This document shows positions 1 through 39,233 of a stretch of DNA of 39,233 nucleotides, piece by piece; the stretch's first letter is position 1; each line of letters starts with the position of its first letter. A program made the translations under genes and the position numbers. Below the pieces are notes generated by a model. The model did not search any database. It was not told the origin of the DNA and saw only the letters and a list, made by a program, of their open reading frames with translations. The stretch comes from Lachnospiraceae bacterium (GTDB taxonomy: Bacteria; Bacillota; Clostridia; Lachnospirales; Lachnospiraceae): contig JAILNV010000232.1 in NCBI GenBank assembly GCA_024691125.1, positions 1 through 39,233 of the forward strand, read 5' to 3'.

Positions 1-235
1 TGTCTGACAATCTAAGTATATTTAATAATATCATTCCTATACTCTATTTACAATCAGGATTACATATTCAACATACTTCATTTCTTTGTGAAATCATTTC
101 ATTAAAGTTGTTTGTTGTATGTGCTTTTCTGACGTCAAAACAACGTCAACCACACATAAAAGCTGACGTCAAAATGACTCCGCAGTATTGCTTTTTTGAT
201 TATAGATACACTGTGGATTGTGTTAGAAGCATTGA
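1..235. other. AT-rich leader with no recognisable gene
   Basis: This stretch is clearly more AT-rich than the genes that follow and holds no convincing coding sequence. The open frame at 108-326 has no ribosome binding site and no family resemblance. It holds two copies of the palindrome TGACGTCA (130-137 and 164-171) and a half-related copy near 142-149. No tad secretion genes lie here, although such genes would be expected upstream of the pilus genes that follow. Confidence 0.5.
129..174. repeat. Direct repeats of CTGACGTCAAAA
   Basis: The 12-mer CTGACGTCAAAA occurs at 129-140 and again at 163-174, 34 bases apart. Each copy contains the perfect 8-bp palindrome TGACGTCA. A related AACGTCAA lies between them at 142-149. 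Repeated palindromes upstream of a gene cluster are typical of regulator binding sites, but I know of no specific regulator for this sequence. Operator function is inference. Confidence 0.35.
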
Positions 236-370
236 ATTTACTGGCTTTCTCTGGCACCACGGAAAATGCTGGTCGTGCTTATCGGACTGGTTGTCATATT
301 CAGGGATCAGCTTACTTCTCTTGTAAACGGGATCTTTGAAAGGATCGTTAATGACAGTTCGGCTGTTTAG
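236..370 (+). pseudogene. C-terminal remnant of a Flp-type pilin-like small protein
   Basis: From an ATG at 266 the frame reads a 34-residue peptide starting MLVVLIGLVVIFRDQLTSLV and ending NDSSAV, with TAG at 368-370. The hydrophobic stretch followed by RDQLTSLVNGIF resembles the C-terminal part of the small Flp1-like prepilins that precede DUF5702 and TadE genes in Lachnospiraceae. The usual N-terminal half, with a basic leader and a G-x-x-x-x-E processing motif, is absent. The frame is closed by TGA at 233-235, and I could not restore the N-terminus in another frame. The stop codon overlaps the start of the next gene, which fits an old translational coupling. It may be a 5'-truncated pseudogene or a very short membrane peptide. 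The family assignment is by pattern memory only. Confidence 0.45.
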
Positions 371-1763
371 GCGAAATAAACAGAATATGAAAAAGGCTGA
401 GATCACCGTATTTCTTTCTCTTGTTCTTGCCGTAATGACAGGACTGATCTGTGTTTTGATAGAAAGCGCCCGGCTTCAGCTCATCCGTATGAATGTTGAA
501 GGTGTAATGGATGCGGGACTTAATTCATGTTTTGGTGAATATGATCAGGAGCTGTATAAAAGATATGATCTTCTGTTCATAGACAGCAGCTACCGGGGTG
601 AATGCAGTGCAGGTATAGATAATGTGGCAAGACATCTGTCACAGTATATTACAGTTAATACCGATTATTCCGGCACAGAGGCAACCGGCGAATGGTACAG
701 GGAAACAGTGGGAGACTCGATAGCGGAAAGCTATGTATTTGCAAGTGACGGAGACGGAGGAGTTCTTAAAGCTCAGGCAGCCGGTTATATTAAGAAATAC
801 GGAGAGATCAAATATCTTAATAATATTTCCGTAAATAAAGGCAGTATAAAAGGAATAAGAATAACCGATGATTTTATAGCGGAATGGGATAGAAAGCTAA
901 GGGCGATCGATTCCTACGGTCTTCCGCTTACCAATCCGGGTGCCATTGTAAGAGGCATGGTAATGTCTGAGGATGATTTCCTTAAGGGAGAGAGTCTTAA
1001 ATCATTAAGAATCGGCGATCTGCCGTCACGACGCACTCTTAACAAAGGAAATGCTATGTCGCGTATTAAAAAGGATGTTGTCGGCGATGATATGTTTATC
1101 GAGTACCTTATGCAGAAATCGGGCTGTTATACAGAGCATAAGGATGAGCAGCAGCTTACCGGCGAGCTTGAGTACATAATCTATGGAATGAATTCAGACA
1201 GGGAAAATTTAAAATGTGTAGTAAAAAAACTGCTTGAATTAAGAGAAAGCGATAATCTGCGCTGTATAAAAAGTGATGCGGGAAAAATGAACGCAGCATG
1301 GAATAAGGCTGTAGAAGTGGTCATTATGAATATGCCACTTGAGTGGGGAATACCTGATCCTTATCTTATAGGGCTTGTAAGAGATTCAATAGTATATGCG
1401 TGGGCATATGCCGAATCGGCAGCAGATGTCAGCAGGCTGCTTAACAAGGGCAGGAGTCCTGTTATAAAGAGTCCACCACAGCTTAAGCTTTCCTTAAATG
1501 ATATTATGAGATTCAGGTCATTCCTTAATGATAAAGGCGGGCAGGGCATTAGTTATAAGGACTATGTGGGTGTTTTTCTGGAAGAGACCGATGACAGGAT
1601 AAAAAGAATGAGATGTATGGATATCATAGAAGGTAACCAAAGGTGCTTTCATAACGGAAGCTTTAGAATAGACGGTTGTGTCAGTTATCTGGAGGCAAGT
1701 GTGGGAATGTCAAGCGGATATGGTTTTAGTCACGAAATAAAACGTGACTGTATATATGAATAA
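351..1763 (+). CDS. DUF5702-type Tad pilus-associated membrane protein
   Basis: About 470 residues. A basic N-terminus is followed by one hydrophobic segment at roughly residues 15-40 (ITVFLSLVLAVMTGLICVLI, then ESARLQLIR). The rest is long, polar and presumably exported. This is the architecture of the DUF5702 proteins found in Lachnospiraceae pilus loci, which resemble a very large pseudopilin or TadG-like protein. I chose ATG 351 because GAAAGG lies about seven bases upstream; a TTG at 336 in the same frame is possible. The start overlaps the end of the Flp-like remnant by 20 bases and the end overlaps the next gene by 8, so it sits in an operon. The molecular role is unknown; a part in surface pilus assembly is inferred from neighbours. 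Confidence 0.75.
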   Translation: MTVRLFRRNKQNMKKAEITVFLSLVLAVMTGLICVLIESARLQLIRMNVEGVMDAGLNSCFGEYDQELYKRYDLLFIDSSYRGECSAGIDNVARHLSQYITVNTDYSGTEATGEWYRETVGDSIAESYVFASDGDGGVLKAQAAGYIKKYGEIKYLNNISVNKGSIKGIRITDDFIAEWDRKLRAIDSYGLPLTNPGAIVRGMVMSEDDFLKGESLKSLRIGDLPSRRTLNKGNAMSRIKKDVVGDDMFIEYLMQKSGCYTEHKDEQQLTGELEYIIYGMNSDRENLKCVVKKLLELRESDNLRCIKSDAGKMNAAWNKAVEVVIMNMPLEWGIPDPYLIGLVRDSIVYAWAYAESAADVSRLLNKGRSPVIKSPPQLKLSLNDIMRFRSFLNDKGGQGISYKDYVGVFLEETDDRIKRMRCMDIIEGNQRCFHNGSFRIDGCVSYLEASVGMSSGYGFSHEIKRDCIYE

Positions 1764-2643
1764 ACATGATTTACGGGAAAAGGCGGAAGTGCAGAGCTTT
1801 AGTGTAAACAGGGATCAAAAGATGAATATGCATGCCCGGCCGGGTAATGAGCACAAACATAGTGAATCCGGCAATGCACTGCCGCAAAAAGCCCGGGGAA
1901 GTCTGACCATAGAAGCATCCCTTGTGATACCGCTTTTCCTTTTTGCCATGTTTCTCATACTGTCTGTGATTAATCTGCTAAGGTTTCATTTAAATCTTCA
2001 GGAGGCTGTTCATCAGGAAACAAAGAAGCTTGCAATGACAGCATATGATACCTGGGACTGCTCGGAGGGGTCTGTGAGAAGTGCAGTTCTGTCAAGGCTT
2101 AATAAAGGACTTATGAGTAAGGCGCCTGTAAAGGGTGGAAGTGCAGAGATTGATTTCTCCGGAAGCATACTTGACAACCGGGAAGTAATTGAGATAAACG
2201 CTTCTTATGAAGCACAGCTTCCGTATGATTTTTTTCATCTGTTTGAGCACAGGTTTTGTGCAAGATGTGTAATGCATACCTATATAGGCTATGAAAAAGG
2301 GCTTGTAGAGAGGACGGCGGAAAGAAAAGAAGAGGAAGAGTATGTATATGTAACAGAGACCGGAACCGTATATCATAGGGACAGGGAATGCAGTTATTTA
2401 AGGCTCTCCGTAAGAGAGACGGATTTGAAAAGCCTTAAGAATCTAAGGAACAGTTCGGGACATAAATACTATGCATGTGAGACGTGCGGCCAATCTGCCG
2501 GTAACATAGTATATATAACCGATGACGGAACGTGCTATCACAGCAGTCTTAAGTGCAGTGGTTTAAAGAGGACGGTTTTTAGTATTCCGTTATCTGATGC
2601 CAAGGGGAAAAGAGCATGTTCAAGATGTGGACACAAGCATTAA
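1756..2643 (+). CDS. TadE-like pilus protein with C-terminal Cys-rich repeat
   Basis: 295 residues from ATG 1756; a GTG at 1744 in the same frame is an alternative. The first 45 residues are polar. Then comes GSLTIEASLVIPLFLF, the TadE/pseudopilin signature, leading into a membrane helix at about residues 47-72. A middle domain follows to about residue 195. The last 100 residues hold two copies of a small module. Each runs as Y-x-T-x-x-G-T-x-YH, about five residues, C, then a downstream CxxCG (YVTETGTVYHRDREC...CETCG and YITDDGTCYHSSLKC...CSRCG). The CxxC plus YH-C pattern resembles small metal-binding modules of the Ada/nuclease-tail kind and may bind zinc or form disulfides outside the cell. 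TadE proteins are usually shorter and lack this tail. It overlaps the DUF5702 gene by 8 bases. Confidence 0.75.
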   Translation: MNKHDLREKAEVQSFSVNRDQKMNMHARPGNEHKHSESGNALPQKARGSLTIEASLVIPLFLFAMFLILSVINLLRFHLNLQEAVHQETKKLAMTAYDTWDCSEGSVRSAVLSRLNKGLMSKAPVKGGSAEIDFSGSILDNREVIEINASYEAQLPYDFFHLFEHRFCARCVMHTYIGYEKGLVERTAERKEEEEYVYVTETGTVYHRDRECSYLRLSVRETDLKSLKNLRNSSGHKYYACETCGQSAGNIVYITDDGTCYHSSLKCSGLKRTVFSIPLSDAKGKRACSRCGHKH

Positions 2644-2676
2644 ATATTGACAGGAAAAACCTGATGAGGACTTTTT

Positions 2677-3162
2677 ATGTGGATAATTTGCTTACTATTG
2701 CTGATCATTTGCAGTTATACAGATCTTAGGGAGCGCGGCATAAGCATATGGCTTCTTGCCGCATCCCTCATATCCTGTGTCCTGCTTATGATGTGCGTTG
2801 AAATATATGGAGACAGTTATGAGTATATTGATAACCTGCTTATATATGAGCCGGATATCTTTAAAATTTTAAGCTCCCTTATTCCGGGAAGTGTTTTATT
2901 TATAATAAGCAGGCTTACAAAGGAAGCAATAGGGATGGGTGATGTATATGTGATGCTGTTGCTTGGTTTTATGATGGGCTTTACAAATACGGCAGCGCTG
3001 CTGTTTGTATCAATGTTTATAGCATCAGTATTTGGTATCCTGCTGATGCTGTTTAAGGGAAAGAGCAGAAAGGAGACACTTCCATATATGCCATTCCTCT
3101 TGGGAGCTTATGTGTGGATGCTGTTTTCCGGAATGCTTCAGGGAGTACAGATCGGATTATGA
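2677..3162 (+). CDS. A24-family prepilin peptidase (TadV/CpaA-like)
   Basis: 161 residues, almost wholly hydrophobic with about five to six membrane helices. The two catalytic aspartates of the GxGD aspartic peptidases are present: D16 in SYTDLRER at the end of the first helix, and D89 in GMGD. This is the short form, without the N-terminal methyltransferase domain of PilD, typical of Tad/Flp pilus loci. It would cleave the leader from Flp and TadE-like prepilins at the inner face of the membrane. The gene lies 33 bases after the TadE-like gene, with GAGGA upstream of the ATG. Assignment is firm from the two Asp motifs and the context. Confidence 0.88.
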   Translation: MWIICLLLLIICSYTDLRERGISIWLLAASLISCVLLMMCVEIYGDSYEYIDNLLIYEPDIFKILSSLIPGSVLFIISRLTKEAIGMGDVYVMLLLGFMMGFTNTAALLFVSMFIASVFGILLMLFKGKSRKETLPYMPFLLGAYVWMLFSGMLQGVQIGL

Positions 3163-3183
3163 CAATTGTAGGAACAGATAATA

Positions 3184-3648
3184 ATGAAAGAAAGCGAAAC
3201 AGAAACAGTGAATGAGAAATTAAAAGGAAGCATGACAATAGAGATGACTCTCTTAATGCCTTTCATACTTGGGAGCTTTATCTTTATAATTTTTTCAGGA
3301 TTTATATTACATGATAAATGTATTGTAAATAAAGCCTGTATGTCGGCAGCGCTCCGGGGAAGTGAAGAGACGGAACCCGGTAAGGCACTGGATAAGGCAA
3401 ACGAAGCCATATCCGAGGTGCTGCCGGGTCGCCTCATAGGCAAATGGGATTACAGTACCCAGATAGATGTAGGAGAGGATGCTGTAAGAGTAAGCTTTAA
3501 GGGCGATACCGGGATGGGCGGAGGGCTTATCCGAAAGCTTATAAGCTCCGGAACAACAGGACACAATTACGAATGTGAAAGTTACAGACTTAATGAAGCT
3601 GAATACATAAGAACAAAAAGGAAATCGGGTGTGGGATATTGTTTGTAG
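3184..3648 (+). CDS. TadE-like pilus assembly protein (second copy)
   Basis: 154 residues. A short acidic leader ends in KGSMTIEMTLLMPFILGSFI, the TadE-type segment, followed by a membrane helix at about residues 20-40. The remaining 110 residues have no recognised domain and are presumably extracytoplasmic. It shares the S-M/L-T-I-E motif with the protein at 1756-2643 but lacks the Cys-rich tail, so the locus encodes two unequal TadE-like proteins, as is common (TadE/TadF pairs). An AGGA sits nine bases before the ATG. The 3' end overlaps the next gene by ten bases. Confidence 0.75.
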   Translation: MKESETETVNEKLKGSMTIEMTLLMPFILGSFIFIIFSGFILHDKCIVNKACMSAALRGSEETEPGKALDKANEAISEVLPGRLIGKWDYSTQIDVGEDAVRVSFKGDTGMGGGLIRKLISSGTTGHNYECESYRLNEAEYIRTKRKSGVGYCL

Positions 3649-5009
3649 AAAAATATGATAACGGAATTAACGGAAACTATCTTACATTGGAAAACGAGCA
3701 GGCGGTGAATGCCGGATACAAATCAAGGATGCTTGTAGAAAACCCGGTGAATGCTTTTCTGAAGACCGGGATAGTGCATACGGACGGGAAGGAACAGTAT
3801 GTTTATGACATAACTTCCAAGACAAGTATTTACAGTCTCTATGAGCATACTGAAATGGACAGACGTTTTATCGGCGCTTTCATAAGTGCGGTAGCATGTG
3901 GTCTTGAAGCATGTGATGAATACCTTCTGCCCGCTGAACATTTATTGTTTGATCCGAAGCATATATATGTGGATCAGAGTAATGACCGTATTCTTTTTTG
4001 TTACTATCCGGGTTCATATACTACGCTTACAGATGGAATGAATTCGCTTGCAGAGTACATTCTTGAAAGAGCCGATCATACCGATAAGGCTGCAACGACT
4101 CTGGCATATGATCTGTATAAACAGGTTGTGAACGAAGATTATACATTGCGTGAGCTGCTTTCGCGAAATGAGAAGACAGAAGCGGCAAAAGATGATGCAG
4201 ACCGGGAAGAAGACAGCTTTCTTATAGAGGATATAAATGATCTCTATCTTCCGGATGAGGATGATATGCCTGTGATTCCCATTCAGGGTAAGGTAATAAT
4301 GAGTGTCTGTTCAGCCCTTCTTCTGATCATAACTGGAACCATCCTTACATCAGTCATATACGGTAATGAAGCACTGACTGCTCTTCTTGCCATGACTGAG
4401 ATGAGGGTATTAACTGCCATAACATGTGCCGTCTGTATTATTATGCCTGTATTTATCATCATAAAATGGTACAGTGAGGTAAGAAGATTTAAGAAGCTGC
4501 TTAATGAAGCAGAGGATGACAGGGATGATATTTATATGTATCTGTCAGACGACGAACAGACCAAAGCTACGGGGCGGTTGGGCTTTGATCGGACAAATAC
4601 GGTATTATTATCTCAGGATAATGATACGGCTACGGAAGACGGGCATATAGGCAATACGGTCAGACTGTCAGACGATTCGAAGCAGGAAAGTGATAACGGA
4701 ATTGGCACACGTGGAATGATACACAGACTGGTCCAGTTTTCACAACAGGGGCTTAATGAGCTTAAAATAGACAGGCTTCCTTATACAATAGGGAAGAAAA
4801 GAGGTATCTGTGACGGAATAATAGAATCCGATGCCGTCAGCAGGATACATGCAAGACTGGTGTTCGAAGGAGGAGAGTATTATATGTCCGATCTAAACAG
4901 TACAAACGGAACCTTCGTGAACGGCAGCAGGCTTGAATCCGGTGATAAGATAAGACTGAATATAAACGATGAGATAAGCTTCGGAAAGGAATTGTATTAT
5001 TTCAGATAG
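3639..5009 (+). CDS. DUF6382 and FHA-domain membrane protein
   Basis: 456 residues beginning at a TTG that overlaps the preceding stop; no better start is visible. Residues 1-160 match the pattern of DUF6382, a domain found next to Tad loci in Lachnospiraceae. Acidic linkers flank two membrane helices at about 222-275. The C-terminal 85 residues form an FHA domain with the expected motifs: TIGKKRG, SRIHAR and NSTNGTFVNG. FHA domains bind phosphothreonine peptides, so the protein probably responds to Ser/Thr phosphorylation. No Ser/Thr kinase lies in the window, so any partner must be elsewhere. It closes the pilus cluster and probably links assembly to a signalling state; this is inference. 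Confidence 0.75.
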   Translation: MFVEKYDNGINGNYLTLENEQAVNAGYKSRMLVENPVNAFLKTGIVHTDGKEQYVYDITSKTSIYSLYEHTEMDRRFIGAFISAVACGLEACDEYLLPAEHLLFDPKHIYVDQSNDRILFCYYPGSYTTLTDGMNSLAEYILERADHTDKAATTLAYDLYKQVVNEDYTLRELLSRNEKTEAAKDDADREEDSFLIEDINDLYLPDEDDMPVIPIQGKVIMSVCSALLLIITGTILTSVIYGNEALTALLAMTEMRVLTAITCAVCIIMPVFIIIKWYSEVRRFKKLLNEAEDDRDDIYMYLSDDEQTKATGRLGFDRTNTVLLSQDNDTATEDGHIGNTVRLSDDSKQESDNGIGTRGMIHRLVQFSQQGLNELKIDRLPYTIGKKRGICDGIIESDAVSRIHARLVFEGGEYYMSDLNSTNGTFVNGSRLESGDKIRLNINDEISFGKELYYFR

Positions 5010-5072
5010 AAGAAAAATGTGTTATACTTTAATTTATACAGGTTTTTTAGAGCATTAAGGAGAGTATAACGC

Positions 5073-6080
5073 ATGAAGATCAATATTTATTACGGAGGAA
5101 GAGGAATAATCGATGATCCGACGTTGTTTGTATTGGGCAAGCTCCAGGAGGTGCTCGATGAGCTTAATGTCAAGGTTGAGAGATTTAACCTCTATGAACT
5201 TAAGAACACGATAACGACTCTGCCTGCATCAATAAATGATTCAGACGGCATAATATTGGCAACGACGGTTGAATGGTTCGGAATAGGCGGATACATGCAG
5301 CAGTTTCTTGATGCCTGCTGGCTATACGGAAACAAGGAGAAATTCGAAACCACATATATGTGCCCCGTTGTAATGTCCACAGCTCCGGGTGAGAGGGAGG
5401 CAATGACAGATCTTACGCTTGCATGGGAGCTGCTTGGAGGCCTGCCGTGTACCGGATTGTGCGGATATGTTGAGGATCTCGTTTCCTTTGAACTTAATCA
5501 GGATTATCTGAGTATAATAGAAAAGAAAGCAGAGAACCTGTATCGTACGATATCACAGAAGTTCAAGTCATTACCTGCCAGCAATAAGGCAGTTAACAAG
5601 ATAAGCGGAGGAAACCGGAACATACCGCTTACGCCACAGGAATCGGAACAGCTGTCCAAATATGCGGCAGATGAAAGCTACGTACAGAAGCAGAGAGAAG
5701 ATATAGAAGAACTGGCAAATCTGTTCCGTGGTAAGATGGAGCACAGGGGTATTGATGACAATACGCTTTATATTGCGGATTTTAGGGAGAAGTTTAAGCC
5801 TCTCGCAGGTGCAAACGGCGTATACAAATTCATGATAAAGGAAAAGAAGAAGTCTCTTATTCTTGACATACAGGGTTCGGAACTTAACTGTTACTACGGT
5901 AATTATGACGATCCGGAGGTTCTGTGTAAGGTTACTGATGATGTACTTAACCGGATTGTTGCGGGACAGATGAGCTTCCAGAGAGCTTTTATGTCAGGAG
6001 ATATGCAGGTTAAGGGAGACTTCAGAAGGCTTAGGATGCTTGACCAGATGTTTGCATTTTCAAACGAAACGAATGGATAG
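5073..6080 (+). CDS. Flavodoxin-like domain fused to SCP2 sterol-carrier domain
   Basis: 335 residues. Residues 1-165 read as a flavodoxin/NADPH-dependent FMN reductase fold: MKINIYYGG, then SDGIILATTVEWFGIGGYMQ at the flavin-binding loop, then PVVMSTAPGERE. A linker rich in charged residues follows. Residues about 228-333 look like an SCP2/sterol-carrier-like domain (FREKFKPLAGANGVYKFMI, the cysteine-containing beta strands, then a VLNRIVAGQMSFQRAFMSGD segment). SCP2 domains bind lipids or acyl chains in a hydrophobic tunnel, and flavodoxin folds carry FMN, so a flavin-dependent enzyme or carrier for a hydrophobic substrate is plausible. The exact role is unknown. It is probably co-transcribed with the HIT gene 17 bases downstream. 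AGGAGAG precedes the ATG. Confidence 0.7.
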   Translation: MKINIYYGGRGIIDDPTLFVLGKLQEVLDELNVKVERFNLYELKNTITTLPASINDSDGIILATTVEWFGIGGYMQQFLDACWLYGNKEKFETTYMCPVVMSTAPGEREAMTDLTLAWELLGGLPCTGLCGYVEDLVSFELNQDYLSIIEKKAENLYRTISQKFKSLPASNKAVNKISGGNRNIPLTPQESEQLSKYAADESYVQKQREDIEELANLFRGKMEHRGIDDNTLYIADFREKFKPLAGANGVYKFMIKEKKKSLILDIQGSELNCYYGNYDDPEVLCKVTDDVLNRIVAGQMSFQRAFMSGDMQVKGDFRRLRMLDQMFAFSNETNG

Positions 6081-6097
6081 GAGAAAGGGGAAAAGAA

Positions 6098-6505
6098 ATG
6101 AAAGATGATTGTATTTTTTGCAAGCTTGCAAACGGTGTGTTTGAAACCAATAAGATTTATGAGGATGAGGATTTTACCGTAATCCTTGATGCGGCGCCGG
6201 CAACGAAGGGTCATGCGCTGATACTTCCCAAGGAGCATTATGCGAATATCTATGAGCTTGATGATGAGATTGCAGGCAAGGCATTAAAGCTGGCTAAGAA
6301 GCTGGCAACTCATATGACCGATAAGCTCGGCTGTGATGGCTTCAATATTATACAGAACAACGGTGAGTCGGCAGGACAGACGGTATTTCATTTCCACATA
6401 CATCTGATCCCCAGATATAAAGATGACGGGGCAATACTTCAGTGGAAGCCGACATCACCTGACGCCGATGAACAGAAAGAACTATGCAAGCTGCTCTCTT
6501 TATAG
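6098..6505 (+). CDS. HIT-family nucleotide-binding hydrolase
   Basis: 135 residues, the usual length for a bacterial HIT (Hint-type) protein. CIFCKLANG at the N-terminus gives the CxxC zinc pair often seen in this family. The histidine triad HFHIH is at residues 98-102 within VFHFHIHLIPR, followed by the conserved Pro-Arg. Family members hydrolyse purine nucleoside phosphoramidates or dinucleoside polyphosphates in the cytoplasm. GAAAGGGG lies upstream of the ATG, and only 17 bases separate it from the flavodoxin-SCP2 gene. Downstream a CATAAGA/TCTTATG hairpin (about 6507-6532) may end transcription, though its T-run is poor. Confidence 0.92.
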   Translation: MKDDCIFCKLANGVFETNKIYEDEDFTVILDAAPATKGHALILPKEHYANIYELDDEIAGKALKLAKKLATHMTDKLGCDGFNIIQNNGESAGQTVFHFHIHLIPRYKDDGAILQWKPTSPDADEQKELCKLLSL

Positions 6506-6544
6506 AGCATAAGAAAGCCATTGAAGTCTTATGATTATATAAAA

Positions 6545-6586
6545 ATACCTGTCTCCCTGATCAAGAGAATTCCATAATCAGGGAGA
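6545..6586 (-). terminator. Rho-independent terminator of murG overlapping its stop codon
   Basis: On the minus strand a perfect 10-bp stem TCTCCCTGAT / ATCAGGGAGA (plus-strand 6577-6586 and 6552-6561) has a 15-base loop and is followed by CAGGTATTTTTATA. The murG stop codon TGA lies at the foot of the downstream arm, so the upstream arm is within the last codons of murG. The T-tract is modest. Confidence 0.65.
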
Positions 6587-7622
6587 TAATTGTATTTATG
6601 GCATCATTCTGGCTGCTCTCAGTCATCGATTTAATATACATATTCCTGTTTTCATACAGTTCATCTATCATCTTAAGCAGGAGCTCATCCGTCAGGACGT
6701 CTTCCGTAAGAACCATGGAATAACCCTGTTTCTTGAAGGATTCGGCATTGAGGAGCTGATCTCCCCGGCTGCTGCCTGACGGAAGCGGAATGAGGAGGTT
6801 GGGCTTCTTAAGTGCAAGAAGTTCACAGATGGCATTCGCACCTGCGCGGGATATAACGACATCTGCCAGTGCAAACAGATCCTTTAGTTCATCCTTTATA
6901 TATTCGTATTGGCAGTAACCGGGCGTATTGTTAAGTGAGGAATCACCCTTGCCCTTGCCGGTAAGATGGATCACATTATATTTTTTAAGGAGTGTGGGAA
7001 GTATATTTCGAATAGCCCTGTTTACATTGGCGGCACCAAGAGATCCGCCTATTACCATGATGACAGGCTTGTCTTCGGTTAATCCCGTGAATTGTTTCCC
7101 GGCTAAAGGATCACCTTCAAGCAGCTCTTTTCTTATGGGAGATCCTGACAGAACGGCTTTATCTTTTGGAAGAAGATTTAATGTTTCCGGAAAGTTGCAG
7201 CATATTTTATTTGCGGATCGGAAACACAGCTTATTGGCCAGCCCGGGGGTCATATCCGATTCATGGATGATCGCGGGAACATGATTTCTTCCTGCCGCTA
7301 TTACGACCGGTACAGATACAAAACCGCCCTTTGAGAATATGACATCGGGTTTCAGCTCGCGGATCAGTCTGTTTGCCTGTGAGAACCCCTTAAGAACTCT
7401 GAACGGATCTGTAAAATTCTGAAGGGAAAAATATCTTCTCAGCTTGCCTGATGCGATCCCGTGATATGGGATACCGATATCCTCCATAAGTGATTTCTCT
7501 ATGCCTTCATATGATCCGATATATTGAATGTCGTACCCTGACTCCTTAAGAGTGGGGATGAGAGCTATATTCGGTGTAACATGCCCGGCAGTTCCGCCAC
7601 CGGTAAGTATTATTCTTTTCAT
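6561..7622 (-). CDS. murG: UDP-GlcNAc:undecaprenyl-PP-MurNAc-pentapeptide transferase
   Basis: 353 residues from the ATG at 7622, chosen over an ATG ten codons upstream because GGAAAGGA precedes it and because MurG proteins start with MKRIILTGGGTAGHVTPN. That loop is the N-terminal glycosyltransferase (GT28) motif. FSKGGFVSVPVVIAA, the conserved IIHESD, the VIGGSLGAANVN loop of the C-terminal domain, and SRAGANAICELLALKKPNL with GDQLLNA, which bind UDP-GlcNAc, are all present. It makes lipid II at the inner face of the cytoplasmic membrane. Here it stands alone on the minus strand, with no division or cell wall cluster genes beside it, so it may be a second copy or a relocated murG. Confidence 0.93.
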   Translation of the reverse strand: MKRIILTGGGTAGHVTPNIALIPTLKESGYDIQYIGSYEGIEKSLMEDIGIPYHGIASGKLRRYFSLQNFTDPFRVLKGFSQANRLIRELKPDVIFSKGGFVSVPVVIAAGRNHVPAIIHESDMTPGLANKLCFRSANKICCNFPETLNLLPKDKAVLSGSPIRKELLEGDPLAGKQFTGLTEDKPVIMVIGGSLGAANVNRAIRNILPTLLKKYNVIHLTGKGKGDSSLNNTPGYCQYEYIKDELKDLFALADVVISRAGANAICELLALKKPNLLIPLPSGSSRGDQLLNAESFKKQGYSMVLTEDVLTDELLLKMIDELYENRNMYIKSMTESSQNDAINTIISLIMEFS

Positions 7623-7794
7623 AATATTCCTTTCCTGACAGTCTTTTGTCATGAGGCTGCGGATTCCTTATGACCCTGTTCTGTTTTACACTACCCTGTC
7701 TTTATACTATGTAATCTTGTTTAGGGGAAGTTTTTGACCATAGAATCATACCATAATCATGGCAATAAAGCCATATTCCTTTCAGTTTCTGTCG

Positions 7795-7823
7795 TTGTAA
7801 TAAAAGAAGTGTTTTGTTATACT
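7795..7823 (+). promoter_or_regulatory. Sigma-70-type promoter of the kinase operon
   Basis: TTGTAA (7795-7800), a 17-base spacer and TATACT (7818-7823) lie about 47 bases before the first kinase start. The spacing is ideal and this is the best match in the gap between murG and the operon. The rest of the gap (7623-7794) holds the leader of murG, for which I see no convincing promoter. Confidence 0.65.
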
Positions 7824-7869
7824 GTAAACGGGTATGTCCATTTTTCATGAAAGATTATATAGGTGATAC

Positions 7870-10125
7870 ATGTATCAGTTTGTCATAAGTGTTCTGTATT
7901 TTACAATAGCGGGATTGTTCGCTGTATGCTGGTTTGCTTTAAGGAAATGGAAAAGCAGGCTTCACACATACCTTTTCTTCAGCTGTGTTGCCAATCTGGT
8001 ATATGACACAGGCTGTCTTCTCGAGCTTCATTCCCATAGTCAGGAAACATATGTTACAGCGCTGAAAATGGCATATCTTGGCAGGATATGGATAGGTCTG
8101 TCACTCTTTCTGTTCCTTGTTGAGCTCTGCGATGTCAAATTCCCGGAGAGCTTAAGAACCGTAGCTGCGGTAATTCATATAGGTATATATGCCACAATCC
8201 TGAATCTTGAAAGCAACGATCTTTATTATAATTATATGGAATTCGTAATGGACGGAGATTTTCCCAAGCTTCTGCACACGGGGGGACCTCTTTATTATGT
8301 TTTGACCGCTCTTAACCTTTTCTATACTGTGGGCGGAATGTATATGATAACAAGGTCTTTTATACGTGAGAAGAACTCAATTGCCAAGAAACGATACTTT
8401 ATGATGACTATAGCAATCTATTCTTTGGGCGTAACATATGTTATCTATTTCTTTAAGCTGATACCGCTTGCCCGCAAGATCGATGTAATGATAATCGGAT
8501 TTGCCATCTGTACGGTCTTTATGCTCGTTGCGATCATCAGATACAGAATGCTCGATATTAAGAGTGCCGCACAGAGCTATGTTGTGGATGAGCTGTCCGA
8601 AGAGATCATATTTGCGGATGCTGACGGAATGATCACCTATTTTAATAAGCCGGCACAGAAGCTGTTTGAAGAAACAGGCGCAGGCAGGTGTGAAGAGGAT
8701 TGCGCAATGGAGCTGATAGATAGCTTTAAAAACGCGATCGAAGAAGGTAAGCCACTGAGACTAAACGGTAAAATATATACACCCAGAGCTAATCGTCTTG
8801 CTGAAAATGGAAACATTGTGGGTACGCTGTATACACTTTCCGATGACAGTGAGCATTACCGTTATATGGAAGAACTAAAAGAGCAGAAACAGATAGCCGA
8901 TGAAGCAAACGCGGCAAAATCACAATTCCTTGCGAACATGTCCCATGAGATACGTACCCCCATAAATGCAGTGCTTGGTTTCAATGAGCTTATAATCAGA
9001 GAATGTACGGAAGCGGGAGAATCTGCCCAAGCAGGCAGATCCTTTGAAAATATAAGGATGTACGCCGGCAATATCCAGAGTGCGGGCGGAAACCTGCTGT
9101 CCATAATCAATGATATACTTGATCTGTCCAAAATAGAGGCAGGCAGGATGGATATTGTGGATGCGCCATATACTCTTACAGACCTCCTTAATGATGTGAG
9201 TAACATGGTGTTCTTTAAAGCAAAGGAAAAGGGTCTGGAATTTACGGCAGATGTGGATGAGACTCTGCCGGATAAGCTATACGGAGATAAGGCAAGAGTG
9301 CGTCAGGTGATCACAAATATCCTGTCAAATGCAGTAAAGTATACAGATAGGGGCAGTGTACGTATAAAGGTTCGTGGAAGGGCAGAAGGCGGAATGGAGC
9401 CGGGGCAGATGCTTCGACTTTCGATAGAAATAAAGGATACCGGCATAGGTATGCGCCATGAGGAAATGGATAAGCTCTTTACCAAGTTCCAGAGACTGGA
9501 TCTGTCGCATAACAGTACGATAGAGGGAACAGGCCTCGGGCTTGCGATCTCTCATCAGCTTATGACAATGATGGGCGGAACGATAGAGGTAGAAAGTGAA
9601 TATGGAAGCGGATCTGTCTTTAGGATAGAGCTTCCTCAGAAGATAGTTTCAACACAGCCGGTAGGGGACTTCCGTGAAAGGTTTGAAAAGGATATTCTGT
9701 CTATAAAGGAATATAAAGAGGAATTCAGAGCACCTTCGGCGCACATTCTGGTCGTTGATGATACAAGAGTAAATCATAAGGTAGCAAAGGGCCTGTTGAA
9801 GAAAACGCTTATACAGATAGATATTGCAGAAAGCGGAGAGCAGGCGATAAACCTGGCCCGTGAGAATAAGTATGACCTTATACTTATGGATCAGAGAATG
9901 CCTCAGATGGACGGGACCGAGGCGCTTATGCATATAAGAGAGCAGAAAGACGGCAGGAATGTCACAACGCCTGTCATCTGTCTGACGGCCGATGCAATAA
10001 TCGGAGCAAAGGAGCGGTATATGGCCGAAGGCTTTACTGATTATCTGGCAAAGCCGATAAACAGCCATGAGCTGGAACAGACGCTGATCAAATATCTTCC
10101 CAAAGATAAAATAATAAGCTGTTAA
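7870..10125 (+). CDS. 7TM-sensor hybrid histidine kinase (7TM-PAS-HisKA-HATPase-REC)
   Basis: 751 residues. Residues 1-235 contain seven hydrophobic helices of the type called histidine kinase N-terminal 7TM. A PAS-like segment follows at about 240-340 (EIIFADADGMITYFNKPAQKL). The H box FLANMSHEIRTP places the phospho-histidine at H359. The HATPase domain has the N box (NILSNAVKYT), DTGIGM and GTGLGLAIS. The receiver has its acidic pocket in LVVDD and phospho-aspartate D674 in LMDQRMPQMDG, with the conserved Thr (LTAD) and Lys (LAKP). It has no HPt domain and no DNA-binding output, so phosphoryl transfer onward must involve another protein. First gene of the 10-kb operon; AGGTGAT precedes the ATG. 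The ligand is unknown. Confidence 0.92.
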   Translation: MYQFVISVLYFTIAGLFAVCWFALRKWKSRLHTYLFFSCVANLVYDTGCLLELHSHSQETYVTALKMAYLGRIWIGLSLFLFLVELCDVKFPESLRTVAAVIHIGIYATILNLESNDLYYNYMEFVMDGDFPKLLHTGGPLYYVLTALNLFYTVGGMYMITRSFIREKNSIAKKRYFMMTIAIYSLGVTYVIYFFKLIPLARKIDVMIIGFAICTVFMLVAIIRYRMLDIKSAAQSYVVDELSEEIIFADADGMITYFNKPAQKLFEETGAGRCEEDCAMELIDSFKNAIEEGKPLRLNGKIYTPRANRLAENGNIVGTLYTLSDDSEHYRYMEELKEQKQIADEANAAKSQFLANMSHEIRTPINAVLGFNELIIRECTEAGESAQAGRSFENIRMYAGNIQSAGGNLLSIINDILDLSKIEAGRMDIVDAPYTLTDLLNDVSNMVFFKAKEKGLEFTADVDETLPDKLYGDKARVRQVITNILSNAVKYTDRGSVRIKVRGRAEGGMEPGQMLRLSIEIKDTGIGMRHEEMDKLFTKFQRLDLSHNSTIEGTGLGLAISHQLMTMMGGTIEVESEYGSGSVFRIELPQKIVSTQPVGDFRERFEKDILSIKEYKEEFRAPSAHILVVDDTRVNHKVAKGLLKKTLIQIDIAESGEQAINLARENKYDLILMDQRMPQMDGTEALMHIREQKDGRNVTTPVICLTADAIIGAKERYMAEGFTDYLAKPINSHELEQTLIKYLPKDKIISC

Positions 10126-10176
10126 CTTTAACTGTCTGATAAAAGGATTCCTATAAAATAATTTTCGGAGAGCACC

Positions 10177-12555
10177 ATGGCGGACTGGATAATCGTAGTT
10201 GATGATGATATATCGAACTTAAAAGTAGCAGGTAAAATATTAAGCAGCCATAATATGCGTGTGACGGCTCTTAATTCGGGGCAGGCACTTCTTGATTACG
10301 TACGTACGAACGGAGCTCCGGATATAATTCTGCTTGATATAAAAATGCATGTAATGAACGGATTTGATACGCTTGAAAAATACCGTATCTTAGAGGAGGA
10401 ACTTGGTATTCCAAAAGTACCGGTAATATTCCTTACGGCAGATGATGACAGTACATCCGAAAGAAAAGGTTTTGATATGGGTGTTTCCGATTACATAAGG
10501 AAGCCCTTTGATCCTGATATCCTGGTCCGCAGAGTAGAAAATATAGTAAGCACCCACGGACAGATGGTTAAATTTGAAGAAGAGGCTACCATAGACAAGC
10601 TAACGGGTTTTCTTAACAAATCAACAGTAAATGACCGCATAAGCAGACATTGCATTCAGGAAGCGGGTTGTCTTATCATAATCGATCTTGATTCATTTAA
10701 GCTGGTAAATGATATATATGGCCACGAGACGGGCGATGAGGTACTTAAAGCCTTCACGCAGATAATGAAGGACAGTCTGCCGGAGGGTGGAACCTTCGGA
10801 CGTATAGGAGGGGATGAATTCCTTATTTTCACTAATGCTGTAAGGGATGAAGAGAGACTGAAGGTATATTCGGAAACAATAAATAATGAGATGGTCAGAG
10901 CCGCCAACAGAATAATGGGCGAGAAGATGGGTATTCCGATAGGAGCATCTGTCGGAGCGGTCATGGTACCGGAGGCAGGCAGAGATTTCGCTGAGCTGTT
11001 CCATATTGCCGACCGTGTTCTTTACCATGTCAAGAATAACGGTAAGCATGGATATAAGCTGTACAGCACGGAAGGTGACCTGCGGGAAGATGATGTACCG
11101 GGAGATATGGATATTAAGACTCTGTCACATATTCTCGAGGAAAGAAGCATGCCTCAGAGTGCAATGTGGATGGGACGCGAGGCCTTCGGAAATATATACC
11201 GTTACATGATAAGATATATGGACCGCTACAGAGGTACAGCATACAAGCTCCTTTTTACAGCCCGTTTTGTCCACAGTCAGCTGCCGGCAGCTGAGAGGAT
11301 GGAGATAATAGAGCATTTCAGAGAGCTCCTTCAGAATTCGTTAAGAAACAGTGATGTTATGATGCAGATAGGTGAGAATCATTTCTTTCTGCTGCTTCCC
11401 GAGATAACGGAATACAATGTGGAACGGGTTATAGACCGCATCAGAAAATCATGGTCGGCAGGTGATTACGGCAGACTCGTTGAGCTTTTGGTCGAATTGG
11501 GCAGCGTCGATACGGATCTTCACGAAAACCCATACAAAGAGGAGAAAAAGAATGACTGGGTAGTGGTGGTTGACGACGATCAGGCCAATCTTACTCTTGT
11601 CGGCAGGATATTGAGTAAGAATAATATGCGTGTAACGGCACTGAAATCAGGGCAGGCTCTGCTTGATTTTATGAAAGACAACGATCCGGATCTTGTCCTG
11701 CTTGATATAAAAATGCCCGAAATGAATGGTTTTGAGACTCTTGGATTATTAAGGGAGCAGGGTGGAGGAGCATTCAGAACACCTGTGATTTTTCTTACCG
11801 CCGATGAGGATGAGGAAACAGAGACAAAGGGATTAGCGCTTGGTGCAATGGATTTTATCAGGAAGCCAATAGTACCCGACAGCCTTATCCTGCGTGTAAA
11901 GCATACTCTTGAGCTCGTACTTTTGCAGAATCATCTTACGCAGGAGGTTGAGAGAAAGACTGAAGAGAATGAGAATCTGACACTTGATATAGTAAAAGCG
12001 CTGGCCGAGGCTATAGATGCCAAGGATACCTATACGAAAGGCCATTCGGGTAGGGTAGCCGAGTATTCGAGAGAGATTGCAAGAAGGTTCGGATATTCCG
12101 AACAGAAGCTTGATGAGATATATATGATGGGACTGCTTCATGACGTAGGTAAGATAGGAGTTCCCGATGCCGTGATAAATAAGCCGGCAAAGCTTACAGA
12201 TGCGGAATTTGAACTTATTAAGGCTCATCCTGTTAAGGGAGCCAAGATACTTGAGAATATTAAAGATATGCCTAAGCTTGCGGATGGAGCCAGATGGCAT
12301 CATGAAAGGTATGGGGGAGGCGGTTATCCCGACGGACTTAAAGGAGATGAGATACCGGAGGTGGCAAGGATAATAGCCGTTGCGGATTCCTATGATGCGA
12401 TGACAAGCCGCAGAAGCTACAGAGACCCGTTGCCGCAGGGCTTTGTAAGGAACGAGATACTGCAAGGGAGCGGAACGCAGTTTGATCCGAGATTTGCGGA
12501 TATTATGATCTCAATGATTGATGAGGACAAGGATTTCGATATGAGGGAGAAATAG
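10177..12555 (+). CDS. REC-GGDEF-degenerate GGDEF-REC-HD-GYP cyclic-di-GMP protein
   Basis: 792 residues, cytoplasmic, no membrane helices. REC1 spans 1-125 with phospho-site D54. A GGDEF domain (about 135-300) has DKLTG and an intact GGDEF at 211-215, so it should make cyclic di-GMP; no RxxD inhibitory site precedes it. Residues 310-440 look like a second GGDEF fold whose signature has become GENHF (399-403), so it should be inactive. REC2 spans 460-585 with phospho-site D510. The HD-GYP domain follows with H655-D656 in HDVGKIGVP and GYP at 716-718 in a complete HHERYGGGGYP motif, so phosphodiesterase activity is likely. REC1 and REC2 are close repeats (NMRVTAL, SGQALLD in both). REC1 has His where the Pro after the phospho-site usually sits (KMHVMNG). 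Ends one base before the next start. Confidence 0.92.
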   Translation: MADWIIVVDDDISNLKVAGKILSSHNMRVTALNSGQALLDYVRTNGAPDIILLDIKMHVMNGFDTLEKYRILEEELGIPKVPVIFLTADDDSTSERKGFDMGVSDYIRKPFDPDILVRRVENIVSTHGQMVKFEEEATIDKLTGFLNKSTVNDRISRHCIQEAGCLIIIDLDSFKLVNDIYGHETGDEVLKAFTQIMKDSLPEGGTFGRIGGDEFLIFTNAVRDEERLKVYSETINNEMVRAANRIMGEKMGIPIGASVGAVMVPEAGRDFAELFHIADRVLYHVKNNGKHGYKLYSTEGDLREDDVPGDMDIKTLSHILEERSMPQSAMWMGREAFGNIYRYMIRYMDRYRGTAYKLLFTARFVHSQLPAAERMEIIEHFRELLQNSLRNSDVMMQIGENHFFLLLPEITEYNVERVIDRIRKSWSAGDYGRLVELLVELGSVDTDLHENPYKEEKKNDWVVVVDDDQANLTLVGRILSKNNMRVTALKSGQALLDFMKDNDPDLVLLDIKMPEMNGFETLGLLREQGGGAFRTPVIFLTADEDEETETKGLALGAMDFIRKPIVPDSLILRVKHTLELVLLQNHLTQEVERKTEENENLTLDIVKALAEAIDAKDTYTKGHSGRVAEYSREIARRFGYSEQKLDEIYMMGLLHDVGKIGVPDAVINKPAKLTDAEFELIKAHPVKGAKILENIKDMPKLADGARWHHERYGGGGYPDGLKGDEIPEVARIIAVADSYDAMTSRRSYRDPLPQGFVRNEILQGSGTQFDPRFADIMISMIDEDKDFDMREK

Positions 12556-12556
12556 A

Positions 12557-15199
12557 ATGGGAGAACAAAATATAGAGAAAAATGAACTGTTTAATACTTC
12601 ACATATCATGATCCTTCTGGCTTACACCATCTTTTCGGTCATTCTGATAGGTGAATCATTGCTTATGTCATGGGAGAAATGGGCACTTGTTGTGATATGT
12701 GCCGCTCTTATGGCAAGCTGGACCATGCATATCAGGCAAATGCTTAAACCTCGTGAAAGACTATGGATATATTCCCTGCTGATGATGGGAACTTTTTTTT
12801 TCTACGGGATACATGAGACGAGCACCTATGACCTTGCCGTGATAATGTCGGCTGTGATAATACTTTATACGATGACAGGTATCAAGAAGCTTATCAATCT
12901 GTGTATAATAACCTACTATCTGACGATGGCATATGAGATCATCTTAATGGTACGTGGCGGAACAAAGCTTGATGCACTTATTATAAGCCGTACGATCATG
13001 CATCTTATCGTAATCTTTATGACAGGATGGTTTGCAGGTACCATTATAGACAGATGGGGTCAGGTGCTTGATGAATCCATGAAGGAGATTGATTTTCTTA
13101 AGGAAGCCACCAAAAGACTGGATGATTTTCTGGCAAATGTATCTCATGAGATACGTACACCGGTTAATGCGGTAGTAGGGCTTTCAGGCGTATGCATTGA
13201 GAAAGCAGAGAACAGTGAACTGGTTTCCGAGCTTAAGGCAATTCAGGATGCCGGTAAGAGGGTCGGAGAGCAGATCAGCGACATTCTGGATTATTCGGAG
13301 ATAGACAGGAATATCCTTGTCAGGAATGATGAGGATTACATGCTGGCTTCCGTGCTGTATGATCTGGTAATGCAGCTTCGTCCATACAAACACCCTGATA
13401 TAGAGCTGATCATAGATGTGGATCCGGCGATACCGGCTATTATGCATTCGGATGTCAACAAGATTAAGAAGATATTGTGGCATCTTATAATGAACGGGCT
13501 TAAATATACCGTAAATGGGGGAGTATATGTCAGGATCTCGGCTACCGAGCAGTCCTATGGTATCAACCTGTGCATTGAAGTTACCGATACGGGTATAGGA
13601 ATGAATGAGGAAGAACTTGAACGTATGAAGGAAAGGTTCTACCAGGCCGATTCGGGACGCACAAGGATGGGAGGTGGTCTGGGTCTCGGTATCCCTATAG
13701 TAAGCGGATTCGTTATGTCGCTGGGTGGCTTCCTGACTGTTCATTCCAAACCGGGCGAGGGTACTACAGTAAGGGTATCTGTTCCGCAGAAAGTCATAGA
13801 TCCTGCTGGATGTATGTCATTGCTTCGCAGGGAGAGCCTGTGTCTTGGAGCATATCTGAATTTCGATAAATATCCGGATCCACATGTACGGGAATACTAT
13901 AACAGAATGGTAAGCAATATAGTACATGGTCTGAATGTGCAGATGCACAGGGTGGATAATATAGAGAATCTGAAAAGGCTGACAGGATCCGTGAGGCTTA
14001 CACATCTTTTTGTGGCTGCTGAAGAATACGAGAGCGATCCTTCCTATATAGAAAAGCTTACAGGTGAAATGACAGTTATAGTCGTGGCAGATGATGATCT
14101 GGCTCTGCCGGAAGGTTCTCGCGCGATCCTGATGGAGAAGCCATTTTACTGCTTCCCTGTAACTACTATCCTTAACATGGAGCCGGGTTATGAACAGGAT
14201 AATATCAGGATGAGGTGTATAGGACTCAAAGCGCTGGTTGTTGATGATGAACCCATGAACCTGACAGTGGCCAAAGGGATCTTTCGGAATTATGGCATGG
14301 AGGTTACAACGGTGCTTTCGGGACAGGCTGCCATCGATATATGCAGAAATGAACATTTTGATATCGTGTTTATGGATCATATGATGCCCGGAATGGACGG
14401 TATTGAGGCCATGAAAGCAATCAGAGCTGACAGGCATGGCGGGACGGGAGATATGCCGATCATAGCACTGACGGCCAATGCCGTCAGCACGGCAAAGGAG
14501 ATGTTTATTTCAGTAGGTTTTGACGGGTTTGTCAGCAAGCCTGTTGAGATCATTGAGCTCGAGAGAGTATTAAAGAGAGTACTTCCCAAATCTGCAATAA
14601 CATATGAGAGTGTTTCAAAAACCGCTCACAGGGTTACAGGTGATAGTGCCGGCTTACAAACGGGAAATACGGATGAAAACAGCAGTACATCTTTCATATC
14701 CGATGTCGGGATCGATATGGAAGCGGGTCTTAGATATTCCCAGAATGACCGGGAGTTGTACGAGACTATTCTTAAACAGTTTGTAACCGAAGCTCCGGAT
14801 AAGAAAAAGAAGATTACGGATTCATATAGAAAGGAAGACTATAAGGATTATGAGATATATGTACACGCTCTTAAGAGTACTTCCAGGATGATCGGTGCAT
14901 CCTTACTCTCTGAAAGGGCAAAGGAGCTGGAAGATAAGGCAAAGAAGGGTGGAACCGGGATCACGGAACAAATGCATAACGAAATGATGGCATTATATAA
15001 TAAAACAGTTGATGCTATCGCCGGATGGCTGAATCCCGAAGATACTGAAGAAGTTACAGCACCATGTGTTATCGAATTTGAACCGGCTCCCTTTGTTATG
15101 GAATTTGAGCCTGGATCCGGTGAAGAAGATACTTACGATCCAATCCCGGATACCGGATATGGGAAAGAGGCAGCAGGAGCGGAAGGAGGTAAGAAATGA
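12557..15199 (+). CDS. Tripartite hybrid histidine kinase with HPt domain
   Basis: 880 residues. About six membrane helices lie in residues 15-170. The H box FLANVSHEIRTPVNAVVGL places the phospho-histidine at H197. The HATPase domain follows (N in HLIMNGLKYT, DTGIGM, GGGLGLGIPIV). Residues about 425-550 look like a receiver fold that has lost its phospho-aspartate. A genuine receiver follows with D607 in FMDHMMPGMDG. An HPt domain is at about 710-835 with H770 in HALKSTSRMIGA. The acidic tail contains a doubled VIEFEP/VMEFEP motif of unknown use. This is the BarA/ArcB-like arrangement and the only HPt domain in the window. It starts one base after the previous stop and its TGA overlaps the next ATG. 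Confidence 0.92.
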   Translation: MGEQNIEKNELFNTSHIMILLAYTIFSVILIGESLLMSWEKWALVVICAALMASWTMHIRQMLKPRERLWIYSLLMMGTFFFYGIHETSTYDLAVIMSAVIILYTMTGIKKLINLCIITYYLTMAYEIILMVRGGTKLDALIISRTIMHLIVIFMTGWFAGTIIDRWGQVLDESMKEIDFLKEATKRLDDFLANVSHEIRTPVNAVVGLSGVCIEKAENSELVSELKAIQDAGKRVGEQISDILDYSEIDRNILVRNDEDYMLASVLYDLVMQLRPYKHPDIELIIDVDPAIPAIMHSDVNKIKKILWHLIMNGLKYTVNGGVYVRISATEQSYGINLCIEVTDTGIGMNEEELERMKERFYQADSGRTRMGGGLGLGIPIVSGFVMSLGGFLTVHSKPGEGTTVRVSVPQKVIDPAGCMSLLRRESLCLGAYLNFDKYPDPHVREYYNRMVSNIVHGLNVQMHRVDNIENLKRLTGSVRLTHLFVAAEEYESDPSYIEKLTGEMTVIVVADDDLALPEGSRAILMEKPFYCFPVTTILNMEPGYEQDNIRMRCIGLKALVVDDEPMNLTVAKGIFRNYGMEVTTVLSGQAAIDICRNEHFDIVFMDHMMPGMDGIEAMKAIRADRHGGTGDMPIIALTANAVSTAKEMFISVGFDGFVSKPVEIIELERVLKRVLPKSAITYESVSKTAHRVTGDSAGLQTGNTDENSSTSFISDVGIDMEAGLRYSQNDRELYETILKQFVTEAPDKKKKITDSYRKEDYKDYEIYVHALKSTSRMIGASLLSERAKELEDKAKKGGTGITEQMHNEMMALYNKTVDAIAGWLNPEDTEEVTAPCVIEFEPAPFVMEFEPGSGEEDTYDPIPDTGYGKEAAGAEGGKK

Positions 15200-17874
15200 T
15201 TAAGCTTATCAAGAAGGGTATAGAGCATCTTACGGGAGATGAGCTTGACTTCAGGGATCGCCAGTTCATACTTCTGACCGTTATGGTACAGATAGCATTA
15301 ATGTGTGTTTTTGCTGCGGATATCATCCTTGGTGAGAATATTGTTGAAATAATTGTATTGGGAGTCTCGGCTGTTTTCTTCCCTTTGCTGTTCATTATCC
15401 TGTTTAAGCTGAAAAAACTGGATCTGTGCAGGATAATTATTGCTCTTAATGCCATCTTTGTTATCCTTCCCGTCTGTTTCTTTTATGGAGGAGGTACGAG
15501 AGGAGGCTCACTTATCTGGTTTTCTCTTACATTCTTTTATGTGGGAATGATACTCAGCGGTAAATGGCGTGCCATAATGCTGTCAATAATTTCGCTAACA
15601 GCAGTTATTGAATGCTATATGGGTTTCAGACATTCGTCTATGGTATTCCCGCATTCATCTAAAATGGCTGTGTTGGATACCCTGGTTTCCGTGATCATAG
15701 TGGGTCTTGTTATCTATATAATGACATCCTTTCAGAATCTTCTGTTCATTAATGAGAATAAGAAGGCAAGGATGGAAGCGGAGAAGGTAGAAGAGATGAG
15801 CAGAGCCCAGAACCGCTTCTTCTCAAACATGAGTCACGAAATACGCACTCCGATAAATACCATAATAGGCTTTAACGAGATGATACTCAGGGAGGATATT
15901 TCGGATGAAGTGGCGGAGGATGCAGCCAATATAGAGGCGGCCGGAAAGATCCTTCTTCATCTTATAAACGATATACTTGATATGTCCAAGATCCAGTCCG
16001 GACAGATGGAACTGGCAAAGGCAGCGTATAATCCGGGGGACATGCTTTCTGAGATAGTGGCAATGATGTGGATGAGGGCAAGGGATAAGGAGCTGGATTT
16101 TCATGTTAATGTTTCTCCGGATATTCCCTCGGAGCTTATCGGTGATGAGGTAAGGATCAAGCAGATACTTATCAATATTGTAAATAACGCCATAAAGTAT
16201 ACAAGGGAAGGCTCCGTAACCCTGACCGTTCAGTGCGGTGAAAGAAATGGGGATTCCATGAATATAATATATACTGTATCTGATACCGGAATCGGAATAA
16301 GAAAGGAAAGTCTTCCACATCTGTTTAATGCTTTTAGAAGAGTTGACGAAGATAACAACCGTTATATAGAGGGTACAGGCCTTGGATTGTCCATAGTCAA
16401 ACAGCTGGTAGATCTGATGGGTGGCCGTATCACGGTTAACAGTATCTATACTCAGGGTTCAACCTTTATTGTGGAGATACCACAGGATGTATCCGGAAAC
16501 TCCGTAATAGGTGAGCTGGATATGGCAAACAGGAATATACTCAGCGGAAGAGAGGCGTACAGACAGAAGTTTGAAGCACCATCAGCAAGGCTTTTGGTGG
16601 TGGATGATAATGAATCCAATCTGCTTGTGGCAAGAAAGCTTCTGCGTGCCACACAGATACAGATAGATACGGCATCGAGTGGCAGGGAAGCGTTGGAACT
16701 CACATTAAATAACAAATATAATGTAATATTTATGGATCATCTGATGCCTGAAATGGATGGTATTGAGTGCTTAAGAAATATAAGAGCTCAGGCTGGAGGC
16801 AAATGCAGAGAAACGGCAATAGTTGCCCTTACAGCAAATGCAGGAGAGGAAAACCGGCAGCTATACAGGAAGGAAGGCTTTGATTCTTATATAGAGAAGC
16901 CTGTGAGTGGAAATATATTAGAAAGAGAGCTGTACCGTCTTCTTCCGAAGGAACTGGTACATAAAATCGGTGAGGAAGAGGAAATAACAGAAGAGAGTAT
17001 GTCATGGATGGAGACCCGTGAACGCAAGAGGACGATCGCTGTCACAACCGAGAGTGTAGCAGATCTTCCGCAGGAGATGCTTGATAAGTACGGAATTTCG
17101 ATTATTGAGCATAAGGTTGTGACGGAGGAAGGTATATTCAGGGATGGAGCCGAGATAGAAACAGACGGTCTGTTAAGTTATATGGAAGAACCTGATCATA
17201 AGGTTTCAACGTTGTCGCCGGATGTTGCGGATCATGAAAGCTTCTTTGCAAACGGCCTTGTATCGGCCAATAATATAATACATATAGCAATCTCTGCAGA
17301 TATAAAAAACAGTGGATATCCGCACGCACTGGAAGCAGCCCGTTCATTTGGCAATGTAACTGTTATTGACAGCAGGCATCTGTCGTCCGGACAGGGTCTT
17401 GTCGTGCTTAAGGCATGTGCTCTTGTGGAAGAAGGAAAGTCACCGAATGATATAAAAGAGCTTCTTGATGAGAGCATAAAGAAGATACATACAAGCTTTA
17501 TTGTAAATAATCTTGATTTTCTCTCTCGGGCAGGGCAGGTAAGTCACAGACTTGCCAATCTGATGAATGTTCTTATGATAAGACCGGTGCTTGTTATGAA
17601 GAAAGGCAGGCTCAAGGTTGGTAAATTCTATCTGGGAGCCAGGGAAAGAGTCTGGAAGAGATATATTGATTCGGTTTTGGTACCGAATGGCAATATTGAC
17701 AGGAGTATCCTGTTTGTAACATATGTGGGGCTCACCAAGCGGGATAAAGAGCTGATAAGATCATACATTGATGAGAGAATGAAGTTCGATAAGATATATT
17801 TCCAAAAAACAACCCCCGCCATAGCTGTTAACTGTGGCGAGGGAACCTTTGGGCTTCTGTATACCGAAGCATGA
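15196..17874 (+). CDS. Hybrid histidine kinase-receiver fused to a DegV domain
   Basis: 892 residues. Six membrane helices lie in residues 20-185. The H box FFSNMSHEIRTPINTIIGF gives H214. The HATPase domain has NIVNNAIKYT, DTGIGI and GTGLGLSIV. The receiver phospho-site is D514 in FMDHLMPEMDG. From about residue 614 to the end the protein reads as a complete DegV/EDD fold: TIAVTTESVADLP (usually TDSTADLP), KVSTLSPDVADHESFF, ISADIKNSGYPHALEAA, VIDSRHLSSGQGL, NLDFLSRAGQVSH and the IRPVLVMKKGRLKV strand pair. DegV proteins of the FakB type bind a fatty acid. The usual GGRIS loop is AGQVS here, losing a conserved Arg. Nothing in the sequence suggests a fused artefact: the frame is continuous and the linker is ordinary. 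ATG overlaps the preceding TGA; AAGGAGGT is an excellent ribosome binding site. Confidence 0.92.
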   Translation: MIKLIKKGIEHLTGDELDFRDRQFILLTVMVQIALMCVFAADIILGENIVEIIVLGVSAVFFPLLFIILFKLKKLDLCRIIIALNAIFVILPVCFFYGGGTRGGSLIWFSLTFFYVGMILSGKWRAIMLSIISLTAVIECYMGFRHSSMVFPHSSKMAVLDTLVSVIIVGLVIYIMTSFQNLLFINENKKARMEAEKVEEMSRAQNRFFSNMSHEIRTPINTIIGFNEMILREDISDEVAEDAANIEAAGKILLHLINDILDMSKIQSGQMELAKAAYNPGDMLSEIVAMMWMRARDKELDFHVNVSPDIPSELIGDEVRIKQILINIVNNAIKYTREGSVTLTVQCGERNGDSMNIIYTVSDTGIGIRKESLPHLFNAFRRVDEDNNRYIEGTGLGLSIVKQLVDLMGGRITVNSIYTQGSTFIVEIPQDVSGNSVIGELDMANRNILSGREAYRQKFEAPSARLLVVDDNESNLLVARKLLRATQIQIDTASSGREALELTLNNKYNVIFMDHLMPEMDGIECLRNIRAQAGGKCRETAIVALTANAGEENRQLYRKEGFDSYIEKPVSGNILERELYRLLPKELVHKIGEEEEITEESMSWMETRERKRTIAVTTESVADLPQEMLDKYGISIIEHKVVTEEGIFRDGAEIETDGLLSYMEEPDHKVSTLSPDVADHESFFANGLVSANNIIHIAISADIKNSGYPHALEAARSFGNVTVIDSRHLSSGQGLVVLKACALVEEGKSPNDIKELLDESIKKIHTSFIVNNLDFLSRAGQVSHRLANLMNVLMIRPVLVMKKGRLKVGKFYLGARERVWKRYIDSVLVPNGNIDRSILFVTYVGLTKRDKELIRSYIDERMKFDKIYFQKTTPAIAVNCGEGTFGLLYTEA
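17804..17843 (-). terminator. Terminator of the rubrerythrin gene inside the kinase-DegV coding end
   Basis: Read on the minus strand, CCCTCGCCACAG, a 7-base loop and CTATGGCGGGGG form a GC-rich stem of 12 positions (one A-C mismatch, one G-T pair), followed at once by TTGTTTTTT. This is a textbook intrinsic terminator for the rubrerythrin transcript. It lies within the last 25 codons of the convergent kinase-DegV gene. On the plus strand it is not followed by a T-run. Confidence 0.75.
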
Positions 17875-17905
17875 TAAAATGTGTTTCTTCCTTAATCTTA
17901 CGGCA

Positions 17906-18490
17906 TTATTTGAAATATCTGTCGAGTAATCCCTTAAGAGCTTTGCCATGCCTTGCTTCATCCCTGGCCATTTCATGGACGGTGTCATGGATCGCATCGA
18001 GATTATTCTTCTTTGCGCATGCCGCAAGATCGAATTTACCCTGTGTTGCGCCGAACTCGCAGTCGACACGCCATGCAAGGTTATCCTTGGTGGTAGCCTT
18101 CATGTTTGGTTCCAGATCCTCACCGAGGAGCTCTGCAAACTTAGCTGCATGTTCTGCCTCTTCATAAGCAGCCTTTTCCCAGTAAAGGCCTACTTCGGGA
18201 TATCCCTCGCGATGGGCAATACGAGCCATGCAAAGATACATGCCTACTTCTGAACATTCACCGTTGAAATTAGCCTTAAGCTGTTCGAAGATATATTTCT
18301 TGTCTTCGTCTGTTATATCGGGATTGTTTTTAACTGTCTTTGCATAGATTCCGTATTCATGCTCAGCAGCCAGTTTCATCTCACCTTCAACGGCTTTGAA
18401 TTTATCAGCTCCGACACCACATACAGGACACTTCTCGGGAGGAGTGTCGCCCTCATAAACATATCCACATACCTGACATACGTACTTCAT
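17906..18490 (-). CDS. Reverse rubrerythrin (rubredoxin-ferritin-like peroxidase)
   Basis: 194 residues. The N-terminal rubredoxin domain has C5 and C8 ([10 protein letters not shown]) and C21 and C24 (CPVCG), which bind one iron. The ferritin-like four-helix domain has [17 protein letters not shown] and DEARHGKA, the di-iron Glu/His ligands. With the rubredoxin at the N-terminus it is a reverse rubrerythrin, an NADH-dependent peroxide and oxygen reductase in clostridia; automatic annotation often says NADH peroxidase. It protects an obligate anaerobe against oxygen. GAAAGGAG lies before the ATG. The promoter carries a PerR-box-like palindrome (see that entry). It is convergent with the kinase operon, 31 bases apart. 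Confidence 0.93.
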
Positions 18491-18527
18491 AATAGTTCTC
18501 CTTTCATCGTGTGTTTTGAAGATATAC

Positions 18528-18559
18528 TTATATTGTATATAAAATTAATGGTAAGTCAA
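18528..18559 (-). promoter_or_regulatory. Rubrerythrin promoter with PerR-box-like palindrome
   Basis: On the minus strand TTGACT (18554-18559), a 16-base spacer and TACAAT (18532-18537) form a promoter about 40 bases before the ATG. The -10 lies inside the perfect 6-3-6 inverted repeat TTATATACAATATAA (18528-18542). This matches the PerR consensus TTATAATNATTATAA at 11 of 14 defined positions. PerR repression of rubrerythrins is known in clostridia. The regulator itself is not in the window. Confidence 0.55.
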
Positions 18560-18620
18560 ATCATTTTATGAAAATATTAACAATAACACAAGAAATTAAT
18601 AAACACTTTCAACAAAAGCA

Positions 18621-18654
18621 ATACTTGCAAATGTCAAGTATAGAAATCTATAAT
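18621..18654 (+). promoter_or_regulatory. K+ channel promoter overlapping an inverted repeat
   Basis: TTGCAA (18625-18630), an 18-base spacer and TATAAT (18649-18654) form a good promoter. The perfect inverted repeat ATACTTG (18621-18627) / CAAGTAT (18635-18641) with a 7-base centre covers the -35 element, as an operator would. The regulator is unknown. Confidence 0.5.
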
Positions 18655-18801
18655 GAAATAAGAGATCCGGAAATGTAAGATTAAAACAGAGTGCGTAAAG
18701 AGACATAAAATCGCAATTGAAAGAAGATGAACTGATTAACACCGGAAAAAATCAGGCAGAACAGAGCAGAGAAGAAAAAAATATCAAAGGGACAGGGGCT
18801 T

Positions 18802-19785
18802 ATGAAAGGGAAAGAACAGGATATCAGAAAACGGGTATTTAATATAGTAGAAATAGGAAGCGGCGGGGATATTGCGAGCATTGTTTTTGACAGATTTATA
18901 ATGGTCGTAATCTTTGTAAACCTGTTCGTTACGGTGGCGCAGACATTTGAGGAGATGAAATCATATATGCCACTGTTGAACGCTGCTGAGCTTATAACGA
19001 TACTGATATTTGTTGTGGAGTATATACTCAGAGTATGGACAGCGGATTATCTGTATCCGGAAGAGAACAGTAAATGGAAGGGAAGATTAAGGTTCATGCT
19101 CTCGATATACGGGCTCATAGATCTGTTTGTCATAATACCATACTTCCTTCCGTTCCTCATTCCGGAAGGTGCCGTAGCCTTCAGGATGTTCAGAGTAATA
19201 AGAATACTACGGTTATTTAGAATTAATTCAAGGTATGACGCCTTTAATGTAATTGCATCGATACTTATAGAGAAAAAAAATCAGCTGATATCTTCAATGG
19301 CCATGATTTTGATACTTATGCTTGCATCTTCACTGTGTATGTACAGTCTGGAACACGATGCACAGCCCGATCAGTTCAAAAATGCCTTCTCTGGAATATG
19401 GTGGTCGGTGTCAACACTGCTTACGGTAGGTTACGGAGACATATATCCGGTCACTGCGGCCGGTAGAATAATGGCTATTATTATAGCCTTCCTGGGAGTC
19501 GGTATGGTGGCTGTTCCGACAGGTATAATATCAGCCGGATTCGTTGAACAGTATACTGAAATGAAGATCATGGGAGAGCCGCTTGAAGACAGCGGGCTTA
19601 AATATGTAACATCAAGAATTAAAAAGGACAGTGGATGGGTAGGCCTGAGGATAAAAGAAATCCATTTCATGCCGGATATGGTTCCACTTATGGTGGTGAG
19701 AGAAAAAGAGAAGATGGCTGCTGATCCGGAGCTTGAGCTTATGGAAGATGATCTTGTGATCATAGCTGTGAACTCACTTAACTGA
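18802..19785 (+). CDS. Voltage-gated-type potassium channel with RCK-C domain
   Basis: 327 residues. Six transmembrane segments S1-S6 occupy residues about 25-255. S4 shows positive residues at every third position (RMFRVIRILRLFRINSR), the voltage-sensor pattern. The pore loop holds the potassium selectivity filter TVGYGD at residues 208-213. The last 60 residues (VGLRIKEIHFMPDMVPLMVV to the end) read as a TrkA-C/RCK-C ligand-binding domain without the Rossmann half. Some RCK-C domains bind cyclic di-AMP, but nothing here proves a ligand. The start is the first ATG after AAAGGGACAGGGG. It stands alone between two minus-strand genes. A weak CTGAT/ATCAG hairpin at 19827-19842 may end the transcript. 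Confidence 0.93.
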   Translation: MKGKEQDIRKRVFNIVEIGSGGDIASIVFDRFIMVVIFVNLFVTVAQTFEEMKSYMPLLNAAELITILIFVVEYILRVWTADYLYPEENSKWKGRLRFMLSIYGLIDLFVIIPYFLPFLIPEGAVAFRMFRVIRILRLFRINSRYDAFNVIASILIEKKNQLISSMAMILILMLASSLCMYSLEHDAQPDQFKNAFSGIWWSVSTLLTVGYGDIYPVTAAGRIMAIIIAFLGVGMVAVPTGIISAGFVEQYTEMKIMGEPLEDSGLKYVTSRIKKDSGWVGLRIKEIHFMPDMVPLMVVREKEKMAADPELELMEDDLVIIAVNSLN

Positions 19786-20094
19786 GTAAAGAATGTACGA
19801 CTGGCGGTAGTATTTAATATAATTCCCTGATAAAGAAATCAGTATTTATCTGTGATACAACGTTTATATCTTTATAAATGCGGGTTTTTCAAATCAATAA
19901 AATTAAATAAGGAGTAAATAATTTTTGACTGTAAAGTAATAAAGAACAAATAGATGAATTCAATAAGATGGATAAAAATGGAAAGGGAACGACTTATCCA
20001 CATCGAATATGTATTCGATGTGGATAATATTACTATAAAGCATGATTTAAACATAGGCTAAATAAAGGATGCCAGATTGGATATCCAGGGATAT
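19786..20094. other. AT-rich intergenic region with palindromic DnaA boxes
   Basis: About 309 AT-rich bases between the channel gene and the 3' end of the small minus-strand gene. No coding frame is supported. It contains the perfect DnaA-box palindrome at 19994-20027 and the terminator of the minus-strand gene. Stretches such as 19889-19950 are almost pure A/T. Confidence 0.5.
19994..20027. repeat. Perfect 16-bp inverted repeat containing two DnaA boxes
   Basis: TTATCCACATCGAATA (19994-20009), a TG spacer, and TATTCGATGTGGATAA (20012-20027) are exact reverse complements. Each arm begins or ends with TTATCCACA, the strict consensus DnaA box, in opposite orientations. No T-run follows on either strand, so a terminator is unlikely. 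A DnaA binding or titration site is the best reading, but a regulator operator is also possible. Confidence 0.6.
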
Positions 20095-20107
20095 TTAATC
20101 GGGCATC
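20057..20107 (-). terminator. Terminator of the small minus-strand gene
   Basis: On the minus strand GATGCC, GATT and ATATCC pair with GGATAT, AATC and GGCATC in a long hairpin with small symmetric interruptions (plus-strand 20068-20107), followed by CTTTATTTAG. The gene's TAA stop (20095-20097) is inside the upstream arm. Confidence 0.55.
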
Positions 20108-20460
20108 TTTCGCCTTATAAAGGAGGCTCTTCCATATGAATCATACTCTTTTACATACTCATAACGGCATGCGTTATTTGTTGATCGTCCGGGTATGTTT
20201 TCTGATCTGTCAGATGGGATTTTTGAAGATGAAACGGTCTGATTTTTTTTGTCTGAAGATGCTTCAGGGACAAGAGTACTATCAAACTTGTCAATGACAT
20301 ACTTAATCTTTTCGATACTTAGTGACTCACAATCCAAGTGTTTTTTTATAGCCTCCGGAGAGTATCCTTTCAGGTAAAGATGCCTTATTGAATCACCATA
20401 TGCAGCATCAAATGCAAAGTCAGACAATGCTTTTTTAAAGTAACTATCGTTATCAATCAT
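20095..20460 (-). CDS. Small protein of unknown function
   Basis: 121 residues. I do not recognise a family. Residues 1-60 are predicted helical and charged (SYFKKALSDFAFDAAYGD, IRHLYLKGYSPEAIKKHLDC), with GYSPEAIKKHL resembling the second half of a small helix-turn-helix. Residues 61-100 are Ser/Lys/Asp-rich and probably disordered. The C-terminus ends YVKEYDSYGRASFIRRKMPD. AGAAGG precedes the ATG, and a terminator sits at the stop, so it is likely expressed. It is divergent from the hybrid kinase at 20593 with a 132-base shared promoter region, so a regulatory link is possible but unproven. Confidence 0.6.
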   Translation of the reverse strand: MIDNDSYFKKALSDFAFDAAYGDSIRHLYLKGYSPEAIKKHLDCESLSIEKIKYVIDKFDSTLVPEASSDKKNQTVSSSKIPSDRSENIPGRSTNNACRYEYVKEYDSYGRASFIRRKMPD

Positions 20461-20480
20461 ATGTCCTTCTGTACCCTATC

Positions 20481-20509
20481 TTGTTTGCATATTCCATACA
20501 TGCTATACT
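20481..20509 (+). promoter_or_regulatory. Putative promoter of the fifth hybrid kinase
   Basis: TTGTTT (20481-20486), a 17-base spacer and TATACT (20504-20509) lie about 85 bases before the kinase ATG, in the gap it shares with the divergent small gene. The leader is AT-rich. The -35 is weak but the spacing is ideal. Confidence 0.45.
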
Positions 20510-20592
20510 TCTATATAGTATTATACATTATATATAAGCTTTATTACAGATATCCTGCCGATGCTTTGATAATTATATAGAAGGCATGAAAA

Positions 20593-22392
20593 ATGTTTAA
20601 TAAATACAAGAATCTTTTTAAATATCTGATAAGAGAAGAGCTGGAGATGCAGCACCGTCTTATGAATATAATACTGACTGTAGGGACTGTGGCTCTTTTG
20701 GTATGTATAGTTTTTGATTTTGTAATCGGAACAGGATCAAGAACATTCTGGATAATGCTTTTGCTCATTGCTTCGTTCATATTTTCACTCTATGTTGCCA
20801 ATGTCAGAAACAAGCCGAATGCTGCAGGAGTGATCCTGGGAGTTGTTGCCAGTTACTTCCTAATGCCGGTACTGTATTTTACAGAAGGCGGCAAAGAATC
20901 CGCCATGCCTATGTGGCTTATGCTGTCTGCTCTGTTTATCTGGCTTATTGTGCGTGGATGGCCCTGTATCATTATTTATATAGGTGATATCGTTATTTAC
21001 AGTACTCTTCTTATGATAGAGTATTATCATCCCGAGCTGGTTATGCCGATGCCCGATAAAAAGGCCGAATATGTAGATTATATTTTCGCAATTGCGAGCA
21101 TAGTATTGATCTTCGGCGTAATATATAAGTTTCAGAGCCGGATATATGAGAGAAAGAAGAAAGAGCTGGAGGTAAAGGAACAGGAGCTTATTGAGCTTAA
21201 TACCAGTCTTGAAGCAGCCAATGAAGCCAAATCGGATTTCCTTGCAAGAATGTCACATGAAATAAGGACACCGATAAATGCGGTCATTGGCATGGATGAA
21301 ATGATCCTTCGTGAGAGTAGTGAAAGAAATGTGCTTGATTATGCGACGAATATCGAGAACGCTTCCCAAACCCTGCTTTCACTTATAAATGATATCCTTG
21401 ATTTTTCCAAGATAGAATCGGGACTCATGAAGATTATTCCGGAAGAATATGAGATATATACTCTTTTGGATTACTGCTACAGTCTTCTCAAGATACGGGC
21501 AGGAGACAAGGGACTGGTGCTTAATCTTGAATATGATAAGAACCTCCCTTCCAGGCTTATGGGAGATGAGCTGAGGATAAGGCAGATAATAACCAATCTG
21601 CTGACCAACGCTGTGAAGTACACTGATACAGGCTCTATTACCTTCAGAGTGAACAAGAGACGTAAAGGTGAGAAACTTATTGATCTCATAATAAGCGTTG
21701 AAGATACCGGAAGAGGCATATCAGAGGAAGGAATAGGTGCGATCTTTGATTCCTTCCAAAGAGCCGATGAAAAGAAAAACCGAAATATCGAGGGTACAGG
21801 CCTGGGTCTTGCGATCACGAAACAGCTGGTTGATCTTATGGGTGGATCGATAAGAGTTCACAGCAGATTAGGTGATGGATCCGAGTTTACCGTAACGATA
21901 CCGCAGGAAATAGTATCGGATGAACCCCTCGGTAATCTTGATGATAAGCTTAACAGGAAGAAAACATCAGGAGAGAATTACAAGGAGGCATTCAAAGCGC
22001 CGAAAGCGCGGATCCTTATTGTTGATGATGTTGCGGTTAATCATAAGGTTATCAAACTCCTGCTTAAGACAACAGAGATACAGGTAAATACGGCAAACAG
22101 TGGTCCACAGTGCCTTGAAATGTATGAAAAGGAACATTATGATCTTATACTGCTGGATCATATGATGCCGGAAATGGACGGAATCGAGACTCTTAAAAGA
22201 ATGGTTATGACTGATAAATATAATAAGGAAAGAACTCCTGTGGTCGCTCTTACGGCCAATGCCATCCAGGGTGCTGAAAAGGAGTACATCGATGCAGGTT
22301 TTACTGACTATCTTACAAAACCTGTCCAGGGAGCAGATCTTGAGAAAATGATACTTAAATATCTGCCGCCAGAGCTTGTCGAAGAACAATAG
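20593..22392 (+). CDS. Hybrid histidine kinase (TM-HisKA-HATPase-REC)
   Basis: 599 residues. Six membrane helices lie in residues about 20-180 with short loops, so the sensor is membrane-embedded. A coiled-coil linker (KKKELEVKEQELIELN) leads to the H box FLARMSHEIRTPINAVIG with H222. The HATPase domain has NLLTNAVKYT, DTGRGI (usually DTGIGI) and GTGLGLAIT. The receiver has D522 in LLDHMMPEMDG and the switch Thr and Lys. No HPt and no output domain. Its organisation and its TM region (PVLYFTEGGKESAMPMWLM against PVCFFYGGGTRGGSLIWFS) mark it as a close paralogue of the kinase part of the DegV fusion at 15196-17874. It is transcribed alone and would need an HPt partner. Confidence 0.92.
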   Translation: MFNKYKNLFKYLIREELEMQHRLMNIILTVGTVALLVCIVFDFVIGTGSRTFWIMLLLIASFIFSLYVANVRNKPNAAGVILGVVASYFLMPVLYFTEGGKESAMPMWLMLSALFIWLIVRGWPCIIIYIGDIVIYSTLLMIEYYHPELVMPMPDKKAEYVDYIFAIASIVLIFGVIYKFQSRIYERKKKELEVKEQELIELNTSLEAANEAKSDFLARMSHEIRTPINAVIGMDEMILRESSERNVLDYATNIENASQTLLSLINDILDFSKIESGLMKIIPEEYEIYTLLDYCYSLLKIRAGDKGLVLNLEYDKNLPSRLMGDELRIRQIITNLLTNAVKYTDTGSITFRVNKRRKGEKLIDLIISVEDTGRGISEEGIGAIFDSFQRADEKKNRNIEGTGLGLAITKQLVDLMGGSIRVHSRLGDGSEFTVTIPQEIVSDEPLGNLDDKLNRKKTSGENYKEAFKAPKARILIVDDVAVNHKVIKLLLKTTEIQVNTANSGPQCLEMYEKEHYDLILLDHMMPEMDGIETLKRMVMTDKYNKERTPVVALTANAIQGAEKEYIDAGFTDYLTKPVQGADLEKMILKYLPPELVEEQ

Positions 22393-22504
22393 GAGTACTA
22401 AGATTTAGTAAACAGTTCAATGCAGTGTATTGCCTGACTGCAGCAGGATATGTGAAATGAGACCGGAGCATACAGGAATGATTCAGATGAGGAGGAAGTG
22501 ACCT

Positions 22505-24049
22505 ATGATAGCCTGCCCCAATTGCGGAGCAAATCTTAAGTTCAATCCAAAAACACAGACTATGTTGTGTGACTTCTGTGCGTCCGAATTCGATCCGAAG
22601 TTATTCGGACTGGATAAGGATGCAGAGGAGCAGACAATACCACAGCAGGAGTATGGTGATGGCTCTGAGCAGGAGGAGACTGCCGGAGAAGATTATGCTA
22701 CAGACACCTATCAGGTAACCATATTTACCTGTCCCCAGTGCGGAGGTGAGCTCTTAAGCGTAGATGAGAATACGGCTGCGGCGTTCTGCAGCTTCTGCGG
22801 AGCATCTACTATTCTTTCATCAAGAATATCGAGGGACAGACGCCCCGAGTACATCATTCCCTTCTCAAAGACCAAGGAAGATTGTAAGGAAGCCTATCTT
22901 AAGCTTGTCAGGAAAGCACTGTTTCTCCCGAAAGAATATAAAAGTGCAGAGTATATCGACGGCTTCAGAGGAATATACATGCCTTACTGGTCTTATGATG
23001 TTGTTCAGGAGGGAAAGGTCAGATTAAAAGGAGAACGTTCACACAGATCGGGAGACTATATTATTACGGATCATTATGCTCTTACGGGAGAAATAGATGC
23101 AGCCTACGATGGACTTAGTTATGATGCGGCTTCTTCATTCTCTGACAGTATTAGTGAAGCACTCGCTCCGTTTGATGTTACCAAACGGGTACCGTTTGAA
23201 CCCTCATACATGAGCGGATATTATGCGGATATAGCTGATGTAGACAAAAAGGTCTATGCCGAGGAGGCTTCGAACTTTGCATATGACAGATCCCTTGAGC
23301 GTATTAAGGAAGAAACAGCTGAGTTCCGCAAATATACGATAACCGAGGATAATCCTAAAGCCGCCATATCCTCGAACCCCGAAACACGGACAGCATTTTC
23401 ATCAAAGACAATGAATGCACATTCGTCCATGTATCCGGTATGGTTCTTATCATACAGAAACGGAGACAGGGTAACCTATGCCACGGTAAACGGTCAGACA
23501 GGTAAGGTTGCTGCCGATCTGCCGGTCGATGTGACTAAATATCTTATCGGAACTGCGGTTCTTGCAGTTATAATTTTCATGTTTTTAAATATGTTCCTTG
23601 TGCTTACCCCCAAGGTGCTGCTTGGTACGGCAGTAGTTCTGACGGTGATGGAATTCATAATCAATATGCTGCAGAGAAGTACCATAGAGGATACGGTGAG
23701 GGGAGATAATGATAAAGGACTAAAACACATTATTAATAAGAAGAGACTCGCATCAGCCGACAGGAAAAAAGAAAACAGTGACGTACTTCCAAACCAGGTA
23801 AGAGTAGAAGAGGCAGAAATGGACGGTCTAGAGAAGATACTTCTGGCAACAGGTATCATAATGGTGATAGTAGAACTGTTAACACTGTTTCTGATACAGC
23901 CGGTACACGACATGCCATATTATGTGATGGTTATGATCAATGCGGTGATATTTATGTTTAACTTCCGTTATACATTCAATAATTATAATATCATGGCTAC
24001 AAGGAGACTTCCCCAGTTTGACAGGAAAGGAGGCGATGACCGTGCGTAA
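22505..24049 (+). CDS. Zinc-ribbon membrane protein paired with a TPM protein
   Basis: 514 residues. Two zinc ribbons stand at the N-terminus: CPNCG with CDFC (residues about 4-25) and CPQCGG with CSFCG (about 76-98), the second after an acidic linker. A soluble middle domain of about 230 residues contains repeated aromatic and acidic patches (YMPYWSYDV, TDHYALTGEI, MYPVWFLSYRNGDRVTYATVNGQTGKV). Two hydrophobic hairpins follow at about 342-385 and 440-490. Such proteins often sit next to TPM-domain genes in Firmicutes; their function is not established. AGGAGG lies eight bases before the ATG. The stop overlaps the next gene's GTG, so the pair is translationally coupled. Confidence 0.75.
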   Translation: MIACPNCGANLKFNPKTQTMLCDFCASEFDPKLFGLDKDAEEQTIPQQEYGDGSEQEETAGEDYATDTYQVTIFTCPQCGGELLSVDENTAAAFCSFCGASTILSSRISRDRRPEYIIPFSKTKEDCKEAYLKLVRKALFLPKEYKSAEYIDGFRGIYMPYWSYDVVQEGKVRLKGERSHRSGDYIITDHYALTGEIDAAYDGLSYDAASSFSDSISEALAPFDVTKRVPFEPSYMSGYYADIADVDKKVYAEEASNFAYDRSLERIKEETAEFRKYTITEDNPKAAISSNPETRTAFSSKTMNAHSSMYPVWFLSYRNGDRVTYATVNGQTGKVAADLPVDVTKYLIGTAVLAVIIFMFLNMFLVLTPKVLLGTAVVLTVMEFIINMLQRSTIEDTVRGDNDKGLKHIINKKRLASADRKKENSDVLPNQVRVEEAEMDGLEKILLATGIIMVIVELLTLFLIQPVHDMPYYVMVMINAVIFMFNFRYTFNNYNIMATRRLPQFDRKGGDDRA

Positions 24050-24881
24050 AGAGAAAAGTATGATAAAAAGCCGTATTCTTTCTATAATAACATGCGTAAT
24101 CGCTGTAATGACCCTGGTAACAGGAACTTTCCTGACAGAAGTCTCGGCCTCATCTGAGGTTCAGTACAGTATAGAAACCAGTGAAAAGGATTATATCTTC
24201 GCATATAATACAGAGAATTATAATGAGATAATCATTGATGATATGGCAGGTCTGTTCTCACAGGATGAGGAAAGACGTCTTATACCACGGATGGCTGACT
24301 GTTCATGGGGAGGTTCTGTATTCCTCGTCACAATAGATAATAACCCTTACGGGGATGCGGCTGATTATGCCGAGGCTTACTATGTGGATCGTATCGGAGG
24401 ACAGAGCGGTGTGATATTCCTGGTCGATATGGCTACAAGAGAGCTTAAGTTCTACAGTGACGGTGAATATAAGTATGATCTTTCGGTTTCGATAATGAAT
24501 ATTATCGGTGATAATATTTACAAGATGGCTTCAAACGGTAACTACTATGACTGCGCAGAAGAAGCATTCATTGAGGTCTCGGATGTACTGGCAGGAAAAA
24601 GGATAGCAGCACCGATGAAATATGCTTCCAACGCCTGTCTTGCTATCCTGCTTGCACTTATAATCAATTACTTCATCGTAAGAATAGCATCAAGTATGAG
24701 CAAACCGTCCAACAGTGAGATAATGAGAGCCATAAATGTCCGATTCAGCTTTGTTAATCCCAATGTGAGGAAGACAACCACCACAAGGACATATTCACCG
24801 AGAAGTTCAAGCTCGGGAGGATCAGGCGGCGGTGGAGGCGGAGGTGGCGGCGGAGGCCATTCGGGCGGTCACTCCTTCTAA
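24042..24881 (+). CDS. TPM-domain membrane protein with polyglycine tail
   Basis: 279 residues from GTG 24042, chosen because AGGAGG (24028-24033) lies eight bases upstream; ATG 24036 and TTG 24018 are poorer. A signal peptide-like segment covers residues 8-35. The TPM domain follows (DDMAGLFSQDEERRLIPRM, VFLVTIDNN, YAEAYYVDRIGGQSGVIFLVD). A membrane helix at about 195-215 leads to a cytoplasmic or cell-wall-facing tail. The tail ends in eleven consecutive glycines followed by HSGGHSF. TPM proteins act in photosystem repair in plants and as acid phosphatases in vitro; bacterial members are poorly understood. It overlaps the zinc-ribbon gene by eight bases, implying a shared complex. Confidence 0.75.
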   Translation: MRKEKSMIKSRILSIITCVIAVMTLVTGTFLTEVSASSEVQYSIETSEKDYIFAYNTENYNEIIIDDMAGLFSQDEERRLIPRMADCSWGGSVFLVTIDNNPYGDAADYAEAYYVDRIGGQSGVIFLVDMATRELKFYSDGEYKYDLSVSIMNIIGDNIYKMASNGNYYDCAEEAFIEVSDVLAGKRIAAPMKYASNACLAILLALIINYFIVRIASSMSKPSNSEIMRAINVRFSFVNPNVRKTTTTRTYSPRSSSSGGSGGGGGGGGGGGHSGGHSF

Positions 24882-24939
24882 GGAGCTGTTCATAATTAAA
24901 TTTGCAGATTTATGGTAAAGCAAAAATACCGGTGACAAA

Positions 24940-25845
24940 ATGAGACAAAATTATAAGTTCACAATAAGCTATGACGGTACCAGATATCAGGGATGGGAAC
25001 GTCAGCCTTCAACAGATATGACCATTCAGGGGAAGCTTGAGGCTGTATTGTCAAGGATGGCGGCATCTGCTGATACAGACGCAGCCAGTAACATTAAAAC
25101 AGCCGAAGTCCGGAGCATAAAAACAGAAGAGGGTACGGACGCAGTAGAAGAAAATCCTGCAGTTATCAGAAAGAAGTATAACGAATCGGAAGATGTAGCG
25201 AATAAGGAAGAGATACCGGCTGCAGAAAGAAGGATAGAGGTCATAGGAGCCGGGAGAACTGATGCCGGTGTGCATGCAAGGTCAATGATCGCCAATGCCT
25301 TTATGGATGTCAGAATGGGACCCGATGAGATAAGAGATTATATGAACCGCTACCTGCCGGATGATATCTGCATTAAGGAGGTAAAGATAGCATCTGACCG
25401 GTTCCACAGCAGATATAATGCTACGGGAAAGACCTACAGATATACCTGTTTTACAGGTCCCATAAAGCCGGTATTTGACAGAAAATACGTATATTATATG
25501 GATGAAACACCGGACATTGACAGGATGAAAAGAGCGGCAGAGCTGCTTAAGGGAGAGCATGATTATAAGAGCTTCTGCTCCAATCCCAGGATGAAGAAAT
25601 CAACTGTGAGAAAGGTGGACAGGATCGATATAGCCATGAAAGGTTCATATATAACCTTTACCTATCACGGAACAGGATTCCTTCAATATATGGTAAGGAT
25701 CATGACAGGCACATTGCTTGAGGTGGGCTTGGGAAAGAGGGATCCGGAGAGCATGACAGAACTGCTTGAAGCTAAGGACAGAAGAATAGCCGGAGCTACT
25801 GCCCCGGCTATGGGTCTTACAATGATAAGCGTTGATTATGCATAA
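24940..25845 (+). CDS. truA: tRNA pseudouridine(38-40) synthase with internal insertion
   Basis: 301 residues; usual TruA is about 245-265. FTISYDGTRYQGWERQP and IQGKLEAVLSRM open the N-terminal domain. The catalytic aspartate is D108 in GAGRTDAGVHA. FHSRYNATGKTYRY, DYKSFCS, FLQYMVRIMTGTLLEVG and PAMGLTM complete the second half. Between VLSRM and RIEVIGAGRTD sits an insertion of roughly 50 residues (about 41-96), charged and low in hydrophobics, probably a disordered or solvent loop. It modifies uridines 38-40 in the anticodon stem. The ribosome binding site is weak. The gene runs convergently into the esterase gene, nine bases apart. Confidence 0.92.
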   Translation: MRQNYKFTISYDGTRYQGWERQPSTDMTIQGKLEAVLSRMAASADTDAASNIKTAEVRSIKTEEGTDAVEENPAVIRKKYNESEDVANKEEIPAAERRIEVIGAGRTDAGVHARSMIANAFMDVRMGPDEIRDYMNRYLPDDICIKEVKIASDRFHSRYNATGKTYRYTCFTGPIKPVFDRKYVYYMDETPDIDRMKRAAELLKGEHDYKSFCSNPRMKKSTVRKVDRIDIAMKGSYITFTYHGTGFLQYMVRIMTGTLLEVGLGKRDPESMTELLEAKDRRIAGATAPAMGLTMISVDYA

Positions 25846-25854
25846 TGATCCGGT

Positions 25855-26973
25855 TTACACCAGTACTGATTTAAGATAGTCCGTAAGTATACGGGCGGCT
25901 ATTTCATGAGCCTTATATCCCGGGTGCTGCCTTGCGCCCACAGTATCTTTGTTGATGGCGGGAAGCATGATATACTGGATATTATTATCATGGGTCTCGG
26001 CCTTATAGCGGTTGATCGCATCTGAGATCACGAGAGACAGATCATATCCAAGCATTCCGTACATCCATACAATATGTGAGGAAGGATTGTCCTTACGTAT
26101 CATTTTTATCAGATCTATGGCAGCCTTGATTATCCTCTTTTCATCCTCCGGAACAAGAGATCCGTCTTCGTTCTTCATAAGCTTCCATACATCACCGCTT
26201 TCCGGATCCGTGAATGAAGCTTCGTTAAATGCGGAAGCATCATTGGTTCCAAGGTTGATTATAACAGCATCGGGATTCCATGAAGCAAAATCATAAGGCT
26301 TGTCTGCTCCGTATTTCTTATTCTCATCTCCGAAAGCCAGACCGCACTGCTGCTCATAATACTTCCTTATAACATGCCTTCTGTCATTATCCCATCCTGA
26401 GAATACGCCCCATCCGCCCTGTGAAATGACATGGCTTTCGGCATTAAGCTCCTTACAGGTAAGATTTATATAGGTTCTTGAATAGCTCATGCAGTATGCT
26501 GCCCAGTCCTCATCCTCGGGCGCACCGTAGGTTCCTTCTCCTGAGGTGATGCTGTCGCCTATGAACTCAAGCTTTCTCTCATAATAGGGAGGTGCCATGA
26601 ATGTTCCGTCTGTATGAAGCCCCTTTATTACTATCCTTGTTTTGGGATCCTCACTCATTGCCTGCAGCTCACGGTAGAACTTGACCCTTGTTGTTCTGCC
26701 TGACTGTATGCCTCTGTACAGGCATATGGTTTGTTCTCCCCTGTCTATCATGAAACGGCTCACCATGTCTCCATTGATTTCGATGGCTGCCCAGGGCTCC
26801 ATAAAGTCATAATCAGCGTCAATATCCACCCAAAGCTCGGAACCGGTGGCATTCAGCTCGATGCCCTGACCGTTTGACATAAGCGGTATAACATCCAGAC
26901 TACTGTCTATTCGTCCGTGAAGCTTTACATTATAAACATCATTGATATCGTAATAAATCAGATTGTCATTCAT
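25855..26973 (-). CDS. SGNH esterase, carbohydrate esterase family 2-like
   Basis: 372 residues from ATG 26973, which has TTAGGAGATG upstream; a frame extension to 27048 lacks such a site. Residues 1-125 form the beta-sandwich domain seen in CE2 enzymes. The SGNH hydrolase part follows: block I FIGDSITSGEGTYG with Ser141, block II around QGGWG, block III NLGTND, block V HPGYKAH with His350. CE2 enzymes deacetylate xylan or glucomannan oligosaccharides. There is no signal peptide, so it probably acts in the cytoplasm on imported oligosaccharides. No sugar transporter or glycosidase lies next to it. Family CE2 is assigned from domain order and motifs, without alignment. Confidence 0.82.
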   Translation of the reverse strand: MNDNLIYYDINDVYNVKLHGRIDSSLDVIPLMSNGQGIELNATGSELWVDIDADYDFMEPWAAIEINGDMVSRFMIDRGEQTICLYRGIQSGRTTRVKFYRELQAMSEDPKTRIVIKGLHTDGTFMAPPYYERKLEFIGDSITSGEGTYGAPEDEDWAAYCMSYSRTYINLTCKELNAESHVISQGGWGVFSGWDNDRRHVIRKYYEQQCGLAFGDENKKYGADKPYDFASWNPDAVIINLGTNDASAFNEASFTDPESGDVWKLMKNEDGSLVPEDEKRIIKAAIDLIKMIRKDNPSSHIVWMYGMLGYDLSLVISDAINRYKAETHDNNIQYIMLPAINKDTVGARQHPGYKAHEIAARILTDYLKSVLV

Positions 26974-27018
26974 GCAGATACATCTCCTAACAAATTGTTC
27001 TTTTACAGATAAAATAAG

Positions 27019-27046
27019 GATTTTTGAATCATGAACATCAAAAATC
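27019..27046. repeat. Inverted repeat upstream of the esterase gene
   Basis: GATTTTTGA (27019-27027) and TCAAAAATC (27038-27046) are exact reverse complements with a 10-base centre. It lies about 46 bases before the esterase start and 157 bases before dnaE, in the shared 229-base gap (26974-27202). An operator for the esterase is plausible. The rest of the gap is AT-rich, and I see no convincing dnaE promoter. Confidence 0.35.
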
Positions 27047-27202
27047 ATCTGTTGTTTATTATTTTACATGGTTTTTCCAATATATAAAAGCCCTTTTTTA
27101 AACTTTAAAGTCTCTGTTTATTTTTGGTCTTATATGATATGATAGTAAAACAGAACATATTTTTGCCAAAAGATGAAAAAAGGTTAATTAAGAGGTATCA
27201 AA

Positions 27203-30200
27203 ATGTCGTTTGTCCATCTTCACAGCCATACGGAATATTCGCTCCTCGATGGCTCCAATAAGATAAAGGAATACGTGAACAGGGTTAAGGAGCTCGGAAT
27301 GAATGCAGCTGCCATCACAGACCATGGCGTAATGTACGGAGTTATTGATTTCTACAGGGCAGCAAAGGATGCAGGGATCAAGCCGGTCATAGGCTGTGAG
27401 GTATATGTGGCACCCGGCAGCAGGTTTGATAAGGAAGCCTCTCATGGGGAAGACAGATACCATCATTTAATACTTCTTGCAGAGAATAACACAGGTTATG
27501 CAAACCTGTGCAAGATAGTAAGCAAGGGCTTTACGGAAGGATATTATTACAGGCCAAGAGTGGATATTGAGGTACTTAGGGAGTTTCACGAAGGCATCAT
27601 ATGCTGTTCAGCCTGCCTTGCGGGAGAGGTTCAGCGCTTCCTTGCCAAAGGTTTGTATGAGGAGGCTAAGGAGTCGGCACTTAAGCATCTTGAATGCTTC
27701 GGTGAGGGTAATTATTTTCTGGAACTTCAGGATCATGGGATACCGGCGCAGAGGAATGTCAATGCAGACCTTATGAGGATGAGCAGGGAGCTTAACATAC
27801 CTCTCGTGGCTACCAATGATGTTCATTATACATATGCCGATGATGTGGAGAGTCACGATATCCTTCTGTGCATCCAGACGGGAAAGAAGGTTCAGGATAA
27901 GGACAGGCTCCGCTATGAGGGAGGTCAGTACTATGTAAAGTCGGAGGATGAGATGAGAGCGCTGTTCCCTTATGCCGGGGAGGCTCTTGACAACACTCAG
28001 AAGATTGCTGACAGATGCAATGTGGAAATAGAGTTCGGAACCTATAAGCTGCCTCATTATGATATTCCTGAGGGCTATACCTCCTTTGAGTATTTAAGAG
28101 AGCTCTGTTATAAAGGACTCGATGAACGCTATCCCGATCATGGCGGCGAGCTTAAGGAAAGGCTAGAGTATGAGCTTGATACGATAAACAGCATGGGCTT
28201 TGTGGATTACTTCCTTATTGTATGGGATTTTATAAATTATGCCAAGACACATGATGTTGCCGTGGGTCCGGGACGTGGTTCGGCAGCAGGCTCAATAGTA
28301 TCCTACTGTCTTAAGATCACGGATATTGAACCCATAAGATATAACCTTCTTTTTGAACGATTCCTCAATCCCGAGCGTGTGACCATGCCTGATATAGATA
28401 TTGACTTTGAACCTGAGGGAAGACAGAAGGTCATAGACTATGTTGTATCAAAATACGGCAAGGAGAAGGTGGTACAGATAGTTACCTTCGGTACCATGGG
28501 TGCCAAGGGAGTCATAAGAGACGTCGGAAGAGCCATGGATCTTCCTTATTCATACTGTGACACGCTTGCCAAGCTTGTACCGCCCGAGCTTGATATAACA
28601 TTGAAGAAGGCTTTGGATTACGGTCAGGAGCTTAAGCAGATGTATGACAATGACGAGCAGGCAAGGAAGCTTATCGATATGTGCATGAGACTTGAAGGCC
28701 TTCCCAGAAATACGTCCATGCATGCAGCGGGTGTTGTTATCTGTCCCGAGGCGGCAGATGAATTTGTGCCGCTCTCAAGAGCAGCCGACGGCAAGATAAC
28801 CACACAGTATGTTATGACTACACTTGAAGAGCTGGGACTTCTTAAGATGGACTTCCTGGGACTCAGGAACCTTACGGTTATAAAGGATGCATCCCGCCTG
28901 GCATCCGTAAAGGAGGGGCATAGTATAAATATGGCCACTCTTGATTATGATGACAAGGCTGTTTATGAATATATAGGAACAGGTAAGACTGATGGCATAT
29001 TCCAGCTGGAGAGTGCGGGAATGAAGAGCTTTATGAAGGAACTTAAGCCCCGTTCGATGGAGGATGTCATAGCCGGCATTTCCCTATACAGACCCGGTCC
29101 CATGGATTTCATCCCTCAGTACATCAAAGGAAAGAACTCGCCGGATACAATAACATATGATTGTCCTCAGCTTAAGCCCATTCTTGAGCCGACCTACGGC
29201 TGTATAGTATATCAGGAACAGGTTATGCAGATAGTACGGGATCTTGGAGGATATACTCTTGGAAGAAGCGATCTTGTACGCCGTGCCATGAGTAAGAAGA
29301 AGCAGTCTGTCATGGAGAAGGAGAGGCATAACTTCGTTTACGGTAATAAGGAGGAGGGTGTTCCGGGCTGCATATCCAAAGGGATAGATGAAAAGGTGGC
29401 GGATCATATCTATGATGAGATGATGGATTTCGCCAAATATGCATTTAACAAATCACATGCGGCAGCTTACGCCTTCGTTGCCTATCAGACAGCGTGGCTT
29501 AAGAAATATTATCCTGTAGAATTCATGGCGGCATTAATGACAAGCGTTATTGATAATTTTAATAAGGTTGCTTTCTATGTGTATTCATGCAGATCCATGG
29601 GAATTAAGATACTGCCGCCCGATATTAATGAGGGAGTGGCAGGTTTCTCGGTGACAGACGGAAATATAAGATACGGACTTGCTTCAATAAAGGGCGTGGG
29701 CTGGCCGGTCATAGAGGCCATTGTGGCTAAGAGAGAGGAAGGAGGACCGTACAGGAACCTTAAGGATTTCATCGAGCGTCTGTCCGGTAAGGAAAGCAAT
29801 AAGAGGACTATTGAAAGCTTTATCAAGGCAGGAGCGCTTGACTGTCTCCCCGGGACAAGAAAGCAGAAAATGTTGGTATATGTGCAGATAATAGACGGTA
29901 TCTCCGTTGAGCGTAAGAATACAATGGAGGGACAGATGTCACTGTTTGACATGCTTCCCGATGATGAGAAGGAGGAATATGAGCTTAAATATCCAAATGT
30001 AGGCGAATATCCCAAGGATGAACTGCTTGGATACGAGAAGGAGGTGCTCGGCATCTATGTAAGCGGCCATCCTCTGGAGGCCGATGAAGCTATGTGGAAG
30101 CGGATGGTAAGCCATAAGACGGGTGATTTTGTCCTTGATGAGGAATCAGGGACTGTTAAGGTTAATGATAGGGAAAGAGTTGTGGTCGGCGGCCTTGTGG

Positions 30201-30646
30201 AGAGTAAGACCATTAAGTACACAAGGAAGGGTGAGGCCATGGCCTTTATAAACCTTGAAGATCTGCTTGGTACGGTGGAGGTCATCATATGGCCAAGTGA
30301 TTATGAGAAGAACTCGAAGTATTTAAAGGAAAACAGCAGGATATTCATTAAGGGAAGAGCTTCGGTGGAAGAGGATAAGGATGCCAAGGTGATCTGTGAG
30401 CAGATAATTCCGTTCGAGGATGTACCGAGGAAGCTGTGGATACGCTATAAGACCATGGCAGATTACAATGAACGGGAGCTGTGTGATGTACTTAAGGATC
30501 ACAGCGGTCGAGATGTTGTGGTCATTTATATAGAAGAAACCAAACAGATGAAGCAGCTTAGGGGTAACATGACTGTAAAGGCAGATGAGGAGCTTATTGG
30601 CAGACTTAAGGAAATGTATGGTGAAGAAAATGTAAAGACGGTATAG
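27203..30646 (+). CDS. dnaE: DNA polymerase III alpha subunit (DnaE-type)
   Basis: 1147 residues, the usual length. The PHP domain opens with HLHSHTEYSLLDGSN and keeps its metal-binding histidines. The polymerase active site has GPGRGSAAGS and the aspartates D397, D399 and D401 in PDIDIDFEPEGR. The GMK-like region HAAGVVIC, the FLGLRNLTVI segment, YRPGPMDFIPQYI, and AFNKSHAAAYAFVAYQTAWLK are standard for DnaE. An HhH region (IESFIKAGALDCL) and a C-terminal OB domain (VVVGGLVESKTIKYTRKGE) complete it. There is no intein or 3'-5' exonuclease domain, so it is not PolC. AAGAGG precedes the ATG. It replicates DNA together with other pol III subunits not seen here. Confidence 0.97.
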   Translation: MSFVHLHSHTEYSLLDGSNKIKEYVNRVKELGMNAAAITDHGVMYGVIDFYRAAKDAGIKPVIGCEVYVAPGSRFDKEASHGEDRYHHLILLAENNTGYANLCKIVSKGFTEGYYYRPRVDIEVLREFHEGIICCSACLAGEVQRFLAKGLYEEAKESALKHLECFGEGNYFLELQDHGIPAQRNVNADLMRMSRELNIPLVATNDVHYTYADDVESHDILLCIQTGKKVQDKDRLRYEGGQYYVKSEDEMRALFPYAGEALDNTQKIADRCNVEIEFGTYKLPHYDIPEGYTSFEYLRELCYKGLDERYPDHGGELKERLEYELDTINSMGFVDYFLIVWDFINYAKTHDVAVGPGRGSAAGSIVSYCLKITDIEPIRYNLLFERFLNPERVTMPDIDIDFEPEGRQKVIDYVVSKYGKEKVVQIVTFGTMGAKGVIRDVGRAMDLPYSYCDTLAKLVPPELDITLKKALDYGQELKQMYDNDEQARKLIDMCMRLEGLPRNTSMHAAGVVICPEAADEFVPLSRAADGKITTQYVMTTLEELGLLKMDFLGLRNLTVIKDASRLASVKEGHSINMATLDYDDKAVYEYIGTGKTDGIFQLESAGMKSFMKELKPRSMEDVIAGISLYRPGPMDFIPQYIKGKNSPDTITYDCPQLKPILEPTYGCIVYQEQVMQIVRDLGGYTLGRSDLVRRAMSKKKQSVMEKERHNFVYGNKEEGVPGCISKGIDEKVADHIYDEMMDFAKYAFNKSHAAAYAFVAYQTAWLKKYYPVEFMAALMTSVIDNFNKVAFYVYSCRSMGIKILPPDINEGVAGFSVTDGNIRYGLASIKGVGWPVIEAIVAKREEGGPYRNLKDFIERLSGKESNKRTIESFIKAGALDCLPGTRKQKMLVYVQIIDGISVERKNTMEGQMSLFDMLPDDEKEEYELKYPNVGEYPKDELLGYEKEVLGIYVSGHPLEADEAMWKRMVSHKTGDFVLDEESGTVKVNDRERVVVGGLVESKTIKYTRKGEAMAFINLEDLLGTVEVIIWPSDYEKNSKYLKENSRIFIKGRASVEEDKDAKVICEQIIPFEDVPRKLWIRYKTMADYNERELCDVLKDHSGRDVVVIYIEETKQMKQLRGNMTVKADEELIGRLKEMYGEENVKTV

Positions 30647-30663
30647 ACTTTTATCCGTTCCCA

Positions 30664-30692
30664 TTGAAATAAAGGCATGAAAAGTATACAAT
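30664..30692 (+). promoter_or_regulatory. Putative promoter of pfkA
   Basis: TTGAAA (30664-30669), a 17-base spacer and TACAAT (30687-30692) lie about 65 bases before pfkA in the 112-base gap after dnaE. It may provide independent expression of pfkA besides any read-through. Confidence 0.5.
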
Positions 30693-30758
30693 GGTAATTA
30701 TTCGGGACGGTACTCAGACAGACGTTCAATTTAATTATCATAAGTCGGAGGAAGTATA

Positions 30759-31733
30759 ATGAGCAAAGAGATAAACACGGTTGCGGTTTTGACAAGCGGT
30801 GGAGACGCGCCGGGAATGAATGCGGCCATAAGAGCTGTTGTAAGGAGAGCGATTGCCAACGGCAAGCGTGTTATCGGTATTCAGAAGGGCTATCAGGGAC
30901 TTCTCAATGAAGAAATGAATGAGATGAGCCCGCGTGATGTGTCGGATATCATACAGAGAGGCGGTACCATACTTCGAACCGCAAGATGTGATGAATTCAA
31001 GACTCCCGAGGGTCAGGATAAGGGTGCCGAAATATGCAGAAAGCACAGAATAGACGGACTGGTTGTTATCGGTGGCGACGGTTCCTACAGAGGAGCCCAG
31101 GCACTTGCGGCACGCGGTATCAATACTATCGGCATACCCGGAACCATAGATCTTGACATAGCATGTACTGATTATACTATCGGTTTTGACACAGCCGTTA
31201 ATACGGCCATGGAAGCAATAGATAAGGTAAGAGACACTTCTTCCTCACATGAGAGATGCTCAATAATAGAGGTCATGGGAAGAAATGCCGGATATATAGC
31301 ACTGTGGTGCGGTGTTGCATCAGGTGCCGAGGATATCCTTCTTCCCGAAAAATATCAGTATAAAGAGCAGGAGATCATAAATAATATCATCAATAACCGT
31401 AAGAGAGGCAAGACACATCACCTTATCATAAATGCAGAGGGTATAGGCCATTCCACCTCAATGGCAAGGCGTATTGAGGCAGCTACAGGCGTTGAGACCA
31501 GGGCAACCATCTTAGGATACATGCAGCGTGGTGGCTCTCCCACCTGTAAGGACAGATATTACGGTTCAATGATGGGCGCATATGCAGCAGACCTTCTGTG
31601 CGAAGGCAAGACCAACAGGGTAGTGGGATATAAGCATGGAGAATATTGCGATTTTGACATAGATGAAGCACTGGCCATGCAGAAGGATATTCCGGAATAT
31701 GAATATGAAGTAACCAAGTCACTGAGTATATGA
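30759..31733 (+). CDS. pfkA: ATP-dependent 6-phosphofructokinase
   Basis: 324 residues, the standard bacterial length. LTSGGDAPGMNAAIRAVVR binds ATP. GGDGS (105-109) has Gly after GGD, and PGTID has Gly before Thr; both mark an ATP-dependent rather than a pyrophosphate-dependent enzyme. The catalytic aspartate is D131 in TIDLD. The family nearly always reads TIDNDI followed by PGTD or similar; here it is TIDLDIACTD, so the Asn is Leu. EVMGRNAGYIAL and LGYMQRGGSPT close the fructose-6-phosphate site. The committed glycolytic step. AGGAGG-like GGAGGAAG precedes the ATG. Preceded by dnaE in the same direction, a common Firmicutes order. Confidence 0.95.
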   Translation: MSKEINTVAVLTSGGDAPGMNAAIRAVVRRAIANGKRVIGIQKGYQGLLNEEMNEMSPRDVSDIIQRGGTILRTARCDEFKTPEGQDKGAEICRKHRIDGLVVIGGDGSYRGAQALAARGINTIGIPGTIDLDIACTDYTIGFDTAVNTAMEAIDKVRDTSSSHERCSIIEVMGRNAGYIALWCGVASGAEDILLPEKYQYKEQEIINNIINNRKRGKTHHLIINAEGIGHSTSMARRIEAATGVETRATILGYMQRGGSPTCKDRYYGSMMGAYAADLLCEGKTNRVVGYKHGEYCDFDIDEALAMQKDIPEYEYEVTKSLSI

Positions 31734-31746
31734 TACAACAGGTTAA

Positions 31747-31793
31747 TAAGATAAGGCCGGAATCATGCTTGCATGTATGCATGCCTTATCTTA
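31747..31793 (+). other. Stable intergenic hairpin after pfkA
   Basis: TAAGATAAGGC (31747-31757) and GCCTTATCTTA (31783-31793) form a perfect 11-bp stem. The loop contains CATGC/GCATG repeats that can pair further. No T-run follows, so it is not a standard intrinsic terminator. It may stabilise or separate the pfkA message from the downstream methyltransferase message. Confidence 0.5.
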
Positions 31794-31906
31794 AGAACCG
31801 CACGAACATGAGGAAGCAGCATTTACGAAGTTAAACAGCGGATTCCGAATGGGCGTAGGATTACGATAGTGTGAAACACGGAGTAATCCGTGTTGTATAC
31901 AGAATT

Positions 31907-32734
31907 ATGATAACAAGCACATCAAACGGTAAAATTAAAAACATAATACAGCTTAACAGCAGTTCCAAGGCGCGTCGTGAGCAGAATGCCTTCGTTGCAG
32001 AGGGCATTAAGATGTTTATTGAAGCGCCTCCTATTCGTATTAAGGAAGTATATATAAGCGAGGATCTGCTCGATAAGGTCAATATCTCAATAAGATATGA
32101 TGATAAAGATGAGGAATCCGAGCTTCTGAAAAAATGTGGTCACAAGCTGGAAAAAACCGGGTATACAGAGGCCAGCAGACAGGTTTTTAAGAAAATATCG
32201 GATACAGTTACACCGCAGGGAATTGTTTGTATTGTCGAAAGAAAACACTATGAACTCGAGGATCTTTTAAGAGTCAGTGAGGATATGTCGCTTAGGGTTC
32301 TGATCCTTGAGGGAATACAGGATCCGGGGAATCTGGGAACTATGATAAGAACAGCAGAGGCTGCGGGATATGATTTCGTACTTGCAAGCGAGGGAACGGT
32401 AGATGTATATAATCCCAAGGTCATAAGATCCACGATGGGCTCGGTATTCAGGGTTCCGATAACATATACCCGTGACCTTAAGAAAGCAGCAGAGGAGCTT
32501 AAAGGGATGGGAGTTAAGTTATATGCTGCTCATCTTAAGGGAAAACACGATTATAATAAGATAAGTTACGGAAGAAGAACTGCAGTCATGATAGGGAATG
32601 AAGCAGGAGGTCTCAGTAATGAAGCATCCGAAATGGCAGATGAGCTGATAAAGATTCCAATGCATGGTCAGGTGGAATCGCTTAATGCCGCAGTAGCCGC
32701 CGCATTACTGATGTATTCAATAAAAGGAGAATAG
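31907..32734 (+). CDS. SpoU-family (TrmH/RlmB-like) RNA 2'-O-methyltransferase
   Basis: 275 residues from ATG 31907, where relatives begin (MITSTSNGKIKNIIQL). The frame extends to a GTG at 31871 with AGGA ten bases upstream, so a start there cannot be excluded. The N-terminal substrate-binding domain (SSSKARREQNAFVAEGIKMF) leads to the SPOUT knot: LEGIQDPGNLGTMIRTAEAAG (motif 1), STMGSVFRVP (motif 2) and IGNEAGGLSNE with IPMHGQVESLNAAVAAALLMY (motif 3). It methylates a ribose of rRNA or tRNA with S-adenosylmethionine; the target cannot be told from sequence alone. It ends one base before proC. Confidence 0.88.
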   Translation: MITSTSNGKIKNIIQLNSSSKARREQNAFVAEGIKMFIEAPPIRIKEVYISEDLLDKVNISIRYDDKDEESELLKKCGHKLEKTGYTEASRQVFKKISDTVTPQGIVCIVERKHYELEDLLRVSEDMSLRVLILEGIQDPGNLGTMIRTAEAAGYDFVLASEGTVDVYNPKVIRSTMGSVFRVPITYTRDLKKAAEELKGMGVKLYAAHLKGKHDYNKISYGRRTAVMIGNEAGGLSNEASEMADELIKIPMHGQVESLNAAVAAALLMYSIKGE

Positions 32735-32735
32735 T

Positions 32736-33527
32736 ATGAGAATAGGTTTTATAGGACTCGGAAATATGGGATCAGCCATGATTGGCGGACTCATAGCAAA
32801 CAAAGTTGTATCGGCTCAGGATATCATAGGAGCGGATGCCAGCATCGAAAGAATGGATGAAATGGAGAAGCGGTACGGAATTGACGTAACATCCTCCAAC
32901 AATACCGCTGCAAGAGCCGACATTGTGGTAACCTCTGTTAAGCCGCAGGTATATGAGGCTGTAATAGAGGATATAAAGGATACTGTTTCAAACAACACTG
33001 TCATCATATCGATAGCACCCGGAAAGACACTTGACTGGCTAAGAGATAAGTATGGCAAGCCTGTCAAGCTTGTAAGATGCATGCCCAATACACCTGCACT
33101 TGTAGGCGAAGGATGTACGGGCGTATGCAGGAATAATCTTGTCAGTGATGAGGAGTTTAAGACAGTATTAAGGATACTTAACAGCTTCGGCAGAGCCTAT
33201 GAGGTATCGGAAAGTCAGATGGATGCAGTAGTGGCAGTAAGCGGAAGCTCTCCGGCATATGTATTCATGCTTATAGAAGCAATGGCGGACGGAGCAGTGG
33301 CAGAAGGCCTTCCCCGTAAGACAGCATACGAAATGGCTGCCCAGGCAGTTTTTGGCAGTGCCAGGATGGTACTTGAAACCGGGAAACATCCCGGAGAGCT
33401 CAAGGATATGGTATGTTCACCGGCCGGAACGACTATTGATGCGGTGGCAGTATTGGAGGAGATGGGCTTCCGTTCGGCAGTTATAGAAGCAGAGAGGGCA
33501 TGCGCGGCCAAGTCAAGAAGCATGTGA
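32736..33527 (+). CDS. proC: Pyrroline-5-carboxylate reductase
   Basis: 263 residues. The N-terminal Rossmann fold begins IGFIGLGNMGSAMIGGL. VVTSVKPQVYEAVI and VRCMPNTPALVGEG are the conserved NAD(P)-domain segments. The C-terminal dimerisation domain has VSGSSPAYVFMLIEAMADGAV and ELKDMVCSPAGTTIDAV, the ProC signature. It makes proline from pyrroline-5-carboxylate in the cytoplasm. AAAGGAG lies before the ATG, and the one-base gap after the methyltransferase gene points to an operon. argF is about 1.5 kb away but separated by a cell-wall gene, so no amino acid operon is implied. Confidence 0.95.
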   Translation: MRIGFIGLGNMGSAMIGGLIANKVVSAQDIIGADASIERMDEMEKRYGIDVTSSNNTAARADIVVTSVKPQVYEAVIEDIKDTVSNNTVIISIAPGKTLDWLRDKYGKPVKLVRCMPNTPALVGEGCTGVCRNNLVSDEEFKTVLRILNSFGRAYEVSESQMDAVVAVSGSSPAYVFMLIEAMADGAVAEGLPRKTAYEMAAQAVFGSARMVLETGKHPGELKDMVCSPAGTTIDAVAVLEEMGFRSAVIEAERACAAKSRSM

Positions 33528-33558
33528 AACAATTTTGTAAAATAAACGTAACAAACAT

Positions 33559-33587
33559 TTGACAATTCTGTAAAACCCTGTTATAGT
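33559..33587 (+). promoter_or_regulatory. Strong promoter of the SH3-hydrolase gene
   Basis: TTGACA (33559-33564), a 17-base spacer and TATAGT (33582-33587) is close to the sigma-A consensus. The leader to the ATG at 33712 is about 117 bases and contains the perfect palindrome ACAACATGTTGT (33632-33643) and a TTGTAA/TTTGTAA repeat at about 33609-33624. AGGAGG stands before the ATG. Confidence 0.7.
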
Positions 33588-33711
33588 ATAGTTCGATGAC
33601 TTTTAATTTTGTAACAAATTTGTAATAATTCACAACATGTTGTAGGTGGTAAAGAAGGTGCCACAAGCTGTTGGAATTAGATATAGTCATCCAATACTAT
33701 AGGAGGAAATC

Positions 33712-34944
33712 ATGAAAAACAGAATGCATGCTTGTATGGCGGCAGTGGCATGGGTTACAGTCACAGCGACCGTGATGCTGGGGGGTATGCAGAGTGTTTT
33801 CGCAGCAGGTAAGACGATCACAAAGTCTGATGCTGCATCGGCGAAGATTACGGTTAAGGATACCGTAGCCAAAAACAGCGGGTCAGATGAAGATTCGTCG
33901 ATAGATATCAAGGTTGGCTCAGGTTCGACCATAGATATCAAGGTAGACGGAACGGAAGACAGCAGCTCGGAAAACAGTGCAGATCTAAGGGGTGAGATCG
34001 CAGGAATAAGTTACGAGAAGCTGGCAATGGCAAATGTTGAAGAGGCGGTAAATGTCAGAGCTTCTTCCTCTGAAGATTCAGAAATAGTAGGTAAGCTTTA
34101 CAAAGAATGTGCCGGTGAGATTCTGGAGAAGGGATCGGGCTGGACAAAGGTTCGCTCAGGTAAGTTAACAGGCTGGGTTAAGAATGATTATTTGTTATTC
34201 GGAGCAGATGCCAAAAGACTGGCTGACTCCGTGGTTGAGAAGGTAGCCACATCAAAGACTTCATGTCTGAGAGTCAGAAAAGAAGCCAGTCAGGATGCAG
34301 GGATTTACGATCTGCTCGCCGAAGGAGATGAGATTGAGGTTGTCGAGGATCTTGGCGACTGGGTATCGGTTGAATTCTCCGACGGAACGGTTGGTTATGT
34401 ATCAGCCGAATATGTTGATATATCGGATGAGATCAGTAAGGGTGAAACGATCGAATCCATAAGAACCAAGGAAGAGGCAGAGAAGAAGGCCAAAGAAGCA
34501 GCGGCAGTAAGCGCAAGCAGCGCCAAGGCATCTAAGAGCTCAGACAAATCTTCCAAGAGTTCATCCACAAGCAGTGAGGCTTCCGAATCATCAGGCAATG
34601 TAGCATCATATGATGATGTAACCTTACTTGCAGCACTTATACAGAGTGAAGCGGGAAATGAGTGCTTCGAGGGTCAGGTATCCGTAGGTGCAGTTGTTAT
34701 GAACAGGCTTCGCACAGGTAAATACGGTAATTCACTGTATTCTGTAATATATGCCAAGGGACAGTTCTCACCCGCCGGAAGCGGCAAAGTGGCTCAGATA
34801 TGTGCACAGGGTCCGAAATCAAGCTGTGTATCGGCAGCTCAGGCAGCACTTGGTGGTGCTTCATATGTAGGAGCGGCAACCAAGTTCAGACCGGTAAGCT
34901 CCGGCTACGATGGCGTAGTAGTAGGGAATCATGTATTTTGGTAA
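33712..34944 (+). CDS. Secreted cell-wall hydrolase (SH3-SH3-SleB/CwlJ type)
   Basis: 410 residues. A signal peptide covers residues 1-32 (MKNRMHACMAA, hydrophobic core, then VFAAG). An acidic Ser/Lys/Asp-rich stretch follows. Two bacterial SH3 domains lie at about 106-164 (VNVRASSS, GWTKVRSGKLTGWVKNDYL) and 182-240 (LRVRKEAS, DWVSVEFSDGTVGYVSAEYV). A Lys/Ala/Ser-rich linker rich in serine spans 255-300. The C-terminal domain (301-410) is of the Hydrolase_2 SleB/CwlJ family, with the predicted catalytic Glu in LIQSEAGNE. SleB enzymes cleave cortex or septal peptidoglycan. Its secretion and SH3 domains suggest vegetative wall remodelling. It has its own promoter and terminator, so it is monocistronic. 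Confidence 0.88.
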   Translation: MKNRMHACMAAVAWVTVTATVMLGGMQSVFAAGKTITKSDAASAKITVKDTVAKNSGSDEDSSIDIKVGSGSTIDIKVDGTEDSSSENSADLRGEIAGISYEKLAMANVEEAVNVRASSSEDSEIVGKLYKECAGEILEKGSGWTKVRSGKLTGWVKNDYLLFGADAKRLADSVVEKVATSKTSCLRVRKEASQDAGIYDLLAEGDEIEVVEDLGDWVSVEFSDGTVGYVSAEYVDISDEISKGETIESIRTKEEAEKKAKEAAAVSASSAKASKSSDKSSKSSSTSSEASESSGNVASYDDVTLLAALIQSEAGNECFEGQVSVGAVVMNRLRTGKYGNSLYSVIYAKGQFSPAGSGKVAQICAQGPKSSCVSAAQAALGGASYVGAATKFRPVSSGYDGVVVGNHVFW

Positions 34945-34969
34945 AATATAATATATAACAGTAGAAAGA

Positions 34970-34998
34970 AATGGTGGTGTTATGCATCACCATTTTTT
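34970..34998 (+). terminator. Intrinsic terminator after the SH3-hydrolase gene
   Basis: AATGGTGGTG (34970-34979) pairs with CATCACCATT (34985-34994) over ten positions with one G-T pair, a 5-base loop, and TTTTTT immediately at the foot. A clear intrinsic terminator. Confidence 0.85.
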
Positions 34999-35009
34999 AT
35001 TTCGCATAC

Positions 35010-35038
35010 TTGTAAAAAACGCCGTAATATAGTACACT
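35010..35038 (+). promoter_or_regulatory. Promoter of argF
   Basis: TTGTAA (35010-35015), a 17-base spacer and TACACT (35033-35038) lie 37 bases before the argF ATG, directly after the terminator of the preceding gene. The leader is short and has no attenuator-like structure. Confidence 0.55.
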
Positions 35039-35074
35039 TTAATCTATTCTTATTTTTTGAAAGGGCGGATTGTC

Positions 35075-36061
35075 ATGAGCTTAAAGGGAAGGGATTTTTT
35101 AACACTTAAGGATTTTACAAAGGAAGAAATACTGGAGTTCCTTGATCTTGCGGCCGAGCTTAAGGCAAAAAAGAAGCAGGGAATCTTTGACCGTATGTAT
35201 AAGGGAAAGAATGTTGCTCTTATATTTGAGAAGACCAGTACAAGAACAAGATGTTCATTCGAGGTTGCGGCTCATGATATGGGTATAGGTACTACTTACC
35301 TTGATCCCAAGAGCTCTCAGATAGGGAAGAAGGAAAGCACAGCCGATACGGCAAGGGTGCTTTCAAGGATGTTTGACGGAATAGAATACCGCGGTTTCGG
35401 ACAGGAAATAGTGGAAGAGCTGGCCAAATATGCAGAAGTCCCCGTGTGGAACGGACTTACGAATGAATTCCATCCCACCCAGATGCTTGCCGATCTGCTT
35501 ACGATACGCGAGCATTTGGGAACCATTGAAGGCCGAAAGCTGGTGTACATGGGAGATGCAAGATATAACATGGGTAATTCCCTTATGATCACATGCGCCA
35601 AGATGGGAATGCATTTCGTTGCTGCCGCACCGAAGAAGTATTTTCCTAATGAGAAGCTTATTGAGGAATGCAGGGAGTTCTGTAAGATAAGCGGCGGAAC
35701 TATTGATTTTAATGAAGATGCAATGGATGCAGCGAAGGATGCTGATATTATATATACGGATGTGTGGGTTTCCATGGGCGAGCCTGATGAGGTATGGGAG
35801 GAGAGGATACGGGAGCTTACTCCGTATAAAGTTACAATGGATATAATGAATCAGGCTAAGGAAGGAGCCATATTCCTGCACTGCCTGCCGTCATTCCATG
35901 ATCTTAAGACCGAGATCGGAGAGGAGATGGGCAAGCGTTTTAACCTGACAGAAATGGAAGTTACCGATGAGGTATTCGAGAAGTATTCAGAGGTTGTATT
36001 TGACGAAGCGGAGAACCGCATGCACACCATAAAGGCTGTAATGGCTGCTACATTGGGATAG
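35075..36061 (+). CDS. argF: Ornithine carbamoyltransferase
   Basis: 328 residues from ATG 35075, preceded by AAAGGGCGGA; an upstream TTG at 35057 is less likely. EKTSTRTRCSFEVAAHDMG holds the carbamoyl-phosphate loop STRTR. FHPTQMLADLLT is the HPTQ motif. MGDARYNMGNSL and VWVSMGEPDE shape the ornithine-side loop, and HCLPSFHD replaces the usual HCLPAFHD. Catabolic (ArcB) and biosynthetic (ArgF) forms are not separated by these motifs; no arginine deiminase gene lies nearby, which favours the biosynthetic role. It condenses ornithine and carbamoyl phosphate to citrulline in the cytoplasm. Followed two bases later by a small membrane protein gene. Confidence 0.93.
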   Translation: MSLKGRDFLTLKDFTKEEILEFLDLAAELKAKKKQGIFDRMYKGKNVALIFEKTSTRTRCSFEVAAHDMGIGTTYLDPKSSQIGKKESTADTARVLSRMFDGIEYRGFGQEIVEELAKYAEVPVWNGLTNEFHPTQMLADLLTIREHLGTIEGRKLVYMGDARYNMGNSLMITCAKMGMHFVAAAPKKYFPNEKLIEECREFCKISGGTIDFNEDAMDAAKDADIIYTDVWVSMGEPDEVWEERIRELTPYKVTMDIMNQAKEGAIFLHCLPSFHDLKTEIGEEMGKRFNLTEMEVTDEVFEKYSEVVFDEAENRMHTIKAVMAATLG

Positions 36062-36063
36062 TA

Positions 36064-36351
36064 ATGAATAAAGAATCCAGAAAATATATCAGAAATGTAA
36101 TGAGAGGAAAGGATTTCCTGATCGATTTCATCAATGCGGCTCTGGCTGTAGGGATATTGGTTATGGTTGTCCTTAATTCCTTCGGCGAAGGCACGGGAAT
36201 GTATTTTCCCCAGATATTCGGTTTCGGAGCGCTTCTTGCCGGGTTTAACTGCATTAAGAAGATAAGGGCAAGATCCGGCTTCGCTTTTGCATTCGGAGGA
36301 TTTGCGATACTCATGGCAGTAGTAGCGGTACTGTGTTATTTGAAGATATAG
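36064..36351 (+). CDS. Small membrane protein, DUF6637-like
   Basis: 95 residues. A basic N-terminus (MNKESRKYIRNVMRGKDF) precedes three hydrophobic segments at about residues 20-37, 43-58 and 75-92. The pattern resembles the DUF6637 proteins of Lachnospiraceae, assigned from memory and without alignment. Function unknown. It starts two bases after the argF stop and lies 13 bases before the next small gene, so it is part of the argF transcript. Confidence 0.65.
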   Translation: MNKESRKYIRNVMRGKDFLIDFINAALAVGILVMVVLNSFGEGTGMYFPQIFGFGALLAGFNCIKKIRARSGFAFAFGGFAILMAVVAVLCYLKI

Positions 36352-36364
36352 GATTGGGATACAG

Positions 36365-36724
36365 ATGGAAGAAAAAATACAGTCATATGAGAATATCGTA
36401 CTGTGCGGTGCGAATGCATATGAGCAGAAATATTACTTTAATGAAACCTTCAGCGGACTGCCGGATTCGATAAAGGATGAGCTTCACATTATCAGCGTGC
36501 TGTTTACAGAAGAGGTCGGAGGGATCATAACCTTCGAATATGCTCCCGACGGAAGCTTAAGCGTTAAAACAGATGCCGATGAAGATGATATCCTGTATGA
36601 CGAGATAAGCTCCGGACTTCTGGTAAAGGAGATATTAAGGAAGAAACAGGAGCTGTTTGAGAGTCTTGAGCTGTATTATAAAGTAGTCTTTTTAGGTCAG
36701 AGTCTTGATGAGGATCTGCTTTAA
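36365..36724 (+). CDS. DUF6145-like cytoplasmic protein
   Basis: 119 residues, acidic, with no membrane segment. VLCGANAYEQKYYFNETF, the VLFTEEVGGIITFEY beta hairpin and a C-terminal helix ELFESLELYYKVVFLG are the features of DUF6145, a Lachnospiraceae family of unknown function. It follows the small membrane gene by 13 bases. The family name is from pattern memory. Confidence 0.7.
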   Translation: MEEKIQSYENIVLCGANAYEQKYYFNETFSGLPDSIKDELHIISVLFTEEVGGIITFEYAPDGSLSVKTDADEDDILYDEISSGLLVKEILRKKQELFESLELYYKVVFLGQSLDEDLL

Positions 36725-36864
36725 GCAGGTGTGAGTAATACGGAATGCATATTATATATATGCCGGATGAATCCAAAACAGCGAAAAATATGTAGTATTT
36801 TGAGTCTGTTCTGAATATTTTCAATATAGAATAACAACATTTGATAAGGAGCAGAGGAAGTAAA

Positions 36865-37635
36865 ATGTTACTTGCAATAGACGTAGGCAATACAAACATT
36901 ACATTGGGTATATATGAAGGTAAGTCGCTTAAAGGTCATTTCCGCCTTACAACCAAGATCCCCAGGACATCGGATGAGTACGGGACCATGATATCGGATC
37001 TTATAGAGAGACAGGGGATGAAGGTTTCGGGCATCACCGGTGTTATCATAGCAAGCGTCGTTCCCGGTGTAATGCATTCCCTTACAAGCAGCATAGTTAA
37101 ATATTTTAAACAGGAACCCCTTATAGTAGGTCCCGGAACCAAGACGGGAATAAAGGTAGCGACCAAGAATCCCCGTGAGATAGGTTCAGACCGTATAGTA
37201 GATGCGGTAGCGGCATATGAGCTTTACGGAGGTCCTGTTCTGGTACTTGATTACGGAACAGCAACAACATATGATCTGGTAACGAAGGAAGGGCATTTCG
37301 TTGCAGGGATAACAGCACCCGGAATAAGGATATCGGCCAAGGCACTTTCCGAGGGTGCTGCCAAGCTTCCGGAAATAGAGATCGTAAAGCCCGATTCAAT
37401 CCTTGCACAGGATACGGTAACGAGCATGCAGGCCGGTCTTATGTACGGTCAGATAGGTCAGACCGAATATATAATCAAACAGGTAAAGAAGGAATCCGGA
37501 TACGATGATCTTAAAGTAGTTGCGACCGGAGGACTGGGAAGAACGATCTATGATGAAACAGATATGATCGATGAGTACAATATGGATCTTACTCTGGAGG
37601 GACTCAGGATCATATATGGTAAGAACCGTCAGTAA
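36865..37635 (+). CDS. coaX: Type III pantothenate kinase
   Basis: 256 residues from ATG 36865, preceded by AGAGGAAG; an ORF start at 36841 has no such site. [18 protein letters not shown] is the ATP-binding DxGNTN motif. [21 protein letters not shown] and [11 protein letters not shown] (pantothenate binding), then [13 protein letters not shown] and [13 protein letters not shown] complete the CoaX pattern. It starts coenzyme A synthesis by phosphorylating pantothenate and, unlike CoaA, is not feedback-inhibited by CoA. The 140-base gap upstream contains a GCATAT/ATATGC near-palindrome (about 36743-36760) and no clear promoter. It leads into dusB and greA, the usual neighbours. Confidence 0.95.
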
Positions 37636-37683
37636 TAGACAGGGGATGAACAGAAACAGCAATTCTATCGTATATGCGGCCGG

Positions 37684-38658
37684 ATGGGAAGAATGGTAAC
37701 AATAGGCAATGTTAATCTGAAAAATAAATGGATACTTGCGCCGATGGCAGGGGTTTGCGACCTGCCATTTCGTGCGTTATGCACCGGAATGGGAGCCGGT
37801 ATGACCTGCATGGAGATGGTCAGTGCCAAGGCTATTTATTATAACAATAAGAATACAGAGCAGTTAATGGAAATATCACCCGAGGAAGATATCGTATCAT
37901 TGCAGCTGTTTGGCTCGGATCCAACGATCATGGGTGATATGGCTGCAAGGATAGAGGACAGGCCATTTTCAATCCTTGATATAAATATGGGATGCCCTGT
38001 TCCTAAGGTAGTGAACAATCATGAGGGTTCGGCGCTTATGAAGGATCCGCTGCTGGCAGGCCGTATTATAGAGGCAGTGGCAAGATCGATAAGTAAGCCG
38101 GTCACGGTAAAGATCCGTAAAGGCTTTGATGAGGAACATGTAAATGCCGTTGAAATAGCCAGGATAGCCCAGGAAAGCGGTGCTGCTGCAGTGGCAGTAC
38201 ATGGAAGAACCAGAGAACAGTATTATTCCGGTAAGGCAGACTGGGATATCATAAGGCAGGTCAAAGAGTCTGTTAAGATACCGGTCATCGGAAACGGTGA
38301 TGTAAAGGATGCCGAGTCAGCTCATAATATAATAGAAGAAACAGGCTGCGATGCTGTTATGATAGGACGTGCCTGTCAGGGTAATCCCTGGATTTTTAAG
38401 GAACTTACCATGGCAGATGAAGGGCTTTGGTATCACGGACCTACGATGGAAGAACGCAGGCAGATGATACTGAAGCATGCGAGGATGCTCTTGGAATGTA
38501 AGGGCGATTACATCGGGATCCGTGAGATGCGTAAACATGCGGCATGGTATACGCAGGGACTGCCGGGTTCATCGAAGCTCAGGGGAAGGCTAAGCGAGAT
38601 AATAAGCTATGAAGAGCTTGAACGTTTACTGGAGGATGTTTATTCCAAACATTCTTGA
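37684..38658 (+). CDS. dusB: tRNA-dihydrouridine synthase
   Basis: 324 residues. ILAPMAGVCDLPFRALC opens the FMN TIM barrel. DINMGCPVPKVVNNHEGSALM contains the catalytic cysteine in the MGCP motif. VTVKIRKGFD, AVAVHGRTREQYYSGKADW and VIGNGDV and MIGRACQGNPWIF bind FMN and phosphate. The C-terminal helical domain binds tRNA. ATG 37684 has little in front of it; ATG 37693, just after GGGAAG, gives MVTIGNVNLKNK, which also fits the family. It reduces uridines in the tRNA D-loop. Named DusB as the common type in Firmicutes. The stop codon overlaps the -35 element of greA. Confidence 0.93.
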   Translation: MGRMVTIGNVNLKNKWILAPMAGVCDLPFRALCTGMGAGMTCMEMVSAKAIYYNNKNTEQLMEISPEEDIVSLQLFGSDPTIMGDMAARIEDRPFSILDINMGCPVPKVVNNHEGSALMKDPLLAGRIIEAVARSISKPVTVKIRKGFDEEHVNAVEIARIAQESGAAAVAVHGRTREQYYSGKADWDIIRQVKESVKIPVIGNGDVKDAESAHNIIEETGCDAVMIGRACQGNPWIFKELTMADEGLWYHGPTMEERRQMILKHARMLLECKGDYIGIREMRKHAAWYTQGLPGSSKLRGRLSEIISYEELERLLEDVYSKHS

Positions 38659-38684
38659 CAGTGAATAAGTGAATGGAGTATACT
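38655..38684 (+). promoter_or_regulatory. Promoter of greA overlapping the dusB stop
   Basis: TTGACA (38655-38660) includes the dusB stop codon. After an 18-base spacer comes TATACT (38679-38684). The leader to the greA ATG is about 130 bases and contains a TCACAT/ATGTGA hairpin without a T-run (about 38736-38756). Confidence 0.6.
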
Positions 38685-38822
38685 ACGCAAGTATGGGAAT
38701 CTTTACTCTGTTTTGATCAGTATATGGTCAGATACTCACATACAGATTGGATGTGAAGAAGAAAACAGTTAATCAGAAAGGATCCCGGTTCATAATAAGC
38801 CAGATCAAAAGAGGGTGATAAG

Positions 38823-39233
38823 ATGGAAATGGAGAAGAAAAATATCTTAACTTACGAAGGACTTAAGAAGCTTGAGGATGAGCTTCATGATCTTAAGGTA
38901 GTAAGAAGAGCGGAAGTAGCTCAGAAGATTAAGGAAGCAAGGGAACAGGGAGATCTTTCCGAGAATGCAGAGTATGATGCAGCCAAGGATGAGCAGCGTG
39001 ATATAGAGGCACGTATCGAGGAGATAGAGAAGATACTTAAGAATGCAGAGGTAGTCCTTGATGAAGAGGTTGATACAGGCAAGATCAGTATTGGCTGTAA
39101 GGTTAAGATAAGAGATTTGGAATTCAAAGAGGATATGGAATATAAGATAGTCGGATCGACAGAGGCCGATTCACTTAACGGCAAGATAAGTAATGAATCA
39201 CCTGTAGGAAAGGCACTTATCGGAGCAAAGAAG
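38823..39233 (+). CDS. greA: Transcription elongation factor GreA, 3' end cut by window
   Basis: The first 137 codons are present; the gene runs off the end. The N-terminal coiled coil ([43 protein letters not shown]) carries the acidic tip [11 protein letters not shown] that reaches the polymerase active centre. [11 protein letters not shown] starts the C-terminal FKBP-like domain, and SPVGKALIG lies close to its end. GreA rescues backtracked RNA polymerase by stimulating transcript cleavage. GAGGGTGAT precedes the ATG. The total length should be about 160 residues, so only about 20 are missing. Confidence 0.95.

Follow-up and report, generated by a model that had tools for sequence, protein, structure and literature searches.

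To our knowledge, few bacterial receptors signal in response to fatty acids. In DhaQ/DhaS of Lactococcus lactis a subunit of a metabolic kinase, with a related fold, has been turned into a co-activator; these proteins act on a transcription factor, bind dihydroxyacetone and do not form a two-component system. In the GacS/RetS/LadS networks several hybrid kinases converge on a single phosphorelay, as we suppose for the kinase pair described here, but we know of no operon pair with a lipid-binding fold in those networks, nor of a DegV domain in SaeS. In the SaeRS system of Staphylococcus aureus, free fatty acids alter two-component signalling, an effect that proceeds via the free fatty-acid pool and is tied to fatty acid kinase (available parts of PMC5539427). 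In the FakB proteins, Arg205 is key to FakA binding and Arg173 to catalysis, and FakB(R173A) exchanges fatty acid normally while being dead in the kinase assay (available parts of PMC8892158 and PMC9136124). In the RpfC/RpfG system, for which a fatty acid signal has been shown in the form of DSF, RpfC, a hybrid kinase of the membrane that carries REC and HPt domains, senses by a short N-terminal segment beside five membrane helices, and RpfG is an HD-GYP response regulator (available parts of PMC5391125).

The locus compared here lies in Lachnospiraceae bacterium (assembly GCA_024691125.1, contig JAILNV010000232.1); the window denotes the whole stretch of DNA that was analysed, 39,233 nt read on the forward strand. 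It encodes a hybrid kinase ending in a DegV domain (the DegV kinase), which probably lets the cell sense lipids. We propose, with a probability of roughly 45%, that the DegV portion derives from FakB and acts as a lipid receptor, that it has ceased to be a FakA substrate, and that it serves as input for a two-kinase phosphorelay ending here on c-di-GMP. The genes and domains concerned are the following:

7870 to 10125, forward strand: 7TM hybrid kinase (HisKA_7TM-HisKA-HATPase-REC, by Pfam), opening the run, with 51 bp to the following gene
10177 to 12555, forward strand: REC-GGDEF-REC-HD-GYP protein, 792 aa, the probable output, which would make and/or break c-di-GMP (Pfam; GGDEF and GYP motifs read)
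12557 to 15199, forward strand: partner kinase, HK-REC-HPt, 880 aa (Pfam)
14768 to 14974, forward strand: HPt of the partner kinase, aa 738-806 (Pfam)
15196 to 17874, forward strand: DegV kinase, 892 aa, a hybrid histidine kinase with six membrane helices and a DegV domain at its C-terminus (frame, Pfam, TIGRFAM, AF2)
15196 to 15765, forward strand: six-helix membrane domain, aa 1-190 (AF2-model helices)
15805 to 16002, forward strand: HisKA, aa 204-269, phospho-acceptor H214 (Pfam, E 1.5e-18)
16141 to 16485, forward strand: HATPase_c, aa 316-430 (Pfam, E 2.4e-28)
16594 to 16920, forward strand: receiver (Response_reg), aa 467-575, D514 (Pfam, E 4.2e-21)
17032 to 17865, forward strand: DegV/FakB-fold domain, aa 613-890 (Pfam, TIGR00762, AF2, Foldseek)

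The earlier note had described one unbroken frame with six helices, HisKA, HATPase, receiver and DegV, and the stop-free frame, Pfam and the AF2 model bear this out: the 892 codons contain no internal stop, and the order is 6TM-HisKA-HATPase-REC-DegV. The helices of the AF2 model (19-45, 49-71, 75-97, 105-119, 122-145 and 155-232), a list that takes in the long signalling helix, fit six membrane helices, and this membrane domain matches no Pfam family at E <= 0.05. H214 stands in MSHEIRTP (motif from 212) and is invariant in an alignment of 50 rows, as are the receiver residues D470, D471, D514 (in FMDHLMP, motif from 512), T546 and K568, all of which are present here. With the HisKA histidine, the HATPase and the receiver Asp and Lys all in place, the protein is, judged by its sequence, a hybrid histidine kinase. 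The full-length AF2 model has a pTM of only 0.43 and does not fix the arrangement of the domains, which counts against the lipid-receptor reading.

The likeness to RpfC/RpfG lies in the gene run, in which the HK-REC-HPt kinase (12557-15199) and the protein with REC and HD-GYP (10177-12555) stand together; unlike RpfG, the latter also has a GGDEF domain and a second REC. The sensor differs, being a DegV-fold domain in a system of two kinases, and the fatty acid signal shown for DSF is supposed for the DegV kinase (compared with the available parts of PMC5391125). No match to the enoyl-CoA hydratase (RpfF-like) Pfam family occurs among the window genes scanned (frames of at least 90 aa). By analogy, the DegV kinase system resembles DSF-RpfC/RpfG in logic, not in its sensor.

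The fusion is not peculiar to this contig. The note had allowed that such proteins may exist in related genomes, and within the family at least 93 open frames of fusion length (>=680 aa) are spread over at least 67 of 397 genomes, with fusion frames of more than 850 aa in 11 of the 13 genomes of the genus and a second HK-DegV fusion in the same genome; all four Pfam families are found in 50/50 proteins scanned, namely the window protein and 49 relatives picked as complete frames. Because the fusion recurs across genomes, it is not a product of chance or assembly. A frameshift or stop between receiver and DegV, which the note had raised as an objection, is ruled out by the open frame together with this recurrence, and restriction to one strain by the fused frames elsewhere in the family.

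The last domain models as a two-domain DegV/FakB fold. Residues 613-890 match Pfam DegV (PF02645; E 4e-40; 138.3 bits, cut-off 27) and TIGR00762 (160.5 bits against 99.7), and the isolated domain is modelled with a pLDDT of 91.1 and a pTM of 0.88, which settles the doubt whether the last 280 residues are a DegV fold. The top Foldseek matches are DegV/FakB lipid-binding chains, with TMq 0.83 to 1pzx, the best, and 0.81 to 5uto; DhaQ/DhaS (2iu4, 2iu6) match weakly (E 1.6e-8 to 3.3e-8). A separate search has among its matches PDB 7z8n and 6dk7, which bear on the GacS/RetS/LadS comparison. The pLDDT drops to block means of 73 and 77 over domain residues 181-200, the stretch that matches the mobile lid of FakB. 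The two-domain fold is thus shared with S. aureus FakB1 (5uto) and with DegV (3fys, 1pzx), and Thr62 is kept in the window, whereas Arg173, Arg205 and His270 are replaced and the domain is fused to, or encoded with, kinases. Aligned to FakB1, the positions concerned are:

17209 to 17211, forward strand: T672, equivalent to FakB1 Thr62 (carboxylate network), kept
17536 to 17538, forward strand: Q781, equivalent to FakB1 Arg173 (FakA catalysis), lost
17632 to 17634, forward strand: L813, equivalent to FakB1 Arg205 (FakA and membrane binding), lost
17830 to 17832, forward strand: N879, equivalent to FakB1 His270, changed

The same losses run through the family. They were counted in 100 fused domains (105 DegV frames minus five with a partial or doubled match or a frame under 450 aa, a 160-aa contig-end fragment in L069 having been left out beforehand) and in 54 stand-alone domains (56 frames minus two duplicates), the latter being the best matches to the fused profile or to Pfam DegV plus those of the own genome rather than a random draw. 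Arg173 is retained in 23/100 fused against 53/54 stand-alone domains, Arg205 in 1/100 against 49/54 and His270 in 1/100 against 49/54, with Asn at the His270 position in 88 fused domains; R173 and R205 occur together in none of the fused and 49 of the stand-alone domains. Besides one FakA, the genome that encodes the DegV kinase has three stand-alone DegVs in which the FakB residue set is complete. FakA turnover of the DegV domain is unlikely on residue grounds, and the suggestion of pure sensing in place of FakB transfer holds up with the loss of Arg173, Arg205 and His270. The clue from which the note had drawn it, the loop AGQVS (residues 779-783) in place of GGRIS, stands in so far as Arg173 is indeed lost here, but it is only one of three losses and the least consistent; Arg205 and His270 are, on these alignments, better marks of fused DegVs than the change in the GGR loop. 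The survival of Arg173 in 23 fused domains counts against a lipid receptor.

The carboxylate network of Thr62, Ser95 and His270 is not intact in the DegV kinase, where Thr62 alone is clearly kept; the Ser95 column holds N705 with S706 adjoining, gap placement being unsure. Across the fused family Ser95 is kept in 45/100 domains and Thr62 in 36, with Ser there in 46 more. Since Thr62 is the only clear carboxylate residue in the window and Ser95 and Thr62 are patchy in the family, any head group bound may be something other than a plain carboxylate, which counts against the proposed reading. At the pocket position of FakB1 Ala121, 97/100 fused domains carry L, I, V, M or F. We lean slightly towards an acyl lipid as the ligand.

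Where the earlier note took the protein to stand alone, it belongs as a subunit to a conserved operon, together with a second hybrid kinase, whose gene overlaps that of the DegV kinase by 4 bp (15196-15199), and, in this window, a c-di-GMP enzyme. When 12 of 104 fused frames, cut by a contig end or lacking an annotated gene upstream, are set aside, 92 testable loci remain, and in 86 of them a complete kinase frame lies no more than 300 bp upstream (83 of these pairs no more than 50 bp apart, 48 overlapping; REC match in 85 of the 86 upstream kinases). The other six comprise two with HK-REC-HPt at 516 and 623 bp, two with a REC-HPt frame and the kinase in a further frame, one with a cut HPt frame and one (L100) with REC only; they were left out of the HPt table because the upstream frame is not a complete kinase within 300 bp. 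Exactly one partner has an HPt in 85 of the 86 pairs, in the window the partner kinase, whose HPt is the sole one found in the pair; in the exception, L110, a REC-HPt is the next gene downstream. The Fisher test of this rule (p 1e-18) ignores kinship and was not taken at face value, since the tree needs only two changes: the rule rests on two relocations, with which a sign test cannot reach significance, and in the two independent pairs on the tree (where the group named split also held two truncated frames, L067 and L094) the partner's HPt moved the opposite way in 1.9 of 2 on average. A further HPt gene lies outside the pair in 20/86 runs (12/66 where the DegV protein has no HPt, 8/20 where it has one), so that some runs offer an HPt besides that of the pair. 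GGDEF and/or HD-GYP genes occur in 61/92 runs, the other 31 showing contig ends, plain RECs or, as in L076, REC-SpoIIE; these neighbourhood domains were called by profiles from window seeds, with a Pfam cross-check on a subset of the proteins. The small number of relocations, the further HPt genes and the 31 runs in which no GGDEF or HD-GYP gene was seen weigh against the proposed reading. We hold with strong confidence that partner kinase, DegV kinase and c-di-GMP enzyme form a three-gene functional unit; c-di-GMP is a likely output in this window, and sharing of one HPt by the two kinases is somewhat favoured. The losses of Arg205 and His270, the upstream kinase with its one-HPt pairing and the three split DegVs described next had escaped the earlier note.

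In these three cases an unfused DegV (N270, no R205) lies directly behind HK-REC-HPt, with REC-GGDEF following in two, while no kinase frame was seen at 50 other stand-alone DegV loci (flanks often 1.5 kb). In a tree of 28 fused, three true split and 24 stand-alone representatives plus FakB1, fused and split DegVs form one clade (support 100/99.9), separate from the stand-alone DegVs used, with the split forms sister to the fused. In genome G389 two kinases carry the DegV domain N-terminally, where input domains usually sit.

The reading as a lipid receptor starts from the modelled fold and from features evident in the sequences themselves: kinase and receiver residues are intact, His270 and the arginines that face FakA are gone, pairing with a second kinase is conserved, one HPt per pair is the rule (85 of 86), and a c-di-GMP enzyme stands in the run of this window. 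The pocket would be occupied by a free fatty acid or a comparable acyl lipid drawn from the surface of the membrane, to which the six helices would tether the protein; the ligand state would alter the lid (about residues 772-795) and hence the REC and kinase of the pair; phosphoryl groups of both kinases would meet on the pair's HPt, here the partner's, from which they would travel on to the REC-GGDEF-REC-HD-GYP protein, whose receivers would take them up and so set c-di-GMP.

Other explanations deserve weight. The DegV domain could lack a small ligand altogether, or take one of a very different kind, and be mainly a protein dock joining the two kinases or the HPt, which we consider unlikely: the pairing with HK-REC-HPt persists in the three cases with a free DegV protein, the neighbourhood is tight (83/86 pairs within 50 bp) and the residues lost (His270 in 99/100, Arg173 in 77/100, Ser95 in 55/100) would fit a mere dock, whereas the full two-domain lipid-binding fold modelled with high confidence, the fall of low pLDDT on the mobile-lid equivalent (domain residues 181-200) and the L, I, V, M or F at the Ala121 position in 97/100 speak for a ligand. 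Alternatively, the DegV domain could be an output, receiver phosphorylation driving uptake or release of fatty acid, which is the switched carrier that the earlier note had offered as one of its two options. Its place after the receiver, the classic position of effector domains, counts for this and against a lipid receptor, and the receiver residues are invariant in 50 rows; yet the FakA contact arginine is gone in 99/100 fused domains, canonical FakB-like DegVs and a FakA are already encoded in the genome, and DegV also occurs N-terminally on kinases and free, without a receiver of its own. We regard a switched carrier as improbable and think it fairly likely that DegV is input rather than output. 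That it is a still-working FakB tethered to the kinase and feeding FakA would agree with the FakA gene in the genome and the fold kept in the model, but both FakA-required arginines are replaced (Q781, L813) and the two occur together in 0/100 fused domains, and this explanation was rejected as scarcely credible.

No description of a DegV-histidine kinase fusion was found in titles and abstract openings naming both or in the available passages of PMC3146951, nor a FakB-fold fatty-acid signalling receptor in the literature searched. Gut and rumen clostridia meet fatty acids that poison or feed them, and a dedicated lipid sensor tied to c-di-GMP would connect lipid exposure with lifestyle. The clade, of which unfused, C-terminal and N-terminal forms exist, would be a clean case of a metabolic carrier turned receptor, and its soluble DegV domain of about 290 residues is suited to direct ligand identification. 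Tentatively, and with more doubt than for the window itself, we suggest a FakB-derived receptor clade, consistent with one origin, that has moved out of lipid metabolism to become the subunit that senses lipids for a phosphorelay of two kinases and one HPt in Lachnospiraceae (gut and rumen) and relatives, a Gram-positive counterpart of DSF-RpfC/RpfG that would relay membrane or environmental fatty acids to c-di-GMP or, in some lineages, to a SpoIIE-type phosphatase.

A phylum-wide search for fused and split forms matched in 21 of 398 genomes at E <= 1e-60. The matches in the 18 genomes outside the own family are stand-alone DegVs, with no fused form and no kinase frame in the stretch examined (several contigs being short). 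HCG is the terminal motif in 17 of these 18 proteins, the remaining one being truncated behind HC; the loop reads GGRC in 17, the pattern finding none in one. A REC gene lies near one of them, at locus L202.

The frame at 15196-17874 (+) reads open over all 892 residues, as the earlier note had proposed from the sequence, and the phospho-acceptor H214 and receiver D514 were confirmed at those positions, the loop AGQVS occupying residues 779-783. Pfam profiles match it over cut-off at HisKA (204-269), HATPase_c (316-430), Response_reg (467-575) and DegV (613-890), with NCBIfam concurring on DegV; the Pfam scan returned no family for the membrane part, in which the predicted model contains the six helices claimed. 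When the protein is aligned with 49 complete relatives, no row departs from the phospho-acceptor His or from the receiver's Asp, Thr and Lys residues, and all four Pfam families are present in 50/50 proteins. The protein is a member of both the DegV superfamily and the hybrid kinases. The DegV fold, likewise predicted in the earlier note, was borne out by a structure model of the domain built on a 60-row alignment (mean pLDDT, 91.1; pTM, 0.88). In the PDB, the model comes closest to lipid-binding proteins of the DegV/FakB type (1pzx, TMq of 0.83; 5uto, FakB1 with palmitate, TMq of 0.81), and its lower-confidence stretch, domain residues 181-200, coincides with the mobile lid of FakB. A FakA-like C-terminal family gives weak matches in 5 of the 50 fused proteins of alignment A3 (best E, 3e-6), perhaps a consequence of the fold common to FakA_C and DegV.

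Two reports (PMC8892158, PMC9136124) assign the residues of FakB1, a fatty acid carrier of S. aureus, to distinct roles: (i) Arg205 is key for binding of both FakA and the membrane, (ii) the kinase reaction depends on Arg173, with fatty acid exchange persisting in FakB(R173A), and (iii) Thr62, Ser95 and His270 are part of the network at the fatty acid carboxylate. These positions were counted in an alignment of FakB1 with 100 fused domains (5 of 105 left out, one fragment removed earlier) and with 54 stand-alone DegV frames, duplicates excluded. Arg205 is kept in 1/100 fused domains versus 49/54 stand-alone frames, Arg173 in 23/100 versus 53/54, and both together in 0/100 versus 49/54; His270 is kept in 1/100 versus 49/54, with Asn replacing it in 88 of the fused domains. 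Thr62 is kept in 36/100 (Ser in a further 46) versus 49/54, and Ser95 in 45/100 versus 52/54. The contrast at Arg173, Arg205 and His270 survives thinning to 90, 70 and 50 percent identity. The corresponding window residues are as follows.

Window residues at FakB1 positions
Thr62: T672
Ser95: N705 (S706 adjacent, gap placement unsure)
Arg173: Q781
Arg205: L813
His270: N879

The window domain was considered as a FakB and rejected on these defining residues. The same genome encodes three stand-alone DegVs, in each of which all five residues are retained, and a single FakA comprising Dak2, middle and C-terminal domains. Given the residue counts and these intact components, the fused domain, judged by sequence, lacks what FakA needs, while the same genome retains a normal Fak system. 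One of its canonical stand-alone DegVs directly follows a haemolysin-III-family gene (L009:4810-5481 (+)), which agrees with a neighbourhood noted in PMC3146951.

The DegV kinase is encoded directly downstream of a second kinase.

10177-12555: REC-GGDEF-REC-HD-GYP gene
12557-15199: HK-REC-HPt partner kinase gene, starting 1 bp after the preceding gene and overlapping the DegV kinase gene by 4 bp

Domain profiles from window seeds were run over 80 loci (flanks up to 10 kb), 20 regions around long or unusual forms, the window and its paralogue, in which 92 of 104 fused frames had whole ends and an annotated upstream gene. A complete kinase frame lies within 300 bp upstream in 86 of these 92 (within 50 bp in 83, overlapping in 48), 85 of the 86 with a REC match. 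HPt is found in the upstream kinase only in 65 pairs, in the DegV protein only in 20, in both in none and in neither in one (L110, where REC-HPt is the next gene downstream), and the two operons of the window genome exemplify both states. Since 85 of 86 pairs have a single HPt, this distribution points, at sequence level, to one HPt common to two kinases. The HPt state changes only twice on the DegV tree, both times in keeping with the one-per-pair rule, and an extra HPt gene lies outside the pair in 20/86 runs, including the paralogous operon; for both reasons, the shared-HPt reading must not be pressed too far. The first gene of that operon (L007:15017-17323 (-)) encodes dCache-HisKA-REC-HPt with no HATPase match, probably a kinase-like protein unable to phosphorylate itself. 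The partner kinases of the two operons each have, between HATPase and REC, a segment of about 150 residues (window 13787-14236; L007:11998-12450 (-)); the two segments look alike by eye, have no Pfam match at E <= 0.05 and may be a decayed receiver.

The DegV module also occurs outside this arrangement. Asn stands at position 270 in exactly 3 of the 54 stand-alone frames (L141, L142 and L145), none of which has Arg205; an HK-REC-HPt kinase directly precedes each of these split DegVs, and REC-GGDEF follows two. A scan of 54 loci, which excluded other loci fetched with 300-bp flanks, located kinase frames at the three split loci and one fused locus (L217) and none at the other 50, many with flanks of about 1.5 kb and two (L001 and L002) overlapping. 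In a tree of 56 domains, fused and split forms group together (100/99.9), with split as sister to fused (99/89 and 94/94). In one genome (G389), DegV is N-terminal, preceding a 1578-aa long hybrid kinase and a 959-aa six-helix kinase.

L139:1110-5846 (-): N-terminal-DegV kinase
L140:2970-5849 (-): N-terminal-DegV kinase

Both of these DegVs retain a GR loop and have Asn at 270. Because the module occurs free, C-terminal or N-terminal to kinases, it looks like an input. We infer that the DegV domain would act as the lipid receptor of a paired-kinase relay: a ligand encountered at the membrane surface, probably either a free fatty acid or an acyl lipid related to it, would by its bound state move the lid (domain residues 181-200) and so alter the kinase pair, and phosphoryl groups would pass via the HPt of the pair to the receiver domains on the c-di-GMP enzyme. 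What the analysis itself establishes is the fold, the residue changes, the operon, the split forms and the count of HPt domains. GGDEF and/or HD-GYP domains occur in 61 of 92 same-strand runs (GGDEF only, 22; HD-GYP only, 29; both, 10) and neither in 31; the run at L102 has a lone REC. A REC-SpoIIE gene precedes the kinase pair at L076:4105-5256 (+), and L077, L080 and L085 have a REC gene of equal length at that place.

The nearest known logic, by analogy, is that of RpfC/RpfG, in which, according to PMC5391125, a fatty acid signal switches on a hybrid kinase that has five helices, a REC and an HPt and whose target is an HD-GYP phosphodiesterase. RpfC is described there as sensing by a short N-terminal segment, whereas the window system has a DegV fold instead; because of this other sensor, and with no enoyl-CoA hydratase gene among the window genes scanned, we did not assign it to RpfC/RpfG. 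Inhibition of SaeRS signalling by free fatty acids is reported in PMC5539427. The literature searched, in its accessible text and outside subscription journals and database architecture lists, yielded no description of a DegV-kinase fusion.

Relatives of the same kind, whose existence the earlier note had allowed for, were found in the same genome (1144 aa, HK-REC-DegV-HPt), family and genus. At least 67 of 397 family genomes have an open frame of at least 680 aa around the match, with at least 93 such frames among the matches listed to E of about 1e-44, and 11 of 13 genomes of the genus have a frame of >850 aa. A phylum-wide draw gave matches at E <= 1e-60 in 21/398 genomes; in the 18 outside the family the match is a stand-alone DegV, and the stretches fetched contain no kinase frame. 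The titles of 80 named contigs, retained out of 182 encoding a relative, are mainly Lachnospiraceae, Oscillospiraceae or Ruminococcus, Eubacterium and unplaced Clostridia, many of ruminant origin, with one Treponema MAG. The Treponema-labelled (Spirochaetota) contig at L118 carries REC-HD-GYP, HK-REC-HPt and a DegV kinase in a row, a cassette attributable to gene transfer or binning error.

Elsewhere in the window, genes at 336-5009 (+) may belong to a Tad-type pilus cluster; they precede the signalling run and match prepilin peptidase (A24) and DUF5702, as well as, weakly, TadE and FHA. A rubrerythrin gene (17906-18490 (-)) runs towards the DegV kinase gene, whose stop lies 31 bp away. The profile of the DegV kinase's six-helix domain also matches the membrane part of another hybrid kinase (20593-22392 (+)), which follows an ion-channel gene (18802-19785). 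At L058 and L071, a tandem pair of DegV-kinase cassettes lies on one contig.
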